Shown here: positions 1 to 64,000 of the stretch, one piece after another
Layout of the letters: each line of letters begins with the position of its first letter
Numbering within the stretch: the stretch's first letter is position 1
Source: Pseudoalteromonas xiamenensis
GTDB taxonomy: Bacteria; Pseudomonadota; Gammaproteobacteria; Enterobacterales; Alteromonadaceae
Assembly: GCF_030994125.1 (NCBI RefSeq)
Contig: NZ_CP099917.1
Location: forward strand, 3,084,001 to 3,148,000
Reading direction: 5' to 3'
DNA: 64,000 bases
Made by a program: the position numbers and the translations under genes
Notes under the pieces: model-generated
Seen by the model: only the letters and a program-made list of their open reading frames with translations
Databases searched by the model: none
Told to the model about the DNA's origin: nothing

Positions 1-232
1 TGCTTACAACGTCGGACGAGTTCAGTGTCTCCTCACCAAAAGTTGCAATTTCTTTGTCGAGCTTTTGCACTGCGTTGACTAACGTTAATTTTGTACGCGC
101 AAGATCTTTAAGACCGTCGCCACTTTTGCTCGCGAGCGTATCAAGCTCTTTATCGAGCACCTCAAGCAACGATTCTAACTGCGTTGCTTGTTGGCTTAAC
201 TTTTGTAGACACAGTGCAGTTTGATCAGCCAT
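1..232 (-). CDS. flgN: Flagellar export chaperone FlgN (partial, runs off the left edge)
   Basis: FlgN is the cytosolic chaperone that keeps the hook-filament junction proteins FlgK and FlgL export-competent. Only the N-terminal 77 codons are inside the window. The visible protein starts MADQTALCLQKL and is an amphipathic, probably all-helical sequence rich in Leu, Lys and Glu, as expected for this family. The ATG at 230-232 overlaps the flgM stop by 8 bases, so the two genes are translationally coupled, the usual flgMN arrangement. Identity rests mainly on position after flgM and the helical character; the C-terminal end cannot be seen. Confidence 0.8.
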   Translation of the reverse strand, partial: MADQTALCLQKLSQQATQLESLLEVLDKELDTLASKSGDGLKDLARTKLTLVNAVQKLDKEIATFGEETLNSSDVVS

Positions 233-551
233 ACACGTCAAACTCGAATGCGGCGATGTTCTTCGCTAGCTTCTCGGTATCGATTTGATACTTACCTTCG
301 CTAATCGCCTTTTTCAGTTCTTCAACTTTTTTGCTGTCAAAGCCTGGCGACTGCTGTGCCTTTTCATGCACCGTCTTAAGTTGCTGCGCTTGCGGCGTTA
401 AACTGACCGAATCGCTAACTGTTTTGGTTGTCGCAGGTGCTGTAGGCGCACTTCCGCGATTTGCGTCTTGTCTTTGCAGATCAAGCTTTTGCTGCTTCGC
501 ATTATTTAGGACGCCCGTATTGGTTTGTCCATTATTAATGTTGTTGACCAT
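225..551 (-). CDS. flgM: Anti-sigma-28 factor FlgM
   Basis: FlgM binds and inhibits sigma-28 (FliA, encoded at 59108) until the hook-basal body is finished and FlgM is exported. At 108 aa it has the usual family length. The N-terminal half is low-complexity, rich in Asn, Gln, Thr and Ala, and probably disordered. The C-terminal half (about 45-108) carries the conserved helices that contact the sigma factor (VSLTPQAQQL, then KVEELKKAISEGKYQID and EKLAKNIAAFE). It is followed by flgN in an 8-base overlap and preceded by a good sigma-28 promoter (585-611), which gives the familiar FliA-FlgM feedback loop. Confidence 0.95.
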   Translation of the reverse strand: MVNNINNGQTNTGVLNNAKQQKLDLQRQDANRGSAPTAPATTKTVSDSVSLTPQAQQLKTVHEKAQQSPGFDSKKVEELKKAISEGKYQIDTEKLAKNIAAFEFDVYG

Positions 552-584
552 GATTTCTAATCCAGATTACCCAGCTTGACTTTA

Positions 585-611
585 ATATCGGCCGCGGTTT
601 ATATAACTTTA
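585..611 (-). promoter_or_regulatory. Sigma-28 (FliA) promoter of flgMN
   Basis: Read on the minus strand the site is TAAA, 15 bases, GCCGATAT. The gammaproteobacterial FliA consensus is TAAA-N15-GCCGATAA, so there is one mismatch in the twelve fixed positions. It lies 34 bases upstream of the flgM start codon. Confidence 0.85.
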
Positions 612-620
612 GCAAATTTT

Positions 621-1328
621 TTAAAGATTGACCTCAACAGATTCAACGCCACTCACTCTTACTCGTAAGACTTTGCCAGAGTTCACATTTTCGACTCGAA
701 TCAGCTCACCTAAATTGCCGTCTTCCAAAGCAAGACCGGAAGTCCTAATGGATAAATTACTCTGATTTGCTGAAATTGTCACCTTGTCTCCTTTACAAAC
801 CATGCAAATTTGCGCAGAAGTAATGGGCATGCCCTCAGAAATCGTACGTTTGCTGCGACTGCCGATTAAAGGGTCGATAGTTTCATAATAGTTGGCGCGA
901 ATGTATTGTTTTGGCCGGAATTCAACTTGAATAGCGTTCTTGCCGATAATTTCGCCTCGAGCAATGGACGTAGAAGCCACAACCATTGGTAGCATTTCTT
1001 CGATACGAACATGGACATACTGGGACCAACTTATTGAATCATTGCACTTAAGTTGTACGGTAACCTGCCGATTAAAGGGAGGGACACTTGGTGTCGATAA
1101 TTCTAAAGAATCATTACAGACTTTGTCCGAGTTCCTAAATTCGAGCGGCATGGCTCGGATTTCGATACGTTTTTCAGGATCCGCTTCTATCTGATTGGCG
1201 ATGAATTGTTCAGCTTGTTGTTCAAGTGTTTCCGGACTATAGGTTTTGGCGTAACCTTGTGTCATTATTGAAAAACTCGCAAAAAAATAAATTAGCTGTG
1301 ACCGACCGCTTTTTTTTAACACACTCAT
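621..1328 (-). CDS. flgA: Flagellar P-ring assembly chaperone FlgA
   Basis: FlgA is a periplasmic chaperone needed for FlgI to polymerise into the P ring. The 235 aa product has a signal peptide (residues 1-27, with a hydrophobic core LIYFFASFSIM and likely cleavage after QGYA) and a C-terminal SAF-type domain (about 110-235) ending VSGVESVEV. The frame is open further upstream, but the extra 29 residues (MCKDYCC...) would bury the signal peptide; the ATG at 1326-1328 gives a normal one. It is transcribed away from cheV. A sigma-54 site on the minus strand (1429-1444) lies about 90 bases upstream. Confidence 0.93.
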   Translation of the reverse strand: MSVLKKSGRSQLIYFFASFSIMTQGYAKTYSPETLEQQAEQFIANQIEADPEKRIEIRAMPLEFRNSDKVCNDSLELSTPSVPPFNRQVTVQLKCNDSISWSQYVHVRIEEMLPMVVASTSIARGEIIGKNAIQVEFRPKQYIRANYYETIDPLIGSRSKRTISEGMPITSAQICMVCKGDKVTISANQSNLSIRTSGLALEDGNLGELIRVENVNSGKVLRVRVSGVESVEVNL

Positions 1329-1428
1329 ATTGTTTCGACTATGCTTATTGGGTGAAACAAGGTATAAAGATTTTGCGTCAAATGTCTGACGCCAGCAACA
1401 ATAATCTTTACACATTCAAGTATGTGAA

Positions 1429-1444
1429 AGCAAAGTCCGTTCCG
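1429..1444 (-). promoter_or_regulatory. Sigma-54 promoter of flgA
   Basis: On the minus strand the sequence is CGGAACGGACTTTGCT, with GG (1443-1442), exactly 10 bases, then GC (1431-1430). This fits TGGCACG-N4-TTGCW with the invariant GG and GC in place. The implied transcript starts near 1419, about 90 bases before the chosen flgA ATG. Confidence 0.7.
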
Positions 1445-1472
1445 GCGCAGTGAGTTAAGGTAGGAGAAAGAG

Positions 1473-2408
1473 ATGGCAGGTATTTTAGATTCAGTAAACC
1501 AGCGGACTCAACTAGTAGGCCAAAACCGCCTCGAGCTGTTACTGTTTCGGCTCAAAGGCCGCCAGCGTTTTGGTATCAACGTATTTAAAGTACGTGAAGT
1601 CTTGCAATGTCCTCCATTAACCAATATGCCGAAAAGCAACCCGTACGTACGTGGTGTTGCGCACATTCGGGGCCAAACTATTTCGGTGATCGATATGTCT
1701 TTGGCTGTTGGTGGACCTCCGATTGAAAATATCAAAGACTGTTTCATTATTATCGCTGAGTACAATCGTTCTGTGCAGGGCTTTTTAGTTGGTGCAGTAG
1801 AGCGTATTGTGAACATGAACTGGGAAAAGATTATGCCGCCGCCCTCTGGCGCAGGTCGTTACTCTTACCTGACAGCGGTAACAGAGATAGAAAATGAGCT
1901 CGTGGAAATTCTCGATGTTGAAAAGATCCTCAATGAAATTTGCCCTGTTGCAACCGAAGTCTCAGCTGATATTGTATCTGACGGTGAAATGCAAAAAGAT
2001 TTGGGTGAACGTATCGTGTTTATTGCTGACGACTCAGCGGTCGCACGTAACCAAGTTAAGCGAGCACTCGAACCTTTAGGAGTGCAGACTGAAACGGCAA
2101 AAAATGGCCGAGAGGCGCTCGTTCGATTACGTGAAATCGCACGAGACGATTGCCGTACGGGTGATATTACCGAGCGTGTTGGTTTATTAATTTCAGATGT
2201 AGAAATGCCAGAAATGGACGGGTATACATTAACAGCGGAAGTTAAGGCAGATCCCAAGCTTGCGTCGTTACATGTTATACTCCATACCTCTTTGAGCGGT
2301 GTATTTAATCAGGCCATGATCGAAAAAGTCGGCGCAGACGACTTTATCGCGAAATTTAACCCTGATGAACTAGCATCAGCTGTGAAGAAATGGGTCCATT
2401 GTGATTAG
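1473..2408 (+). CDS. cheV: Chemotaxis coupling protein CheV (CheW-REC fusion)
   Basis: CheV couples chemoreceptors to CheA and adds a phosphorylatable receiver domain, probably used in adaptation. Residues about 15-165 form a CheW-like domain. Residues about 180-311 form a receiver domain with the acidic pocket FIADDS, the phospho-acceptor Asp242 in ISDVEMPEMDG, and the conserved Lys near the end (FIAKF). The length (311 aa) is typical. It starts 20 bases after a clear Shine-Dalgarno region (aggtaggag) and is followed by cheR after 17 bases, the same cheV-cheR pair found ahead of flgB in Vibrio and Shewanella. Confidence 0.95.
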   Translation: MAGILDSVNQRTQLVGQNRLELLLFRLKGRQRFGINVFKVREVLQCPPLTNMPKSNPYVRGVAHIRGQTISVIDMSLAVGGPPIENIKDCFIIIAEYNRSVQGFLVGAVERIVNMNWEKIMPPPSGAGRYSYLTAVTEIENELVEILDVEKILNEICPVATEVSADIVSDGEMQKDLGERIVFIADDSAVARNQVKRALEPLGVQTETAKNGREALVRLREIARDDCRTGDITERVGLLISDVEMPEMDGYTLTAEVKADPKLASLHVILHTSLSGVFNQAMIEKVGADDFIAKFNPDELASAVKKWVHCD

Positions 2409-2425
2409 TTAATGGCGGTAATACG

Positions 2426-3259
2426 TTGGAAAATAAGCATTTAGAACAAAGCGAATACGATCAATTTAGAACCTTTTTAGAGCAACAATGCGGGATCGTA
2501 TTAGGTGACAATAAATTGTACCTAGTAAAAAGCCGTCTAGCACCGCTAATGGCTCGATTTAACGTTGATTCGCTCTCGCAATTGGTCTCGAAAACGCTCA
2601 GTCCACATGAACGTCAGTTACGTGCTGCTGTTGTTGATGCGATGACAACAAACGAAACATTGTGGTTTCGCGATCAGTATCCGTTTGAACTTTTGAAGAC
2701 GAAAATATTTCCTGAATTTTCGGATTTAAGACGACCTATTAAAATTTGGTCCGCAGCGAGTTCTTCAGGACAGGAGCCATATTCTATTGCCATGTCGGCA
2801 AGCGAATATCAGTCCAAACAACCTGGTTCGTTGAAAATGGGTGTCCAAATTACGGGCACTGATATTTCTAATACTATGTTGGATATGTGCAAAAATGCAG
2901 AGTACGACTCTCTTGCATTGGCGCGAGGCCTATCTGTTGAAAGACGTCAAAAATTTTTCACGGATAGTGGCAATGGTATGGCAAAAGTTGTGGAGCCGAT
3001 CCGTAGAATGGTCAGTTACCGCCACTTAAACTTATTAGATTCATACGCTTTACTCGGTAAGTTTGACGTTATATTTTGCCGAAATGTGCTTATCTATTTC
3101 TCTCCTGAAGTTAAAGCGAAAATTATTTCTCAGTTTGCACAGTCATTAAATCCGAAAGGCTACCTATTTTTAGGTGCTTCGGAATCGATGGCAGGACTCA
3201 GCAATGAGTTTGACATGCTGCGATGTAATCCTGGTATTATCTATCAGAAAAAGTCGTAA
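2426..3259 (+). CDS. cheR: Chemoreceptor glutamate methyltransferase CheR
   Basis: CheR transfers methyl groups from S-adenosylmethionine to glutamates on chemoreceptors, opposing CheB (encoded at the right edge). The 277 aa protein has the N-terminal helical domain (1-75), the TNETLWFRD segment (75-82), the SAM-binding loop WSAASSSGQEPYSIAM (about 108-123) and the late motif FCRNVLIYFS. The start is TTG (2426), placed after ggcggtaa; no in-frame ATG fits the family N terminus. A strong terminator follows at 3266, so cheVR form a unit separate from flgB. Confidence 0.95.
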   Translation: MENKHLEQSEYDQFRTFLEQQCGIVLGDNKLYLVKSRLAPLMARFNVDSLSQLVSKTLSPHERQLRAAVVDAMTTNETLWFRDQYPFELLKTKIFPEFSDLRRPIKIWSAASSSGQEPYSIAMSASEYQSKQPGSLKMGVQITGTDISNTMLDMCKNAEYDSLALARGLSVERRQKFFTDSGNGMAKVVEPIRRMVSYRHLNLLDSYALLGKFDVIFCRNVLIYFSPEVKAKIISQFAQSLNPKGYLFLGASESMAGLSNEFDMLRCNPGIIYQKKS

Positions 3260-3265
3260 AACCTG

Positions 3266-3288
3266 AAAGGGCAAATGATTGCCCTTTT
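3266..3288 (+). terminator. Rho-independent terminator after cheR
   Basis: Perfect 9-base stem AAAGGGCAA / TTGCCCTTT with an ATGA loop, and a T run at its 3' side. It separates cheVR from the flgB operon, which has its own promoter 57 bases further on. Confidence 0.85.
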
Positions 3289-3344
3289 CATGCACTCCAG
3301 ATATCTCCTCGTTAATAAAACCTTTTCATAGACACTAAAATTTT

Positions 3345-3360
3345 TGGCCTACAAATTGCT
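3345..3360 (+). promoter_or_regulatory. Sigma-54 promoter of the flgB operon
   Basis: TGGCCTACAAATTGCT, with GG at 3346-3347, 10 bases, GC at 3358-3359. It is close to the TGGCACG-N4-TTGCW consensus. Transcription would begin near 3371, 25 bases before the flgB ATG. It would serve flgBCDE, up to the terminator at 6331. Confidence 0.88.
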
Positions 3361-3395
3361 TGTAGTATTACAAGTCAAAATTTTGGAGTTGTGAT

Positions 3396-3806
3396 ATGGC
3401 AATTAGTTTCGATAAAGCTTTGGGTGTTCATCCCCATGCCATGTTGATCCGCTCTCAACGTGCTGAGTTGCTAGCAAGCAACATCGCCAATGCGGATACC
3501 CCCGGCTATAAAGCAAAAGACATCGACTTCGCGGCGGCAATGAAACAAGCCCAATCAGCGCAGGAAGGTGGCAATCATTTGCAACGTACGGATTCACGTC
3601 ATTTACATGGCAAATCACAACTCGTCGGCAATACAGAATTATATCGCTCGCCAAATCAAGCAGATACAGGCGATGGTAACTCTGTGGATGTACAAGTGGA
3701 ACGAAACTTGTATATGCAAAATGCATTAGAATATCAGGCCAGTTTGCAATTCTTATCCGGTAAGTTTTCGGGACTTAAGAAAGCGCTAGGTGGTCAAGGA
3801 GCATAA
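3396..3806 (+). CDS. flgB: Flagellar proximal rod protein FlgB
   Basis: FlgB is a proximal rod subunit exported through the flagellar type III apparatus. The 136 aa sequence is typical in length. It has the rod-family N-terminal motif (LLASNIANADTPGYKA, about 26-41) and the C-terminal amphipathic helix (LEYQASLQFLSGKFSGLKKAL), the two segments that pack into the D0 core. It is the first gene after a sigma-54 promoter and is separated from flgC by only 2 bases. Confidence 0.96.
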   Translation: MAISFDKALGVHPHAMLIRSQRAELLASNIANADTPGYKAKDIDFAAAMKQAQSAQEGGNHLQRTDSRHLHGKSQLVGNTELYRSPNQADTGDGNSVDVQVERNLYMQNALEYQASLQFLSGKFSGLKKALGGQGA

Positions 3807-3808
3807 TC

Positions 3809-4243
3809 ATGAGTTTGTATAACGTTTTCGATATCGCAGCAACGGGAATGAGTGCGCAGAATATTCGCCTTAACACCACTGCGAGTAACATTTCGAACGC
3901 AAACAGCATTAGCTCGAGCCAAGATAAGGTTTACCGTGCTCGCCACCCAGTATTTGCTGCTGAGTTAAATAAAGCGGCAACAATGCAGCGAGGCAATGAA
4001 GTCGGCTCATCTGTTGGCGTAAAAGTATTGGGTATTGTTGAGAGTGATAAACCTCTGCAAATCGAATATAACCCAAATCATCCAAGTGCTGATGAAAATG
4101 GTTATATCTATAAACCGAACGTGAACGTGGTTGAAGAAATGGCAAACATGATTTCAGCATCCCGCTCATACCAAACAAATGTTCAAGTAGCTGATGCCGC
4201 TAAGCAGATGCTAACGAAAACATTGCAACTTGGACAAAGGTAA
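3809..4243 (+). CDS. flgC: Flagellar proximal rod protein FlgC
   Basis: FlgC is the second rod subunit, with FlgB, FlgF and FlgG. The 144 aa protein shows the family signature near the N terminus (AATGMSAQNIRLNTTASNIS, about 10-29), the conserved PNVNVVEEMANMISASRSYQ segment near residues 103-122, and a C-terminal helix. Its length matches the family (about 135-145 aa). It sits between flgB and flgD in the standard order, with a Shine-Dalgarno sequence (aggagca) overlapping the flgB stop. Confidence 0.96.
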   Translation: MSLYNVFDIAATGMSAQNIRLNTTASNISNANSISSSQDKVYRARHPVFAAELNKAATMQRGNEVGSSVGVKVLGIVESDKPLQIEYNPNHPSADENGYIYKPNVNVVEEMANMISASRSYQTNVQVADAAKQMLTKTLQLGQR

Positions 4244-4253
4244 GGAGTAGGGC

Positions 4254-4943
4254 ATGGCTAGTTCTGTAGACTCAACGGCAAGCAGTACCTATATGGATTC
4301 ACTGCGTTGGCAAGATAACAAAGTGCCAACGTCAGATAAAAAAAGCGATGCATTAACGCAAGAAGATTTCTTTGCGTTACTGACACAACAGCTGTCTTTC
4401 CAAGATCCGAGTAAGCCTGCGGATAACGACCAAATGATTGCTCAAATGACGTCGTTTACTATGGCGGAAGGTATTTCGAATTTAAATGCAAAATTTGACT
4501 CGTTAAGTGCGTCCATGACCTCAAACTCAGCCCTTCAAGCGTCAACATTGGTGGGCAAAAAAGCACTGATGGAATCAGACAAAATTGAGTTAGGTGCGGA
4601 AGGTACAGGAAAAGGTTCAATCGTCGTTGAAAAACCAGTAGAGCAACTGACCATGAGTATTTACGACGAGTCAGGACAACTCGTTCGTCAAATAGACTAT
4701 GGTGCTAAATCGGCTGGAGCTATCCGTTTTGAGTGGGACGGCAAAGATAAAGACGGCAACCGAGTTGCTGCGGGTGAGTACAAGATTAAGGCGGAAGGTA
4801 ATATGGCAGGGCAGTTTACTACCTTACCGGTCGCAACATTTAAGAATATCGACAGTGTCAACATCAACGGGTCTTCAGGAATTATCGTGAATACTAGTGT
4901 AGGTGCTGTGAAATTAACTGATATTGCAGAAATATCTGGCTAA
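4254..4943 (+). CDS. flgD: Flagellar hook cap / hook assembly protein FlgD
   Basis: FlgD forms the scaffold cap on which FlgE polymerises, and is lost from the finished hook. At 229 aa the protein has the N-terminal conserved region LTQEDFFALLTQQLSFQDPSKP (about 35-56) typical of FlgD, followed by a FlgD Ig-like domain (about 115-200) with the FEWDGKDKDGNRVAAGEYK segment. It has no signal peptide, in keeping with type III export. A Shine-Dalgarno sequence (aaggag) lies just before the ATG. Confidence 0.95.
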   Translation: MASSVDSTASSTYMDSLRWQDNKVPTSDKKSDALTQEDFFALLTQQLSFQDPSKPADNDQMIAQMTSFTMAEGISNLNAKFDSLSASMTSNSALQASTLVGKKALMESDKIELGAEGTGKGSIVVEKPVEQLTMSIYDESGQLVRQIDYGAKSAGAIRFEWDGKDKDGNRVAAGEYKIKAEGNMAGQFTTLPVATFKNIDSVNINGSSGIIVNTSVGAVKLTDIAEISG

Positions 4944-4979
4944 CTGTTCTGCAACGCAAATGATATTAGAGGTGAGTGT

Positions 4980-6314
4980 ATGAGTTTTAATATTGCATTA
5001 ACTGGTTTGGCGGCAGCTCAGAAAGATCTGGATGTCACGGCAAATAACATTGCCAACGTGAATACGACTGGCTTTAAAGAATCTCGTGCTGAATTTGCTG
5101 ATGTGTATGCAGCATCCGTGTTCAGCTCGGGCAAAACAAAAAATGGTGATGGTGCACAAACAACAATGGTTGCACAGCAATTTCACCAAGGTTCGTTAAA
5201 GTTTACACAAAATTCGTTAGATCTGGCGATTACAGGCGAAGGTTATTTTGCAATGGCTGAAGAGTTTGGTTCGCAAGATTACACGTATACGCGTTCGGGT
5301 GCCTTCAAACTTAATAAAGATAACTTTATTGTGGATGCGCAAGGTAACTTTTTACAAGGTTTCCCTGTAGACCCTGCAACTGGCGATACCACGTCGGTTA
5401 GTTTAAGTACATCGTCAGCGCTGCAAATTCCAGACGCGTCTGGTTCACCTCGCGCAACAGCTACAGTCTATTCATCGTTCAATTTGGACTCTCGTTCGCA
5501 AGTACCGACAATCCCATTTGACCCAACTCAATCGGCCTCTTATAACTCGTCAACGTCAACGACGATTTATGACTCTCTGGGTCAACCACACGTGACACAG
5601 TTGTTCTTCAGAAAATCGGCTGCAAATACGTGGCAAGTGTTTGGTACGTTAGATAGCACTCGTTTTGATGCGAATGGTTCGCCAATTGCGACAGGTACAC
5701 CTGCAACACCAATTTCCACGTTTACTTTTGATGCGAGTGGTCTGCCATTTCAAACCAATGGTACAGGAAATACGGGTTCTACGTTTAATCCGTTGACGCT
5801 TACTAATACTAACTTATCAACGATTCTAACGAACGGTGCAACGTTCCCTACAAACGTAACGGTGAACTGGCGTGATGAGGCAAATACAACCAATAAGCTG
5901 CCTACTCAGTATGCAAGCCGCTTTGAAGTTAAAGCGCTAGAACAAGATGGTGCGACAGTAGGTCGTTTATCAGGTATCGACATCGGCACTGACGGTAAAG
6001 TGGTTGCTTCCTACAGTAACGGTGATTCAACGTTCTTAGGTCAGGTTGCGATGGTTCGCTTTTCCAACTCGCAAGGTCTACAACCAGTCGGAAACACGGC
6101 GTGGAAGAAAAGTCTGACCTCAGGTGAGCCAATAGCGGGCGAACCAGGTTCTGGTACTTTAGGTTCAATTAACTCTTCAGCGCTTGAGCAGTCTAACGTC
6201 AACCTGACAAACGAGTTAGTCGACTTGATTAGTGCACAGCGTAACTTCCAAGCAAACTCAAGAGCGCTGGAAGTTAACTCAACATTGCAGCAAAGTATTC
6301 TACAAATCCGTTAA
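4980..6314 (+). CDS. flgE: Flagellar hook protein FlgE
   Basis: FlgE is the structural subunit of the flexible hook. The 444 aa protein has the N-terminal rod/hook motif (LDVTANNIANVNTTGFKESR, about 17-36), a central variable Ser/Thr/Asn-rich region (about 130-330), and the C-terminal signature LEQSNVNLTNELVDLISAQR (about 404-423) followed by a helix ending LQQSILQIR. The length is within the usual 400-450 aa range for a polar-flagellum FlgE. It is the last gene before the strong terminator at 6331, so hook and inner rod genes form one transcript. Confidence 0.96.
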   Translation: MSFNIALTGLAAAQKDLDVTANNIANVNTTGFKESRAEFADVYAASVFSSGKTKNGDGAQTTMVAQQFHQGSLKFTQNSLDLAITGEGYFAMAEEFGSQDYTYTRSGAFKLNKDNFIVDAQGNFLQGFPVDPATGDTTSVSLSTSSALQIPDASGSPRATATVYSSFNLDSRSQVPTIPFDPTQSASYNSSTSTTIYDSLGQPHVTQLFFRKSAANTWQVFGTLDSTRFDANGSPIATGTPATPISTFTFDASGLPFQTNGTGNTGSTFNPLTLTNTNLSTILTNGATFPTNVTVNWRDEANTTNKLPTQYASRFEVKALEQDGATVGRLSGIDIGTDGKVVASYSNGDSTFLGQVAMVRFSNSQGLQPVGNTAWKKSLTSGEPIAGEPGSGTLGSINSSALEQSNVNLTNELVDLISAQRNFQANSRALEVNSTLQQSILQIR

Positions 6315-6330
6315 TTCGGAAATACCCAGC

Positions 6331-6356
6331 AAGCCGCCGACAGGCGGCTTTTTTCT
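6331..6356 (+). terminator. Rho-independent terminator after flgE
   Basis: Perfect 8-base stem AAGCCGCC / GGCGGCTT with a GACA loop, followed by a TTTTTTCTTCTT run. It ends the flgBCDE transcript; the next promoter is 59 bases further on. Confidence 0.92.
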
Positions 6357-6414
6357 TCTTACATCATTAATTTTATCCGTTATTCTATCCGCACAAAATA
6401 CCGTCAAAAAAAAG

Positions 6415-6430
6415 TGGTACGTAATTTGCT
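6415..6430 (+). promoter_or_regulatory. Sigma-54 promoter of the flgF operon
   Basis: TGGTACGTAATTTGCT, GG at 6416-6417, 10 bases, GC at 6428-6429. The site matches TGGCACG-N4-TTGCW at nearly all positions. The expected start near 6441 is 25 bases before the flgF ATG; the unit would run flgFGHI to the terminator at 9882. Confidence 0.9.
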
Positions 6431-6465
6431 TTTTTAAAGTAAGTTAATTTTTGAGGTAAATAGTT

Positions 6466-7230
6466 ATGGATAAAATGCTCTATGTCGCGATGTCAGGTGC
6501 TAAGCAAAGCCTGCGCGGTTTGGCATTAAAAGCCAATAACTTAGCCAACGCGAATACAACTGGTTTTAAAGCTGACTTTGCTCAAGCGCGTTCGATGCAA
6601 GCCTTCGGTGAAGGTCTTCCTACGCGAGTATTTGCAATGCAAGAAAGACCCGGTACAAATATGACATCAGGTGCTGTCGTTGAAACAGGTCGAGATCTTG
6701 ACATTGCAATTACAGATAAAGGTTGGTTAACCGTTCAAGATGCGGCTGGTAACGAAGCCTACACCAAGGTGGGTACCTTAAACATTACACCCGATGGTGC
6801 ACTCGTCACCGCACATGGTAAGCAGGTAATTGGTGAAGGTGGCCCAATTATCCTACCCATTCCAATTGATAAAATTGAAATCAGTCCAGATGGGGCGGTA
6901 CAAATTCGCCCACAAGGTGCTCCAGCAAACTTTTTGGAAGTGGTTGACCGCATTAAAGTTATTGCAGCTGATAACAATCAATTGGAAAAAGGCAATGACG
7001 GTTTATTCAGACCAAAAACGGATGCACTTGAAGATGGTGCCTGTGGTTTTTGTGAAATCGCGCCAGAAATCAAGATTCTAAGTGGTTCACTCGAAATGTC
7101 GAACGTGAATCCGGTACATGAAATGGTGGACATGATTAACCACCAACGACAGTTTGAAATGCAAATTAAGTTGATGAAATCCGCAGAAGAGATCGATGAG
7201 CGTCACACCTCATTGCTGCGCATCGTTTAA
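6466..7230 (+). CDS. flgF: Flagellar proximal rod protein FlgF
   Basis: FlgF is a rod subunit closely related to FlgG. The 254 aa sequence has the N-terminal motif LALKANNLANANTTGFKAD (about 19-37), the central ALVTAHGKQVIGEGGPI segment and the C-terminal signature LEMSNVNPVHEMVDMINHQRQFE (about 210-232). Length is typical (about 245-255 aa). It is the first gene after its own sigma-54 promoter and is followed by flgG after 19 bases. Confidence 0.95.
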   Translation: MDKMLYVAMSGAKQSLRGLALKANNLANANTTGFKADFAQARSMQAFGEGLPTRVFAMQERPGTNMTSGAVVETGRDLDIAITDKGWLTVQDAAGNEAYTKVGTLNITPDGALVTAHGKQVIGEGGPIILPIPIDKIEISPDGAVQIRPQGAPANFLEVVDRIKVIAADNNQLEKGNDGLFRPKTDALEDGACGFCEIAPEIKILSGSLEMSNVNPVHEMVDMINHQRQFEMQIKLMKSAEEIDERHTSLLRIV

Positions 7231-7249
7231 TGAGTGAGAGGATAAGACT

Positions 7250-8038
7250 ATGAACCCAGCATTGTGGATTAGTAAAACGGGCCTTGATGCTCAACAAACC
7301 GATATCGCAGTAATCTCGAACAACTTGGCGAACGCCAGTACAGTGGGTTACAAAAAGAGCCGTGCTATTTTTGAAGATTTGCTTTACCAAAACATTAACC
7401 AACCAGGCGGTCGTTCGTCACAAGATACTGAAATGCCGTCTGGTTTGATGTTAGGCGCGGGTTCGAAAGTGGTCGCTAACCAAAAGAACTTTTCGCAAGG
7501 TAATATGTTGAGTACTGAAAACTCATTGGATTGGATGATCCAAGGTCCTGGTTTTTTCGAAGTGCTTATGCCAAATGGCAATATTGCCTATACACGGAAC
7601 GGTCAGTTCACGACAGATGAAAACGGTCGTGTTGTGACGTCTGGTGCGGGTTATCCTGTACAACCTGAAATGAATATCCCAGACGACGCACAATCGATCA
7701 CAATTTCCCGTGATGGTGAAGTATCTGTGCGTATTTCGGGTCAGGCTGAAAACGTGGTTGTTGGACAATTGGTGATCAGTGACTTTATCAATCCATCGGG
7801 TTTAGAGCCAATGGGTCAAAACTTGTATACAGAAACCGCGGTTAGTGGTGCTCCTGTGCAAGGCAACCCTGGAGCTGAAGGTTTAGGAAGCGTGGTACAA
7901 GGGGCACTTGAAACGTCAAACGTAAACGTGACCGAAGAGCTCGTAAACTTAATTGAAACTCAACGTATCTATGAAATGAACTCGAAAGTCATTTCGTCTG
8001 TTGACCAAATGCTTAGCTACATTAATCAGCAGCTTTAA
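7250..8038 (+). CDS. flgG: Flagellar distal rod protein FlgG
   Basis: FlgG forms the distal rod that crosses the peptidoglycan and outer membrane. The protein is 262 aa, the almost invariant family length. Recognisable parts are the N-terminal MNPALWISKTGLDAQQ, the motif AVISNNLANASTVGYKKSR (about 23-41), and the C-terminal LETSNVNVTEELVNLIETQR (about 222-241) with the terminal LSYINQQL. A Shine-Dalgarno sequence (gagagga) lies 8 bases before the ATG. Confidence 0.97.
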   Translation: MNPALWISKTGLDAQQTDIAVISNNLANASTVGYKKSRAIFEDLLYQNINQPGGRSSQDTEMPSGLMLGAGSKVVANQKNFSQGNMLSTENSLDWMIQGPGFFEVLMPNGNIAYTRNGQFTTDENGRVVTSGAGYPVQPEMNIPDDAQSITISRDGEVSVRISGQAENVVVGQLVISDFINPSGLEPMGQNLYTETAVSGAPVQGNPGAEGLGSVVQGALETSNVNVTEELVNLIETQRIYEMNSKVISSVDQMLSYINQQL

Positions 8039-8062
8039 ATCAGCATAAGGTAGGAGAATAGT

Positions 8063-8758
8063 ATGAATCGCCTTCTTAGAACCTCTATTTTCGGCTTGGT
8101 GACCTTGGTAGGTTTGTCTGGCTGTGTATCAACGCAAAATAAAAATGTGGTTCAGGACGACCCGTACTATGCTCCTGTGGTTTCTGAGGATCAAAGTGAA
8201 CAAATCATGCCAACAGGCAGTTTGTTCAATGCTGAATTTGCAAATGATCTTTATTCAGACCGAAAAGCCTTGAGAACAGGCGATATTATTACGGTCGTTC
8301 TGCGTGAAACAACTCAAGCCTCGAAAGCGGCCAACAATCAAACGAAACGCGATACGTCTGCGAGTATTGATCCTGTTATTGGTTTGGGTGGAAATGCGGT
8401 GAATTTAGGTGGCGAAAGTATTCAACTCGGTGTCACAGCAGGAAATTCATTTAAAGGTGATGCGCAAGCAAATCAATCGAACAGCCTATTTGGCAATATT
8501 TCGGTGAATGTGGTGCGAGTTTTGCCTAATGGTAACCTAGTTGTTCGTGGTGAAAAATGGTTAACGCTAAATACGGGTGAAGAGTTTGTGCGTTTGGAAG
8601 GTTTAGTGCGTCCAAAAGATATCGCGGCAGATAATACGGTGCAATCAAATCGGATTGCTAACGCTCGAATTCAATACTCGGGTAAAGGTCAGAATCAAGA
8701 GGCACAAGCGCCTGGTTGGTTGGCTCGTTTCTTCTTAAGTACATTGATGCCGTTTTAG
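8063..8758 (+). CDS. flgH: Flagellar L-ring lipoprotein FlgH
   Basis: FlgH forms the outer-membrane L ring. The 231 aa precursor has a lipoprotein signal peptide with a lipobox VGLSGC and modified Cys21. Conserved family segments are the SLFN...DLYSDRKALRTGDIITVVL region (about 54-80), the central LFGNISVNVVRVLPNGNLVVRGEKWL stretch and the RPKDIAADNTVQSNRIANARIQYSG segment. It lies between flgG and flgI, with a 9-base gap to flgI. Confidence 0.96.
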   Translation: MNRLLRTSIFGLVTLVGLSGCVSTQNKNVVQDDPYYAPVVSEDQSEQIMPTGSLFNAEFANDLYSDRKALRTGDIITVVLRETTQASKAANNQTKRDTSASIDPVIGLGGNAVNLGGESIQLGVTAGNSFKGDAQANQSNSLFGNISVNVVRVLPNGNLVVRGEKWLTLNTGEEFVRLEGLVRPKDIAADNTVQSNRIANARIQYSGKGQNQEAQAPGWLARFFLSTLMPF

Positions 8759-8767
8759 GAGTACATT

Positions 8768-9865
8768 ATGAAACGCTTTGTTCAAACTCTAAGTGTCATT
8801 TTATTGGCGGCTATTTCTTTCTCATCCCAAGCTGTACGCGTAAAAGACGTTAGCATGGTCGAGGGAGTTCGTTCGAACCAACTAGTTGGGTACGGTTTGG
8901 TTGTAGGTTTACCTGGAACTGGGGAACAAAGTCGCTTTACTGAGCAAAGTTTTAAAGCCATGCTGAATGGTTTTGGTATCACATTGCCAGACTCACTGAA
9001 GCCAAAAATTAAAAACGTTGCTGCGGTAGCCGTGCATGCGGACCTTCCTCCGTTTGTAAAACCCGGCCAGACTATTGATGTAACGGTTTCATCGATTGGT
9101 AGTGCAGGTAGTCTTAGAGGTGGTACGTTATTGCAAACCTTTCTTAAAGGTTTAGACGGTAACGTGTATGCCATTGCTCAGGGAAGTTTAGTTGTCGGTG
9201 GTTTAGGTGCGGACGGTGCCGACGGTAGTCGAGTTATTGTGAATACTCCGACGGTTGGACGTATTGCCAATGGCGGTATTGTAGAACGTGCGGTGAAAAG
9301 TCCGTTTACCCAAGGTGACTACATTACGTTCAATCTTCATAGACCAGACTTCACTACGGCTAAGCGCCTTTCAGAAACCATTAATAATTTAGTTGGTCCC
9401 GATAGCGCTCAGGCCTTAGATGCTGCTTCGGTCCGAGTGATAGCACCACGAGACCCCGCTCAACGCGTATCGTACTTAGCGACATTAGAAAATTTAGAAT
9501 TTAAACCTGCAGATACATCGGCAAAAATAATTGTTAATTCACGTACGGGCACCATTGTCATTGGTAAGGACGTCAAATTACAGCCAGCAGCAATCACACA
9601 CGGTGGTTTGACGGTGACGATAGCTGAGCAGCAAAACGTATCTCAACCTCTGGCATTGTCTGAAGGTGAGACTACGGTGACTAAACAAAGCATCATAGAT
9701 GTGAACCAAGATGATTCGAGAGCGTTTGTATTCAACCCTGGGATCAGTTTAGATGATTTGGTTCGAGCGATTAACGAAGTCGGCGCAGCGCCAGGCGACT
9801 TAATGGCGATATTGGAAGCACTAAAAGAAGCTGGGGCCATCAGTGGTCAGCTTGTAATTATCTAA
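8768..9865 (+). CDS. flgI: Flagellar P-ring protein FlgI
   Basis: FlgI forms the periplasmic P ring around the rod, with FlgA as chaperone. The 365 aa precursor has a Sec signal peptide (1-22, cleavage after SSQA) and then the family hallmark [29 protein letters not shown] (spanning about 24-52). The C-terminal part carries [26 protein letters not shown] and ends with ISGQLVII, typical of FlgI. It is the last gene of the flgFGHI unit, followed by a strong terminator whose T run touches the next promoter. Confidence 0.97.
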
Positions 9866-9881
9866 TATTTAAATACTTTTC

Positions 9882-9907
9882 AGCCCTGTGATACAGGGCT
9901 TTTTTTT
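9882..9907 (+). terminator. Rho-independent terminator after flgI
   Basis: Perfect 7-base stem AGCCCTG / CAGGGCT with a TGATA loop, followed by eight T residues (9900-9907). The last T is also the first base of the sigma-54 promoter of flgJ, so the two signals abut. Confidence 0.9.
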
Positions 9908-9922
9908 GGCCTATATTTTGCA
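9907..9922 (+). promoter_or_regulatory. Sigma-54 promoter of flgJKL
   Basis: TGGCCTATATTTTGCA, GG at 9908-9909, 10 bases, GC at 9920-9921. Expected start near 9933. It begins within the T run of the flgI terminator. The flgJ ATG at 9960 has no convincing Shine-Dalgarno sequence, so translation initiation here may be weak. Confidence 0.88.
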
Positions 9923-9959
9923 TTTACCTCAATATGTAGAATAAAACGTCAATTTCCCG

Positions 9960-10928
9960 ATGGACTTAAAACCGCTAGAAAATCAGAACGTATTTGACTT
10001 AAGTAGCTTAAATAACCTGCGTCAACAGGCTATTGGAGCAAAATCGGGTCAAGAAAGTGATGAGGCGCTCAAAAAAGCGGCGAAACAGTTTGAGGCTATC
10101 TTCACTCAAATGCTGCTCAAAAGTATGCGTCAAGCGAACGAAGCTTTTGAAGATAAAGACAGTCCATTCAACGCAAGCGATGTTAAGTTCTTCCAAGAAA
10201 TGCACGATCAGCAAATTGCGACAGAACTCTCTAGCAACGGCTCTTTGGGGTTAGCTGATCTTATTGTCCAGCAGTTGTCACCCAACGCAAAAGGTTATAC
10301 ACCAGCTAGCGTTATCCGAACAGACGCGGAACTGAATACTGACAAGCTTTTGGGTAAGGTTGCCCAGTCGTCCAAATCAGAGGTTAAAGACGTTGAGAAA
10401 GAGGTCATTTCGAGTGAAGAATCGAGTTTGTTTGACTCTCCGAAAGCCTTTGTCGAACAAATTTGGGACTACGCAAAATCAGCTGCTCAAAAAATCGGAC
10501 TCAATCCGGAAGTGATGGTGGCTCAAGCTGCCTTAGAAACGGGTTGGGGCAAGCATGTTATCAAGAAAACGGATGGTTCAAGCTCTAACAACTTGTTTAA
10601 CATTAAATCGGACAACAGTTGGACGGGTGACAAAGCGAAAAAGCAGACGTTGGAATTTGAGCAAGGCCTTCCGGTGAAAAAACAGGCTCATTTCAGAGCG
10701 TACGAGTCCATTAAAGACAGTGTGGACGACTTTGTCGATTTTCTACAGCAGAATCCGCGGTATGAGAAAGCACTTGAAAAAACGTCAGACAATTCGACGT
10801 TTTTAGACGAACTGCAAAATGCGGGTTATGCAACCGATCCTAATTATGCGGAAAAGATTAAGAATGTACTTGAACGTGCCGATTTTAAAAGCATGCTCGG
10901 CTCAATAGTGCGTCGGGGAGTGAACTAA
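9960..10928 (+). CDS. flgJ: Flagellar rod-cap / muramidase FlgJ
   Basis: FlgJ caps the growing rod and opens the peptidoglycan for it. The 322 aa protein is the two-domain gammaproteobacterial form: an N-terminal rod-binding domain (about 35-105, with KKAAKQFEAIFTQMLLKSMR) and a C-terminal glucosaminidase/lysozyme-like domain (about 165-320). The likely catalytic Glu is E193 in AQAALETGWGKH. A 50-residue acidic/Ser linker separates the domains. There is no signal peptide, as expected for an export substrate. The ATG has no good ribosome binding site; the start is supported by the family-like N terminus LSSLNNLRQQA. Confidence 0.95.
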   Translation: MDLKPLENQNVFDLSSLNNLRQQAIGAKSGQESDEALKKAAKQFEAIFTQMLLKSMRQANEAFEDKDSPFNASDVKFFQEMHDQQIATELSSNGSLGLADLIVQQLSPNAKGYTPASVIRTDAELNTDKLLGKVAQSSKSEVKDVEKEVISSEESSLFDSPKAFVEQIWDYAKSAAQKIGLNPEVMVAQAALETGWGKHVIKKTDGSSSNNLFNIKSDNSWTGDKAKKQTLEFEQGLPVKKQAHFRAYESIKDSVDDFVDFLQQNPRYEKALEKTSDNSTFLDELQNAGYATDPNYAEKIKNVLERADFKSMLGSIVRRGVN

Positions 10929-10929
10929 G

Positions 10930-12942
10930 ATGTCGTTTAATTTATTAAATATCGGTTCATCGGGCATTCGTGCTAATAGTGAACTGCTACAGACTACAAG
11001 TAAGAACATTTCTAACCTAAACACGGAAGGCTATGTTCGTGAGCGTACAGAATTTACAACCATGGTTGGCAATGAAGTTGGCCGTGGTAATACTGTGCGT
11101 CTGCTAAATGAGTTTGCCTTGAAGCAGTTAAACCGAGACCTCTCAAATAAGACTTATTATGATCAGTTTGTCGCTGAAGCATCAAGAGTAGATACGTTAT
11201 TTGCCGAAGAATCGAGCTCCCTTTCAACCAGTCTTAATAAGTTGTTCAACAACCTGCAAGAGGCACTGAATCAACCCGCCTCTTCAGTAAGTCGTTCGTT
11301 GTTTTTCACTAGTTCAGAAAATTTGGTGGACCAAATGGACAGACTTTCAGGGATTGTTCTTGATCAAAAAAACATAGTGAATGAACAACTTGATATTTTC
11401 TCGAGCGAAGCAAATAACCTCATCAAAAAAATAGGTGACCTCAATACCAAAATTGCCGGTCTGGTTAATCCTCAAGCCCAGCAGGTAAATAGCACAGTTT
11501 ATAATGAACGCGACTTAGCTATTAAGAAGTTGGCTGAATTAGTTGACATTGAAACGCTTGATGGAGACAACGGCGAAAAGCTCGTGTTTATGGGGTCTGG
11601 TCAATCACTCGTCATGAAAGAGGGGGCATTCAATTTGTTCTCAACGGATGGCGACCCAGATCCAAATTTTAAGCAATTGAAACTTGATGTCAAAGGAGCG
11701 AGCGCAGTTGCCTTAGATGTAAATTCTGCAACGCTAAAAGGCAAAATTGGCGGCTTACTTGCTTTTAGAGATGAGATTCTTGTTCCCGCTCAAAATCAAT
11801 TGGGCCAGATGGCAATATCTGTTGCAGATGCATTTAACCAGCAAAACCACAATGGTCTAGATTTGGATGGTAAATTTGGTGGTGATCTATTCCAAATTCC
11901 GACCGCAGGAGCGTACGCTTATAAAAGTAATACCGGAACGAGTGTAATTACAGCAACGTTAGAAGCCGGTAAAGGCAAAGAAATACCTGCGAATGATTTT
12001 CTAGTCGAGTACGTCAGCGCTACTCAAGTCAGTGTGAGTGCGTTAGATAATCGTGGAAATGTTGTTGGTACTGCACAGACTTTTAATATAGGTACTCCAC
12101 CGTCGACGATTAATTCAGCGAATTTAGTTGCTCCTTCGACAGACGCATTTGGACTTGAACTCAATATTGGCGCGGGTGGTGCGACGGGAGACAAGTTTTT
12201 AATTAAGCTTAATAGTGAAGCGGCAAGTAGTTTAAAACTTGCAACAACGCGATCAGAACATTTAGCACTCGCTTCACCAATTAGAACGAATACTACCGCG
12301 GCGAATACTAGCTCAGCGACTATTTCTGCTGGCGTGGTGACCGACACTAGCGCAGCTGGATTCACGGCAACACCAGGTTTAGCAAATGGACCTATTACAG
12401 TAACAAAAACAGCAGTCGCTAACCAGTACACTATTTCAGATGGTACAAATACAGCAACATTTGTTGCGGGTACGAATACTAAAGGGATGCTTGCTCAAGC
12501 TGGTGCACCGTTTGCAAACTATGGATTTGATTTCGACATTGAAGGGGCTCCTGCGACAGGTGACACCTTTAAAGTGGAATTTAATACTGGCGGCTATGAT
12601 GATAACCGAAATGGGTCTGGTTTTGCCAAGTTACAGTCAACCGATCTTGTTCGTCAAAATGTCATTACCACGCCAAATACCGACAATTTAAAAACATTTA
12701 ATGAAGCGTATGCAAAAATTGTCACTGACGTTGGTGTGACAACGAATCAAGCAAAAACAAATGGCGCGGCTTTTGCAGCCTTAGCTCAACAATCTGAAAC
12801 TTGGTATGAATCGATGTCAGGTGTTAACTTAGATGAGGAAGCGGCAAACTTACTCCGTTTCCAACAATCTTATTCTGCAGCGGCACAGGTGATCACTGTG
12901 GCCAGAGCTATCTTTGATAGTCTGCTTAGTGCGGCGAGGTAA
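10930..12942 (+). CDS. flgK: Hook-filament junction protein 1, FlgK (HAP1)
   Basis: FlgK forms the first junction ring between hook and filament and is a client of FlgN. The 670 aa protein has the N-terminal rod/hook motif (LLQTTSKNISNLNTEGYVRER, around 22-42) and the C-terminal signature SGVNLDEEAANLLRFQQSY (about 633-651) followed by the terminal helix. It is longer than the enteric protein (about 550 aa) because of a Thr/Ala/Asn-rich central region (about 440-560), seen in other marine species. It starts 1 base after flgJ. Confidence 0.96.
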   Translation: MSFNLLNIGSSGIRANSELLQTTSKNISNLNTEGYVRERTEFTTMVGNEVGRGNTVRLLNEFALKQLNRDLSNKTYYDQFVAEASRVDTLFAEESSSLSTSLNKLFNNLQEALNQPASSVSRSLFFTSSENLVDQMDRLSGIVLDQKNIVNEQLDIFSSEANNLIKKIGDLNTKIAGLVNPQAQQVNSTVYNERDLAIKKLAELVDIETLDGDNGEKLVFMGSGQSLVMKEGAFNLFSTDGDPDPNFKQLKLDVKGASAVALDVNSATLKGKIGGLLAFRDEILVPAQNQLGQMAISVADAFNQQNHNGLDLDGKFGGDLFQIPTAGAYAYKSNTGTSVITATLEAGKGKEIPANDFLVEYVSATQVSVSALDNRGNVVGTAQTFNIGTPPSTINSANLVAPSTDAFGLELNIGAGGATGDKFLIKLNSEAASSLKLATTRSEHLALASPIRTNTTAANTSSATISAGVVTDTSAAGFTATPGLANGPITVTKTAVANQYTISDGTNTATFVAGTNTKGMLAQAGAPFANYGFDFDIEGAPATGDTFKVEFNTGGYDDNRNGSGFAKLQSTDLVRQNVITTPNTDNLKTFNEAYAKIVTDVGVTTNQAKTNGAAFAALAQQSETWYESMSGVNLDEEAANLLRFQQSYSAAAQVITVARAIFDSLLSAAR

Positions 12943-12944
12943 TT

Positions 12945-14174
12945 ATGCGTTTATCTAATAATTTGATGTATCAAAACAACTTAACTTCTATCTTGGATAA
13001 TCAATCTGAGGTGAATAAGGCGATGCAACAAGTTACAACGCAAAAGCGTGTATTGTCTGCCTCGGATGACCCTTCTGCGACAGCGCGAGCGATGTTGTAC
13101 TCTGACCGTATTGAAACGAATGAACAGTATTCAAAGAACCTAACGATGTTGGAAAGTCGCTTAGGTACTCAGGAAAGTGTACTTGAAAACATCAAAAACT
13201 CGATTACCCAGGCTTATACGCTGGCAATTCGAGCGGGTAATGGCAGTGTTACTGATATAGATAAAAATGCAATTGCGCAAGAAATTAAAGCAATTCAAGC
13301 TTCTGTTCTAGATATGATGAATTCGAAATCGGAAGATGGACGCTATATTTTTTCAGGCTATCAAGATAACACGCAAACATATGGACAAGACCCTGCAACA
13401 GGAAAATTTGTTTACCAAGGTGACCAAGGTCAACATAAAATCAAGGTTGCAGAGGGTGTTGAAATTCGCTCGAGTGACAATGGTTTTGATGTGTTTGAGA
13501 AGGCCGAAAATCGTTTAAATGTTGTGAGTAATACCGCTACAACGGCGGGTGGTGCGACAAATGGTACAGTCTACATTAAAGAACAGGGCGAGTTTGATAA
13601 ATTCCATAAGTCGTATTACAACGCAAGTCCGACAGCTCCTGCAACTGCAAATGACTTTCAAATTACACTTGGCGCTGGTAATACGTATGCCCTAACGCAA
13701 AATGGGACGCCAGTACAAAGTGGAACTTACACAGACAATAAAATTGTTTTAGGTGGAATGGAAATTAAGTTCTCGGGTGGCCCAACAGGCACAATTGATT
13801 TTACTTTAGAAAAACCGGCAAAAGACAACGTTTTGAATACCCTAGAAAACTTGTACAAAGGACTTACTACGCCAGGTACTTCAGTGGAAGACTTCGAGCA
13901 AGTCGTTGCTGATGCCGTCGTCGGTTTGGACAACGCAAAGAATAAAGTGTCCTATTCACAAGCTTCGTTAGGAGGTAGAAAAAATACAGCTGACCTAATA
14001 TCGAAGGCAAACGCAGATCTGGATATTAATAACAAGTCCGCACGAGCAGATATTATTGAACTTGATATGACAGAAGCAATTACGAATTTGCAAAAGCATG
14101 AAACTGCCCTTCAAGCTTCTCAAGCTACCTTTGGTCGTTTGTCTAATCTTTCTCTCTTTGATTACATTCGCTAA
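12945..14174 (+). CDS. flgL: Hook-filament junction protein 3, FlgL (HAP3)
   Basis: FlgL is the second junction protein, related to flagellin. The 409 aa sequence has a flagellin-like N-terminal domain (MRLSNNLMYQNNLTSILDNQ, then KRVLSASDDPSATARAM) and a C-terminal helix with DMTEAITNLQKHETALQASQATFGRLSNLSLFDYI. Typical length is 300-410 aa. It follows flgK by 2 bases. No strong terminator follows, only an imperfect inverted repeat at about 14180-14211 (GGGCGTTTAAA versus TTTTAAGCGTCC). Confidence 0.95.
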   Translation: MRLSNNLMYQNNLTSILDNQSEVNKAMQQVTTQKRVLSASDDPSATARAMLYSDRIETNEQYSKNLTMLESRLGTQESVLENIKNSITQAYTLAIRAGNGSVTDIDKNAIAQEIKAIQASVLDMMNSKSEDGRYIFSGYQDNTQTYGQDPATGKFVYQGDQGQHKIKVAEGVEIRSSDNGFDVFEKAENRLNVVSNTATTAGGATNGTVYIKEQGEFDKFHKSYYNASPTAPATANDFQITLGAGNTYALTQNGTPVQSGTYTDNKIVLGGMEIKFSGGPTGTIDFTLEKPAKDNVLNTLENLYKGLTTPGTSVEDFEQVVADAVVGLDNAKNKVSYSQASLGGRKNTADLISKANADLDINNKSARADIIELDMTEAITNLQKHETALQASQATFGRLSNLSLFDYIR

Positions 14175-14499
14175 TCTTTTGGGCGTTTAAATTCAAAATT
14201 AATTTTAAGCGTCCAAACTCACACAAATCGAATTTAACTTTCTGAATTTTAATCGATAAATCATTCGTCAAATTATTGACTAGAAAAAAGTGAATCTATG
14301 TGTTGATTTGGCAAGTTGATCTGTAAATCCATTTAAATGCAATAAAAACAAAGAATTAAAAAAAAATAAAAAAATTACTAAAGGAATTTTCTGCCATTCC
14401 GATAACTAAGGTAAGCGGGCTGATGGTAAAAAGTAAGAGTCAAAGGCCCAAACCAAAAAGTTTGAGAGTAAACACAACGTTTACTGTGGGAGAAAAATC
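14175..14499 (+). other. Intergenic region flgL to flagellin 1: promoter and leader
   Basis: No gene is visible in these 325 bases. The region is strongly AT-rich. It holds an imperfect inverted repeat just after flgL (about 14180-14211), a sigma-28 promoter (14379-14405) and a transcript leader with a perfect 7-base hairpin, AGTAAAC / GTTTACT (14467-14485), that ends 2 bases before the Shine-Dalgarno sequence GGGAG (14488-14492). Confidence 0.7.
14379..14405 (+). promoter_or_regulatory. Sigma-28 (FliA) promoter of flagellin 1
   Basis: TAAA (14379-14382), 15 bases, TCCGATAA (14398-14405). This differs from the FliA consensus by one base. The transcript would start near 14412 and carry a leader of about 88 bases. 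Confidence 0.85.
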
Positions 14500-15513
14500 A
14501 TGGCACTTTATGTAAATACTAACGTAAGTTCATTGAACGCACAAAGACAGTTACAAAACTCTGGTAATTCACTTGACGTTTCATTCAAACGTTTATCATC
14601 AGGCTTCCGTATCAACAGCGCAGCTGATGATGCTGCAGGCTTACAAATTGCAGACCGTTTATCTTCACAAATTAACGGCTTAGACCAAGGTAACCGCAAC
14701 GCAAACGACGGTATTTCACTTGCGCAAACTGCAGAAGGTGCGATGGAAGAAATCACGTCTATGTTCCAACGTGTTCGTACTTTGGCTCAACAGGCGTCGA
14801 ACGGATCAAATACTGATGAAGACCGTTTAGCTGTTCAAGAAGAGATACGAGCTCTTATGGGAGAGGTAAACCGTGTTGCTGCTGACACAACTTTTGGTGG
14901 AACGAACCTGTTGGATGGCAGTTACAAAGCAAGTTTCCAAGTCGGTGCAGATGCTGTTCAGACAATTGGTTTTAGTATGCAAACGGTTGGCGGCACTGCA
15001 AACGGGGCAAACACAATCTCTGCAAACGGTGGTTTTACATTATCTGGTATTGCCGGCGTTGCATCAGCGGTTACAGGTAAAGTTTTCGCTTCAACAGCTG
15101 CAACGGTTGCTGGTGTTTTAGACGAAGCAGGTTTATCTGCTCTATCTGCAGTTGGTGGTACGAGCATAGCGCAAAGTGATGCTGCGTTTTCGGTAGTGTT
15201 CACAGAAACCGGAATTTCAGTGTCAAGTCAAGCTGGAGCACAGCTTGTCATGGCTGGGATGGATGCTTTGATTGCGGTTGTAGACAAGAAACGTGCGGAA
15301 CTAGGTGCTGTACAAAACCGTTTCCAATCAACGATTCGCAACCAATCTAACATTTCAGAAAACCTGTCAGCGGCGAAATCTCGAATCAAAGATACCGATT
15401 TTGCTCAAGAAACAGCAAGTTTGACTAAAATGCAAATCCTTCAACAAGCTAGCCAAACGATTTTGAGTCAAGCAAATCAACGTCCGCAGGCTGCATTGAG
15501 TCTATTAGGATAA
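14500..15513 (+). CDS. fliC: Flagellin 1 (polar filament subunit)
   Basis: Major filament subunit. The 337 aa product has a canonical N-terminal D0/D1 region (MALYVNTNVSSLNAQRQL; LSSGFRINSAADDAAGLQIADR; NRNANDGISLAQTAEGAM) to about residue 140, and the C-terminal D1/D0 region (about 255-337) ending NQRPQAALSLLG. The middle (about 150-250) is a compact, Ala/Gly/Ser-rich segment shared with the next two flagellins, so the filament would expose a small outer domain with many Ser/Thr positions available to the Maf glycosyltransferase. It is driven by a sigma-28 promoter, as a late gene. Confidence 0.95.
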   Translation: MALYVNTNVSSLNAQRQLQNSGNSLDVSFKRLSSGFRINSAADDAAGLQIADRLSSQINGLDQGNRNANDGISLAQTAEGAMEEITSMFQRVRTLAQQASNGSNTDEDRLAVQEEIRALMGEVNRVAADTTFGGTNLLDGSYKASFQVGADAVQTIGFSMQTVGGTANGANTISANGGFTLSGIAGVASAVTGKVFASTAATVAGVLDEAGLSALSAVGGTSIAQSDAAFSVVFTETGISVSSQAGAQLVMAGMDALIAVVDKKRAELGAVQNRFQSTIRNQSNISENLSAAKSRIKDTDFAQETASLTKMQILQQASQTILSQANQRPQAALSLLG

Positions 15514-15567
15514 TAGGTAAGAGAAGTGTCCGTGCTTGATGGGGTATTTAGCACGGACACGAATTGG

Positions 15568-15582
15568 ATGATAAAGCGGAGG
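15568..15582 (+). repeat. 15-base copy of the flagellin 3 leader (second copy at 17166-17180)
   Basis: ATGATAAAGCGGAGG occurs here and again immediately upstream of flagellin 3, where its GGAGG is the ribosome binding site. Here no flagellin frame follows. It may be a remnant of the tandem duplication that made the flagellin array. Confidence 0.6.
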
Positions 15583-15688
15583 AGCTTAAATCCAAAAAGC
15601 GTTCATCAGAACAATGAACACGTTAAATTAAGCATTTACTATGCCAACTTAACGAAAAAGTTTTGACACTCACTCTCAAACACTCAAA

Positions 15689-15713
15689 GGGGCATGCCAG
15701 TGCCCCTTCTTTA
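15689..15713 (+). terminator. Rho-independent terminator between flagellins 1 and 2
   Basis: Stem GGGGCA / TGCCCC with a TGCCAG loop and a T-rich tail TTCTTTAT. It isolates the flagellin 2 unit from read-through of flagellin 1. Confidence 0.75.
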
Positions 15714-15856
15714 TCTACATCATATACATCATCTTAAACTAGCCATTTAAACGACATTTCTTGAATGGTAGCCCTTACCTGACCTTTAGATATTTCAAGC
15801 TCTTACATTGCAATCTCAGCACTGATACGGAGGATTTTTATTCTTGGTATTTAAAT

Positions 15857-15872
15857 TGGCCTGCTCTTTGCA
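15857..15872 (+). promoter_or_regulatory. Sigma-54 promoter of flagellin 2
   Basis: TGGCCTGCTCTTTGCA, GG at 15858-15859, 10 bases, GC at 15870-15871; an excellent match. It makes this flagellin a FlrC/RpoN (class III) gene like Vibrio flaA, in contrast to its two neighbours, which have sigma-28 promoters. Expected start near 15883, so the leader is about 134 bases. Confidence 0.9.
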
Positions 15873-15904
15873 TTTATTCTTCTGACGACAAGTTAACGGC
15901 ACAT

Positions 15905-15987
15905 AGTGGCAAGAAAAGGCAATGTTTTGCCGATGTAGTATGCCCGCAAGATTGCCGCCATTTTCAAAGTTCAGTGGTCTTGCCACT
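15905..15987 (+). promoter_or_regulatory. Structured 5' leader of flagellin 2 (possible alternative RNA folds)
   Basis: AGTGGCAAGA (15905-15914) is the exact reverse complement of TCTTGCCACT (15978-15987), giving a 10-base long-range stem. Inside it, GGCAA (15918-15922) can pair with TTGCC (15927-15931) or, as GGCAAT, with ATTGCC (15951-15956). The 3' arm CCACT (15983-15987) can also pair locally with AGTGG (15973-15977). Mutually exclusive folds are therefore possible. No known riboswitch class is recognised. Confidence 0.45.
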
Positions 15988-16016
15988 TCAACTTGTAACA
16001 GATAAGAGAGTGAATT

Positions 16017-17033
16017 ATGGCTTTATTTGTAAATACTAACGTGAGTGCTTTAAATGCACAGCGTCAATTAACAAACTCAGGTACTGAGTTAGATACATCG
16101 TTTAAACGTCTATCTTCTGGTTTGAGAATCAACAGTGCAGCAGATGATGCTGCTGGCTTGCAGATTTCTGACCGCCTTAATTCTCAGATTATGGGTTTAG
16201 AGCAAGGTAACCGTAACGCGAATGACGGAATCTCTCTAGCACAGACAGCCGAAGGCGCAATGGAAGAAATTACGTCAATGTTCCAACGTATTCGTACCCT
16301 AGCTCAGCAAGCGGCGAACGGTTCGAACACAGACGAGGACCGCCTTGCGGTACAAGAAGAAATTCGCCAGCTATCTGCTGAAGTGAACCGTGTAGCGGCA
16401 GATACGACATTTGGTGGCACAAATTTACTAGATGGGAGCTATCAAGCGAGCTTTCAAGTAGGTGCTGACGCTGTTCAAACGATTGGCTTCAGTATGAAAA
16501 CGGTTGGTACAACAGCAAATGGCGCTAATACGATGACGGCCAACGGAGGTTTCACGCTTTCTGGTATTGCGAATGTTGCATCTGCAGTATCGGGACGTGC
16601 ATTCGCGTCTACAGCAGCCAGTGTCGCGGGATTCATCGATGCTCAGGGTATTTCGTCTCTTTCTAGTATTGGTGGAACAACTGTCGCTACATCTAATATG
16701 GCTTTTTCAGTTGTTTTTACTGAAACAGGGATTTCCGTATCTTCGCAGGTAGGAGCTCAACTTGTGATGGCGGGTATGGATGCTTTGATCGCTGTAGTGG
16801 ATAAAAAGCGTGCTGAGCTTGGTGCTGTTCAAAACCGTTTTCAATCGACTATTCGAAATCAAGCAAACGTGTCAGAAAATTTGGCATCTGCAAAGTCTCG
16901 CATTAAAGACGCGGATTTTGCGCTTGAAACGGCAAAATTGACTAAAAATCAAATTCTGCAACAAGCAAGTCAAACAATACTAAGTCAAGCAAATCAAAGA
17001 CCTCAAGCGGCATTGAGTCTGTTGCAAGGATAG
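16017..17033 (+). CDS. fliC: Flagellin 2 (sigma-54-driven flagellin, FlaA-like in regulation)
   Basis: Second tandem flagellin, 338 aa, with the same architecture as flagellins 1 and 3: N-terminal MALFVNTNVSALNAQRQL and INSAADDAAGLQISDR, a central Ala/Ser/Gly-rich segment, and C-terminal FRST/ILSQANQRPQAALSLLQG-type helix. It is the most divergent of the three in the N-terminal helix (TNSGTELDTSFKRL) and in the middle. Unlike its neighbours it lies behind a sigma-54 promoter and a long structured leader, as does the essential flagellin FlaA of Vibrio; by analogy it may be made first and form the base of the filament. That role is inferred only from the promoter type. Confidence 0.94.
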   Translation: MALFVNTNVSALNAQRQLTNSGTELDTSFKRLSSGLRINSAADDAAGLQISDRLNSQIMGLEQGNRNANDGISLAQTAEGAMEEITSMFQRIRTLAQQAANGSNTDEDRLAVQEEIRQLSAEVNRVAADTTFGGTNLLDGSYQASFQVGADAVQTIGFSMKTVGTTANGANTMTANGGFTLSGIANVASAVSGRAFASTAASVAGFIDAQGISSLSSIGGTTVATSNMAFSVVFTETGISVSSQVGAQLVMAGMDALIAVVDKKRAELGAVQNRFQSTIRNQANVSENLASAKSRIKDADFALETAKLTKNQILQQASQTILSQANQRPQAALSLLQG

Positions 17034-17058
17034 TTTTAAAATTAATTACAAATAAAGC

Positions 17059-17085
17059 TAAAGCTTCTGCTTTACCCGTCGATAT
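17059..17085 (+). promoter_or_regulatory. Sigma-28 (FliA) promoter of flagellin 3
   Basis: TAAA (17059-17062), 15 bases, GTCGATAT (17078-17085). Two differences from GCCGATAA in the -10 box, correct spacing. The leader would be about 95 bases. Confidence 0.72.
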
Positions 17086-17165
17086 AAGATTTAGAGAACT
17101 ATCACTCTAGGACTCTAATTCGGGTGTTTAGCTGGGTAGGGGTATCCCGCTATGCACCTTCGATA

Positions 17166-17180
17166 ATGATAAAGCGGAGG
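17166..17180 (+). repeat. 15-base leader element of flagellin 3 (other copy at 15568-15582)
   Basis: ATGATAAAGCGGAGG; the GGAGG at its end is the Shine-Dalgarno sequence of flagellin 3, 5 bases before the ATG. The identical 15-mer lies 55 bases downstream of the flagellin 1 stop codon. Confidence 0.65.
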
Positions 17181-17185
17181 CTATT

Positions 17186-18199
17186 ATGGCTTTATATGTT
17201 AATACCAATGTGAGTTCGCTGAACGCACAAAGACAATTGATGAATTCTGGTAATTCATTAGACAATTCATTTAAACGTTTATCTTCAGGTTTTCGCATCA
17301 ACAGCGCAGCTGATGACGCGGCAGGTATGCAAATCTCTAACCGCCTATCAAGTCAAGTTAACGGCTTGAACCAAGGTAACCGCAATGCAAACGATGGTAT
17401 TTCTCTAGCGCAAACAGCAGAAGGCGCAATGGAAGAAATAACCTCCATGTTCCAACGGGTGCGCACGCTAGCACAGCAAGCTTCAAATGGGACAAATACT
17501 GATGAAGACCGTTTGGCTGTTCAAGAAGAAATTCGAGCATTGATGGGCGAAGTAAACCGTGTCGCTGGAGATACGACATTTGGTGGCACAAATTTGCTGG
17601 ATGGCACGTATAAAGCTAGTTTCCAAGTCGGCTCAGACGCAGTGCAAACTATTGGCTTCAACATGCAAACGATTGGTAATACAAATAATGGTGGCAACTC
17701 CATTTCAGCAAATGGTGGTTTCACGTTATCTGGTATAGCAGGTGTAGCATCTGCCGTAACCGGTAAAGTATTTGCCTCTACTGCGGCTACTATCGCGGGG
17801 ATTTTAGATGATGCAGGTATCTCTGCACTCTCAGCAATCGGTGGCACAACAATAGCTAAAAGCGATGCAGCATTTTCTGTCGTATTTACTGAAACTGGAA
17901 TATCAGTTTCAAGCCAAGCTGGTGCTCAACTTGTCATGGCAGGTATGGAAGCTTTAATAGCGGTAGTTGACAAAAAACGTGCTGAGCTCGGTGCGGTTCA
18001 AAACCGTTTTCAATCGACTATTCGAAACCAATCGAATGTTGCTGAAAACTTATCTGCAGCACAGTCTCGAATCAGAGATACCGATTTCGCTCAAGAAACG
18101 GCGAACTTAACTAAAATGCAAATTCTGCAACAAGCAAGTAGTTCAATTTTGAGTCAGGCAAATCAACGCCCTCAAGTTGCTCTTTCTTTACTTGGGTAG
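17186..18199 (+). CDS. fliC: Flagellin 3 (polar filament subunit)
   Basis: Third tandem flagellin, 337 aa. It is closer to flagellin 1 than to flagellin 2: same length, the same MALYVNTNVSSLNAQRQL start and RALMGEVNRVA segment, and a near-identical C-terminal region ending NQRPQVALSLLG. The central segment (about 150-250) is shared and Ala/Ser/Gly-rich. A perfect Shine-Dalgarno sequence (GGAGG, 17176-17180) and a sigma-28 promoter precede it. Co-assembly with the other two flagellins in one filament is the usual arrangement in polar systems with several flagellins. Confidence 0.95.
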   Translation: MALYVNTNVSSLNAQRQLMNSGNSLDNSFKRLSSGFRINSAADDAAGMQISNRLSSQVNGLNQGNRNANDGISLAQTAEGAMEEITSMFQRVRTLAQQASNGTNTDEDRLAVQEEIRALMGEVNRVAGDTTFGGTNLLDGTYKASFQVGSDAVQTIGFNMQTIGNTNNGGNSISANGGFTLSGIAGVASAVTGKVFASTAATIAGILDDAGISALSAIGGTTIAKSDAAFSVVFTETGISVSSQAGAQLVMAGMEALIAVVDKKRAELGAVQNRFQSTIRNQSNVAENLSAAQSRIRDTDFAQETANLTKMQILQQASSSILSQANQRPQVALSLLG

Positions 18200-18207
18200 T
18201 TGATATA

Positions 18208-18236
18208 GTCGCCAAATTCAGGCCCAATTTGCCTGG
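18208..18236 (+). other. Inverted repeat between flagellin 3 and flaG
   Basis: CAAATTCAGGC and GCCTGGATTTG form an 11-base stem with one G-T pair around a 7-base loop. No T run follows, so it is more likely a transcript-stabilising or attenuating hairpin than a full terminator; flaG has no recognisable promoter of its own and may depend on read-through from flagellin 3. Confidence 0.5.
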
Positions 18237-18283
18237 ATTTGGCCTATACTCTAATATGGTGATTTGTATTCTGGAGGCTCTCT

Positions 18284-18700
18284 ATGAAAGAAGTCGCAGT
18301 TACTCCTTCTCATAGCCCCGTGGAATTGCAATTAGGGCAAAGAGATGACAAGCAAAGCGTAACGCTGCGCCCCATTGATGCTGTAGAAAAATCTAATGGT
18401 TTTGGTGTGGAAGACGAAGCTAAAGCCAAGACTAAATCAGCCTTGTCTGATGGTACGTTAATTGCAGAGGTTAAAGAAAATCTCGAAAAATTGAACAAGT
18501 ATATACCTGTAACATCAACAAATTTATCTTTTGAGTTTGATGAGTCCGGTGATCCTCCGTTTATTCGTGTTGTAGACAAAGAAAACGAAGAAGTTATTCG
18601 CGAAATCCCTTCGAAAGAATTCCGCGAAGTTGCTAAGGCTTTAGACGAGCTTGCCGATAAATTATCAGGTAAAGGGCTGCTTTTTAACCAGTCAGCATAA
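18284..18700 (+). CDS. flaG: Flagellar protein FlaG
   Basis: FlaG is a small protein found beside fliD in polar flagellar clusters; loss alters filament length in some species, but its biochemical role is unclear. The 138 aa product has a disordered N-terminal half and the typical FlaG domain in the C-terminal half (about 65-125: LEKLNKYIPVTSTNLSFEFDE, then VVDKENEEVIREIPSKEF). It starts 6 bases after a perfect GGAGG. It is followed by fliD after 17 bases, so it probably heads the flaG-fliD-fliS unit. Confidence 0.93.
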   Translation: MKEVAVTPSHSPVELQLGQRDDKQSVTLRPIDAVEKSNGFGVEDEAKAKTKSALSDGTLIAEVKENLEKLNKYIPVTSTNLSFEFDESGDPPFIRVVDKENEEVIREIPSKEFREVAKALDELADKLSGKGLLFNQSA

Positions 18701-18717
18701 GCCAATAGGAGTTTAGT

Positions 18718-20142
18718 ATGCCATTAATTACATCTGCTGGGATTGGTTCAGGTTTGGATCTTGAAAGCATCATTTCTGCTTCAATTTCAGCTGAGCGTAC
18801 ACCCAAACTTCAGAGTTTGCTGAAAAAAGAAGATTCTTTAAAGGTTGAGCTATCCTCATTAGGCGAAGTCAAATCGGCTATTTCTAAACTCCAAACCACG
18901 ATAAAAAAACTGGCTGATATTGAAAACTTTGGAAAAAGAACTGCGGACATAAAGCAACCTTCATCCGGAGACCTTATTTCTGTTACGCCAACTTCTGATA
19001 TTTCTGTGGGTAGTTTTAAAGTTGCGGTGAAACAACTAGCCCAAGGTAGCAGAGCTGTATCCGCCGATGGTGCCTTTAGTGATTCGAATGCGGTAGTTTC
19101 GGCTTCTGGCGGTAAATTGACGTTTGCAGCAGGGCCGGATAAAACATTCGATCTTGATGTAACAGCAGGTATGACGCTTTCTGAACTTCGAGATGCTATT
19201 AACTCGTCTGAAACAAATTTTGGTGTAACGGCAAATATTGTAAATACAGGCGGTACAGCTGGCTCCAAGTTGGTACTTACCTCTAGTATTACTGGCGAAG
19301 ATAATGATTTAGTAATAACGAGTGATAGCTCTGAGCTCGATGCGATAGAAACTTATGATGCTACACTAAATCCCTCAGGTGGGATGACGATTGATCAGAC
19401 AAAGGACAAAGCACAAAACGCAATTATAAGTATTGATGGGTTGGATGTAACTAGCTCCTCTAATACATTTAAAGATGCAGTTCAAGATATGACAATCAAA
19501 GCTGTGCAGGTGAGTGAGGATAATGCCGGGGTATTAGATACTGCGAAGCTTACAATCGGATATGATAGAGATAGTATATCTACATTAGTTGATGAGTTTA
19601 TTACTAATTACAATAATTTGATAGGTCAAATAGGACTTCAGACGAGAATAGGTAAGCCGCTTAATGGTGATGCTTCAATGAGGTCTTTGAGTGATCAATT
19701 AATAGGTACATTATCTTCTACATTGACAGATGCAGGTCCATTTGAATCGATATTTGATATTGGTATTGGCGTAAAAAAAGAGAATTACCTAGAGAAATCG
19801 TCACTAGTCCGGAGTTTGAGCGAGGCAATGGATGATAACTTTGATAATATTGGCAAGGCTTTTGCTGGTGAAAATGGAGTTGCCAAGAAAATGGAAACTC
19901 TACTTGCTAACTACTTAGATTCTGACGGGCTAATCAAAAAGCGAGAGGATAATCTCAATGTTCAAATTAAGGATGTTGGAGATGATAAACTCAGTTTGGA
20001 TCAACGGATGGCTGATTTGGAAGCTGGTTTACGTAAGAAGTATGCAGGACTGGATGTTTTGTTGGCTCAAATGCAGCAAACTCAGGCATATTTAGGTGCT
20101 CAGTTAGCAAACTTACCTGGCTTTACTAAAGCCAAATCATAA
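18718..20142 (+). CDS. fliD: Flagellar filament cap protein FliD (HAP2)
   Basis: FliD caps the filament tip and helps flagellin fold into place. The 474 aa protein has the FliD N-terminal signature (AGIGSGLDLESIISASISAE, about 6-25) and a C-terminal region of coiled-coil character (about 390-470) with LLAQMQQTQAYLGAQLANLPG near the end, a family hallmark. The middle contains typical beta-rich domains. A Shine-Dalgarno sequence (taggag) lies 6 bases upstream. Gene order flaG-fliD-fliS is the usual one. Confidence 0.96.
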   Translation: MPLITSAGIGSGLDLESIISASISAERTPKLQSLLKKEDSLKVELSSLGEVKSAISKLQTTIKKLADIENFGKRTADIKQPSSGDLISVTPTSDISVGSFKVAVKQLAQGSRAVSADGAFSDSNAVVSASGGKLTFAAGPDKTFDLDVTAGMTLSELRDAINSSETNFGVTANIVNTGGTAGSKLVLTSSITGEDNDLVITSDSSELDAIETYDATLNPSGGMTIDQTKDKAQNAIISIDGLDVTSSSNTFKDAVQDMTIKAVQVSEDNAGVLDTAKLTIGYDRDSISTLVDEFITNYNNLIGQIGLQTRIGKPLNGDASMRSLSDQLIGTLSSTLTDAGPFESIFDIGIGVKKENYLEKSSLVRSLSEAMDDNFDNIGKAFAGENGVAKKMETLLANYLDSDGLIKKREDNLNVQIKDVGDDKLSLDQRMADLEAGLRKKYAGLDVLLAQMQQTQAYLGAQLANLPGFTKAKS

Positions 20143-20156
20143 AGAGGTTGAAGAAT

Positions 20157-20588
20157 ATGTATAATGCCAAAGTAAAAAATTATCAAAAAGAAGCGCTTAA
20201 AACTAGAATTGCTGGTGCTGACCGATACGAAATTATCCAGATGTTGATGGCAGGGGCATTAGAGCGACTCGTTCTTGGGAAAGTTGCTATCGACAAAAAG
20301 CTGTTAGAGGCTAAAGCAGAGCATATATCTAAAGCGTCCTCAATCATAGAAGCACTGCGTGGCTGTTTAGATTTCGAAGTAGGTGGTGAAGTTACAGAGA
20401 ATCTGTATGCTTTATACAGTTATATGCTCGATAAGTTAGTTGACGCTTCAGTTGAAAACAATAGCGCATATTTAGATGAAGTGTCTATGTTGCTTAAAGA
20501 AATTAAATCTGCTTGGGATGCAATACCTGCTGATGTTAGACACCAAACTCTTCAATCAGGAGAGTATGTAAGTGCAACAGGACGATAA
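20157..20588 (+). CDS. fliS: Flagellin export chaperone FliS
   Basis: FliS binds the C-terminal helix of flagellin and prevents premature polymerisation in the cytosol. The 143 aa protein has the typical start (MYNAKVKNYQ) and the helical signature DRYEIIQMLMAGALERL (about 24-40). A TTG nine bases earlier would extend the frame by three codons but would leave no space after the AGAGG at 20143-20147; the ATG at 20157 has a 9-base spacing. It overlaps the next gene by 17 bases. Confidence 0.93.
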   Translation: MYNAKVKNYQKEALKTRIAGADRYEIIQMLMAGALERLVLGKVAIDKKLLEAKAEHISKASSIIEALRGCLDFEVGGEVTENLYALYSYMLDKLVDASVENNSAYLDEVSMLLKEIKSAWDAIPADVRHQTLQSGEYVSATGR

Positions 20589-20856
20589 GTTTATAGAAGC
20601 CAATAGTCTTTTAAGTCAGTTGGAAAAAGCAATAGAAACTGAAGACCTAGATTTGTGCAGCGGCATATCTAAATCGTTGCACATTGAGATTAAGAATATA
20701 ATATTAAATTCTGAAGATTATGAGCAACTTCAATCGCTAATATATTTACTTGCCTCTGCCACATCCAAAGTAGCCAAAAAGAAAGACACAACTAAAAAAG
20801 AGCTTTTGAAGTATCAAACTGGTAAAAAAGTTGCTTCAGCCTATAAGAAACTATAA
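20572..20856 (+). CDS. Small helical protein, probable FliT/FlaI-like export chaperone
   Basis: A 94 aa, highly charged, all-helical protein without signal peptide. It starts with GTG, 8 bases after AGGAGA, and overlaps the end of fliS by 17 bases, so the two are translationally coupled. In Vibrio the gene neighbouring fliS is flaI, a FliT-like chaperone for the cap protein FliD, and this product fits that position and size. The sequence itself carries no motif I can assign with certainty, so the function is inferred from context. Confidence 0.65.
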   Translation: MQQDDKFIEANSLLSQLEKAIETEDLDLCSGISKSLHIEIKNIILNSEDYEQLQSLIYLLASATSKVAKKKDTTKKELLKYQTGKKVASAYKKL

Positions 20857-20892
20857 AACGTAATTAGCGTAGCAAAAATTGAAGGTGAAGAA

Positions 20893-23025
20893 ATGGTTAG
20901 CAAAGATGATTTAGATATCGACGCTTTGGTAGCAGAAGTAGAAGCAAAACTAAATTCAATTGCAGAACAAAACCAAAATGAACAAGATTTCGCTCTGGAG
21001 GCGAATAATAGGTTTAACAAAAACCTAATAGCCCTTGAGAAGTATTTTCCCAAACTTGCTGATTCCGTAAAGGATTATCAACCTCGTGAAGACTTTAAAA
21101 TCGATGTGACGATTTCTAAGCATGGAAACTTTATTCCTAAAGACAGCCCTGTCCCTCTCTATGATAACGATCCTATAACACAAAGCCGTGAGCAGATTGA
21201 AAGATATACAAAGGATGCTCACTTTGGACGTACTGATTATTTTGCTACAGGCCCAGTTAGTCTAGATGATAGTTCCGAAAGTCGTATTCATATGAAACAT
21301 ATGGAAAAACTGTTTCAGCAACTCTGCGTAACGGACCCTGAACAACCTATCTTAAAAACACTTCCAGAAGTATTCCCGTCAGCTATGATTTTTGGAATCG
21401 GATTGGGCTATCACATCCCCTTACTTTTAGAAAAGCATTCGTTTGACTTTTTGTTTATTACAGAACCCGATTTTGAACTGTTTTTTGCGAGTCTTTTCTG
21501 TATTGAATGGGATAGAATTATATATGATATAGATGAAGCGGGTAAGTCGTTGTTTATTACGGTAGGTAGTAGCTACGAAGACTTCTTCACTGATTTATTT
21601 GCTTTAACGGCGGACGTTGGCGCGTTTTCAATAATCAACGCGTTTTGTTACCAACATTACCCTTCAATTGAACTGAATAAACTGATCAAAGCATTTTTCG
21701 CCAATTATTATCGATTTCATCAAGGGTACGGGTTTTATAATGATGCAATAACGGGGTTGTCTCATGCTATACATCACGTCAAAAAGCAGACTCCCTTTTT
21801 ATTTGCTAGCAATGAAGCGCGAAATTGGTTAGAAAATATTCCAGCATTTGTCGTTGGCAATGGTCCGTCTTTAGATGAGTCTCTAGAGTTTATTAGAGAA
21901 AATCAGGATAAAGCGGTTATATTTGCTTCTGGTACCGCTTTACAAACTTTATTAAGGGCTGATATTAAACCTGATTTTCACGTTTTAGTAGAACGTCCGA
22001 AAGATGCCTATGTTGCTCAACTACAGCTCAGTCCCGAAGGCGGTTATAAAGAAATCAACTTTTTAGGGGTAGACGTTCTCTATCCCGACCTAACTGATTT
22101 ATATGCATGGAGTGGTTTGGGATTAAAAGGGCCTGAAGCATCGTCTGTTTTTCTTAGGTTGCAAACTGGATTAAAAATGAAACGACTAGTTTCCATTTTG
22201 CAGGCTAGTGGTCCAATGGTATCTAATACCTCTTTCTCCTATGCCCTAACTATTGGTTTTAAGGAGATATATTTGTTTGGTGTCGATAATGGATTTGTCG
22301 ATTCAAATAAGACTCATGCATCGCATAGTGTGTATAGCGATGCAAAAAATAAAGATAAGTTTCCTGAAGTCAAAAGTTCTGGATTAACGTTGGAAGGTAA
22401 TTTTGGCGGTGAAATTCAGACGACATCTTTAATGAGTATGTCAAAAGCAAGTTTTGAGCTATTGACTAAACCATTGTCAAACGAATATGCCATTTATAAT
22501 GTTGGAGATGGTGCGAAAATCAACAAGGCGCTGCCTCTTCATGAGGACGACCTGTTGCCTTTGATGAATTCCATAGACAAACCTTCTTTAATTGAACGTA
22601 TTAAGTCGGAACTGTTTATGCCCCTTGAGTTGGGCGATATTGAAGCTTCATTAGGCATTGATGAGTTCGAAAGTGTGATAGATCATTTGATTGACATCGG
22701 TAATCGCCCTTATCAATCCAGGCAAGAGGCCACCGCAATTTTGATTGCTCAACAGCGACTTATTGAAGCTTACAAAAAGAGTAAGCAACCACAGATTTAC
22801 CATTTATTAAAAGGTACATTAATATATACCCACTGTCCGTTGATAACTGTTCTTTATTTTTATGATTCAGAAGTATATTGTTTGAAGAAATTCAAAATAT
22901 CGTTTGCTGTTTGGATGGATTTTCTTAAAGAAGTTCGAAATGACTTTCGTAAAAATTGGTATACCAAGTGTGATTGGGTGCATGAACTATTGCGCGAATA
23001 CGATTCCGACTCAAATAAAGAGTAA
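20893..23025 (+). CDS. maf: Maf-family flagellin nonulosonate transferase (motility accessory factor)
   Basis: Maf proteins attach pseudaminic or legionaminic acid to Ser/Thr of flagellin in the cytosol before export. The 710 aa product has the Maf central domain (MptE-like, DUF115; about 310-480), recognisable by AFVVGNGPSLDESLEFI and ASGTALQTLLRADIKPDFHV, and Maf-type N- and C-terminal helical regions. It is the first gene of the glycan island, immediately after the flagellin and chaperone genes and just upstream of nonulosonate synthesis genes, which supports flagellin as its acceptor and the CMP-sugar made here as its donor. Which nonulosonate it uses is not visible from the sequence. Confidence 0.9.
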   Translation: MVSKDDLDIDALVAEVEAKLNSIAEQNQNEQDFALEANNRFNKNLIALEKYFPKLADSVKDYQPREDFKIDVTISKHGNFIPKDSPVPLYDNDPITQSREQIERYTKDAHFGRTDYFATGPVSLDDSSESRIHMKHMEKLFQQLCVTDPEQPILKTLPEVFPSAMIFGIGLGYHIPLLLEKHSFDFLFITEPDFELFFASLFCIEWDRIIYDIDEAGKSLFITVGSSYEDFFTDLFALTADVGAFSIINAFCYQHYPSIELNKLIKAFFANYYRFHQGYGFYNDAITGLSHAIHHVKKQTPFLFASNEARNWLENIPAFVVGNGPSLDESLEFIRENQDKAVIFASGTALQTLLRADIKPDFHVLVERPKDAYVAQLQLSPEGGYKEINFLGVDVLYPDLTDLYAWSGLGLKGPEASSVFLRLQTGLKMKRLVSILQASGPMVSNTSFSYALTIGFKEIYLFGVDNGFVDSNKTHASHSVYSDAKNKDKFPEVKSSGLTLEGNFGGEIQTTSLMSMSKASFELLTKPLSNEYAIYNVGDGAKINKALPLHEDDLLPLMNSIDKPSLIERIKSELFMPLELGDIEASLGIDEFESVIDHLIDIGNRPYQSRQEATAILIAQQRLIEAYKKSKQPQIYHLLKGTLIYTHCPLITVLYFYDSEVYCLKKFKISFAVWMDFLKEVRNDFRKNWYTKCDWVHELLREYDSDSNKE

Positions 23026-23031
23026 AATAAG

Positions 23032-24218
23032 ATGAGTGAGTTACTTTCCATTTTAGGTAGAAGCCGAGCTTTGTTTACAGAGGACATTCTGGAACGTGAG
23101 CAATATTTAATGGAAGTAGTTAGTAGTTCCCGCTTCTTAGTTTTAGGGGGAGCCGGTACGATTGGACAGGCTGTTACTAAAGAGATTTTTCATCGAAATC
23201 CAATTTGTCTACATGTTGTAGATTTATCTGAAAACAATCTGGTGGAGCTTGTTAGAGATATACGTTCGTCAGTTGGATATATTTCAGGCGACTTTAGGAC
23301 ATTTACCCTAGATATAGGTTCGCTTGAGTTTGAAGCATTAATGCGAGATGTCGGTCATTATGATTTTGTGCTAAATCTTTCAGCATTGAAACATGTTAGA
23401 AATGAAAAAGATCCATATACATTAATGCGAATGATTTACACTAATATATTCTATACAGTACAGGCTCACCGTCAAGCGGTCTCTTTGAATGCAAGAAAGT
23501 ACTTTAGTGTTTCTACGGACAAAGCTGCTAATCCTGTAAATATGATGGGGGCATCCAAGCGAATAATGGAACTTTTCCTCATGCGGGAAAGTTGTAATTT
23601 AGATGTGTCTATGGCTCGATTCGCAAATGTTGCGTTTAGTGATGGATCTTTGCTTTATGGATTCGACATGAGACTCAAAAAAAGCAGCCAATTGCAGCCC
23701 CTTCTGACATTCAGCGTTTCTTTGTCACGGAACAAGAATCCGGTCAACTGTGCCTATTATCATGTCTATTTGGTAGTAATTTGGATATCTATTTCCCTAA
23801 AGTCAAAGGTGAATTGAGACTACAAACACTTTCAGATGTTGCAAAGCGATATTTAGAATCAAGGGATTTAGAAGTATTACTTTGTGAAAATGAGGAGGAA
23901 GCAAGAGCCGTAATGAAAAATGCGCCCAAAGGCAAATGGCCATGTGTGTTTTCTCGTTCCAATACGTCTGGCGAGAAAGAATTCGAAGAGTTTTTTACTG
24001 ATTCAGAAGTGTTAGATCTGGATACGTTTAATCATATAGGCGTGATAAAGCAATCGCTCGAATTCAATCCAGATCTTCTGGAAATTTTTGAAAAAGATAT
24101 TTTGAAATTACGTCAAAATAAGTCGTGGACTAAAAGGCAATTGATCGATGCCTTTGAGCGACTGTTACCTGAATTTGCTCATATCGAAAAGCTGCGTTCG
24201 TTAGAAGAAAAAATGTAA
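23032..24218 (+). pseudogene. legB: LegB-type UDP/GDP-sugar 4,6-dehydratase, interrupted by a frameshift at an A7 run
   Basis: Two overlapping frames together encode one dehydratase of about 395 aa, the first enzyme of legionaminic-type synthesis. The first part (23032-23817) has the NAD-binding loop GGAGTIG (about 39-45) and the MGASKR active-site motif (the usual YxxxK Tyr is Met in this family). After 23683 the frame drifts into unrelated sequence and stops at 23817. The other frame, read from 23679, continues KKQPIAAPSDIQRFF... and then runs through 24218 as the normal C-terminal half. One extra A in the run 23677-23683 would restore GF-x7-QP spacing as in intact relatives. It may be a true mutation, a phase-variable tract, a slippage site or a sequencing error. 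It overlaps legC by one base (TAATG). Confidence 0.85.
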
Positions 24219-25366
24219 TGAATATTGTCACAGAGCTCATAGAGTTTATACGAGAACAATATAGTTCAAGCGAATTTATACCTCTACATCAGCCTTACTT
24301 TTCGCAGAGGGAAAAAGACTATGTTATTAAGACGATAGAATCAACATTTGTATCTAGCGTTGGTCAATATGTAGATCTTTTTGAGCAAAATATTGAAAGC
24401 TACTCAGGGTGCGCAAAGGCCGTAGCGACAGTAAATGGGACATCAGCCTTACTATGTGCGCTATACGCTGCTGGAATCGAACGGAATGATGTAGTTATAA
24501 CTCAAGCTCTAACATTCGTTGCGACTTGCAATGCAATTGTACAGTTAGGTGCAGCCCCCGCATTCGTAGATGTTTCAGCAAATACCTTAGGGCTGAGTCC
24601 TGATGCTCTCCAAGAATTCTTAATTGAAAATGCATATTTGGATGGAGAACATAAATGTCGGCTCAAGAAAACAAAGCAAGTTGTTAGAGCCGTAGTGCCA
24701 ATGCATACATTCGGTCATCCTGTTGAAATAGATAGAATTAGTCAAATTTGTCGGTCATGGAATATCGCGTTAGTTGAAGATGCAGCAGAAAGTTTAGGAT
24801 CCTTCTATAAAGGTAAACACACAGGAACATTTGGTGATTACGGTGCTGTGAGCTTTAATGGAAACAAAATCATTACCACAGGAGGTGGAGGCGCAATCTT
24901 ATGTCAGTCTAAAGATACCGGTAAAAGGATTAAACACTTAACAACAACAGCAAAAGTTCAGCATCAATATGAATACTATCATGATGAAATAGGCTTCAAT
25001 TTTAGATTACCAAATATCAATGCTGCTCTTGGGTGTGCTCAGATGGAAAAAATTGAGATGATTCTTTTAAATAAGAGAGAGTTAGCGAATGAATATCGGC
25101 AGTTTTTTAGCAAATCAGAGTACAAATTTGTAAATGAGCCACTTAACTGTAGATCTAACTATTGGTTGAATGCAATTATATGTCCAGACGAGTCATCAAA
25201 AAAGTATTTGTTGGAAACTACGAACCAACACAATGTCATGACTCGGCCGATTTGGACATTGATGAACGAGTTGCCTATGTTTAGTAGTTGCATGTGTGGG
25301 AGATTAAGTGTCAGCCAATGGTTGGCCAAACATGTTGTTAACTTGCCTAGTTCAGTCAGAATGTAG
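24218..25366 (+). CDS. legC: LegC-type PLP-dependent sugar aminotransferase
   Basis: This DegT/DnrJ/EryC1-family enzyme would aminate C4 of the 4-keto sugar made by LegB, using glutamate and pyridoxal phosphate. At 382 aa it is full length. The PLP lysine is K217 in SFNGNKIITTGGGG, and the cofactor-binding Asp is D188 in VEDAAES. The N-terminal FIREQY...FIPLHQPYF and the ending VVNLPSSVRM are typical of the LegC subfamily. Its ATG overlaps the legB stop by one base, so LegC translation may depend on ribosomes finishing legB, which matters given the legB frameshift. Confidence 0.87.
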   Translation: MNIVTELIEFIREQYSSSEFIPLHQPYFSQREKDYVIKTIESTFVSSVGQYVDLFEQNIESYSGCAKAVATVNGTSALLCALYAAGIERNDVVITQALTFVATCNAIVQLGAAPAFVDVSANTLGLSPDALQEFLIENAYLDGEHKCRLKKTKQVVRAVVPMHTFGHPVEIDRISQICRSWNIALVEDAAESLGSFYKGKHTGTFGDYGAVSFNGNKIITTGGGGAILCQSKDTGKRIKHLTTTAKVQHQYEYYHDEIGFNFRLPNINAALGCAQMEKIEMILLNKRELANEYRQFFSKSEYKFVNEPLNCRSNYWLNAIICPDESSKKYLLETTNQHNVMTRPIWTLMNELPMFSSCMCGRLSVSQWLAKHVVNLPSSVRM

Positions 25367-25662
25367 CCAATCTTTTTAAAAGGTGGTGCATTATAAAATC
25401 ACATATCATCTTTTCAATTTGTGAGAGGCTATTAGCTCAAATTTTTGACTCAAAGAGAGTGTTTTGTAGATGCGGCTATTAATTATTTAGGCGATTAACT
25501 TAAAAAAATGCGAGATTCAAAATCGTAATATTAAAAAATTAGATTAGCTAAATCAAAAAAGCCATTCAACTTTATCTTAGGGCAACTAGTTCGGAAAGGT
25601 GAGTTTATTTACGTTGTATAATATGATAAATCATACGAAATATAAATTTAAAAGATCTTAAT
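25367..25662 (+). other. AT-rich gap between legC and legG with a weak possible promoter
   Basis: These 296 bases hold no gene. A good -10-like box TATAAT (25617-25622, with an upstream TTG) lies 40 bases before the legG start, but I see no matching -35 box. A legH-type acetyltransferase gene, which might be expected around here, is absent and no remnant is recognisable. Confidence 0.45.
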
Positions 25663-26856
25663 ATGACCGTACAAGTTGATTCGAGACCAAAGATAATGTT
25701 GGTTACAACATCTAGAGCTGAATTTGGCCTGTTTTATTGGCTTATAAAGGCACTACAGGACTCTACTTTATTTAATTTTCAATTGATTGTCACGGGAAAT
25801 CACCTTTCGGTAGAGCAAGGATACACGCTTAAAGAAATCGAGCAAGAAGGAATTAAAATAACAGAAATAGTTGAAATTATGTTTTCTGGTGTTTCAGATA
25901 CAGCTAAAACGAAATCATCAGCCCATGGTATGCTAAGTTTTGCAGATGTATTTTCTCGACATCGCCCTGATTTATTAATCATTATGGGTGATCGCTATGA
26001 ATTGCTTGGTATAGCTTCTGCTGCAGCTCTTATGTCTGTACCAATAGCTCACTTTTCAGGTGGTGAAATTACACAGGGTGTGATTGATGATGTAATCCGA
26101 CATACAATAACCAAACTATCTCATTTTCACTTCGTATCAAACAAAAAGCACGCACAAAGAGTTCGGCAACTAGGAGAAGCGCCAGACCGAATTTTTAACG
26201 TTGGTGAGCCGGGACTAGAGCATTTAAAAAAAACCCCGATGATGAACATTTCCGAATTGAGCCAAAGTATTGGATTCGAGTTAAGCGAATCTTTCGCGCT
26301 CTTTACTTTCCATCCGGTCGTGCAAGAACTAGGCTTGACTCCAGAAATGCAATTATCACGAATATTAGATGTTCTTGAAACTGAGAGTAAACTTCAATAT
26401 TTGATTACATTTCCTAATTTTGACATTGGTGGAGAGGTACTTCTTGAACAACTGAAAGCGTTTGAAGAAAGAAACAGAGATAGGGTTAAACTTGTGTCCT
26501 CTTTAGGTTTCAGACGTTATTTGTCGGCTCTTCATTTGTGTAAACTTGTCATTGGAAACTCTTCCAGTGGATTAGTTGAAGCTCCTTGTTTTGGAAAAGT
26601 AACTTTGAATATCGGTTCTCGGCAATCTGGGAGATTAAAAGGACGTAATGTTATTGACTGCGGATTTGATCCTCGAGAAATAAGAATAAAGCTTAAACTG
26701 GCAATGAACGATGATTATCAAGAAATTGCAAAAACTGCCGAAAACCCTTATGGAGACGGGAATACGGTAAGCAAAGTTGTCAATGTTTTGAGGAATACCA
26801 AATTCCCCATTGAAGGTATAAAAAGGTTTCATGACCTCGAGGATAAAGATGAATAA
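25663..26856 (+). CDS. legG: NeuC/LegG-type hydrolysing NDP-sugar 2-epimerase
   Basis: The enzyme epimerises C2 of an NDP-activated 2-acetamido sugar and releases the free 6-carbon sugar that is then condensed by the NeuB/LegI enzyme. The 397 aa protein has the NeuC N terminus (MLVTTSRAEFGLFYWLI), the MGDRYE motif (about 108-113), AHFSGGE, and the NSSSGLVEAP segment near residue 305, all characteristic of the family. In a LegB-LegC pathway the substrate would be the 2,4-diamino-trideoxy sugar. Its stop overlaps the first codons of legI. Confidence 0.87.
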   Translation: MTVQVDSRPKIMLVTTSRAEFGLFYWLIKALQDSTLFNFQLIVTGNHLSVEQGYTLKEIEQEGIKITEIVEIMFSGVSDTAKTKSSAHGMLSFADVFSRHRPDLLIIMGDRYELLGIASAAALMSVPIAHFSGGEITQGVIDDVIRHTITKLSHFHFVSNKKHAQRVRQLGEAPDRIFNVGEPGLEHLKKTPMMNISELSQSIGFELSESFALFTFHPVVQELGLTPEMQLSRILDVLETESKLQYLITFPNFDIGGEVLLEQLKAFEERNRDRVKLVSSLGFRRYLSALHLCKLVIGNSSSGLVEAPCFGKVTLNIGSRQSGRLKGRNVIDCGFDPREIRIKLKLAMNDDYQEIAKTAENPYGDGNTVSKVVNVLRNTKFPIEGIKRFHDLEDKDE

Positions 26857-27865
26857 AACCCTAATTATTGCAGAAGCTGGTGTTAATCATAATGGTAGCT
26901 TTGATATGGCGAAACAGTTAGTTGATATCGCGGCTCAAAGCGGTGCTGATTATATTAAGTTCCAAATTTTCAAATCGGAATCTGTGATATGCAAAACAGC
27001 GGAAAAGGCTCAGTACCAGAAGGAAACCACAGGCCAGTCAGAGTCTCAGTTAGAGATGGTGAAAAAGTTAGAGCTTTCATTTGAACAACATAGACAACTG
27101 AAGGCCTATTGCTCTCATAAAAATATTAAATATTTATGTACACCATTTGATTTGGAAAGCTTAGCATTTTTACTTGAGCTCGGTTTAGACACCATAAAAA
27201 TCCCATCAGGTGAAATTACAAACTATTTCTTATTAGATGAAATCGCGAAACATGAGATTAATGTTATTTTGTCGACAGGGATGTCTACTCTTGACGAAAT
27301 AAAGCAAGCCATTAATCTTTTAAATCAACATGGTAGAATTTCGAATCTTACAGTTTTACATTGTAACACTCAGTACCCAACCCCGTTTGGAGACGTCAAT
27401 TTGGCGGCGCTCAGTCTATTACACGAAGAGTTGTTATGCGATATAGGATACTCTGACCATACTGCTGGTACGGAAGTTGCGGTTGCTGCGGTGGCACTCG
27501 GTGCAAAAATAATTGAGAAGCACTTTACATTATCTCGCTTACTGCCAGGACCTGACCACCAAGCGTCTCTAGAACCTGAAGAATTGTCAAGAATGGTTAA
27601 AGAAATTCGACATATTGAATTAGCTCTCGGCTCTAAAACTAAAAAAGTTACTCAAAGTGAAGCCGATAATATTGATATAGCAAGAAAGTTCTTGGTAGCT
27701 GCTCGTGATATAAAAGCTGGCACTGTGTTTTGTATAGAAGACTTCGTCGCAAAACGGACTGGTGTGGGTGGTATAAATCCGATGCATGTCTTCGAGGTAA
27801 TAGGAAAAGTTGCAAAAAATAGCTATCTTGCGGATCAGCCAATTTCTTTAAGGGAGGTTGATTAG
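26849..27865 (+). CDS. legI: NeuB/LegI-type nonulosonic acid synthase
   Basis: Condenses phosphoenolpyruvate with a 6-carbon amino sugar to give the 9-carbon nonulosonate. The 338 aa product has the NeuB barrel start (IIAEAGVNHNGSFDMAKQLVD), IKFQ, KIPSGEITN, the LHCNTQYPTP motif, GYSDHTAG, and a C-terminal SAF/antifreeze-like domain (about 280-338, with ARDIKAGT). The frame opens at 26831, but the ATG at 26849 follows GAGGA by 5 bases and gives the normal N terminus. The subfamily (sialate, legionaminate or pseudaminate) is assigned from its LegB/LegC/NeuC partners. Confidence 0.87.
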   Translation: MNKTLIIAEAGVNHNGSFDMAKQLVDIAAQSGADYIKFQIFKSESVICKTAEKAQYQKETTGQSESQLEMVKKLELSFEQHRQLKAYCSHKNIKYLCTPFDLESLAFLLELGLDTIKIPSGEITNYFLLDEIAKHEINVILSTGMSTLDEIKQAINLLNQHGRISNLTVLHCNTQYPTPFGDVNLAALSLLHEELLCDIGYSDHTAGTEVAVAAVALGAKIIEKHFTLSRLLPGPDHQASLEPEELSRMVKEIRHIELALGSKTKKVTQSEADNIDIARKFLVAARDIKAGTVFCIEDFVAKRTGVGGINPMHVFEVIGKVAKNSYLADQPISLREVD

Positions 27866-27868
27866 TAC

Positions 27869-28828
27869 ATGGCTATTTTTGGTGGCGAGCTAACATCTCC
27901 ATTTCGACACAGTGAACTGTTTGCCTCAGGTCGAAGTTCGTTGAGAAGAATAATAGAAATCTTAGGTTCCACACCAAGAATATTAATTCCCAATTATGTG
28001 TGTCCAGTAGTTTTTAACGAGTTTGAGAAAACGCATGCTCAAATACAACTATACTCCGTTTCAAATGATTTTGAGATAGATTTGAATGGTATTGATTTTG
28101 AAAAGTTCGATTGTCTTTATGTAGTTCACTATTTCGGGAAATTGACGAACCTTCCTATAGGTTTGCCAAATAACCTTTTGATTATTCATGATTGTGTTTT
28201 CCTTCCTAGCGTTGATGAAGCATTTCATGACTCGTCGAATAAGCAGATTGGTTTTAATAGTTTTAGGAAAATATTTCCTTGTGCTGAAGGTAGTGTTTTG
28301 GTTTCTAACTTTACTTATCCTCAGATTAACGATGTGATTTTTAATAGGCAAAATGAATTTAGTAAGCACAAGATGACCGGGCTAAGGTTAAAACAGAGGT
28401 ACATTGAAAGTAAATCTCACGATATTGTGCTCGAACATGAGTACTTGGATCATTTGCTTTTAGGAGAAAAAATAATAGATAAGAGTACTGAAATCGAAAC
28501 AACAACAGATGGGTTTGCACTGAATGTTTCAAAAAGCTTAGGAAAAAGTATACATGGACTCATTGAACGACTTAATCGACTAGAAGTAGTTGCAAGTTAT
28601 TCCCAAAACAGAAGCTTCAAACCTAGCTTTGCTTGTTTTTATCCTATACAGATAAATAGCCACGCGTATGACCAAATCAAAAAGGAGCTGGTAAAAGAAT
28701 CGATTTACTTACCATATTTTTGGCCGATTAGCGATGAACTGAAACTAAAAGGATTGGTAGAAAAAACTGACCACCTTTTCATTCCGCTTGCACCAGAAAA
28801 CAACAAAAAAAATTTTTTCAAATGCTAG
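27869..28828 (+). CDS. Divergent DegT/DnrJ-like (PLP-fold) protein, function unknown
   Basis: A 319 aa protein whose layout resembles a compact DegT/DnrJ/EryC1 aminotransferase: GRSSLRRIIEIL near the start, IPNYVCPVVF (about 43-52), HYFG, IHDC (in place of the usual ED-C/A), and NSFRKIFPCAEGSVLV (about 128-143), which aligns with the lysine loop. The Lys here is only two residues after SF, not four, and the protein is about 60 residues shorter than LegC. It may be a different subfamily or a non-catalytic relative. It lies 3 bases after legI, so it belongs to the same unit and probably acts in nonulosonate modification. Confidence 0.5.
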   Translation: MAIFGGELTSPFRHSELFASGRSSLRRIIEILGSTPRILIPNYVCPVVFNEFEKTHAQIQLYSVSNDFEIDLNGIDFEKFDCLYVVHYFGKLTNLPIGLPNNLLIIHDCVFLPSVDEAFHDSSNKQIGFNSFRKIFPCAEGSVLVSNFTYPQINDVIFNRQNEFSKHKMTGLRLKQRYIESKSHDIVLEHEYLDHLLLGEKIIDKSTEIETTTDGFALNVSKSLGKSIHGLIERLNRLEVVASYSQNRSFKPSFACFYPIQINSHAYDQIKKELVKESIYLPYFWPISDELKLKGLVEKTDHLFIPLAPENNKKNFFKC

Positions 28829-28843
28829 AGATCATTAAGAGCC

Positions 28844-29833
28844 ATGTTTATTGATTTAGTCAGCGCAAAAAATTGGTTTGATCGTTTGCCCGCTAGGTAT
28901 AGATATCCAACTTTAGACCCAGAATATATTTATATTGAGTCAAAACAAAGAAAGCTAAGGCAATCAGTGTTTTACCTGAAAGAGCATGCGGGCCAATTCT
29001 ATTATCTTAGTGGATATCTTACTAAATCAAAAGAAGGTTTTATCGATTTTGAAACACCTAGAGGGTATGGTGGATTATTGTCCAATATATCAAATTTAGA
29101 ATTGCTTAAAAACTATCAAAGTGAATGTGAACATGCTTTTTTAAGTAAGGGGGTGTTGTGTGGGTTCATTCGCAACACGCCGTTACTAAACAATTATAAT
29201 GCTTTGTTAGTCGAGAGCTGGTTTGATCGCTATACAGTTTCAATCGATTTAAACATACCAGATTTATTACCTTCATATAAAACCAGAGCTCGTACCGCTA
29301 TTCGAAAAGCATTGAAAAGTGGGGTATTAGTAAAGCGAGCTGAGAGTGATGAACAGTGGCAATCATTTGCACTACTCTATAGTCAGCGTATGAAGGAACT
29401 GGGCGCAACTGATGAATATTTGTATGATAATTCTTATTTTCACGACATATCTAAACTAATTGGCTCTAAGCTTTACCTCGCTTATCTGCATGACGAACTG
29501 GTAAGTGGTTGTATTATTTTGGAATCGGGAAGTTACGCGGAATATCATCTTTCAGCTTCAACTAAGATAGGCATGGTATATGCAAGTACTCAGGCATGTA
29601 TTCATATTGCGGCTACCGAAAGTCAAAAAAATGGAGTTCAGTTTATGCATCTAGGAGGTGGCCTTAGCAATAGTGATGAAGATGCTTTGATGTTTTTCAA
29701 GAGCGGCTTTTCGGATCGGAAGCATGATTTTGTTATCACAGGGTGGATATTCGATACTTCAAAATATGCAGATTTGAAAAGAAAATATGTACAACAGGGT
29801 AAAGCGGTTAATCGAATTATTTTCTACAGGTGA
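28844..29833 (+). CDS. FemAB/GNAT-type acyltransferase-like protein
   Basis: A 329 aa protein with a C-terminal acetyltransferase-like domain (about 140-300) of the FemAB/GNAT fold: the R-R-rich helix RARTAIRKALKSG, the segment LVSGCIILESGSYAEYHLSAS, and the late motif HLGGGLSN...FFKSGFS, as in FemX/FemAB-like proteins. The cluster otherwise lacks a LegH/PseH-type N-acetyltransferase, and this is the only acyltransferase-like gene in it, so it may acylate an amino group of the nonulosonate. That role is inference. It ends in a 3-base overlap region with the following methyltransferase ribosome binding site. Confidence 0.6.
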   Translation: MFIDLVSAKNWFDRLPARYRYPTLDPEYIYIESKQRKLRQSVFYLKEHAGQFYYLSGYLTKSKEGFIDFETPRGYGGLLSNISNLELLKNYQSECEHAFLSKGVLCGFIRNTPLLNNYNALLVESWFDRYTVSIDLNIPDLLPSYKTRARTAIRKALKSGVLVKRAESDEQWQSFALLYSQRMKELGATDEYLYDNSYFHDISKLIGSKLYLAYLHDELVSGCIILESGSYAEYHLSASTKIGMVYASTQACIHIAATESQKNGVQFMHLGGGLSNSDEDALMFFKSGFSDRKHDFVITGWIFDTSKYADLKRKYVQQGKAVNRIIFYR

Positions 29834-29838
29834 AAACT

Positions 29839-30498
29839 ATGGCATGGGATAGTACATGGGAAGATGTTTTTACATCGCAAGAATGGGGAAAGTATCCAGG
29901 CGAAGACGTGATACGATTTATTGCAAGGAATTTCTACCACGTTGCAGAGCGTAAAGATATAAAGATATTGGAGGTCGGTAGTGGGACTGGAGCTAACCTT
30001 TGGTTTATAGCAAGAGAAGGGTTCAGCGTGTTCGCAATCGAAGGTTCACCGACCGCAGTCAATAAAGCAATTCAGCGTCTAGATCTTGAGGTACCTGAGT
30101 GGGTCGGAGAAATTCGATGCGGTGATTTCACGAAATTACCTTATAGCGATTGTTCTTTTGATGCAGTAATAGATGTAGAGGCTATAACGCATAATCCTTT
30201 TGACGACGCTGTTAATATATATTCGGAAATTCATCGAGTTCTGAAACCTAGAGGAAAACTATATTCGCGTACATTTGCTAAAGGAACGCTCGGAGATGAA
30301 ACTGGTAAAGTGCTCAGCCACAATTGCTACTTGCCAGAAGTCGGTCCTATTGCAGGTAAGGGGTTAACACGTTTTACTGATGAGAGTGAGATCCCTGCAT
30401 TGTTAAAACTGTTCTCGAAAATTGATTTTGGTGATATTAGCAGGACGGAAAATAAGCAGCTAATTACCAAAGAATGGTGTATTACAGCGACGAAATAA
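29839..30498 (+). CDS. Class I SAM-dependent methyltransferase
   Basis: A 219 aa methyltransferase with the SAM motif ILEVGSGTGANLWFIAREG (about 41-59) and the later acidic/hydrophobic motif SFDAVIDVEAITHNP. A GTG at 29830 would extend it by three codons, but the ATG at 29839 follows AGGTGA by 5 bases and is preferred. Its position inside the nonulosonate cluster suggests O- or N-methylation of the flagellin sugar, a known type of modification, but the substrate cannot be told from the sequence. Confidence 0.75.
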   Translation: MAWDSTWEDVFTSQEWGKYPGEDVIRFIARNFYHVAERKDIKILEVGSGTGANLWFIAREGFSVFAIEGSPTAVNKAIQRLDLEVPEWVGEIRCGDFTKLPYSDCSFDAVIDVEAITHNPFDDAVNIYSEIHRVLKPRGKLYSRTFAKGTLGDETGKVLSHNCYLPEVGPIAGKGLTRFTDESEIPALLKLFSKIDFGDISRTENKQLITKEWCITATK

Positions 30499-30509
30499 AG
30501 GGGTGTCTC

Positions 30510-31553
30510 ATGAAAGCAGCTTGGCAAAATTCAATATTATCTGTACCCGCAACTATGCAGGAAGCAATTGATGCATTGAACAATTCAAGTTATAAATTAG
30601 TTTGTTTAGTTGACTTTCAAGGAATTCTCAAAGGGGTTATTACAGACGGTGATATTCGAAGAGCGATAGTCGCTGGTAAGACAATTAATACCCCAGTCGA
30701 TGACTTTATGTGCAGTACACCGATTACATTTACTGTAAAGACAACTGCATATCAAAAGAGACGACTGTTTAATCAACATAAACTGCTCTATATTCCTGTT
30801 ATTAATGAAACTGGTCAAGTCGTCGATATTGAAATTTCAACTTCAGGCGGTATTCAAGAAAAGACAAATACAGTATTCTTGATGGCTGGAGGATTTGGAA
30901 CTCGTCTACGTCCATTAACTGAACAATGCCCCAAACCTCTTTTGAAAGTTGGCACCAAGCCGATTTTAGAAACTATTATCGAAAGTTTTTCAAATTCAGG
31001 TTTCCAAAACTTTACCATTTCGGTTCACTATCTGGCTGACCAAATTAAGACCCATTTTAAAGATGGTCAAGATTTTGGCGTTAATTTAAATTACATTGAA
31101 GAGTCAAGCCCCTTAGGTACGGGGGGCGCTTTGAGTCTATTACCTAAGCAGAATGAAGCAGTAATATTAATGAATGGTGACTTGCTAACTAAAGTCGATT
31201 TTAGAGAATTGTTGAGCTATCACGAGTCAGAAAACGCTAAAATTACTATGTGTGTTAGAGAGTATGAATTTCAAGTGCCGTATGGTGTGATCAATTCTGT
31301 AGAAAATAAAGTCACCTCTATCGTAGAGAAACCAATTGAAAAATATTTTGTAAACGCAGGTATTTACGTTATATCGCCAGATGTCATTAATCGACTAATA
31401 CAAGGGCAACCTATAGATATGCCAGACCTAATAAATAATTGTTTGAAAAAAGATGAAAAGGTGACACTTTTTCCAATACATGAATATTGGCTTGATATAG
31501 GAAGAATGGCAGATTTCGAACGCGCTCAACTCGACTTCATTCAAAATTTCTAG
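30510..31553 (+). CDS. ptmE: PtmE-like sugar-1-phosphate nucleotidyltransferase with CBS domains
   Basis: The 347 aa protein joins a CBS-domain pair (about 1-112) to a nucleotidyltransferase domain (about 120-345) with the nucleotide-binding loop AGGFGTRLRPLTEQCPKPLL, the MNGDLL metal site and the NAGIY segment. In Campylobacter the same fusion, PtmE, makes GDP-glucosamine for legionaminic acid, so this gene suggests a GDP- rather than UDP-linked start of the pathway. A frame opens at 30474, overlapping the methyltransferase, but the ATG at 30510 follows AAGGGG by 6 bases and fits the family. Confidence 0.8.
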   Translation: MKAAWQNSILSVPATMQEAIDALNNSSYKLVCLVDFQGILKGVITDGDIRRAIVAGKTINTPVDDFMCSTPITFTVKTTAYQKRRLFNQHKLLYIPVINETGQVVDIEISTSGGIQEKTNTVFLMAGGFGTRLRPLTEQCPKPLLKVGTKPILETIIESFSNSGFQNFTISVHYLADQIKTHFKDGQDFGVNLNYIEESSPLGTGGALSLLPKQNEAVILMNGDLLTKVDFRELLSYHESENAKITMCVREYEFQVPYGVINSVENKVTSIVEKPIEKYFVNAGIYVISPDVINRLIQGQPIDMPDLINNCLKKDEKVTLFPIHEYWLDIGRMADFERAQLDFIQNF

Positions 31554-31561
31554 GACTGTTA

Positions 31562-32539
31562 GTGAATATTTTAGTCTTTGGATATGGCAATATAGCAATT
31601 CGACATATCAGAAATTTACTTGAACTGACACAAGTCAAGCATATCGATATTGTAAGAGCAACTTTAGCCCCGATTTTAGAAGATTTTAAAGTAACGACTT
31701 CAGTTTTTAGTGATGTTCATAGTGTAATAGATTCTAAAAAATTTCATCTTGCATTGATTTGTTCTCCAACTACTTTTCATTTTGAACATTTAGAAATGTG
31801 TTTTAAACGAAATATCCCATGTTTAGTTGAAAAACCTATTTCGCTAACAGAAAAACAGAGTTGTAAACTATTAAAGTTACATAGAGAAAACCCAGTACCT
31901 GTGCTTCTTGGATATGATATTCGATTTACAAAGGGCTATGCCAAAATTTCATCAATTCTTCGAGAACAGCAAGTAGGTGAAATTTGGAAGCTTATGGTCC
32001 AAGTCGGACAGTATTTACCTAGCTGGAGAACTGGAAAGGATTATCGTAAATCTGTCTCTGCGCAAAAAAGTCTTGGTGGTGGAGTTTTACGTGAATTAAG
32101 TCACGAAATTGATTATTTAATCGGTTTGTTTGAAATTCAACCCGAACAGATGTTCAGTATATTGATCAATAATAATTTATTGGATATGGACTGTGAAAAT
32201 TATGCACAGATTATTGGAAATGCGAAAATTGCAGGCCAAAATTCAACCTGCGGATTTTATATATCTCTTGATATGCTTTCTTATATTCCAAAACGTAAGC
32301 TGTTAATTCAAAGTGATAAATTGGATATTGAATGGGATTTACTTGCGCAGTCTATCCTAGTAAGTGATGGTCGATTGCAGTCAACGATTTCAGTTGAAGA
32401 AAGTACAAATCAGCCTTATGTGAATATGATGCAGCTTTTTCTATCTAAAATCGAAAAAAGTGATCTCTCAAATCATGCCTTGGAACAAGGAAATGCGGTG
32501 ATGCAATTCATTGAGGAAATTGAACGTGGTCATATGTAA
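31562..32539 (+). CDS. Gfo/Idh/MocA-family oxidoreductase
   Basis: A 325 aa NAD(P)-dependent sugar oxidoreductase-like protein. The N-terminal Rossmann fold starts with ILVFGYGNIAIRHIRNL (about 3-19), and the EKP motif (LVEKPIS, about 97-103) that marks the catalytic region of the family is present, as is a later HE pair (LSHEIDYLI). The start is GTG, 5 bases after AGGAC. Its neighbours (ptmE-like, legF, ptmA-like) match the Campylobacter ptm cluster, where such genes supply or modify the amino-sugar precursor. The exact reaction is not visible. Confidence 0.78.
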   Translation: MNILVFGYGNIAIRHIRNLLELTQVKHIDIVRATLAPILEDFKVTTSVFSDVHSVIDSKKFHLALICSPTTFHFEHLEMCFKRNIPCLVEKPISLTEKQSCKLLKLHRENPVPVLLGYDIRFTKGYAKISSILREQQVGEIWKLMVQVGQYLPSWRTGKDYRKSVSAQKSLGGGVLRELSHEIDYLIGLFEIQPEQMFSILINNNLLDMDCENYAQIIGNAKIAGQNSTCGFYISLDMLSYIPKRKLLIQSDKLDIEWDLLAQSILVSDGRLQSTISVEESTNQPYVNMMQLFLSKIEKSDLSNHALEQGNAVMQFIEEIERGHM

Positions 32540-33254
32540 AAATAAAAAGATCTTTGCACTTGTTTTTGCTAGAGGTGGTTCTAAAGGATTGCCCGGAAAA
32601 AATATTAAAGAACTTAATGGAAAGCCCTTACTTGCGTATAGCATAGAACTTGCGAAAAAAATTCCGAATGTATGTCATGTGTTTGTTTCGACAGATGATG
32701 AAAAAATAGCAAAAGTTGCACTTCAATATGGCGCATGTGTAATAGACAGACCTGCCGAATTAGCTAGTGACACAGCCAGTGAATGGGATGCATGGCAACA
32801 CGCAGTTCAATATTTGAAAAAACATTATGATATGCATGATAATGATGAATTCTTGAGTTTGCCATGCACTTCTCCGCTGAGAGAATTTCAAGATATTATC
32901 GAATTAATTAGGGTTTTTGAAAATCAAAAGCCCGATTTGGCATTGTGTATCACCGATGCGAATCGAAGCCCTTATTTTAATATGGTGAAGCTAAATCAAG
33001 CGCATTGTTTGGAGCTTGTTTGTGATGCTGGTTCATTTGTACGTAGGCAAGATGTACCAAAAACATATGATGTAACGACTGTTGGCTATATAACCACTGC
33101 AAAATTCATTGAATGTGGTACGGGGGTGTTATCTGGTAACACCACAGGAGCAATCGTTCCGCGTGAAAATGCTGTTGATATTGACACCGAATTTGACTTC
33201 AATTTTGCAAATTTCCTAATTAGTCAGCGTAAGGTAAACAATGAAAACTTTTAG
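32526..33254 (+). CDS. legF: CMP-nonulosonate (legionaminate) cytidylyltransferase, LegF/NeuA type
   Basis: Activates the finished nonulosonate with CTP to the CMP-sugar used by Maf. The 242 aa protein has the CMP-sialate synthetase N terminus (FALVFARGGSKGLPGKNIKELNGKPLLAY), the VSTDDEKIA segment, LPCTSPLR, and DIDTEFDF near the C terminus, which are family hallmarks. The frame is open from 32511, but GTG at 32526 has GAGGA 8 bases before it. It overlaps the preceding gene by 14 bases and the following ptmA-like gene by 14 bases. Confidence 0.87.
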   Translation: MVICKNKKIFALVFARGGSKGLPGKNIKELNGKPLLAYSIELAKKIPNVCHVFVSTDDEKIAKVALQYGACVIDRPAELASDTASEWDAWQHAVQYLKKHYDMHDNDEFLSLPCTSPLREFQDIIELIRVFENQKPDLALCITDANRSPYFNMVKLNQAHCLELVCDAGSFVRRQDVPKTYDVTTVGYITTAKFIECGTGVLSGNTTGAIVPRENAVDIDTEFDFNFANFLISQRKVNNENF

Positions 33255-34053
33255 AGAATTACAAGACCTAACCGGAACTTGGGCTGTCATTACAGGCGGT
33301 GCTGGGTATGTAGGAAAAGCTGCAGCAGAAACCATCATAGAATTGGGTGGTAATGTAATATTGTTAGATAATGACATGGAAAAATTGAAAGTTGCGCAAA
33401 CGGAAATTGTATCTGCAAAATCAAGTAATACTTTTTTGGTTTGTTGTGATTTGTCAAAAGACAAGCAAATTGAAATGGCGATTTCAGAAATTGCAATGAT
33501 TACTGAAGGAAAAGTCAATATTCTAATTAACAATGCGGCTTTTGTAGGGACAAGTGACCTTGAAGGCTGGTGTGTCCCGTTTCAAGAACAATCTATATCC
33601 ACATTCCGCGCATGTCTAGATGTAAACTTGACTGCTCCGTTTGTTATCAGTCAAAAAGTTTGTGCTTTGATGGATAACTTCCAACACCCTTTAAAATCGA
33701 TTATCAATATTTCTTCGATTTATGGAGTAGTGGGACCGCAAATGGATTTATACGCAGGCACTAATATGGGGAACCCTGCAGCCTATGCAGCTAGCAAAGC
33801 TGGTTTGATGCAAATGACAAGATGGATGGCCGCCGTGGTCAGTCCTAAAATTAGAGTGAACAGTATCGTTTTAGGTGGTATAGAAAGAGGTCAACCAACA
33901 GAATTCCAACAAAGGTACAACAGTAAAGTACCACTTCAAAGAATGGCAACGGAAGAGGATTTGAAAGGGGCTATAGGTTATTTATCAAGCCAGCTATCAA
34001 ACTACATGACCGGTCAAACTTTGAGTGTCGACGGAGGGTGGACTATAGTTTAG
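33241..34053 (+). CDS. ptmA: PtmA-like short-chain dehydrogenase
   Basis: A 270 aa classical short-chain dehydrogenase. It has the cofactor loop VITGGAGYVGKAAAE (about 16-30), the NNA motif (INNAAF), the catalytic Ser in INISSIYGVVG and the YAASK active-site motif (about 181-185). PtmA of Campylobacter, encoded beside legF and ptmE, is a similar enzyme needed for legionaminic acid on flagellin. It is the last gene of the island proper and is followed by a small hairpin before the divergent flagellin. Confidence 0.78.
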   Translation: MKTFRELQDLTGTWAVITGGAGYVGKAAAETIIELGGNVILLDNDMEKLKVAQTEIVSAKSSNTFLVCCDLSKDKQIEMAISEIAMITEGKVNILINNAAFVGTSDLEGWCVPFQEQSISTFRACLDVNLTAPFVISQKVCALMDNFQHPLKSIINISSIYGVVGPQMDLYAGTNMGNPAAYAASKAGLMQMTRWMAAVVSPKIRVNSIVLGGIERGQPTEFQQRYNSKVPLQRMATEEDLKGAIGYLSSQLSNYMTGQTLSVDGGWTIV

Positions 34054-34101
34054 CTTATCTTAAGATTTCTTACTTGGGCTGATTAGCAATAAATAATTAG
34101 A

Positions 34102-34136
34102 ACTGGTTTCTCTTAACCAGTCTGGAAATTTTTTGC
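34102..34136 (+). promoter_or_regulatory. Hairpin and sigma-54-like element with short spacing before the divergent flagellin
   Basis: A perfect 7-base stem ACTGGTT / AACCAGT (34102-34121) closes the island. Directly after it CTGGAAATTTTTTGCAT looks like a sigma-54 promoter, but GG and GC are 9 bases apart instead of the required 10. It may be inactive, weak, or not a promoter; no better candidate is seen in front of this flagellin. Confidence 0.35.
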
Positions 34137-34172
34137 ATTAGGTGGGTAGGATTTTTGATTGAGAGGTAAGTG

Positions 34173-34949
34173 ATGAAAATTCAAAATAGTAACCCGGTAT
34201 TTGATACCTCGTTGACGAACAAATTAGATAAACAGATCAGTTCAGGAAAAAGAGTCAATTCTGCAGCTGATGATAACTCAGCATTGCAAATCATAAACCG
34301 TATGAATTCGAAGCAGGAAGGCTACAACCAAGCAGTGAGAAATGCCTATGATGGTATTTCGTTAACTCAAACGGCTGATTCCGCGTTGCAAGGCGTTGGT
34401 GATGCGGTTGAGAGAATTAGAGAGTTGTCAATTCAAGCTGGGAATGGTGTATTGACTGATAGTGATAGGTTAGCGCTTCAAGATGAGGTAGCTCAGTTGC
34501 AATCTCAAATATCAGAAACATTTGAAAATACTACTTTCGGTGGTACTAAATTATTTTCAGGTCAAACTTCAAGTTTCCAAATTGGTGCGGAAGCAGGGAG
34601 TTCTAAGTCAGCAGTTTTTACTAATGGAAGCTTCGCTAATGGTATTATGAATGTTGATATTTCAACACAAACTGGAGCCCAAGCTGCAATAGACTCAGTT
34701 GATGATATAAAAGATAGTATAAGTAATGAACGAGCAAAATTTGGTGCTTTTGAAAATACTCTAAGCTCAACAATTAGAGCATTAGGTACTCAAGCTGAGA
34801 ACGTGGAAGCGAGTAAAAGTCGTATATCAGATACGGATTATGCCAGAGTAATTTCTGATAGAGTATCAAATGATATTTTGCAAAAAGCTAAGGTGGCTAT
34901 TAACGCCCAAGCAAGCAAGGCATCTACAAACGTTTTAAATTTGTTGTAG
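34173..34949 (+). CDS. Short divergent flagellin (truncated N-terminal helix)
   Basis: A 258 aa flagellin-like protein. The conserved D1 motifs are clear (ISSGKRVNSAADDNSALQII, AVRNAYDGISLTQTADSALQ) and so is the C-terminal region (SKSRISDTDYARV, ending ASTNVLNLL). Compared with the three main flagellins it lacks about 10-15 residues of the N-terminal D0 helix and nearly all of the central segment. The start is ATG 34173, 5 bases after GAGAGGT; a GTG one codon earlier is less likely. It may be a minor filament component or a specialised flagellin-like protein. It stands apart from the tandem array, between the glycan island and a sulfotransferase gene. Confidence 0.85.
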   Translation: MKIQNSNPVFDTSLTNKLDKQISSGKRVNSAADDNSALQIINRMNSKQEGYNQAVRNAYDGISLTQTADSALQGVGDAVERIRELSIQAGNGVLTDSDRLALQDEVAQLQSQISETFENTTFGGTKLFSGQTSSFQIGAEAGSSKSAVFTNGSFANGIMNVDISTQTGAQAAIDSVDDIKDSISNERAKFGAFENTLSSTIRALGTQAENVEASKSRISDTDYARVISDRVSNDILQKAKVAINAQASKASTNVLNLL

Positions 34950-35040
34950 AAGCGTCCCTGAGTTTTCGTAAGTTGATAGAATTTCTCAGGAAGAATCTGA
35001 CTTGGTGTTAGTCAAAATTTGAATTGAAATGGGAGTACCT

Positions 35041-35931
35041 ATGTTCCAATCGCTTGTATCTGAAAATAGCGATGGTTTGAAAATCTATTTAAATCATTTA
35101 AATGCAAAAAAAGACTCTACACCGGTATTTTTTTATCACGTAGAAAAATCAGGTGGAATTACTTTTTCGAATACACTAGGTTTCTCTCTGCAAAGCAAGA
35201 ATATGCATGCATATAGAATTGACATTGATGAGGAGTTGGAAAGGCTTAAAATTCATGCGCCTAAGTTATCCCTTATTTCGACCCATAGTAAATTCGGTGT
35301 TCATTCAGAGTTAAACCTAACCAAATTGAGACTCGTTACTTTTTTACGAGAACCGTTTGCTAGAGTACTTTCAGATTATACTTATACTTGTATGCGAGCA
35401 TCAGAAAAGCCATCTTTAGAAGGTTTTGGCAAGCATTTCAGACAGCCTCGTTTACATAATTTGATGACTAAACAGTTATGTCCTTTAGAATACTTCGAGG
35501 GAGCTTCAACTCAGGCTTTTGAAAACTTAAAAGCGAATTTTTTTGCATTCGGTACGTCAGCACATATCGATGCAATGTTGGATTTACTAATCACTCAGTT
35601 CGATTTACCTAATGTACTAACAGCAAGACTAAATACGACTACGCCTAAATATAAATTGGTAGCTGACGAATTCAAAGAGGAAGTTTTAGAGTTAAACTCT
35701 GATGACGCTAAACTATTTGAATTAGTTACAAAACAACCACGTATTCCAACTCTCGAATTACCTAATGAGTTTGTAGTTGATGAAAGCACGATTCTTCTTC
35801 ACGAGTTTGAAAAGGAAACCAAATCATTAACATCGGCAAAAATGTATCCGACTAGTGCTGTGTATGAAGCTTTCAGTAGAGCGAAAGCATCAGGTGTAAA
35901 ATTGAGTATAGAGATGTTGATGGGAAAATAA
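35041..35931 (+). CDS. PAPS-dependent sulfotransferase family protein
   Basis: A 296 aa soluble protein with both signatures of the heparan-type sulfotransferase family: the 5'-phosphosulfate loop FFYHVEKSGGITF (about 30-42, compare HxPKTGG) and the 3'-phosphate motif TFLREPFARVLSDYTY (about 100-115), in which Arg and Ser contact PAPS. An upstream ATG (35029) lacks a ribosome binding site; ATG 35041 follows GGAG by 5 bases. Located between a flagellin and the flagellar master regulator, it could sulfate the flagellin glycan or a cell-surface polysaccharide. The acceptor is unknown. Confidence 0.8.
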   Translation: MFQSLVSENSDGLKIYLNHLNAKKDSTPVFFYHVEKSGGITFSNTLGFSLQSKNMHAYRIDIDEELERLKIHAPKLSLISTHSKFGVHSELNLTKLRLVTFLREPFARVLSDYTYTCMRASEKPSLEGFGKHFRQPRLHNLMTKQLCPLEYFEGASTQAFENLKANFFAFGTSAHIDAMLDLLITQFDLPNVLTARLNTTTPKYKLVADEFKEEVLELNSDDAKLFELVTKQPRIPTLELPNEFVVDESTILLHEFEKETKSLTSAKMYPTSAVYEAFSRAKASGVKLSIEMLMGK

Positions 35932-35959
35932 ACTTCAAAGAATTGATCTAAAACGTTGT

Positions 35960-36001
35960 AAGTGGCATTTTTTTGGCGATTATGTCAAAAACTTGCCACT
36001 T
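35960..36001 (+). other. Long inverted repeat upstream of flrA
   Basis: AAGTGGCA and TGCCACTT pair perfectly; with two mismatches the stem continues through TTTTTG / CAAAAA. No T run follows the stem. It may be a terminator-like structure after the sulfotransferase gene. The arm CTTGCCACTT is identical to ten bases of the flagellin 2 leader (15979-15988). Confidence 0.45.
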
Positions 36002-36006
36002 AGGCC

Positions 36007-36034
36007 TTGCATCCCCGCTGAAGTCCCTTACAAT
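36007..36034 (+). promoter_or_regulatory. Possible sigma-70 promoter of flrA
   Basis: TTGCAT (36007-36012), 16 bases, TACAAT (36029-36034). This is a fair match to TTGACA-N17-TATAAT, and the master regulator gene is expected to use the housekeeping sigma factor. It lies 45 bases before the flrA start. Confidence 0.5.
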
Positions 36035-36079
36035 CGTATTTAATAAAAAGTTACAAATATCATTTGTGGTTTGTTAAAG

Positions 36080-37534
36080 ATGATTTTGATAATAGATAAT
36101 AATAACAATCGAGCTTCCGGTCTGTGTGCTTCCCTTACCTTTGTTGGGGAAAAAGTGCAGTTGGTTGAAGAAAATGCATCTTTGCCACACGTGAAAGATG
36201 ATCAGGATGGCACCATCGTCATTCTTGGTGCGCTTAATCGTGTCGATCATGAACAGTTAATCAAATCGAATCCTGCGGTTCCGTTTTTACTGATTGGTGA
36301 AACGCTGCGACCTCTTCTAAGCTTACCCAACGTTATTGGTTTAATGGCTGAGCCATTTAGCCATGAAGTTACCAACCAACTTTTGCATGATTGCCAGCAG
36401 TACGTTCGTCTAATGCCTGGCAAAGCAGATAAAAGTAACGCTAAAGCATTTGATGGATTAGTGGGTGAAACGCCAGCCGTGCAGAATGTACGTTTCTTGA
36501 TTGAACAGGTCTCTAAGACTGATGCAAACGTACTTATTCTAGGTGAATCAGGAACAGGTAAAGAAGTGGTTGCCCGTAACGTACATTTATTGTCACGTCG
36601 TCGAGAAGGACCATTTGTTCCAGTAAACTGTGGTGCTATTCCTGGTGAGCTTTTAGAAAGTGAATTATTCGGTCATGAGAAAGGAGCCTTCACAGGGGCA
36701 ATTTCGGCTCGAAAAGGGCGGTTTGAATTGGCCCAAGGTGGTACGTTATTTCTAGATGAAATTGGTGATATGCCGTTGCAAATGCAAGTTAAGTTATTAC
36801 GCGTATTGCAAGAGCGAAGCTACGAGCGAGTTGGCGGTACAAAATCAATTCAGGCCGATGTTCGTGTTATTGCAGCGACACATCGTAATCTGGAAGACAT
36901 GATTGAAAGCGGAAAATTCCGTGAAGACTTGTATTATCGACTCAATGTTTTTCCTATTGAAAATCCATCCTTATCTGAACGTGCAGACGACATTCCATTA
37001 CTTTTGAAAGAGTTGATAAGACGCGTTAGCGAAATGAGTGGTACAAGCGTCAAGTTTACTGAGCGCGCCGTCGAGAGTTTAAAAATCCACACCTGGCCTG
37101 GCAACATTCGCGAATTGTCGAACTTAGTTGAACGTATGGTGATTATGTTCCCTGATAAAGTGGTTGATGTATCTGACTTACCTCGGAAATATCAGCATAT
37201 TGAAGTGGAAGCATTTGAGCCGGAATATCCTGAAGAATTGCTTGAGCGAAATGCCTTCATCGATCTATTCAGTGATGGGTTTAGTGATTATGATGTAGAT
37301 TCAGTGGATGTGGATGAAGTTGAAGCATCCTCTGCAATCGGCGGTTACCCTGCAGATATGCTACCTGATGAAGGGATTGATCTTAAAGAGTATTTAGCCG
37401 ATTTAGAAATTAGTCTTATCACGCAAGCGCTTGAGAGATACGACTATGTTGTAGCGAGAGCCGCTGAAATTCTAGGGGTTCGCAGAACAACCCTCGTTGA
37501 AAAAATGAAAAAATATAACTTGGGAAGAGATTAA
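36080..37534 (+). CDS. flrA: Flagellar master regulator FlrA (sigma-54 activator)
   Basis: FlrA (FleQ) activates the first sigma-54 flagellar promoters, including that of flrBC. The 484 aa protein has an N-terminal receiver-like domain that lacks the usual phospho-acceptor surroundings (as in FlrA/FleQ), an AAA+ domain (about 130-365) with Walker A GESGTGKE, the sigma-54 contact GAFTGA, and [10 protein letters not shown], and a C-terminal Fis-type helix-turn-helix (about 440-484). ATG 36080 is preferred over TTG 36071. It is separated from flrBC by the minus-strand tag gene, whereas flrABC are adjacent in Vibrio. Confidence 0.95.
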
Positions 37535-37555
37535 CACTTTCGGCTATGGCCCAAT

Positions 37556-37587
37556 GTTTGAGTGCAGTTTGATAGCTGTACTCAAAC
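37556..37587 (+). other. Hairpin after flrA
   Basis: GTTTGAGTGCAG and CTGTACTCAAAC form a 12-base stem with one G-T pair and an 8-base loop. It lacks a T run on either strand. It lies in the 204-base gap between the converging flrA and tag genes and may act as a bidirectional end signal. Nothing else is seen in that gap. Confidence 0.5.
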
Positions 37588-37738
37588 ACCCGAGAATATT
37601 AAATTCATGAGATTTTACTTTACGCCAATGTAATTTGAGCTCCTTTTTCCTATTAGACACGTCTCTCTCAAACTTTCCGTCCAGTGTTAAACACCGAGCA
37701 AAGTGAACTACGTCTAATGATGAAGAGAACGCTCTAAG

Positions 37739-38350
37739 CTACGACTTGTTTTCTAATTTTTGAAATGCGGCTTCATCATACCCAGCGATAACCTCATTCT
37801 TCTTAAAGCAGTCATCATGGTGGTCATTTATCATGCCACATGCTTGCATATGGGCATACACCGTTGTCGAACCCAGAAACTTGAATCCACGCTTCTTTAG
37901 GTCTTTTGCGAAAGCATCACTCTCGTCGCTCGTCGCTTGATAATCCGCTTTAGATTTTACGGTGCGAACGAGGGGCCTAAATTTGACAAATTGCCATTGA
38001 TAGCGAGCAAAACTTCCGAACTCTTCCTGAACACGTTTGAATGCTTTTGCGTTATTAATAGTTGCGGCAATTTTGGCTTTATTACGCACAATACCCTCAA
38101 ACGTAAGCAAACGTTCCACATCTGCATCGGTCATTTTGGCCACTCGGTCTACATCAAATTGGCAAAATGCAGTGCGATATCCTGAACGCTTTTTCAATAT
38201 AGTGTACCAACTAAGCCCTGCTTGGGCTGATTCAAGGGTAATGAATTCGAAGAGTTTATTATCTTCTAAAACCGGCATTCCCCATTCGTCGTCATGATAG
38301 GCTACATAATCTACTTTGGTTTCGTCTACCCAGCCACAGCGTGTACACAT
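37739..38350 (-). CDS. tag: DNA-3-methyladenine glycosylase I (Tag)
   Basis: Tag removes 3-methyladenine from alkylated DNA. The 203 aa protein starts MCTRCGWV, then has YHDDEWGMP (about 18-26), a glutamate and aromatic-rich pocket (FITLESAQAGLSWYTIL) and a C-terminal NDHHDDC; the Cys and His of the zinc site (Cys5, His19 and the late His/Cys pair) are present. Length is close to the 187 aa E. coli enzyme. It is unrelated to flagella and sits on the opposite strand between flrA and flrB, an unusual interruption of a regulatory cluster. Confidence 0.92.
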   Translation of the reverse strand: MCTRCGWVDETKVDYVAYHDDEWGMPVLEDNKLFEFITLESAQAGLSWYTILKKRSGYRTAFCQFDVDRVAKMTDADVERLLTFEGIVRNKAKIAATINNAKAFKRVQEEFGSFARYQWQFVKFRPLVRTVKSKADYQATSDESDAFAKDLKKRGFKFLGSTTVYAHMQACGMINDHHDDCFKKNEVIAGYDEAAFQKLENKS

Positions 38351-38473
38351 GGTTTTTCCTTACGTGTTTAATTATGAAAATTGAGTGTAGCATTTGCTGT
38401 ATAAAAATACAGTGTCATTTTTGTGGCGCAAAAAATAACGACTTAACATCATGAAAATTAATAGAAATAAATT

Positions 38474-38489
38474 TGGCACGCTCTGTGCT
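38474..38489 (+). promoter_or_regulatory. Sigma-54 promoter of flrBC
   Basis: TGGCACGCTCTGTGCT, GG at 38475-38476, 10 bases, GC at 38487-38488; the -24 half is a perfect TGGCACG. Expected start near 38499. This is the predicted FlrA target. It lies inside the longest open frame of flrB (from 38451), so the true start codon must be the ATG at 38529. Confidence 0.82.
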
Positions 38490-38528
38490 TTATACCTGTT
38501 AAGTTCAATTTTATTGAAGAGCAACATC

Positions 38529-39686
38529 ATGGCACTAGCGCAAGTAATGCAATCACAACTGGCTCACCTTGCAAACTACAATCCATGTTTATTGCAGGAG
38601 GCATACGTGGGAGAGCTGAGCGATCTTAGACAGCAAGCAAGCTGGCTCAGTCATTTGGTGGATACAATGCCCGCAGGCGTTGTTGTACTTGACGGCAGAG
38701 GTATGATTGCCAAAGCCAATCAAATCGCCATGGACATGTTAGGTGAACCACTAGAAGGCGAGAGATGGTTTTCAGTAATTCAGCGTTCATTCCGTCCTCA
38801 GCAAGACGATGGACACGAAGTGTCGTTAAAAGATGGTCGCTTAATTAAATTGGATATCACGGCATTAGCACCAGAGCCAGGTCAGTTGATTCTTATGACT
38901 GACTTGACTGAAACTCGTCGTTTGCAAGCAAGAATGGCTCATATGCAACGACTAAGCGCACTTGGAAAGATGGTCGCATCACTTGCACATCAGGTTCGTA
39001 CACCACTGTCTGCTGCAATGTTGTATGCAGCGAATCTTGGTTCAAATAATCTCGTAGAAGGTGCACGTAGCCGTTTCCAAGAAAAGCTGATGTCGCGCTT
39101 AAAAGATTTAGAATCACAAGTAAATGACATGCTTTTGTTTGCAAAAAGTGGTGAGCAAAACGTCGTTGAACCCGTATCTATGCAACAATTGCTTAGCGAG
39201 GTAAAGGCGGGCTCAGATGCGATGGTCACAATGAACGACAGTGAACTTGAGGTTGATTTACCTGACCCAGATATCGAAATTATGGGTAACAAGACGGCGT
39301 TAGCAAGCGCGATTGGTAATCTGATCCACAATAGCATTCAGATTATTGGGCGCGAGGCAAAAGTCGTGTTAAAAGCGGCATTTGATACCGAAAGTCAAAA
39401 TTTTGTCAGGATTTCAGTAACCGACAATGGACCTGGTGTTGATTTGGCTATCGCAGACAAATTGTTTGAACCGTTTTTTACTACGAAGAGCCAAGGTACC
39501 GGTCTAGGGCTTGCGGTGGTAAGCAGCGTTGCGAATGCGCATCAAGGCAAAGTTCAAGTTCGCAATACGGACGCTGGTGGCGCATGTTTTAGCATCGTCT
39601 TACCTATCCTCAATTCGGATTCTGCAGAAATAAATTCCGTTTCCGCGGAATCTGCACCACATGAAACGCTTAGGGAGGTTGTATGA
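38529..39686 (+). CDS. flrB: Flagellar sensor histidine kinase FlrB
   Basis: FlrB phosphorylates FlrC to switch on the sigma-54 hook and basal-body genes. The 385 aa protein has no membrane segment: a PAS-like domain (about 40-130, VVVLDGRGMIAKANQIA), a dimerisation/phospho-acceptor domain with His154 in SLAHQVRTPLSAAM, and an ATPase domain (about 215-360) with the N box (IGNLIHNSIQI), DNGPGVD and GTGLGLAVV. Starting at 38451 would add 26 residues and overlap the sigma-54 promoter. GAAGAG 7 bases before 38529 supports the shorter form. It overlaps flrC by 4 bases. Confidence 0.93.
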   Translation: MALAQVMQSQLAHLANYNPCLLQEAYVGELSDLRQQASWLSHLVDTMPAGVVVLDGRGMIAKANQIAMDMLGEPLEGERWFSVIQRSFRPQQDDGHEVSLKDGRLIKLDITALAPEPGQLILMTDLTETRRLQARMAHMQRLSALGKMVASLAHQVRTPLSAAMLYAANLGSNNLVEGARSRFQEKLMSRLKDLESQVNDMLLFAKSGEQNVVEPVSMQQLLSEVKAGSDAMVTMNDSELEVDLPDPDIEIMGNKTALASAIGNLIHNSIQIIGREAKVVLKAAFDTESQNFVRISVTDNGPGVDLAIADKLFEPFFTTKSQGTGLGLAVVSSVANAHQGKVQVRNTDAGGACFSIVLPILNSDSAEINSVSAESAPHETLREVV

Positions 39687-41110
39687 ACAACATGGTACTA
39701 GTCGTTGAAGACGATGCGGGATTGCGCGAAGCGCTGATTGATACATTGATGATTTCAGGTATTGAATGCGTAGAAGCGAACAGCGCCGAGTCCGCAATGT
39801 TATTACTAAAGCAGCATAAATTTTCTTTAGTGGTGAGTGATGTGCAAATGGGGGCAATGAGTGGGCTCGATTTACTTCGCAGTATAAAACTCAATTACCC
39901 TGAGCTACCTGTTTTGATGATGACCGCGTATGCGACGATTGACGATGCGGTAGAAGCGATGCGTTTAGGGGCGATTGATTACATGGCTAAACCATTTGCA
40001 CCGGAAGTGCTTTTGAACATGGTAAGTCGTTACCTACCTGAAAAGGAAAAAGAAACAGATGGGCCAGTTGTTGCAGATCCTAGTTCTTTGCAGTTGCTTG
40101 AGTTAGCCGCAAAAGTTGCTCGTTCAGATGCGAGTGTAATGGTCTTAGGCCCTAGTGGCTCAGGTAAAGAAGTACTCGCACGTTATATTCATGACAAGTC
40201 GCCTCGCAGTGGGGAAGCATTTGTCGCCATTAACTGTGCTGCGATTCCTGAAAACATGCTTGAAGCTACGTTGTTTGGCTATGAAAAAGGGGCATTTACG
40301 GGGGCAATCCAAGCCTGTCCAGGTAAATTTGAACAAGCGCAAAAAGGGACTATTTTGCTTGATGAAATTACCGAGATGGACCTCGCGCTGCAAGCGAAAC
40401 TACTACGTGTACTGCAAGAGCGCGAGGTAGAGCGTCTTGGTGGTCGCAAGACAATAGAATTAGACGTGCGCGTATTAGCAACCAGTAACCGCGATTTAAA
40501 AGAAGCTGTTGCAGAAGGTAAATTCAGAGAAGACTTGTACTATCGACTTAATGTATTTCCACTCACGTGGAAACCGCTAAGTCAAAGACCTCTGGATATT
40601 GTTGTTTTGGCTGAACATCTAGTGGCGCGTCATTGTACTAAAGCAGGCCAAGTGATTCCAACGATGAGCGAAGCCGCAAAATATCGATTAATGCAACATT
40701 CTTGGCCCGGTAACGTCCGTGAATTGGATAACGTGGTGCAACGTGCATTGATATTGCATTCTCAAGGTCAAATTGAAGTCGGTGATATCTTCATTGAGAA
40801 CTTTGAACCGAGTGAGGCTTTTGCTCAGTCTGATTCCAAAATGAATACCACCACAGTAAATGAGACGATTGTGGAGTCTACTCAACGTATCGAACCTGTC
40901 TGGCAGTTGAATGTTGCGGACGATGAAAGTGATGAAGGCTTTAGTTATAAGGCGGAGTTGCAAGACACTGAGCATAAAATCATTCTCGATACGTTGACGC
41001 GTTTTCAAGGTAAACGAAAAGAAGTTGCTGATGCACTAGGTATCAGTCCGCGAACTCTCCGTTACAAACTGGCTAAAATGCGCGATCTCGGTTTGCCAGT
41101 CCCTGCATAA
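39683..41110 (+). CDS. flrC: Flagellar response regulator FlrC (sigma-54 activator)
   Basis: FlrC is the NtrC-type activator phosphorylated by FlrB; it would drive the hook-basal body and flagellin 2 promoters. The 475 aa protein has a receiver domain (1-120) with the acidic pair VEDD and Asp53 in VVSDVQMG, an AAA+ domain (about 130-370) with Walker A GPSGSGKE and the sigma-54 loop GAFTGA, and a C-terminal Fis-type helix-turn-helix (RKEVADALGISPRTLRYKL). It overlaps flrB by 4 bases and is followed by a strong terminator. Confidence 0.95.
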   Translation: MNNMVLVVEDDAGLREALIDTLMISGIECVEANSAESAMLLLKQHKFSLVVSDVQMGAMSGLDLLRSIKLNYPELPVLMMTAYATIDDAVEAMRLGAIDYMAKPFAPEVLLNMVSRYLPEKEKETDGPVVADPSSLQLLELAAKVARSDASVMVLGPSGSGKEVLARYIHDKSPRSGEAFVAINCAAIPENMLEATLFGYEKGAFTGAIQACPGKFEQAQKGTILLDEITEMDLALQAKLLRVLQEREVERLGGRKTIELDVRVLATSNRDLKEAVAEGKFREDLYYRLNVFPLTWKPLSQRPLDIVVLAEHLVARHCTKAGQVIPTMSEAAKYRLMQHSWPGNVRELDNVVQRALILHSQGQIEVGDIFIENFEPSEAFAQSDSKMNTTTVNETIVESTQRIEPVWQLNVADDESDEGFSYKAELQDTEHKIILDTLTRFQGKRKEVADALGISPRTLRYKLAKMRDLGLPVPA

Positions 41111-41120
41111 TTTAAACAAA

Positions 41121-41144
41121 AAGCGAGCAAACGCTCGCTTTTTT
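41121..41144 (+). terminator. Rho-independent terminator after flrC
   Basis: Perfect 8-base stem AAGCGAGC / GCTCGCTT with an AAAC loop and six T residues. It ends the flrBC transcript. Confidence 0.92.
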
Positions 41145-41208
41145 GATCCCGTCAACGAATTGGCATACAATATTATCAAGTAACTTATTGAAAATTAGTT
41201 ACTTATTT

Positions 41209-41224
41209 TGGTATGAAAAATGCA
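41209..41224 (+). promoter_or_regulatory. Sigma-54 promoter of the fliE operon
   Basis: TGGTATGAAAAATGCA, GG at 41210-41211, 10 bases, GC at 41222-41223. Expected start near 41234. It overlaps the first ATG of the longest fliE frame (41213), so translation must start at ATG 41261. Confidence 0.8.
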
Positions 41225-41260
41225 TTTACCCTATTAAGTAAATGTATCGAGGATACCAAA

Positions 41261-41593
41261 ATGAATATTAACGCGACTTCGTTATTCCAAGAAATGCAGT
41301 CGATGGCGACGGAAGCTTCCAGAAACCGTGTAGAGTCGACTACAATTAAAACGGCTGCTCCTTCGTCAACAAATCAATTTGGTGATTTATTGGCAGATGC
41401 GATTAATACTGTTAATGGATTGCAAAAAGAGGCAAAATCCAAAGTAACAGCAATGGAAATGGGTGATCGCAGTGTATCATTAGCGGAAGTAATGATTGCG
41501 TCCCAAAAAGCATCTGTTGCGTTTGAAGCGACTGTCCAAGTGCGCAACAAACTAGTAGAGTCGTATAAAGAAATCATGAGCATGCCAGTTTAA
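41261..41593 (+). CDS. fliE: Flagellar hook-basal body protein FliE
   Basis: FliE links the MS ring to the rod and is exported early. The 110 aa protein starts MNINATSLFQEMQSMA and has the conserved C-terminal half (VTAMEMGDRSVSLAEVMIASQKASVAFEATVQVRNKLVESYKEIMSMPV, about 62-110, quoted here only by its position and key pieces MGDRSVSLAEVM and VRNKLVESYKEIM). The start at 41261 follows GAGGAT by 5 bases; a longer frame from 41213 would begin inside the promoter. It heads the fliEFGHIJ unit. Confidence 0.95.
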   Translation: MNINATSLFQEMQSMATEASRNRVESTTIKTAAPSSTNQFGDLLADAINTVNGLQKEAKSKVTAMEMGDRSVSLAEVMIASQKASVAFEATVQVRNKLVESYKEIMSMPV

Positions 41594-41612
41594 TTGGTAG
41601 TGGAGCAACATC

Positions 41613-43325
41613 GTGGCTACGAAGCAATCAACTGACCTAACGCTGACTGACGATTCTATGGAATCGGGCGCGGAAGGGGCAGAACAACAAGAGCAGAAGT
41701 CTGGCTATTTTGGTGCCTTAAGTGGCGTTGATATGCTGCGTCAAGTTACGTTGGTCATCGCGTTGGCGATTTGTTTGGCTATTGCAATTTTTATCATTAT
41801 TTGGGCACGCCAACCGGACATGCGTCCACTAGGTAAATACCCGACTGAAGAACTTATTCAAACGCTTGATTTCCTTGACGCCCAAAAAATAGAATATCAG
41901 CTTGAAGGCAACACCATTATGGTGCCGGAAACGGAATACCAGAGTATCAAGCTACAAATGTCGCGTGAAGGTCTGACTCAAGAGCCGAGTAATGGTACGG
42001 ATATCTTAATGCAAGATATGGGCTTTGGGGTAAGTCAGCGTCTAGAGCGTGAGCGTCTAAAACATTCAAGAGAGCAACAACTCGCTCGCACGATTGAAGA
42101 ATTACAAGATATATCTCGTGCGAAAGTGTTGTTGGCCATTCCAAAAGAAAATGTTTTTGCGCGCATTGAGAAAAAACCATCAGCAACCGTCGTGGTGACA
42201 CTGCGCCGTGGCAAAACATTAAATAGCGAAGAAGTTGATTCCATAGTCGACATTATTGCTTCGGCGGTACATGGACTTGAACCGTCTAAAGTAACCGTAA
42301 CGGATCAAAATGGTAGACTGTTAAATTCAGGGTCTCAAGATTCGCTGTCGGCACGCTCACGTAAAGAATTTGAAATAGAACGAAAACGAGAACAAGAGTA
42401 CCTTGAAAAAATTGATGGTATTCTGATTCCAGTGGTTGGACTTGGCAATTACACCGCGCAAGTTGACTTAACGATGGATTTTAGCGCAGTCGAAGAAACA
42501 CAAAAACGTTACAACCCAGACCTTCCTGCTGTACGTAGCGAAACAACGTTTGAAGAAAATAACGTAGGTGGCCTTGCCGCTGGCATTCCAGGGGCTTTGA
42601 CAAATCAACCTCCGGTCAATTCGAATATTCCAGAAGTGGCTAACGGTAGTAACGGTTCTAGCAGTGCGTCAAGTCGCTCACAAAAAGAAGCAACTCGTAA
42701 CTATGAACTTGATACGACTATTTCTCATAAGCGCCAGCAAACCGGTGTTATCCGTCGAGTAAGTGTTTCTGTTGCGGTAGATTATATTCCGACACCGGGA
42801 GCGGATGGTAAAGCGACCTTAGCGCCACGTTCACAAGAAGAAATAACGAACATCCGCCGCCTATTACAAGGTGGTATAGGGTTTGACTTACAACGTGGCG
42901 ATGCGCTTGAAGTCGTTACTGTCCCGTTTGTTCGTGAAGATTTAACTGAAGCTGCAGAGTTACCACTTTGGGAGCAAGAATGGTTCATCAAGCTCGCCCG
43001 TTTAGGTGCTGGTGCGTTAGTCATTATTGTACTCATCCTTGCGGTTGTCAGACCTATGTTGAAACGCCTCATTTACCCAGATGATACATTGGAAGCGTAT
43101 GATGAAGATGCACTTACTGCTGGTGTAGACATTGGTGATAGTACTCTTGATTTGCTCAATACGGAATTTGACGCATCTGCAGTTGGTTTCAATTCGGATG
43201 GTACATTGCAGCTGCCCGATTTACATGGTGATGAAGATTTATTGAAAGCGGTTCGTGCGCTGGTTGCAAATGAACCTGAACTCTCGTCTCAAGTAGTAAA
43301 AGCATGGTTGACTGAAGATGACTGA
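41613..43325 (+). CDS. fliF: Flagellar MS-ring protein FliF
   Basis: FliF forms the membrane-embedded MS ring that carries the rod, the rotor and the export gate. The 570 aa protein has two membrane segments, about 46-66 (LVIALAICLAIAIFIIIWA) and about 460-480 (LGAGALVIIVLILAVVRPML), around a large periplasmic region with ring-building motifs, for example REQQLARTIEEL. The C-terminal tail (about 530-570) binds FliG. The start is GTG, after TGGAG. It overlaps fliG by 8 bases. Confidence 0.95.
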   Translation: MATKQSTDLTLTDDSMESGAEGAEQQEQKSGYFGALSGVDMLRQVTLVIALAICLAIAIFIIIWARQPDMRPLGKYPTEELIQTLDFLDAQKIEYQLEGNTIMVPETEYQSIKLQMSREGLTQEPSNGTDILMQDMGFGVSQRLERERLKHSREQQLARTIEELQDISRAKVLLAIPKENVFARIEKKPSATVVVTLRRGKTLNSEEVDSIVDIIASAVHGLEPSKVTVTDQNGRLLNSGSQDSLSARSRKEFEIERKREQEYLEKIDGILIPVVGLGNYTAQVDLTMDFSAVEETQKRYNPDLPAVRSETTFEENNVGGLAAGIPGALTNQPPVNSNIPEVANGSNGSSSASSRSQKEATRNYELDTTISHKRQQTGVIRRVSVSVAVDYIPTPGADGKATLAPRSQEEITNIRRLLQGGIGFDLQRGDALEVVTVPFVREDLTEAAELPLWEQEWFIKLARLGAGALVIIVLILAVVRPMLKRLIYPDDTLEAYDEDALTAGVDIGDSTLDLLNTEFDASAVGFNSDGTLQLPDLHGDEDLLKAVRALVANEPELSSQVVKAWLTEDD

Positions 43326-44355
43326 TGAAGAAAAAAAATTGCCCGCAGGTTATGATGTCAATAAACTCGACGGGGTTGATAAAGCGGCCATTCTGCTACT
43401 GAGTTTATCCGAAGAAGATGCAGCACAAATTTTAAAACACTTAGAACCAAAGCAAGTGCAGAAAGTGGGTATGGCAATGGCGTCGCTTGATGATTTGTCA
43501 CAAGCTAAAATTGCGGCCGTTCATAACTTATTTATCGAACAGATCCAAAGCTTTAGTACGATTGGTTTCCAATCGGAAGAGTTTATTCGTAAAGCACTTA
43601 CCGCAGCACTTGGTGAAGATAAGGCTGCAAGTCTTATCGATCAAATTGTCATGGGTTCAGGTGCAAAAGGCCTAGATTCATTAAAGTGGATGGATTCTAA
43701 GCAAGTAGCAAACATTATTCGCAATGAACACCCGCAGATCCAAACCATAGTTTTATCTTATTTAGAACCAGAACAATCGGCAGAGATTTTATCTCAATTT
43801 CCTGAAAAGGTTCGCTTAGACTTGATGATGCGTATCGCGAACTTAGAAGAGGTTCAACCTGCAGCACTTCAAGAACTTAATGAAATCATGGAGAAGCAGT
43901 TCGCAGGTCAAGCCGGTGCTCAAGCGGCGAAAATGGGTGGCTTGAAAGCCGCTGCAGACATCATGAACTATTTGGATACCAACGTAGAAGGCCAGCTTAT
44001 GGATTCAATCCGTGAGCACGACGAAGAAATGTCGCAACAGATTCAAGATCTTATGTTTGTATTTGAGAACTTGTTGGATGTTGAAGACAGAGGTATTCAA
44101 GCGATCCTTCGTGAAGTTCAGCAAGATGTACTGATGAAAGCAATGAAAGGTGCTGACGATTCACTTAAAGAGAAAATTCTTAAGAATATGTCAAAGCGTG
44201 CGGCTGAGATGTTGGCAGATGACCTTGAAGCAATGCCGCCAGTTCGGATCAGTGAAGTGGAAGCTGCGCAGAAAGAAATCCTTTCAACAGCGCGTCGTTT
44301 GGCCGACTCGGGTGAGATCATGCTTGGCGGCGGCGGCGGTGAGGAGTTCCTATAA
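43318..44355 (+). CDS. fliG: Flagellar motor switch protein FliG
   Basis: FliG is the rotor protein that interacts with the stator and sets the direction of rotation. The 345 aa protein has the N-terminal FliF-binding domain (from KAAILLLSLSEEDAAQIL, about 23-40), the middle EHPQIQTIVLSYL segment (with the EHPQ motif that contacts FliM) and the C-terminal charged helix LREVQQDVLMKAMKGAD...MSKRAAEMLADDLEAM with the Arg and Asp residues facing the stator. It overlaps fliF by 8 bases and is followed by fliH after 3 bases. Confidence 0.96.
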   Translation: MTDEEKKLPAGYDVNKLDGVDKAAILLLSLSEEDAAQILKHLEPKQVQKVGMAMASLDDLSQAKIAAVHNLFIEQIQSFSTIGFQSEEFIRKALTAALGEDKAASLIDQIVMGSGAKGLDSLKWMDSKQVANIIRNEHPQIQTIVLSYLEPEQSAEILSQFPEKVRLDLMMRIANLEEVQPAALQELNEIMEKQFAGQAGAQAAKMGGLKAAADIMNYLDTNVEGQLMDSIREHDEEMSQQIQDLMFVFENLLDVEDRGIQAILREVQQDVLMKAMKGADDSLKEKILKNMSKRAAEMLADDLEAMPPVRISEVEAAQKEILSTARRLADSGEIMLGGGGGEEFL

Positions 44356-44358
44356 GCC

Positions 44359-45180
44359 ATGGCAGATCCAAAAATGTACCGCGGCAAACCAATTCATTTA
44401 GACGAATCTGTAGAAGAGCTTCTAAAGAACTGGCCGATACCCGATGTGTCTCGAGATGAGAGAAAATTGCGTGGCCGTTCTACGGCCATGGGTACGCCAC
44501 TTGAAGAAATATACAGAAAAAAAGAACACCTTCAAGATGAAGTGATTGAAACGCCTGATGAACCTGACTTCCCAAAACTAACGTTGGAAGAGCTTGAGCA
44601 AATTCGCCAAGATGCTTTTGACGAAGGTATCAAACAGGGCCACGAGCAAGGTTACATTGACGGTTTTGATAAAGGCGTTAGTGAAGGAAAAGAAGCGGGT
44701 TATAAAGAAGGTTTAGAGCTTGGGCGAACTCAAGGTTTCGAGGAAACGAAGCCTCTGATAGAAGAAAAGCTTGGTATGCTTGGTCAAATCTTTGACGCAA
44801 TGCAATCTCCATTAGAGCGAATTGATGAGCAGGCTGAGAAACAAGTGGTTGCCTTGGCGGCTTCTTTGGCGGAAGCCGTTATTTTTAAACAGCTTTCGTT
44901 GGACCCTACGCTTATTCTTCAAGCACTAAAAAAGGCGATGGATGCACTACCGCTGAATGAAGCAAAAGTCAGAATTCACTTAAATCCTGAAGATTTAGAG
45001 TTAGTTAAAGACAGTTATGGTGAAAATGCTATTGCGGACAGAGGCTGGCATTTAATCCCTGAACCCACCTTAGAACGTGGAGGTTGTGAGGTCAAAACCG
45101 CTCAATCTTCTATCGATATGACGGTTAAAAACCGTATCCGTGAAATATTGGACACATTTTTGCATGATAGTGGTATCTAA
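44359..45180 (+). CDS. fliH: Flagellar export ATPase regulator FliH
   Basis: FliH binds the export ATPase FliI and positions it at the export gate. The 273 aa protein has a charged N-terminal part, the Gly-rich helix with repeated GxxxG-like spacing ([21 protein letters not shown], about 94-114), as is typical of FliH, and a C-terminal FliI-binding domain (about 155-273). It lies between fliG and fliI in the standard order. Confidence 0.94.
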
Positions 45181-45200
45181 AATACCAATGTCATGCATCA

Positions 45201-46535
45201 ATGAGTGAAATCGAATCACCAGTCGCCAAGCGGCTGAGTAAATATCACAAGTTTATTAAACCCTATGCCGTTGCGGTTGCTGGCAGCCTAACGCGTGTAG
45301 TGGGACTCACTCTTGAAGCAAAAGGCCTTAGTGCGCCTGTTGGTAGTCAGTGTAAAATTGAAACGGCACGTGGATTTATCGATGCAGAAGTAGTCGGTTT
45401 TAATGATGACACGTTGTACTTGATGCCGAATGATCACATTTCGGGTGTGTTGCCAGGGGCCCGAGTTATTCCTAAATTGCATGACGCGGGCCTTCCTGTA
45501 GGTATGGGGCTGCTAGGTCGTGTGGTCGATGGGCTTGGTCGCCCGCTTGATGGACTTGGTGCCATTGATGCAGAAACTCACCTTAAGTTTGCCGCTGAAC
45601 CAATAAATCCATTAGCAAGACGTCCAATCGACGCGCCGATGGACGTTGGCGTGCGAGCAATTAACAGCATTATCACGGTTGGACAGGGCCAACGTATGGG
45701 ATTATTCGCGGGAAGTGGTGTTGGTAAATCCGTTCTGCTTGGCATGATGACCCGTGGTAGTGAAGCCGATGTGATTGTGGTTGGTCTTGTTGGCGAACGT
45801 GGCCGTGAGGTTAAAGAGTTTATCGAAGAAATTCTGGGTGTTGAGGGACGTAAACGTTCCGTTGTTGTTGCAGCTCCTGCTGATGCATCTCCGTTAATGC
45901 GTTTAAAAGGTTGTGAGAGTGCGGTAACGATTGCTGAGTACTTTCGAGACCAAGGATTAAACGTTTTGCTTCTCCTTGATTCTGTAACTCGGTATGCCAT
46001 GGCGCAACGTGAAATCGCGCTCGCCGTCGGTGAGCCCCCTGCAACCAAAGGATACCCACCGTCGGTGTTTGCCAAATTACCCGCTTTGGTTGAGCGGGCT
46101 GGAAATGGTGGAGAAGGACAGGGATCCATCACCGCATTTTTTACCGTACTGAGTGAAGGGGATGACTTACAAGACCCAATTGCGGATGCAGCTCGTGCGA
46201 TTTTGGACGGTCACATTGTTTTGTCACGCGAATTGGCGGACAGTGGTCATTACCCAGCCATTGACATTGAAAAGTCGATAAGTCGCGTGATGCCACAAGT
46301 TGTGTCTGAAAGTCACATGTTGCAGGCACGTACGGTAAAACAAATTTATTCACTCTATCAGCAAAACAGAGACATGGTGACGCTCGGTGCATACCAACGA
46401 GGTAGTGATCCTGCCTTGGACCAAGCAATTAACATGATGCCGTCGGTAAAACACTTTTTGCAACAAGGGATGAAGGACGTTATTACTTACGATGACTGCT
46501 TGCAAGGGCTTGCTCAATTATTAGGACAACGCTAA
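45201..46535 (+). CDS. fliI: Flagellum-specific export ATPase FliI
   Basis: FliI is the ATPase of the flagellar type III export apparatus, related to the F1 beta subunit. The 444 aa protein has the Walker A loop [17 protein letters not shown] (about 170-186), the [14 protein letters not shown] segment, Walker B ([20 protein letters not shown]) and [14 protein letters not shown], all typical of type III ATPases. The ATG has only a weak ribosome binding site in the 20-base gap after fliH. Its stop overlaps the fliJ start (TAATG). Confidence 0.96.
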
Positions 46536-46981
46536 TGGCTAACAACAAACTCGATCTATTGTATAAGCTTGAAAGTGAGAAAGAAGAAACGCTTCGCAAA
46601 ACGTTTTTACAAGCTCAGCGTTATTTTCAAGATAATCAGCAAAAAATGAACGGCTTAAGCCAATTTCGTTTGGAATACATGCAGCAGCTACATGTGAAAG
46701 CCCAAAAAGGCTTAACGAGCAACACGTTTCGCCAATACCATTCCTTCATTAATAAGATTGAAGAGGCGGTTAATCAGCAAGCCAAAGTGGTAAATACCGC
46801 GAAGCAAGTTGTAGAACAACGACGTAAATTATGGATACAGCAACAGGCTAAAGCCAAAGCCATTGCGAAGTTAATTGAAAAGCAACAGCTTGCAATTAAA
46901 CAAAAGCAAGACAAAGCAGAACAAAAAATGTTGGACGAATTTGCCACGATTCAGTTTTTCCAACGTCGTCACGCGGTGTAA
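46535..46981 (+). CDS. fliJ: Flagellar export chaperone-escort protein FliJ
   Basis: FliJ is a coiled-coil stalk protein that fits the centre of the FliI ring and promotes export. The 148 aa product is one long helical, Gln/Lys-rich coiled coil (for example KIEEAVNQQAKVVNTAKQVV and EQRRKLWIQQQAKAKAIA), and has the family's length of about 147 aa. It overlaps fliI by one base and is the last gene before the promoter of fliK. Confidence 0.93.
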   Translation: MANNKLDLLYKLESEKEETLRKTFLQAQRYFQDNQQKMNGLSQFRLEYMQQLHVKAQKGLTSNTFRQYHSFINKIEEAVNQQAKVVNTAKQVVEQRRKLWIQQQAKAKAIAKLIEKQQLAIKQKQDKAEQKMLDEFATIQFFQRRHAV

Positions 46982-46982
46982 T

Positions 46983-46998
46983 TGGCACTTAACTTGCT
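46983..46998 (+). promoter_or_regulatory. Sigma-54 promoter of the fliK operon
   Basis: TGGCACTTAACTTGCT, GG at 46984-46985, 10 bases, GC at 46996-46997. This is an almost perfect match and lies 2 bases after the fliJ stop. Expected start near 47009; it may serve fliKLMNOPQR-flhB. Confidence 0.9.
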
Positions 46999-47068
46999 TT
47001 ATTAATAAATATTACGGCTTGATATGCCAAATCGGAAGTAAATTGCCGCAATCTCTTTGAGGTGAACT

Positions 47069-49168
47069 ATGTTTTCAATCACGACTGCAGTTGCATCAAA
47101 TCCAAAACAGGACAGCCAAAAATCGTTTATGGATGAAGATCTATCAAGCGAAAAGGGGGATGTTTTCGCCGAGGAGTTGGCATTTGCGGAAGAGAGAGTC
47201 GATAACCGTCAATTTCAACGTGATAAAAAGGTAACTGATACCGAAGTTACAGACAAATCACCTGAAAAATCGGCAAAAAAAACTGGTAATGAATTAGACC
47301 AACGAGAGTTAAATGCGGGTGATGAGACGTCTGATGATGATTCATTGCTTGAGCCGAACGACATTAAAGTAGATATAGAGTCTAAAGAAAAATCAGATTC
47401 AATGAACGAGTCTGAGCATGAAAATGATTTTTTAACGTTTCTACAATCGTCGTTGACCACGGTGACAACGGTTAAAAGTGGGACGTACAAAGGTGAAGTA
47501 GATACCTTAGATGAACGGTCATTAAATGATGTTAGTACGCTTTTGGGTGAAACGGCTTCAATAGATACAAATAATTCATTAGATGATGCGGCAGAACAAA
47601 CGCTGACCTCAGATAGTCAAGCAGAGGCTATCACGAGTGAACTTAGTACGAAAAAAAGCACTGACAGTAAAAACGAAGTAAAAGCAACAAACCTCGATGA
47701 ATTAGTCTCTAAAATGGAAAAGAGCGACAAGCAAGAAACGCTATCCAGTGTATCTTCAAGTAAGGACTCTAAGCCGGAGATAAAGTTTGCACAGCTACTT
47801 AAAAGTGAGCAAGTAAAAGAAGACGCAAATGTAAAGGCAATCGGACTCAAAGTAAATGAGCTTGAAAAGCAACTTAATAGTCTATCCGCAGAGGAACAAG
47901 GCAAGTTGAAAGCCTTACTTGAAGAAAAGCTTGAACAAGGTGTTTTGACGAAGGAAGAACGTCTTATTGCACGCCAGATAGAGAATGCACTTAATGAGGC
48001 AAAAAATGGAAATGTTACGCTTTCAGTAAAAGACTTTGTTTCTCAAAGTAGCGCTGTCAAAACGACAAATGAAAACAGTCAATCCGAAAATAACTCTAAA
48101 AGTCAGCCGACTACCGCTGCAAGTGTAACCAATCCCTTGGCAGCGCGAACTTCTGAAGTAGAAGCGGTTGAATCTATTGCTGATTCATCGCAATTGAGTG
48201 ATGACGCGGATGTAACGGTTGGCTTAAAAGTAGCGAATAGTGAAAATAAAGCGCCTTCGGAAAAACGAGTCAATGAGCCATTAGTGTCTCCAATAGATAG
48301 TCAGCTTAGTAAAGGAGAGTCCAAAGATGTACAAGGTGAATCGAAAGTAGCAGCATCGACTAAAAGTGCAGACAAGACGGCTGTAGAAAACACTTTCTTT
48401 AACGCAAACGAAGAATCAGTGCTGCAAAAACAAAATGTTGAGCAGAAGCTTGATTTATCGAAAGTTAACGCGGATGTTTTAGATGAGACTGATGTTGAGC
48501 AAGAAGAGATCAGCGCATACCAAGACGCAGAGGAAACAAAGGGGCAGTTAAATGTTTCTGCCAAAACTACGGAGCAGCCTTCAGCCATTAATCGAGTCAT
48601 GCAAACCATCGCGCAACTTGCTGATTCGAGCAACCAAATTGAGACTGCAGCCAACAAACAATTTGCAATGCAGGTAGAACAAGCCCAACATACCAATCAT
48701 GCTCAGCAGGCAGCACAAAAAGTCGTAGTAGACCCTGAATTGTTGCAAGCGATGAATATTGCAAGACAAGACGCTGCAAAAGAGTTACAAAATCGCGTTT
48801 CAATGATGCTTAACTTGAACAATAAAGAGGCTGAGATCCGTTTAGATCCCCCTGAACTTGGCAGCATGCAAATCCGCATTCGTAGCGATGCTGAGCAAGC
48901 GCAAGTAAATTTTGTTGTACAAAATCAGCAAGCAAAAGAATTATTGGAGCAATCCATGCCAAAACTTCGTGAAATGTTAGCGGAGCAAGGTATAAACTTG
49001 GGTGAAAGCAGCATCGAACAGGGGTTTGCCGGTAATCAAGGTGATGGAGAATCGATGGGACAACAGGGCGCCCAACGTTCACCGAGTGAGCAGTCAGAGC
49101 CTCAAAACGTTGAAAACTTGGCAACAAAAGCAAAATCCTCAAGTTCAGCAATAGATTACTATGCCTAA
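47069..49168 (+). CDS. fliK: Flagellar hook-length control protein FliK
   Basis: FliK measures the hook and switches the export gate from rod/hook to filament substrates. The 699 aa protein is mostly disordered and very rich in Glu, Asp, Ser and Lys (about 1-560), with the conserved C-terminal domain (about 575-655) that contacts FlhB: EIRLDPPELGSMQIRI followed by FVVQNQQAKELLEQSMPKLR and LAEQGINL. It is long for the family; the length is in the disordered part. A Shine-Dalgarno sequence (GAGGTGA) precedes the ATG. Confidence 0.93.
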   Translation: MFSITTAVASNPKQDSQKSFMDEDLSSEKGDVFAEELAFAEERVDNRQFQRDKKVTDTEVTDKSPEKSAKKTGNELDQRELNAGDETSDDDSLLEPNDIKVDIESKEKSDSMNESEHENDFLTFLQSSLTTVTTVKSGTYKGEVDTLDERSLNDVSTLLGETASIDTNNSLDDAAEQTLTSDSQAEAITSELSTKKSTDSKNEVKATNLDELVSKMEKSDKQETLSSVSSSKDSKPEIKFAQLLKSEQVKEDANVKAIGLKVNELEKQLNSLSAEEQGKLKALLEEKLEQGVLTKEERLIARQIENALNEAKNGNVTLSVKDFVSQSSAVKTTNENSQSENNSKSQPTTAASVTNPLAARTSEVEAVESIADSSQLSDDADVTVGLKVANSENKAPSEKRVNEPLVSPIDSQLSKGESKDVQGESKVAASTKSADKTAVENTFFNANEESVLQKQNVEQKLDLSKVNADVLDETDVEQEEISAYQDAEETKGQLNVSAKTTEQPSAINRVMQTIAQLADSSNQIETAANKQFAMQVEQAQHTNHAQQAAQKVVVDPELLQAMNIARQDAAKELQNRVSMMLNLNNKEAEIRLDPPELGSMQIRIRSDAEQAQVNFVVQNQQAKELLEQSMPKLREMLAEQGINLGESSIEQGFAGNQGDGESMGQQGAQRSPSEQSEPQNVENLATKAKSSSSAIDYYA

Positions 49169-49224
49169 CAACTGCTATGCTATAACCACAATAGCGCATT
49201 TTTTAGAATAAAGTGGGTGAGAAG

Positions 49225-49752
49225 ATGGCGGAAGATAATAACAGTCTTGAAATAGAAGAAACGGGCGGCAAGAAGAAACTTATTATAATCATCGCCGCAG
49301 CTGTTGTCGTTGTCGCAGGTATAATCGGCTTCTTTTTATTTTCTGGCTCGTCAGAAGAACCAGTAGAAACGCTGGCAGAAGAAGTACCCGCCACAGCTGC
49401 ACCAGCGGCAAATGGTTCAAGTGCTCAAGTTGGAAGTGCGCTCTATGTAGCTATGCCAAGGCCCTTTGTATTTAACGTCCCAGGCGCCAGTCGAGACCGA
49501 ATTGTACAAATTAAAGTACAATTATTAGTTCGAGGTGATGGAAACGAAGAAGTTGCTAAAAAACATATTCCACTCATTGAAGGTACACTGCTCAGCGTTT
49601 TCTCGACAACAACAGCAGATGAGTTAAGCACAACCGCGGGTAAAGAAACGCTCCGACTAACCGCGCTCGACAAAGTTCAAGATGCATTAACCAGTGTTGA
49701 AGGTAGCAAAGTTGTTGAGCGTGTGTTGTTCACCGGCTTTGTAATGCAGTAG
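49225..49752 (+). CDS. fliL: Flagellar basal body-associated protein FliL
   Basis: FliL is a single-pass inner-membrane protein that surrounds and stabilises the stator. The 175 aa form starts MAEDNNSLEIEE, has one membrane segment (about 20-42, LIIIIAAAVVVVAGIIGFFLF), an Ala/Pro linker and a periplasmic SPFH-like domain (about 75-175) with ending VVERVLFTGFVMQ. GTG at 49213 would add four residues; ATG 49225 is preferred as it lies just after the GGTGAG sequence. Confidence 0.92.
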   Translation: MAEDNNSLEIEETGGKKKLIIIIAAAVVVVAGIIGFFLFSGSSEEPVETLAEEVPATAAPAANGSSAQVGSALYVAMPRPFVFNVPGASRDRIVQIKVQLLVRGDGNEEVAKKHIPLIEGTLLSVFSTTTADELSTTAGKETLRLTALDKVQDALTSVEGSKVVERVLFTGFVMQ

Positions 49753-49761
49753 AGGTAGAGT

Positions 49762-50856
49762 GTGAGCGATTTACTATCCCAAGACGAAATTGATGCGCTA
49801 CTCCATGGTGTCGATGAAGTTGAAGAGGACGACATAAACGACGATGACGGTGAAGGCAGCTCCAAAGCCTTACAATATGATTTCTCTTCTCAAGATCGTA
49901 TTGTCCGTGGTCGAATGCCAACGCTCGAGATCGTGAATGAGCGTTTTGCTCGACACATGCGTATTTCTCTTTTCAATATGATGCGTCGTACTGCCGAAGT
50001 TTCAATCAACGGCGTGCAGATGCTTAAATTTGGTGAATACATTCATACTCTGTTTGTTCCAACCAGTTTGAATATGGTGCGATTCCGTCCTTTAAAAGGG
50101 ACTGGACTCATTACCATGGAAGCGCGATTAGTCTTTATCCTCGTAGATAACTTCTTTGGTGGGGATGGTCGATACCACGCTAAAATTGAAGGTCGTGAAT
50201 TTACTCCTACCGAACGCCGTATCGTTCAGATGCTTCTAAAAATCATCTTTGAGGATTATAAAGAAGCTTGGGCACCGGTAATGGACGTGTCTTTTGAATA
50301 TTTAGACTCAGAAGTAAACCCTGCGATGGCGAACATCGTAAGCCCTACTGAAGTGGTCGTCATAAGTTCATTCCACATTGAACTCGACGGTGGCGGTGGT
50401 GATTTCCACATTTCCCTTCCATATTCAATGTTAGAGCCGATACGAGAGCTGCTTGATGCCGGTGTGCAGTCTGATACAGAAGATACGGATTTGCGGTGGA
50501 GTAAAGCATTACGTGACGAAATTATGGACGTTGAAGTTGATCTGTCCACACAATTGCTTGAAATCGATTTGAGTTTAGCGCAGATCATGGACTTAAAAGC
50601 GGGTGACGTAATCCCCGTGGATATGCCTGAACACGTAACGGTATTTATAGAAGAGTTGCCGACCTTTAGAGCAAAAATGGGGCGTTCAAGAGATTTTGTT
50701 GCGCTTCAGATTAGCGAAAAGATTAAGCGACCAGAATCGGTTAAATCTGAGCTCCATGTCTTTACTAAAGGTGGTAAAAAGCTCGACAATGATGCCGAAT
50801 TGGCTGAATTAGAAGAAGATCTACACTTGTCTGAAGGTGTTGATCTTGATTGGTAA
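49762..50856 (+). CDS. fliM: Flagellar motor switch protein FliM
   Basis: FliM is the C-ring protein that binds CheY-P and reverses rotation. The 364 aa protein begins with the CheY-binding peptide LLSQDEIDALLHG (about 4-16), followed by an acidic linker, the middle domain (about 45-240, with the GGG loop ELDGGGGDFHISLPYSML) and a C-terminal SpoA domain. The start is GTG, 6 bases after GAGGTAG. The N-terminal peptide is closely matched by three repeats in CheA of this window. Confidence 0.96.
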   Translation: MSDLLSQDEIDALLHGVDEVEEDDINDDDGEGSSKALQYDFSSQDRIVRGRMPTLEIVNERFARHMRISLFNMMRRTAEVSINGVQMLKFGEYIHTLFVPTSLNMVRFRPLKGTGLITMEARLVFILVDNFFGGDGRYHAKIEGREFTPTERRIVQMLLKIIFEDYKEAWAPVMDVSFEYLDSEVNPAMANIVSPTEVVVISSFHIELDGGGGDFHISLPYSMLEPIRELLDAGVQSDTEDTDLRWSKALRDEIMDVEVDLSTQLLEIDLSLAQIMDLKAGDVIPVDMPEHVTVFIEELPTFRAKMGRSRDFVALQISEKIKRPESVKSELHVFTKGGKKLDNDAELAELEEDLHLSEGVDLDW

Positions 50857-50882
50857 TCAAGGTTTTAGCAGGGTTTTAAAGT

Positions 50883-51284
50883 ATGAGTGACGATCAAGAT
50901 ACAATGGATGAATGGGCAGCAGCCCTCGCCGAAGCAGAACAAGCTGATGTTGGTACAGAACCTGAAATTGCAGAATTAGAAGAGTTTTCTGAAGGTTCTG
51001 GAACGAAACTAAGTGCAGATGAGCGCAGAAAGTTAGATACGATTTTGGACATTCCTGTCACCATTTCGATGGAAGTAGGGCGTTCAAAAATCAATATTCG
51101 CAACTTACTCCAGCTTAATCAAGGTTCAGTCGTTGAGCTTGACCGCGTAGCGGGTGAACCGCTGGACGTGTTAGTCAATGGAACACTTATTGCGCATGGT
51201 GAAGTGGTCGTAGTCAACGATAAGTTTGGTATCCGTTTGACGGACGTCATTAGCCAAGTAGAGCGAATTAAAAAATTACGATGA
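50883..51284 (+). CDS. fliN: Flagellar motor switch protein FliN
   Basis: FliN forms the bottom of the C ring and also binds FliH during export. The 133 aa protein has an acidic N-terminal extension (about 1-45) and the SpoA domain (about 50-130), with [25 protein letters not shown] and [23 protein letters not shown] as hallmarks. Length is typical for marine species. Its stop overlaps the next start (ATGA). Confidence 0.96.
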
Positions 51285-52402
51285 GTGTGCTATTTTTAGC
51301 CTTGCTTGGTTTCAGTGGTTTTGCATGTGCTGCGAATCCAGCGGATGCACAAAACGTGATGACGATGATGACTTCATTGCTTGGAGTTGTGATCGTCATT
51401 TTGTTATTGGCATGGCTTGTAAAAAAATTAAATCCTCAGCTTGGTGCGTCTGAGCACTTTAAAGTCGTGAGAAGTATGCCCTTAGGCACAAAAGAACGAT
51501 TGATGATTATTGAGTTAGACGATAAACAACACCTCTTAGGGGTAACGCCCAATAGCATTAATTACCTATATCAACTCGAGAAACCTTTGCCTCAAGCCGA
51601 AATGCCGATGATGGCGAAAGGGATTTCTGAACTGCTGAAGACTTCGAAAAAAATGAATAATGCTCTAAAGCTACTTATCTTCACAGCAATATTGTTTTAT
51701 CTCCCGGGTGTCAATGCGGAAGGCATTGAAGCGTTGAGCATTACCACCACCCCTGATGGCACGCAGGAATATTCCGTAACACTGCAAGTGCTCGCGATAA
51801 TGACGGCGCTGAGTTTTATTCCTGCCGCCGTCATTATGATGACATCATTTACGCGAATTATTGTCGTTCTTGGGATTTTACGGCAGGCAATTGGTCTTCA
51901 ACAATCGCCTTCAAATCAAATATTGGTTGGTATCTCATTGTTTATGACTTTCTTTATCATGGGTCCTATATTCAGCCAAATAAACGACCAAGCATTACAA
52001 CCGTATTTGAAGGACGAAGTTACTTCCATTCAAGCACTCGAAATTGCAAAAGAGCCAATGAAGGCATTTATGCTCTCTCAAACGCGTATTAAAGACCTCG
52101 AAACATTCGCTAAAATAGCGGGTTACGACAAACTCGATAAACCAGAAGATACGCCCTTTATAGTTATTATTCCGGCATTCGTCACATCGGAATTGCAAAC
52201 CGCGTTTATTATCGGGTTTATGTTTTTCATTCCTTTCCTTATCGTTGATTTGGTTGTAGCCAGTGTACTCATGGCGATGGGTATGATGATGCTTTCACCG
52301 ATGATTGTTTCTTTACCGTTTAAAATCATGCTTTTTGTGCTTGTAGACGGCTGGGGACTCGTCATGGGGACGCTCGCGCGAAGTTTCGGTTTGGGGGTGT
52401 AA
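51281..52402 (+). CDS. fliO-fliP: FliO and FliP in one reading frame (apparent FliO-FliP fusion)
   Basis: Residues 1-124 are a normal complete FliO: a hydrophobic start, one membrane segment (about 32-48) and a cytoplasmic part. Residues 125-373 are a complete FliP, including its own signal-peptide-like start [41 protein letters not shown], and the C-terminal [20 protein letters not shown]. The join is an A7 run (51647-51653); with six A the frame would be ...AAA AAA TGA, giving a FliO of 124 aa and a FliP start overlapping its stop (ATGA), the usual arrangement. So this is either a real fusion or a one-base insertion/sequencing error. FliP can also begin at ATG 51653. Confidence 0.85.
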
Positions 52403-52403
52403 T

Positions 52404-52673
52404 GTGGAACCAGAAGTATTCGTCGATATTCTTAGTGATTCGCTTTTCTTAGTCATCAAGCTAGTGTCGGCGATTGTTGTTCCTGGTCTGATCGTTGGTT
52501 TATGTGTCGCAGTGTTTCAAGCGGCTACCTCCATTAACGAGCAGACACTGAGTTTTTTGCCCAGGCTGATTATTACTATCGTCGCGTTAATTATTGGTGG
52601 GCATTGGCTTACACAAGAACTGATGGACTTTTTTACCCGTCTCGTGGAAATGATCCCAGAAATCGCGGGGTGA
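52404..52673 (+). CDS. fliQ: Flagellar export gate protein FliQ
   Basis: FliQ is a small two-helix membrane protein of the FliP5-FliQ4-FliR1 gate. The 89 aa product has two membrane helices (about 17-40 and 53-75), the motif VPGLIVGLCVAVFQAATSINEQTLSF in the loop and the TFLPRL region. The start is GTG, 1 base after fliP's stop codon. Length is the invariable family size (89 aa). Confidence 0.95.
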   Translation: MEPEVFVDILSDSLFLVIKLVSAIVVPGLIVGLCVAVFQAATSINEQTLSFLPRLIITIVALIIGGHWLTQELMDFFTRLVEMIPEIAG

Positions 52674-52676
52674 AAA

Positions 52677-53456
52677 ATGGAGTTTCCGTTTGCCGTTGTT
52701 ATCCAGTGGTTAAGTGACTTCTTGTTACCGTTGGTGCGCGTTAGTTCGATGATGATGGTAATGGCGGGACTTGGTGCTCAGAACGTTCCGAGTCGAGTTA
52801 AACTCTCCATGGCGGTTGTAACTACGCTTGTGTTAGTGCCCGCGCTTCCACCGACTCAGTTTACCGATTTATTTTCCCTGTCGATGATATTTGTGGTGAT
52901 CCAGCAGATGCTTATTGGTATCGCAATCGGATTTGCCTCTTTGTTACTTCTAAACACGTTCGTTATCGCAGGTCAAATTCTCGCCATGCAGACAGGATTA
53001 GGATTTGCCTCAGTCGTTGATCCCGCGAATGGTTTATCTGTACCTGCTGTTGGGCAATTCTACTTAATACTAGCAACGCTACTTTTTTTTGTTTTTAACG
53101 GACATCTGATGATGATCCAGATGGTTGCGTTTAGTTTTGAAACCTGGCCAATCAACGGGGAGTGGTGGCCAGTTGATAATTACTGGGATATTTTAATGTG
53201 GGGCGGGTGGATGTTTTCGACTGCCCTTGCGCTGTCACTTGCACCGTTGACTGCTATGCTTGTTATTAACATCTCCTTTGGCATCATGACTCGGGCAGCG
53301 CCACAGATGAACATATTCTCAGTGGGCTTTGCGTTTACACTGGTTGCTGGTTTAATGATTATTTGGGCAACAATGGGGAATTTCATCACACAGTATGAGT
53401 TTCAATGGCTCAAAATGGTTGAACTAATGTGTGGCATGATTGGTTGTAGCGTGTAG
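52677..53456 (+). CDS. fliR: Flagellar export gate protein FliR
   Basis: FliR completes the export gate and plugs FlhB to it. The 259 aa protein has six hydrophobic helices and the typical features VRVSSMMMVMAGLGAQNVPSR near the start, LAMQTGLGFASVVDPANG (about 102-119), and the late ALAPLTAMLVINISFGIMTRAAPQMNIFSVGF. It follows fliQ by 3 bases and is followed by flhB after 9 bases. Confidence 0.95.
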   Translation: MEFPFAVVIQWLSDFLLPLVRVSSMMMVMAGLGAQNVPSRVKLSMAVVTTLVLVPALPPTQFTDLFSLSMIFVVIQQMLIGIAIGFASLLLLNTFVIAGQILAMQTGLGFASVVDPANGLSVPAVGQFYLILATLLFFVFNGHLMMIQMVAFSFETWPINGEWWPVDNYWDILMWGGWMFSTALALSLAPLTAMLVINISFGIMTRAAPQMNIFSVGFAFTLVAGLMIIWATMGNFITQYEFQWLKMVELMCGMIGCSV

Positions 53457-53465
53457 GTGTAAAGA

Positions 53466-54596
53466 ATGGCTGAAGATTCAGGTCAAGAAAGAACCGAAGA
53501 ACCCACCAGTAAAAAAATTGATGAAGCTCGTAAAAAGGGGCAAATAGCCCGTTCAAAAGAATTGGGGACAACCTTTGTTCTTATTTTTTCTGCAATTGCA
53601 CTGCTCATGTACGGACCCGGTATAGCAAAAGGTTTATATAACTTGATGGGCCGTATGCTCACTCTTAATCGCAATGAAACCTATGATACGACTAAAATGT
53701 TTGCCGTATGGGGAAGTGCATTCAGTGAATTGATTTTCCCCATGGCCATGTTTGTGTTTGTCGTTGCGCTTGCGGGGATAATAGGAAACACCTTGTTAGG
53801 TGGTTTCAATTTTAGTTGGGAAGCTGCCTCTCCAAAACCGAGTAAAATGTCGCCGATGAAAGGCTTTAAGCGAATGTTTGGTGCTCAAGCGGGTATAGAG
53901 TTAGTTAAAGCTATCTTAAAGTTCTCGCTTGTCGCCGGGTTTGCGATTTTACTTATTCAAGGTTACTTCTATGAAATTCTCCATTTAAGTATTGAAAGTC
54001 CGCCTCAAAGCATCGTGCATGCGCTGGAAATTCTAGCTTGGATGTTCTTAGCATTGAGCTGTACGCTTATCATCATTTCTGCAATTGATGCGCCATATCA
54101 AAGCTATAATCACCACAAGCAATTGAAAATGACGCTTCAAGAAGTTAAAGACGAATATAAGAACTCTGAAGGTGACCCGATGATAAAGGGTCGTATACGT
54201 CGTATGCAGCGTGAAATGTCACAGCGAAGAATGATGCAGGACGTTCCCGATGCAGATGTGGTTGTAACGAACCCAACTCATTATTCAGTTGCGCTCAAAT
54301 ATGATACGGAAAAGGCTGGTGCCCCGATGGTCATTGCTAAAGGGGTGGACGAACTAGCAATGCAAATCAGAAAAGTCGCAATTGGTAATGATGTCCCAAT
54401 TGTCGAGTCACCGGCATTAACTCGTTCGCTCTACCATACAACGGAAGTGGGTGACCAGATACCGGAGCAACTCTTTACGGCCGTCGCTCAGGTGCTTGCG
54501 TATGTGTTCCAGTTGAAGCGTTTCAATAAGGGTCGTGGAAAGAGACCGGTGCCTTTGAAAAAAGAATTACCGATCCCAGACAACTTAAAGCATTAA
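53466..54596 (+). CDS. flhB: Flagellar export switch protein FlhB
   Basis: FlhB sets which substrates the export gate accepts and is switched by FliK. The 376 aa protein has the N-terminal GQERTEEPTSKKIDEARKKGQI motif, four membrane helices and a cytoplasmic domain with the self-cleavage site N269-P270-T271-H272 (VVTNPTHYSVALKYD). The C-terminal end is basic (about 350-376). A Shine-Dalgarno sequence (aggtgtaaag) precedes the ATG. It is the last gene before the flhA promoter. Confidence 0.96.
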   Translation: MAEDSGQERTEEPTSKKIDEARKKGQIARSKELGTTFVLIFSAIALLMYGPGIAKGLYNLMGRMLTLNRNETYDTTKMFAVWGSAFSELIFPMAMFVFVVALAGIIGNTLLGGFNFSWEAASPKPSKMSPMKGFKRMFGAQAGIELVKAILKFSLVAGFAILLIQGYFYEILHLSIESPPQSIVHALEILAWMFLALSCTLIIISAIDAPYQSYNHHKQLKMTLQEVKDEYKNSEGDPMIKGRIRRMQREMSQRRMMQDVPDADVVVTNPTHYSVALKYDTEKAGAPMVIAKGVDELAMQIRKVAIGNDVPIVESPALTRSLYHTTEVGDQIPEQLFTAVAQVLAYVFQLKRFNKGRGKRPVPLKKELPIPDNLKH

Positions 54597-54615
54597 CATT
54601 AACTTTCAGTTCTAC

Positions 54616-54631
54616 TGGAATAGTTATTGCT
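54616..54631 (+). promoter_or_regulatory. Sigma-54 promoter of the flhA operon
   Basis: TGGAATAGTTATTGCT, GG at 54617-54618, 10 bases, GC at 54629-54630. Expected start near 54642, 29 bases before the flhA ATG. It would serve flhA-flhF-fleN-fliA and the che genes. Confidence 0.85.
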
Positions 54632-54670
54632 TTAAACTTAGTGCGTCAATTTATTTTCATAAGATAACCT

Positions 54671-56782
54671 ATGGATTTTAAAGCAGTTCTAGACCAGTTT
54701 AAACAAAATAGAAATGACTATCTCAAAGGGATAGGCACCCCGATTATTGTTTTGGCCGCGCTCGGTATGGTTATTTTACCCATGCCGCCGTTTTTGCTAG
54801 ATGTGCTTTTCTCCTTCAATATCGCACTTGCACTCGTTGTGTTGTTAGTCACGGTTTATACGTTGAAACCACTTGAGTTTGGTATGTTCCCTTCTGTTTT
54901 GCTTATTGCAACTATCTTACGACTCGCGCTAAACGTAGCCAGTACACGAGTTGTACTACTAGAAGGACACAATGGGGGGGACGCAGCAGGTAAAGTAATC
55001 GAAGCGTTTGGCTCTGTAGTCATCGGTGGTAATTACGCGGTTGGTCTTATTGTGTTTATCATTTTGATGGTCATTAACTTTGTCGTAATCACCAAAGGTG
55101 CTGGCCGTATTTCGGAAGTTTCCGCTCGTTTTACCTTAGACGCGATGCCGGGTAAACAAATGGCCATTGACGCAGACTTAAACGCGGGATTTATTTCCGC
55201 GGAAGATGCGAGAGCTCGTCGTGAGGAAGTAACTCGCGAGGCGGACTTTTACGGTTCAATGGACGGTGCGAGTAAATTCGTAAAAGGGGACGCGATAGCA
55301 GGCCTTGTTATTCTCTTTATCAATATTATCGGTGGTTTATTTGTTGGGATGATCCAACATGACCTTAGTTTTTCTCGTGCGATGGAAGTGTACACACTTC
55401 TCACTATCGGTGATGGTCTTGTCGCGCAAATTCCTTCACTTCTGCTTTCCATTGGTACGGCCATCGTGGTAACGCGTGAAAATGCGTCTCAAAACATGGG
55501 TGAGCAGGTTCAAAAACAATTAGGCAATGAAAAATCGCTTTTTATTGCTTCAGGTATCATGTTTATTATGGGCGTTGTGCCTGGGATGCCCCATCTTGCA
55601 TTCCTAGGGTTTGGTACTTTTCTAGCTTATCTAGCTTATTATCTACAGAAGCAAAAAGCAAAAGCAGAAACGGAAGCAGCCGAAATGGAAGCGAAAGGTG
55701 GTGCCATTGCCGCGAATAAATCCAGTCAGTTAGATCAAAAAGAACTCGGCTGGGACGACGTACAGCCAGTAGATGTTATTGGATTGGAAGTTGGCTATCG
55801 TTTGATCCCATTGGTTGATCAAGCTCAAGGCGGTGAACTGCTGAGTCGCATCAAAGGCGTCCGTAAAAAGCTTTCACAAGAACTCGGTTTCCTTGTTCCG
55901 CCAGTGCATATTCGAGATAATTTAGAACTGGACCCGAATGCGTATCGAATCACGCTCATGGGAGTTGCAACAGGCGAAGGTGAGCTTAAACATGGCGATG
56001 AGTTAGCAATAAATCCAGGCCAAGTATTCGGTCCGATCAATGGCGTTGCTACTCGAGATCCCGCGTTTGGTCTGGATGCGGTATGGATAAAACCTGACCA
56101 AAAAGATGAAGCACAGTCTCTGGGCTATACCGTAGTCGATGCCGCAACGGTAGTCGCTACGCACATTAGTCAATTGTTAACCAATAATGCTTCGTTGTTA
56201 TTAGGTCATGAGGAAGTTCAGAATTTACTTGATATGTTGGCGAAAAGTCATCCTCGATTAGTCGAGGGCTTAGTACCTGATATTTTACCGTTAACAACGG
56301 TAGTTAAAGTGCTGCAAAATTTACTCAACGAAGGGGTTGCCATTCGTGACATGCGTACGGTTGTGCAAACCTTAGTGGAGTATGGTCCACGTAGCCAAGA
56401 CCCTGACGTACTCACGGCTGCCGTGCGAATTTCACTTCGCCGACTCATCGTGCAAGATGCGGTTGGCAATAACGACGAAATCCCTGTCATAACATTGGCG
56501 CCTGAGTTGGAACAGATGTTGCATAACTCATTACAGAACGCAGGTGATGAGGGCGCAGGTATCGAACCTGGTCTTGCAGAGAGGCTTCAAAACTCATTGA
56601 GAGAAGCTCATCAGACGCAAGAAATGCTAGGCGAACCTTCCATCTTATTAACCTCTGGAATGTTACGAAGTGTGCTATCAAGATTTGTTAAACACACGAT
56701 TCCAGGCCTTCGAGTGATGTCATATCAAGAAGTGCCGGAAGAGAGACAAATCAAAATAGTAAGCTCAGTTGGACAGCAATAG
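54671..56782 (+). CDS. flhA: Flagellar export gate protein FlhA
   Basis: FlhA is the main export gate protein; its cytoplasmic ring docks chaperone-substrate complexes. The 703 aa protein has a membrane part with about eight helices (about 20-330) including the signature LRLALNVASTRVVLL and the loop KGAGRISEVSARFTLDAMPGKQMAIDADL. The C-terminal cytoplasmic region (about 360-703) ends with GLRVMSYQEVPEERQIKIVSSVG. Length matches the family. Confidence 0.97.
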   Translation: MDFKAVLDQFKQNRNDYLKGIGTPIIVLAALGMVILPMPPFLLDVLFSFNIALALVVLLVTVYTLKPLEFGMFPSVLLIATILRLALNVASTRVVLLEGHNGGDAAGKVIEAFGSVVIGGNYAVGLIVFIILMVINFVVITKGAGRISEVSARFTLDAMPGKQMAIDADLNAGFISAEDARARREEVTREADFYGSMDGASKFVKGDAIAGLVILFINIIGGLFVGMIQHDLSFSRAMEVYTLLTIGDGLVAQIPSLLLSIGTAIVVTRENASQNMGEQVQKQLGNEKSLFIASGIMFIMGVVPGMPHLAFLGFGTFLAYLAYYLQKQKAKAETEAAEMEAKGGAIAANKSSQLDQKELGWDDVQPVDVIGLEVGYRLIPLVDQAQGGELLSRIKGVRKKLSQELGFLVPPVHIRDNLELDPNAYRITLMGVATGEGELKHGDELAINPGQVFGPINGVATRDPAFGLDAVWIKPDQKDEAQSLGYTVVDAATVVATHISQLLTNNASLLLGHEEVQNLLDMLAKSHPRLVEGLVPDILPLTTVVKVLQNLLNEGVAIRDMRTVVQTLVEYGPRSQDPDVLTAAVRISLRRLIVQDAVGNNDEIPVITLAPELEQMLHNSLQNAGDEGAGIEPGLAERLQNSLREAHQTQEMLGEPSILLTSGMLRSVLSRFVKHTIPGLRVMSYQEVPEERQIKIVSSVGQQ

Positions 56783-56800
56783 TGAGTAAGGGGTTGTCAA

Positions 56801-58252
56801 ATGAAGATCAAACGTTTTTTCGCAAAAGACATGCGTACTGCATTGAAAGAAGTGAAGGAAGAACTTGGTCCGGATGCAGTGATTATGTCGAACAAGAAGT
56901 TGGCTGACGGTGTTGAAATCGTAGCTGCGGTAGACAATGATCGTGCGCCACAAACAACGCCAGAACAACCACAAGCTCCAATTCAAGCAGAGAAGAAAAT
57001 AGCACCGGTTGCTCCTCGTATCGTACGTCCTGAGCCCGCTCGAGCTAAGCCAGAGTCTCAAGCACAAGTAGCTGATTCATTACAAGCATTATTAGAAAGA
57101 CAAGCTTCAGCGCGTCCACGTTCACCAGAGCTTGCTTCGATGTTTTCTGAATCAGGCATTGACACAGAAAAAGCATTCGCGCCAAAAATGCCTACTCACA
57201 AAACGGCGCGTCCTCAATTTGCACAACCTAAAGCGCAATCTCAATGGGATATGGCAGATGAACTTGATTCAGGATTTGGCGATGAAGTAGATCTTCGTCA
57301 AAATGCTGACGCTGGCTCAAGTGAAATGTTAAAGATGCGCGAAGAAATGAATGCGATTCGTCAACTTCTTGAATTCCAACTTTCAGGTTTAATGCAGCAA
57401 GACCTTGCTCGTCGCGACCCAACGCGTGCTTGTTTAATTGAGCGTTTGAAAGGCATGGGAATTGAAGAATCGGTGGCGGATCAGATGGCTTGCTTTATTC
57501 CCGATGACGTATCACGCAAAGAAGCGTGGAACGCGCTGTTATCAATGGTGGAAAACCAACTCCACACAACAAACAATGAAATCTTACGTCAAGGCGGCGT
57601 TTTCGCGTTAGTTGGCCCAACGGGTGTGGGTAAAACGACGACTGTTGCAAAGCTAGCAGCTTTGGGGGCACAAAAGTTTGGCGCTGACCAAGTTGCATTA
57701 ATCACAACAGATACTTACCGTATTGGCGCTTATGAGCAACTTTCAACATATGGTCGCATCATTGGTTGTCCAGTTAAACAAGTAAAAGATGCACAAGAAT
57801 TGTCAGAAGTGTTATATCATTTACGCAACAAACGCTTAGTCTTGATTGACACAGCAGGTATGAGTCAGCGAGACTTACGCTTAACAGAGCAATTAAATAC
57901 GCTCATGAAGAATGCACGCGTTGATATTCGCAGCTATCTTGTATTAAGCGCAACAGCGCAAATGAACGTACTTCAAGAGACGGTGCGCCACTTTAAGAAA
58001 GTAAATTTAAGTGGTTGTATCTTCACAAAACTTGATGAAAGTCTAAGTTTAGGCGAGATTATAAGTGTAGCGATTCAAAATCGTCTGCCAATCGGGTATC
58101 TTACTAATGGTCAGCGTGTGCCAGAAGACATCCGAGTTGCAAATGCTGAAAAACTCGTTAAAAAGGCTGAGCAATTATTCATTAGACGTTCAAAAGCTCA
58201 ACATTCGAGACCTGTACCAGTGGCGTCTCAAGCAGTAGGAATGTATGATTAA
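56801..58252 (+). CDS. flhF: Polar flagellum placement GTPase FlhF
   Basis: FlhF, an SRP-type GTPase, sets the polar position of the flagellum. The 483 aa protein has an N-terminal segment MKIKRFFAKDMRTALKEVKEELGPDAVI, a Pro/Ala/Gln-rich linker (about 55-170), a helical N domain and a GTPase domain (about 255-450) with the P loop GPTGVGKTTTVAKLA (about 269-283), DTAGMSQRD and TKLDES. It overlaps the fleN start by 8 bases. Presence of flhF and fleN indicates a polar flagellum of controlled number. Confidence 0.96.
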   Translation: MKIKRFFAKDMRTALKEVKEELGPDAVIMSNKKLADGVEIVAAVDNDRAPQTTPEQPQAPIQAEKKIAPVAPRIVRPEPARAKPESQAQVADSLQALLERQASARPRSPELASMFSESGIDTEKAFAPKMPTHKTARPQFAQPKAQSQWDMADELDSGFGDEVDLRQNADAGSSEMLKMREEMNAIRQLLEFQLSGLMQQDLARRDPTRACLIERLKGMGIEESVADQMACFIPDDVSRKEAWNALLSMVENQLHTTNNEILRQGGVFALVGPTGVGKTTTVAKLAALGAQKFGADQVALITTDTYRIGAYEQLSTYGRIIGCPVKQVKDAQELSEVLYHLRNKRLVLIDTAGMSQRDLRLTEQLNTLMKNARVDIRSYLVLSATAQMNVLQETVRHFKKVNLSGCIFTKLDESLSLGEIISVAIQNRLPIGYLTNGQRVPEDIRVANAEKLVKKAEQLFIRRSKAQHSRPVPVASQAVGMYD

Positions 58253-59105
58253 CACAGTATTAGATCAAGCAAGTGGTCTGCGAAGAATGAATCAAAAGAA
58301 TAACCACGGCGTCAAAGTCATAGCAGTAACAGGCGGTAAAGGTGGAGTTGGGAAAACGAACGTTTCTCTTAACACTGCAATCGCAATGGGACAACAGGGG
58401 CATCGGGTACTTGTACTTGATGCTGACTTAGGTCTTGCTAATTGTGACGTAATGCTTGGCTTACGCGTTGAGAAAAACCTTTCGCATGTACTTTCCGGTG
58501 AATGTGAACTTGATGAAATCTTAGTTGAAGGACCTGCAGGTATTAAAATTGTGCCTGCAACGTCAGGCTCGCAGAACATGGTTGAGCTAACCCCTGCAGA
58601 ACATGCTGGCTTAATTCGTGCGTTCAGTGAGCTTAACACAGAATTTGATGTGCTGATTGTTGATACGGCAGCGGGCATCTCTGACATGGTGTTAAGTTTT
58701 TCCAGAGCAGCGCAAGACGTTATGGTTGTCGTATGTGACGAGCCAACGTCTATTACCGACGCCTACGCTTTGATAAAAGTACTTAGCCGTGAACACGGTG
58801 TATATAAATTTAAAATTGTTGCCAACATGGTGCGAAGTCTCCGTGAAGGCCAAGAATTATTTGCTAAACTTTCTAAAGTGACCGATAGATTCTTGGATGT
58901 AGCGCTTGAGTTGGTGGCGACAATTCCTTTCGATGAAAACATGCGAAAGTCATCTCGTCGTCAAAAGACGATTGTTGAATTATTCCCTAATTCTCCAGCC
59001 GCCGTAGCGTTTAGAGGCCTTGCTTCAAAAGCTGCTAAATGGCCAATTCCACATCAGCCATCAGGCCACTTAGAATTTTTCATTGAACAACTCGTAAACG
59101 GATAG
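58245..59105 (+). CDS. fleN: Flagellar number regulator FleN/FlhG (ParA-type ATPase)
   Basis: FleN (FlhG) limits the number of polar flagella by acting against FlhF and the master regulator FlrA. The 286 aa protein is a MinD/ParA-type ATPase with the deviant Walker A VTGGKGGVGKTNVSLNTA (about 28-45), the DADLGLANCD segment and VDTAAGISD. The N-terminal about 20 residues are a basic helix that in relatives activates FlhF GTPase (DQASGLRRM). It overlaps flhF by 8 bases and is 2 bases from fliA. Confidence 0.95.
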   Translation: MINTVLDQASGLRRMNQKNNHGVKVIAVTGGKGGVGKTNVSLNTAIAMGQQGHRVLVLDADLGLANCDVMLGLRVEKNLSHVLSGECELDEILVEGPAGIKIVPATSGSQNMVELTPAEHAGLIRAFSELNTEFDVLIVDTAAGISDMVLSFSRAAQDVMVVVCDEPTSITDAYALIKVLSREHGVYKFKIVANMVRSLREGQELFAKLSKVTDRFLDVALELVATIPFDENMRKSSRRQKTIVELFPNSPAAVAFRGLASKAAKWPIPHQPSGHLEFFIEQLVNG

Positions 59106-59107
59106 GT

Positions 59108-59839
59108 ATGGCATTGGTAAATAAGACCATGGGATATCAGACCACAGACTACCTCGGACAACTCGTGGAGCGACATGCTCCGCTGGTTAAAAAAGTGGCG
59201 TGTCATCTCTTGGCAAGGTTACCAGCAAGCGTACAACTAGACGACCTGATCCAATCCGGTATGATTGGTCTAATTGAAGCGAGCAAAAATTTTGACGCGA
59301 CAAAAGGGGCGAGTTTCGAAACCTTTGCTGGTATTCGGATCCGTGGTGCTATGTTGGACGAAATTCGCCGTGGTGATTGGGCTCCACGCTCTGTTCATCG
59401 CAATAATAGGATGGTTGCAGAGGCGATTTCCGAGCTTGAAGGAATACTTGGTCGAGAGCCAAAAGATACTGAAATAGCTGAAAAACTTGATATTACGTTA
59501 GATGAGTACCATCATATTTTACAGGACGTAAATTCGAGCAGAATTTTGGGGATTGAAGATCTCGGGGTGGACGAAGATGTAATAACTACCGCAGATCAAG
59601 ATTTGTCACTGGACAAACCGTTTAATGTTGTTAAAAATGAGCGCTTTAACCAATCTCTCATTGATGCAATTCAATCCTTACCGGAAAGAGATGCCTTAGT
59701 TTTGTCGTTGTATTACAACGACGAAATGAATTTAAAAGAAATCGGGCAGATACTAGATGTAAGTGAATCTCGTGTTAGCCAAATTCATGGTCAGGCAATG
59801 ATTCGGCTTAAAGCTAAAATCAATGACTGGATCAACTAA
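59108..59839 (+). CDS. fliA: Flagellar sigma factor FliA (sigma-28)
   Basis: FliA directs late flagellar transcription (here flgMN, flagellins 1 and 3) and is held by FlgM. The 243 aa protein has sigma region 2 ([44 protein letters not shown], about 41-84, with key pieces [10 protein letters not shown] and [10 protein letters not shown]), region 3, and region 4 (about 180-240, with [27 protein letters not shown]). It starts 2 bases after fleN. Confidence 0.96.
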
Positions 59840-59880
59840 AGATACAAATAAAATGGGTTCAAACCTCACTGGAGGATGTT

Positions 59881-60264
59881 TTGGATAAGAACATGAAAAT
59901 TCTCGTGGTTGACGATTTCTCGACGATGCGTCGAATCATCAAAAACCTGCTCAGAGATTTAGGTTTTACAAATGTTCAGGAAGCCGATGACGGTAGTACA
60001 GCTTTGCCAATGTTGCAAAACCAAGAGTTTGACTTTGTAGTCACGGATTGGAACATGCCAGGCATGCAAGGCATTGATTTGCTCCGTGCAATTCGTGCAG
60101 ATGACAAGCTTAAGCATATTCCAGTTTTAATGGTTACTGCAGAAGCTAAGAAAGAACAGATAGTAGCGGCAGCGCAGGCTGGTGTGAATGGTTATATTGT
60201 TAAGCCGTTTACCGCGGGCACACTAAAAACGAAACTCGAAAAAGTGTTTGAACGTTTAGGCTAA
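59881..60264 (+). CDS. cheY: Chemotaxis response regulator CheY
   Basis: CheY, phosphorylated by CheA, binds FliM and changes the direction of rotation. The 127 aa single receiver domain has [16 protein letters not shown] (about 9-24), phospho-acceptor Asp56 in [10 protein letters not shown], Thr/Ser (VTAEA) and Lys108-109 region (YIVKPF). The start is TTG: the ribosome binding site GGAGGA lies 4 bases before it, and the next in-frame ATG would be 16 bases away. It begins 41 bases after fliA. Confidence 0.96.
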
Positions 60265-60285
60265 AATAACCAGAAGGAGAGGCTT

Positions 60286-61053
60286 ATGTCGGCTAATGCT
60301 GCGCCTCAAATCAGTCTTGAACAAGCTAAGCAGCTTGTTGCATACCTAGAGCAAGGTGAACAAGAAAAAGCGGACCAGCTCATTTTGGAAGCTGCAAGTA
60401 AAGAGCAGTCAGAGCTCTTTGCTGAGGTAGGCAAATTAACTCGCCAACTTCACGAGTCGCTAAAAAACTTTGAACTAGACACGAGATTGACGGACCTCAC
60501 GACAGAAGCACTTCCTGATGCTAAGCAACGCCTAAATTATGTAATGGAAATGACTGAAAACGCGGCTAACAAAACCATGGACGCCGTGGAAGCAAGTCTT
60601 CCTCTCGCACAACAGTTATCTGAAGATATTTCCCATATTAAACCGACATGGGATAGGTTGATGAATCGCGACATTCAGCTTGGCGAGTTCAAGTCGTTAT
60701 GTCATGACATCGACCGATTTATGCAGACCTCTCCGAACCGTACCGAAGAGTTGCAATCTTTGATGACTAACGTTTTGATGGCGCAAGATTATCAAGACCT
60801 TACTGGCCAGGTTATTCGCAGAGTAATAGAACTGGTTAGGGAAGTTGAAGACAGCCTAATTCATCTACTAACTGTATTCGGAACCGCAGACGAAAGCTCA
60901 ATAAAACAAAAACGAGCTGAGCCGAAAGTTGTCGTCAGCGATCCAAATGAATTGTCGGGGCCGGAAGGACCTATTATTGACCCAGACGCTAGAGATGATG
61001 TGGTTTCAGGCCAAGATGAGGTCGATGATTTGCTATCCAGTTTGGGCTTCTAA
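60286..61053 (+). CDS. cheZ: Chemotaxis protein phosphatase CheZ
   Basis: CheZ dephosphorylates CheY-P. The 255 aa protein is mostly helical, with the active-site segment AQDYQDLTGQVIRRV (about 166-180), whose Asp and Gln are the catalytic residues of the family, and the C-terminal CheY-binding peptide DEVDDLLSSLGF (about 244-255). A perfect Shine-Dalgarno sequence (AAGGAGAGG) precedes it. The C-terminal peptide resembles the CheA repeats and the FliM N terminus. Confidence 0.96.
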   Translation: MSANAAPQISLEQAKQLVAYLEQGEQEKADQLILEAASKEQSELFAEVGKLTRQLHESLKNFELDTRLTDLTTEALPDAKQRLNYVMEMTENAANKTMDAVEASLPLAQQLSEDISHIKPTWDRLMNRDIQLGEFKSLCHDIDRFMQTSPNRTEELQSLMTNVLMAQDYQDLTGQVIRRVIELVREVEDSLIHLLTVFGTADESSIKQKRAEPKVVVSDPNELSGPEGPIIDPDARDDVVSGQDEVDDLLSSLGF

Positions 61054-61068
61054 TAGGAGAGTATGTGC

Positions 61069-63321
61069 ATGAGCTTTGAAGTCGATGAAGATATATTACA
61101 AGACTTTCTTGTTGAAGCCGGCGAAATACTAGAGCAGCTTTCCGAGCAGTTAGTTGAGCTCGAAAATAACCCCGAAGACAGAGAGCTTTTGAACGCTATT
61201 TTCCGTGGATTCCACACGGTAAAGGGTGGCGCAGGCTTTTTGAGCATGACAGAACTTGTTGATGCGTGTCACGGTGCTGAAAACGTGTTTGACGTATTGC
61301 GTCAAGGGCAACGTAGGGTGTCGCCAGAATTAATGGACGTCATTTTACAAGCATTGGATACCATCAATGAAATGTTTGGTCGTATTCAAAATCGCGAGCA
61401 ACCTGATCCAGCGGATCCAGGACTACTCGAAACTCTCCACGATTTAAGCCGACCTGAATCCGAAGACCAGCCCAAAGCTCACACCTCTGTTGCTGAAACT
61501 CTGGAACAGCCCGAACCTGTTGCAGAGCATGTTGAAGCTGCACCTTCAACGGCCGGTGGGGAAGATCCATTTGAATTCGATGATATCTTTTTTGAAGCAT
61601 CAAACAGTGCTAAACCTGCTGCTGAAGCGGATAACGGCATTGATGAAATCACGGAAGATGAGTTCGAGGCATTACTTGATGAATTGCACGGTGCTGGAAA
61701 AGCGCCAGCCGTAGGTGGCGATTCAACGCCCGTGAACGCGAGCCGAGATGACGGTGATATTACGGATGACGAATTCGACCAACTTTTAGACGAATTACAT
61801 GGTGTCGGACAATTTGGCAGTAATGCTGCTATAGAGTCAGCGCCAGCTCCATCGGCGCCTAAAGCAGCAGCTCCAACGCCATCAGCAAAACCGACGTCGT
61901 CTGGTGATGAAGATATTAATGATGACGAGTTTGAAGCTCTGCTTGACGAGCTACACGGTAAAGGTAATGCACCTAAAGCGGTTGAAGAGGTGCCTGAAAA
62001 ACCGAAAGCGGCAACGCCTCCTCCAGCCAAACCTGCTCCTGCACCAGCTCCGAAAGCTGCCGCTCCAGTAGCGAAGCCACAACCTAAAGCTGAACCAGTT
62101 GAAGAGAGAGCCACGCCGGCATCTGCAGCTAAAAAAGCTCCGCCAGCGGCACAAGCTGAGACAACTGTTCGTGTTGATACAAAACGCTTAGACCAAATTA
62201 TGAATATGGTTGGCGAATTGGTGTTAGTGCGTAATCGCTTGGTAAGCTTAGCGACCAATGCGAGTAGCGAAGCAATGGGTAAAGCAATCTCTAACCTAGA
62301 TGTCGTGACAGCCGACCTTCAAGGGGCTGTAATGAAAACTCGAATGCAGCCAATTAAAAAAGTGTTTGGTCGCTTCCCTCGAGTTGTACGCGACCTTGCT
62401 CGTAGTTTGAGAAAAGACATCAATCTAGTGCTGGAAGGTGAAGAGACCGATTTAGATAAAAACCTGGTTGAAGCACTCGCCGATCCGCTCGTCCACTTAG
62501 TCAGAAACTCAGTAGACCACGGTATTGAAATGCCAGACGTGCGTGAAGCCGCCGGAAAACCAAGACAAGGGACCGTAACGCTTTCAGCATCGCAAGAAGG
62601 TGACCATATACTTCTAACCATCCGTGATGATGGTGCAGGTATGGATCCTGAAAAGCTTAAAAAGATTGCGGTGACAAAAGGCGTAATTGATTCAGACCAA
62701 GCTAGTCGTTTATCTGATACTGAGGCCTATAACCTCATATTTGCCCCCGGTTTCTCCACAAAAGAGCAAATCTCTGATATTTCAGGTCGTGGTGTGGGTA
62801 TGGACGTTGTTAAAACGAAAATTACTCAACTGAATGGCTCGGTAAATATTCAATCAGAACTTGGTGTAGGTACTGTACTTGAAATCAAGGTACCGCTCAC
62901 ACTTGCTATTCTACCGACCTTAATGGTCATTGTTGGTGAGCAAACCTTTGCATTACCGCTTGCAGGTGTTAACGAAATTTTCCACCTCGATTTGACAAAA
63001 ACGAATGTCGTGGACGGTCAATTGACGATAATCGTAAGACAAAAAGCGATCCCTCTTTTCTATCTTGAACACTGGTTGAAAAAAGGCGCTGATCGTTCTC
63101 GTCGTAAAGCGGAAGGTCATGTTGTCATCGTGCAGATAGGAACCAAGCAGGTTGGTTTCGTTGTGGATTCGCTTATTGGACAAGAAGAAGTGGTTATTAA
63201 GCCTTTAGATGCACTTCTCCAAGGTACTCCTGGTATGGCCGGTGCAACCATCACTTCTGACGGTGGAATTGCGCTTATTTTAGACGTACCAAATCTATTA
63301 AAACACTATGCTAGTAAGTAG
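61069..63321 (+). CDS. cheA: Chemotaxis histidine kinase CheA
   Basis: CheA phosphorylates CheY and CheB. The 750 aa protein has the HPt domain (about 1-110, phospho-acceptor His49 in FRGFHTVKGGAGFL), a long acidic and Pro/Ala-rich region (about 130-365) in place of a conventional P2 domain, the dimerisation helices (about 370-425), the ATPase domain (LVRNSVDHGIE; DDGAGMDPEKL; GRGVGMDVVK) and a C-terminal CheW-like domain (about 610-750). Three 16-17 residue repeats lie in the linker. ATG 61063 has only 3 bases after the AGGAG; ATG 61069 has 9 and gives the usual N terminus MSFEVDEDILQDF. Confidence 0.95.
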   Translation: MSFEVDEDILQDFLVEAGEILEQLSEQLVELENNPEDRELLNAIFRGFHTVKGGAGFLSMTELVDACHGAENVFDVLRQGQRRVSPELMDVILQALDTINEMFGRIQNREQPDPADPGLLETLHDLSRPESEDQPKAHTSVAETLEQPEPVAEHVEAAPSTAGGEDPFEFDDIFFEASNSAKPAAEADNGIDEITEDEFEALLDELHGAGKAPAVGGDSTPVNASRDDGDITDDEFDQLLDELHGVGQFGSNAAIESAPAPSAPKAAAPTPSAKPTSSGDEDINDDEFEALLDELHGKGNAPKAVEEVPEKPKAATPPPAKPAPAPAPKAAAPVAKPQPKAEPVEERATPASAAKKAPPAAQAETTVRVDTKRLDQIMNMVGELVLVRNRLVSLATNASSEAMGKAISNLDVVTADLQGAVMKTRMQPIKKVFGRFPRVVRDLARSLRKDINLVLEGEETDLDKNLVEALADPLVHLVRNSVDHGIEMPDVREAAGKPRQGTVTLSASQEGDHILLTIRDDGAGMDPEKLKKIAVTKGVIDSDQASRLSDTEAYNLIFAPGFSTKEQISDISGRGVGMDVVKTKITQLNGSVNIQSELGVGTVLEIKVPLTLAILPTLMVIVGEQTFALPLAGVNEIFHLDLTKTNVVDGQLTIIVRQKAIPLFYLEHWLKKGADRSRRKAEGHVVIVQIGTKQVGFVVDSLIGQEEVVIKPLDALLQGTPGMAGATITSDGGIALILDVPNLLKHYASK
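61642..61959 (+). repeat. Three CheA linker repeats of the form D-I-T/N-x-D-E-F-x-x-L-L-D-E-L-H-G
   Basis: Coding repeats at 61642-61692 (DEITEDEFEALLDELHG), 61756-61803 (DITDDEFDQLLDELHG) and 61912-61959 (DINDDEFEALLDELHG), corresponding to CheA residues about 192-208, 230-245 and 282-297. They are separated by Ala/Pro-rich spacers. The pattern resembles the CheY-binding peptides of FliM (SQDEIDALLHG) and CheZ (DEVDDLLSSLG) encoded in the same window. Confidence 0.85.
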
Positions 63322-63382
63322 GAGCTAAGGCTCCACCACGTACTAAGAAAGTATGAATGTGGTGCTTAGGCACCACTTTTTA
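63322..63382 (+). terminator. Tandem hairpins and rho-independent terminator between cheA and cheB
   Basis: A small stem GGAGC / GCTCC lies at 63321-63334. Then GTGGTGC (63359-63365), loop TTAG, GCACCAC (63370-63376) and TTTTT (63377-63381) form a good intrinsic terminator. It would lower or end transcription before cheB, although cheA and cheB otherwise look like one operon. Confidence 0.75.
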
Positions 63383-63407
63383 GATCTGAATTTGAGACGA
63401 GTAGCCA

Positions 63408-64000
63408 ATGGCAGTCAAAGTATTAGTTGTAGATGATTCGAGCTTCTTTCGCCGCAGAGTTACAGAAATATTAGAGCAAGACCCTGAAATCAAGGTAATT
63501 GATTTTGCAGTAAATGGTCAAGAAGCGGTTGAAAAAGCAGCGAAATTGCGACCCGATGTGATCACAATGGATGTCGAGATGCCTGTGTTGGATGGCATAA
63601 GTGCAGTAAAACAAATTATGCAATCGAATCCGACACCCATCCTTATGTTTTCATCGTTGACGCGAGAAGGTGCAAGTGCCACGTTGGACGCGCTCGATGC
63701 GGGGGCATTAGATTTCCTTCCGAAGAAATTTGAAGACATTGCGCGAAATAGTGACGATGCGATTAAGTCGCTGCAAAATAAAGTTAAGGAAATTGGACGT
63801 AGGCGTTTACCTCGTTTTGTTCGACCATCCTATACACCTTCAGCTTCAGCGCCAGCGCCAAATACGCCACTTTCAAGTGGGCTGAGTAGACCATCTATTG
63901 CGCAACCAGATAGAACGTTTTCTCGTTCAAGCGCACCTGTAAGCCCTGTGTCGCCTATAACCAGTGCCAGAGCCTCAGGTAAAAAATATCAACTAGTGGC
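63408..64000 (+). CDS. cheB: Chemoreceptor methylesterase CheB (partial, runs off the right edge)
   Basis: CheB removes methyl groups from chemoreceptor glutamates when phosphorylated by CheA. The first 197 codons are visible: a receiver domain (1-120) with [12 protein letters not shown], Asp55 in [19 protein letters not shown] and LPKKF, followed by a Ser/Pro/Ala-rich linker (about 140-190). The catalytic esterase domain lies outside the window. It starts 26 bases after a terminator-like hairpin. Confidence 0.93.

What the first reader, a model, noticed from the sequence alone, without database searches (positions are those of the whole stretch)
34173..35931. A sulfotransferase gene paired with a truncated flagellin beside a nonulosonate island
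The 296 aa protein at 35041 carries both PAPS-binding signatures (HVEKSGG; FLREPFARVLSDY). It follows a divergent flagellin and is enclosed by the flagellin glycosylation island on one side and flrA on the other. A flagellum-dedicated sulfotransferase is not part of the standard polar flagellar gene set that I know. It raises the possibility that the flagellin glycan, or this special flagellin, is sulfated. The acceptor is inference only; the enzyme might serve a surface polysaccharide instead.
Basis: partly seen in the sequence, partly recalled or inferred. Interest (0 to 1): 0.72.

Follow-up and report, generated by a model that had tools for sequence, protein, structure and literature searches.

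The report
Sulfotransferase in a flagellin sugar island
A marine Pseudoalteromonas carries, among the genes that build and sugar-coat its flagellum, a gene for an enzyme of the kind that adds sulfate to sugars, so its flagellum may carry sulfated sugars, something known from archaea.

The parts
35041..35931 (+). Sulfotransfer_2 gene, 296 aa, no hydrophobic stretch of membrane type (max 19-residue Kyte-Doolittle 1.23)
34173..34949 (+). short flagellin, 258 aa, common in the genus in front of flrA
20893..23025 (+). Maf-type flagellin glycosyltransferase (Maf_flag10_N, MptE-like)
23032..24218 (+). LegB-type sugar-nucleotide dehydratase, split in two overlapping frames (23032-23817 and 23781-24218)
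24218..25366 (+). DegT/DnrJ-family aminotransferase (LegC-like, name recalled)
25663..26856 (+). NeuC-type UDP-GlcNAc 2-epimerase (TIGR03568)
26831..27865 (+). NeuB-type nonulosonate synthase (TIGR03569 453 bits; PseI 256)
27869..28828 (+). 319-aa island protein without a Pfam match, relatives in the islands of G001 and G068
28844..29833 (+). FemAB-family protein
29830..30498 (+). SAM methyltransferase
30474..31553 (+). CBS plus nucleotidyltransferase (PtmE-like, name recalled)
31562..32539 (+). Gfo/Idh/MocA oxidoreductase
32541..33254 (+). cytidylyltransferase of the CMP-nonulosonate type (PseF model 130 bits, below its cut-off of 205.7)
33241..34053 (+). short-chain dehydrogenase (PtmA-like, name recalled); its counterpart is the neighbour of the sulfotransferase in G068
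36071..37534 (+). flrA (FleQ domain, sigma54-type activator)

Best explanation
The gene encodes a soluble, cytosolic, PAPS-dependent carbohydrate O-sulfotransferase with the fold of heparan sulfate 2-O- and 6-O-sulfotransferases. It was recruited into the flagellin glycosylation island of this Pseudoalteromonas and adds sulfate to the legionaminic-type glycan (free CMP-sugar, or sugar already placed on flagellin by Maf) before flagellin is exported. Shown: family, predicted fold, location, the relative that closes the Maf/leg gene row in G068, a PAPS-forming kinase in the genome. Inferred: enzyme activity, acceptor, timing, and that the flagellin glycan is the target.
Against: No sulfated product is known. 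4 of the 6 NeuC/SDR-type islands have no such gene. The two family members are 29% identical while the shared SDR and CBS-NTP neighbours are about 60%, so separate acquisition is possible. The Teredinibacter relative is outside any flagellar or nonulosonate cluster that I could recognise in its 20.8 kb, and scores 17.3 bits, below Pfam's cut-off. In 33 more distant loci no match to the window's flagellin, nonulosonate or Maf proteins was found within the roughly 1.5-kb flanks. The own genome also has 3 Sulfotransfer_3 matches whose places I did not see. The LegB-type gene is split, so the sugar may not be made through it in this strain. No promoter could be assigned.
Confidence: 0.5

Rival explanations
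1. The enzyme sulfates a surface polysaccharide (capsule, O-antigen, exopolysaccharide), and its place in the flagellar region is incidental or reflects shared use of the nonulosonate.
For: 4 of the 46 listed Sulfotransfer_2 matches of the genus are within 20 kb upstream of flrA, 42 are not. Two others that I read lie among polysaccharide-type genes by eye (G031; G037), one among central-metabolism genes (G054); none of four such loci matched a window flagellar or nonulosonate protein.
Against: In G068 the relative ends a Maf-led gene row inside the flagellar cluster. The own genome has another sulfotransferase-like gene in its polysaccharide region.
Confidence: 0.2
2. Cargo without a flagellar role: an inserted or decaying accessory gene that happened to land between the short flagellin and flrA.
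For: Clean insertion relative to 36 loci; low G+C of 35.2% against 41.9% for the window; only itself found in the single-sequence protein search.
Against: Open frame with all invariant motif residues; its family recurs at the end of the same kind of island in another genome; the leg island is nearly as A+T-rich (37.3% G+C).
Confidence: 0.15
3. The enzyme sulfates flagellin protein itself (tyrosine), possibly the adjacent short flagellin.
For: Adjacency in the window; the short flagellin has 3 Tyr.
Against: The nearest folds are polysaccharide sulfotransferases; no room for the gene beside the short flagellin in 36 other loci; in G068 it is not beside a short flagellin.
Confidence: 0.08
4. A sulfotransferase-fold enzyme that transfers something other than sulfate from a 3'-phosphonucleotide donor, or acts on a small metabolite.
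For: In G033 the island's sulfotransferase-like gene lies beside an APS-kinase-like gene, a PPDK-like protein, a glutamine amidotransferase and a nucleotidyltransferase, the gene types recalled for Campylobacter phosphoramidate synthesis.
Against: No such set is seen among the window's island proteins that I scanned, and the G033 protein is not matched by this family's profile.
Confidence: 0.07

Closest known systems
Heparan sulfate 2-O-sulfotransferase (HS2ST; PDB 3f5f, 4ndz) and 6-O-sulfotransferase (5t03, 5t05)
   Different: Bacterial, no membrane stretch, 14-20% identity; acceptor unknown; whether the invariant H82 or H88 is the counterpart of catalytic His142 was not checked residue by residue.
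Agl30/Agl31 sulfotransferases of Halobacterium salinarum (N-glycan of S-layer protein and archaellins)
   Same: Sulfation of acidic sugars in the glycan of a motility-filament protein, one enzyme cytosolic (abstract and passages of PMC11980604; [quoted passage not shown]
   Different: Archaeal N-glycan; sequence relation to the window protein not tested.
Legionaminic-acid flagellin glycosylation of the Campylobacter leg/ptm type with Maf (recalled)
   Same: NeuC-, NeuB-, cytidylyltransferase-, CBS-NTP-, Gfo- and SDR-type genes plus Maf.
   Different: Adds FemAB, a methyltransferase, a 319-aa protein and the sulfotransferase; the LegB-type gene is split here.
'Sulfotransferase family 2 domain-containing protein' of Pseudoalteromonas tunicata (P0002, identical to the G068 protein)
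   Same: Same family, end of the same island type.
   Different: 29% identity over 228 residues; directly after the SDR gene, no short flagellin between.

Membership tests
Sulfotransfer_2 (PF03567) PAPS-dependent sulfotransferases | Profile score over Pfam's gathering cut-off | tested here: met
   25 bits against 22, residues 26-127 of the protein only
Sulfotransfer_2 (PF03567) PAPS-dependent sulfotransferases | PAPS-loop and 3'-phosphate motifs conserved among relatives | tested here: met
   Invariant Y32 H33 K36 G38 G39 and R103 P105 R108 S111 in 6 of 6 aligned proteins
Sulfotransfer_2 (PF03567) PAPS-dependent sulfotransferases | Sulfotransferase fold | tested here: met
Sulfotransfer_2 (PF03567) PAPS-dependent sulfotransferases | Transfers sulfate from PAPS | not testable with these tools
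   needs an assay
Heparan sulfate 2-O-sulfotransferase proper | Counterpart of catalytic His142 | tested here: inconclusive
   H82 and H88 invariant; not superposed residue by residue
Maf/nonulosonate flagellin glycosylation island | Maf glycosyltransferase next to flagellin genes | tested here: met
   for the window; for G068
Maf/nonulosonate flagellin glycosylation island | Complete nonulosonate and CMP-sugar pathway | tested here: inconclusive
   NeuC, NeuB, DegT and cytidylyltransferase present; LegB-type gene split; other Polysacc_synt_2 genes elsewhere in the genome, one with a 341-aa frame
Maf/nonulosonate flagellin glycosylation island | Sulfotransferase as a regular part | tested here: not met
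   Sulfotransfer_2 within 20 kb upstream of flrA in 4 of 108 genus genomes; this family in 2 of 6 NeuC/SDR-type islands
Sulfotransferase/short-flagellin functional pair | Conserved adjacency | tested here: not met
   0 of 36 relative loci (31 genomes) have room for it between short flagellin and flrA

The most novel reading that the evidence does not exclude
A bacterial flagellum whose nonulosonate (legionaminic-type) glycan is O-sulfated by a dedicated enzyme, a trait gained several times in Pseudoalteromonas by recruiting different Sulfotransfer_2 subfamilies into flagellar glycan islands.
Probability: 0.42. Interest if true: 0.72.

Novelty: new variant of a known kind. Interest (0 to 1): 0.52.

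Why it matters
Sulfated motility filaments are documented for haloarchaea (PMC11980604, and the 1985 paper it cites). Nine searches of the held library on this point showed no bacterial example among the rows displayed; four of them matched more papers than were displayed, and most subscription papers are not held. A sulfated nonulosonate would give the filament of a marine bacterium a strong, pH-independent negative charge and could change phage binding, recognition by host animals or algae, and bundling in sea water (inference). P. tunicata carries the cleaner gene order, so the idea can be tested by filament mass spectrometry and one gene deletion.

Tried and rejected
Pairing with the short flagellin as a functional unit: rejected because. 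A broken flagellin: rejected, since the same short form scores 200 bits or more in 70 of 103 fetched genus loci. Phage origin: the viral-contig scan confirmed no relative (73 candidate stretches, 0 confirmed). Promoter: simple sigma54 and sigma28 patterns matched 2 and 0 of 45 short-flagellin upstream regions and nothing upstream of the sulfotransferase; promoter-like and terminator-like sites are at about the level of shuffles (8 against 6.9, 2 against 1.3), so expression is unresolved. Genus hits of the two-row profile other than G000 and G068 (G061, G017, G025, G163, G088, G080; E 2.5e-9 to 7.4e-4) are partial and lie far from flrA on the same contig or on another contig. A match in G031 in the single-sequence search (E 9e-4) lies in a polysaccharide-type cluster. 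Sulfotransfer_2 loci of G017, G037, G035 and G054, where draft contigs could hide a link to flrA, hold no match to window flagellar or nonulosonate proteins. The wider surveys found, besides the own gene, only distant partial matches: 21 of 394 order genomes and 14 of 369 class genomes, own genome included in both, samples of larger groups. The Sulfotransfer_3 survey (107 of 108 genus genomes match) prints only its strongest rows and was not used for island counts; Sulfotransfer_1 was not surveyed, so 4 of 108 is a lower bound for sulfotransferases of any kind. The placement statistic (expected 0.19, seen 4) assumes random placement, which glycan genes do not follow; I give it no weight. P0003 lies on a 13.9-kb contig that I did not read. 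Four of the flrA-upstream fetches were cut by contig ends (L097, L106, L125, L132), others end after 20 kb, so islands were not fully seen everywhere; G003, G011, G075 and G164 were not fetched.

Full report
What is there. The window is bases 3084001-3148000 of contig 1 (3.68 Mb) of a two-contig, 4.6-Mb genome (contig length). The genus is Pseudoalteromonas by inference: the protein of genus member G068 is identical to P0002, which carries the name of P. tunicata. The finding's gene, 35041-35928, gives a 296-aa protein over the Sulfotransfer_2 cut-off (25 bits against 22) and without an NCBIfam match. A word-based search of 5.77 billion proteins found only itself. A two-row profile added four, P0002 to P0005, a six-row profile one weak further one, and a scan of the 84,980-species genome collection one, in Teredinibacter sp. 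ISS155. Within the reach of these searches it is a rare subfamily.

Neighbourhood in the window. Upstream lie three full-length flagellins (337-338 aa), a Maf glycosyltransferase and a nonulosonate island of NeuC/NeuB type: NeuB scores 453 bits for the NeuB/NnaB model against 256 for PseI. Between island and flrA lie the short flagellin and the sulfotransferase. G+C: sulfotransferase 35.2%, island 37.3%, short flagellin 37.8%, flrA 42.3%, window 41.9%.

Insertion. I measured the distance from the short flagellin's end to flrA in 36 relative loci, which are 31 genomes because five occur twice: 148-372 bases; the window has 1133 (all 37 loci given were measured). The conserved pre-flrA segment lies directly downstream of the sulfotransferase in the window, so the gene sits between the flagellin stop and that segment. 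The short flagellin reaches 200 bits or more in 70 of 103 fetched genus loci. It is common in the genus, and the sulfotransferase is an addition there.

The second genome. Of 108 genus genomes, own included, only G068 has another full-length member (already seen among 147 relatives). There it follows the SDR gene by 17 bases on the same strand and ends a row that begins with Maf: Maf, a 449-aa protein, an epimerase-like protein (these two labelled by eye), DegT, NeuC, NeuB (its frame spans the border of two fetched stretches), 319-aa-type protein, FemAB, methyltransferase, CBS-NTP, Gfo, cytidylyltransferase, SDR, sulfotransferase. Beyond it lie FliS on the other strand, a flagellin with a protease-like insert (by eye), a 251-aa flagellin and flrA. 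Shared neighbours are more alike than the enzymes: SDR 60%, CBS-NTP 61%, methyltransferase 61%, FemAB 42%, Gfo 37%, 319-aa protein 34%, sulfotransferase 29%. Fast change or separate gain both fit.

How general. NeuC/SDR-type islands were seen in six genus members (window, G068, G045, G001, G040, G158); two have the enzyme. Sulfotransfer_2 matches up to E 0.1 number 46 in 31 of 108 genomes, over the cut-off in 26; those within 20 kb upstream of flrA are in G000, G068, G024 and G033. The last two are inside pse islands, are not matched by this family's profile at E 10 and are only weakly alike (20-21 bits); they score 60.2 and 36.4 bits for Sulfotransfer_2. So sulfotransferase-fold enzymes entered flagellar glycan islands of this genus more than once, but remain exceptions, and 42 of the 46 matches lie elsewhere.

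Mechanism. Flagellin is glycosylated by Maf in the cytoplasm before export (established knowledge, recalled). The enzyme has no membrane stretch, and the genome has an APS kinase to form PAPS. A cytosolic sulfotransferase could therefore act on CMP-sugar or on glycosylated flagellin. The likeness to uronate 2-O-sulfotransferases would fit an acidic sugar, but a shared fold shows no acceptor. Activity, acceptor and expression are not shown; no promoter could be assigned.

Against. Besides the exceptions above, the LegB-type gene is split: one frame matches relatives up to their residue 222-251, the other from 250-281 on. This may be a real break or an assembly error. Seven other Polysacc_synt_2 matches exist in the genome, including a 341-aa frame at 1586218; whether one substitutes is unknown. 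The surface-polysaccharide region has its own weak sulfotransferase-like gene (14.7 bits, below cut-off), and the genome has 3 Sulfotransfer_3 matches whose places I did not see.

Known and new. Sulfated archaellins are known (abstract and passages of PMC11980604). Library searches showed, among the rows displayed, no bacterial flagellin sulfation and no sulfotransferase in a nonulosonate flagellin island; I saw listings and abstract starts only, apart from PMC11980604 (abstract, passages), PMC10483923 (passages: sulfation and nonulosonates in sludge matrix, no sulfated nonulosonate named) and PMC6094399 (passages), and the library lacks most subscription journals. Verdict: real enzyme family, real association with the flagellar sugar island in two genomes, plausible but unproven sulfated flagellin glycan; new variant of a known kind.

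Noticed in passing
window 23032-24218: The LegB-type dehydratase is split in two overlapping frames; relatives have one frame (about 395-425 codons between stops). Real break or assembly error not decided.
   Followed up: partly
L067 (G033) 2121-7344: A flagellar pse island with an APS-kinase-like, a PPDK-like, a glutamine amidotransferase and a nucleotidyltransferase gene beside a sulfotransferase-like gene: looks like the Campylobacter phosphoramidate (MeOPN) set (recalled), unexpected in a flagellin island.
   Followed up: partly
L066 (G024) 3450-4349: Another Sulfotransfer_2 gene (60 bits) in a flagellar pse island with transketolase-like halves (by eye), not matched by the window family's profile.
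   Followed up: partly
L004 (G068) 9780-11612: Flagellin with an inserted stretch carrying an HExxH-like motif (HEMVH), resembling a flagellinolysin (recalled).
   Followed up: no
window 34173-34949: Short flagellin lacking the N-terminal start of D0, common in front of flrA across the genus; role unknown.
   Followed up: partly
window 27869-28828: 319-aa island protein without Pfam match; relatives only in the G001 and G068 islands among the loci searched.
   Followed up: partly
L226 11294-12184: Weak sulfotransferase-like gene (14.7 bits, below cut-off) in the own genome's surface-polysaccharide region.
   Followed up: partly
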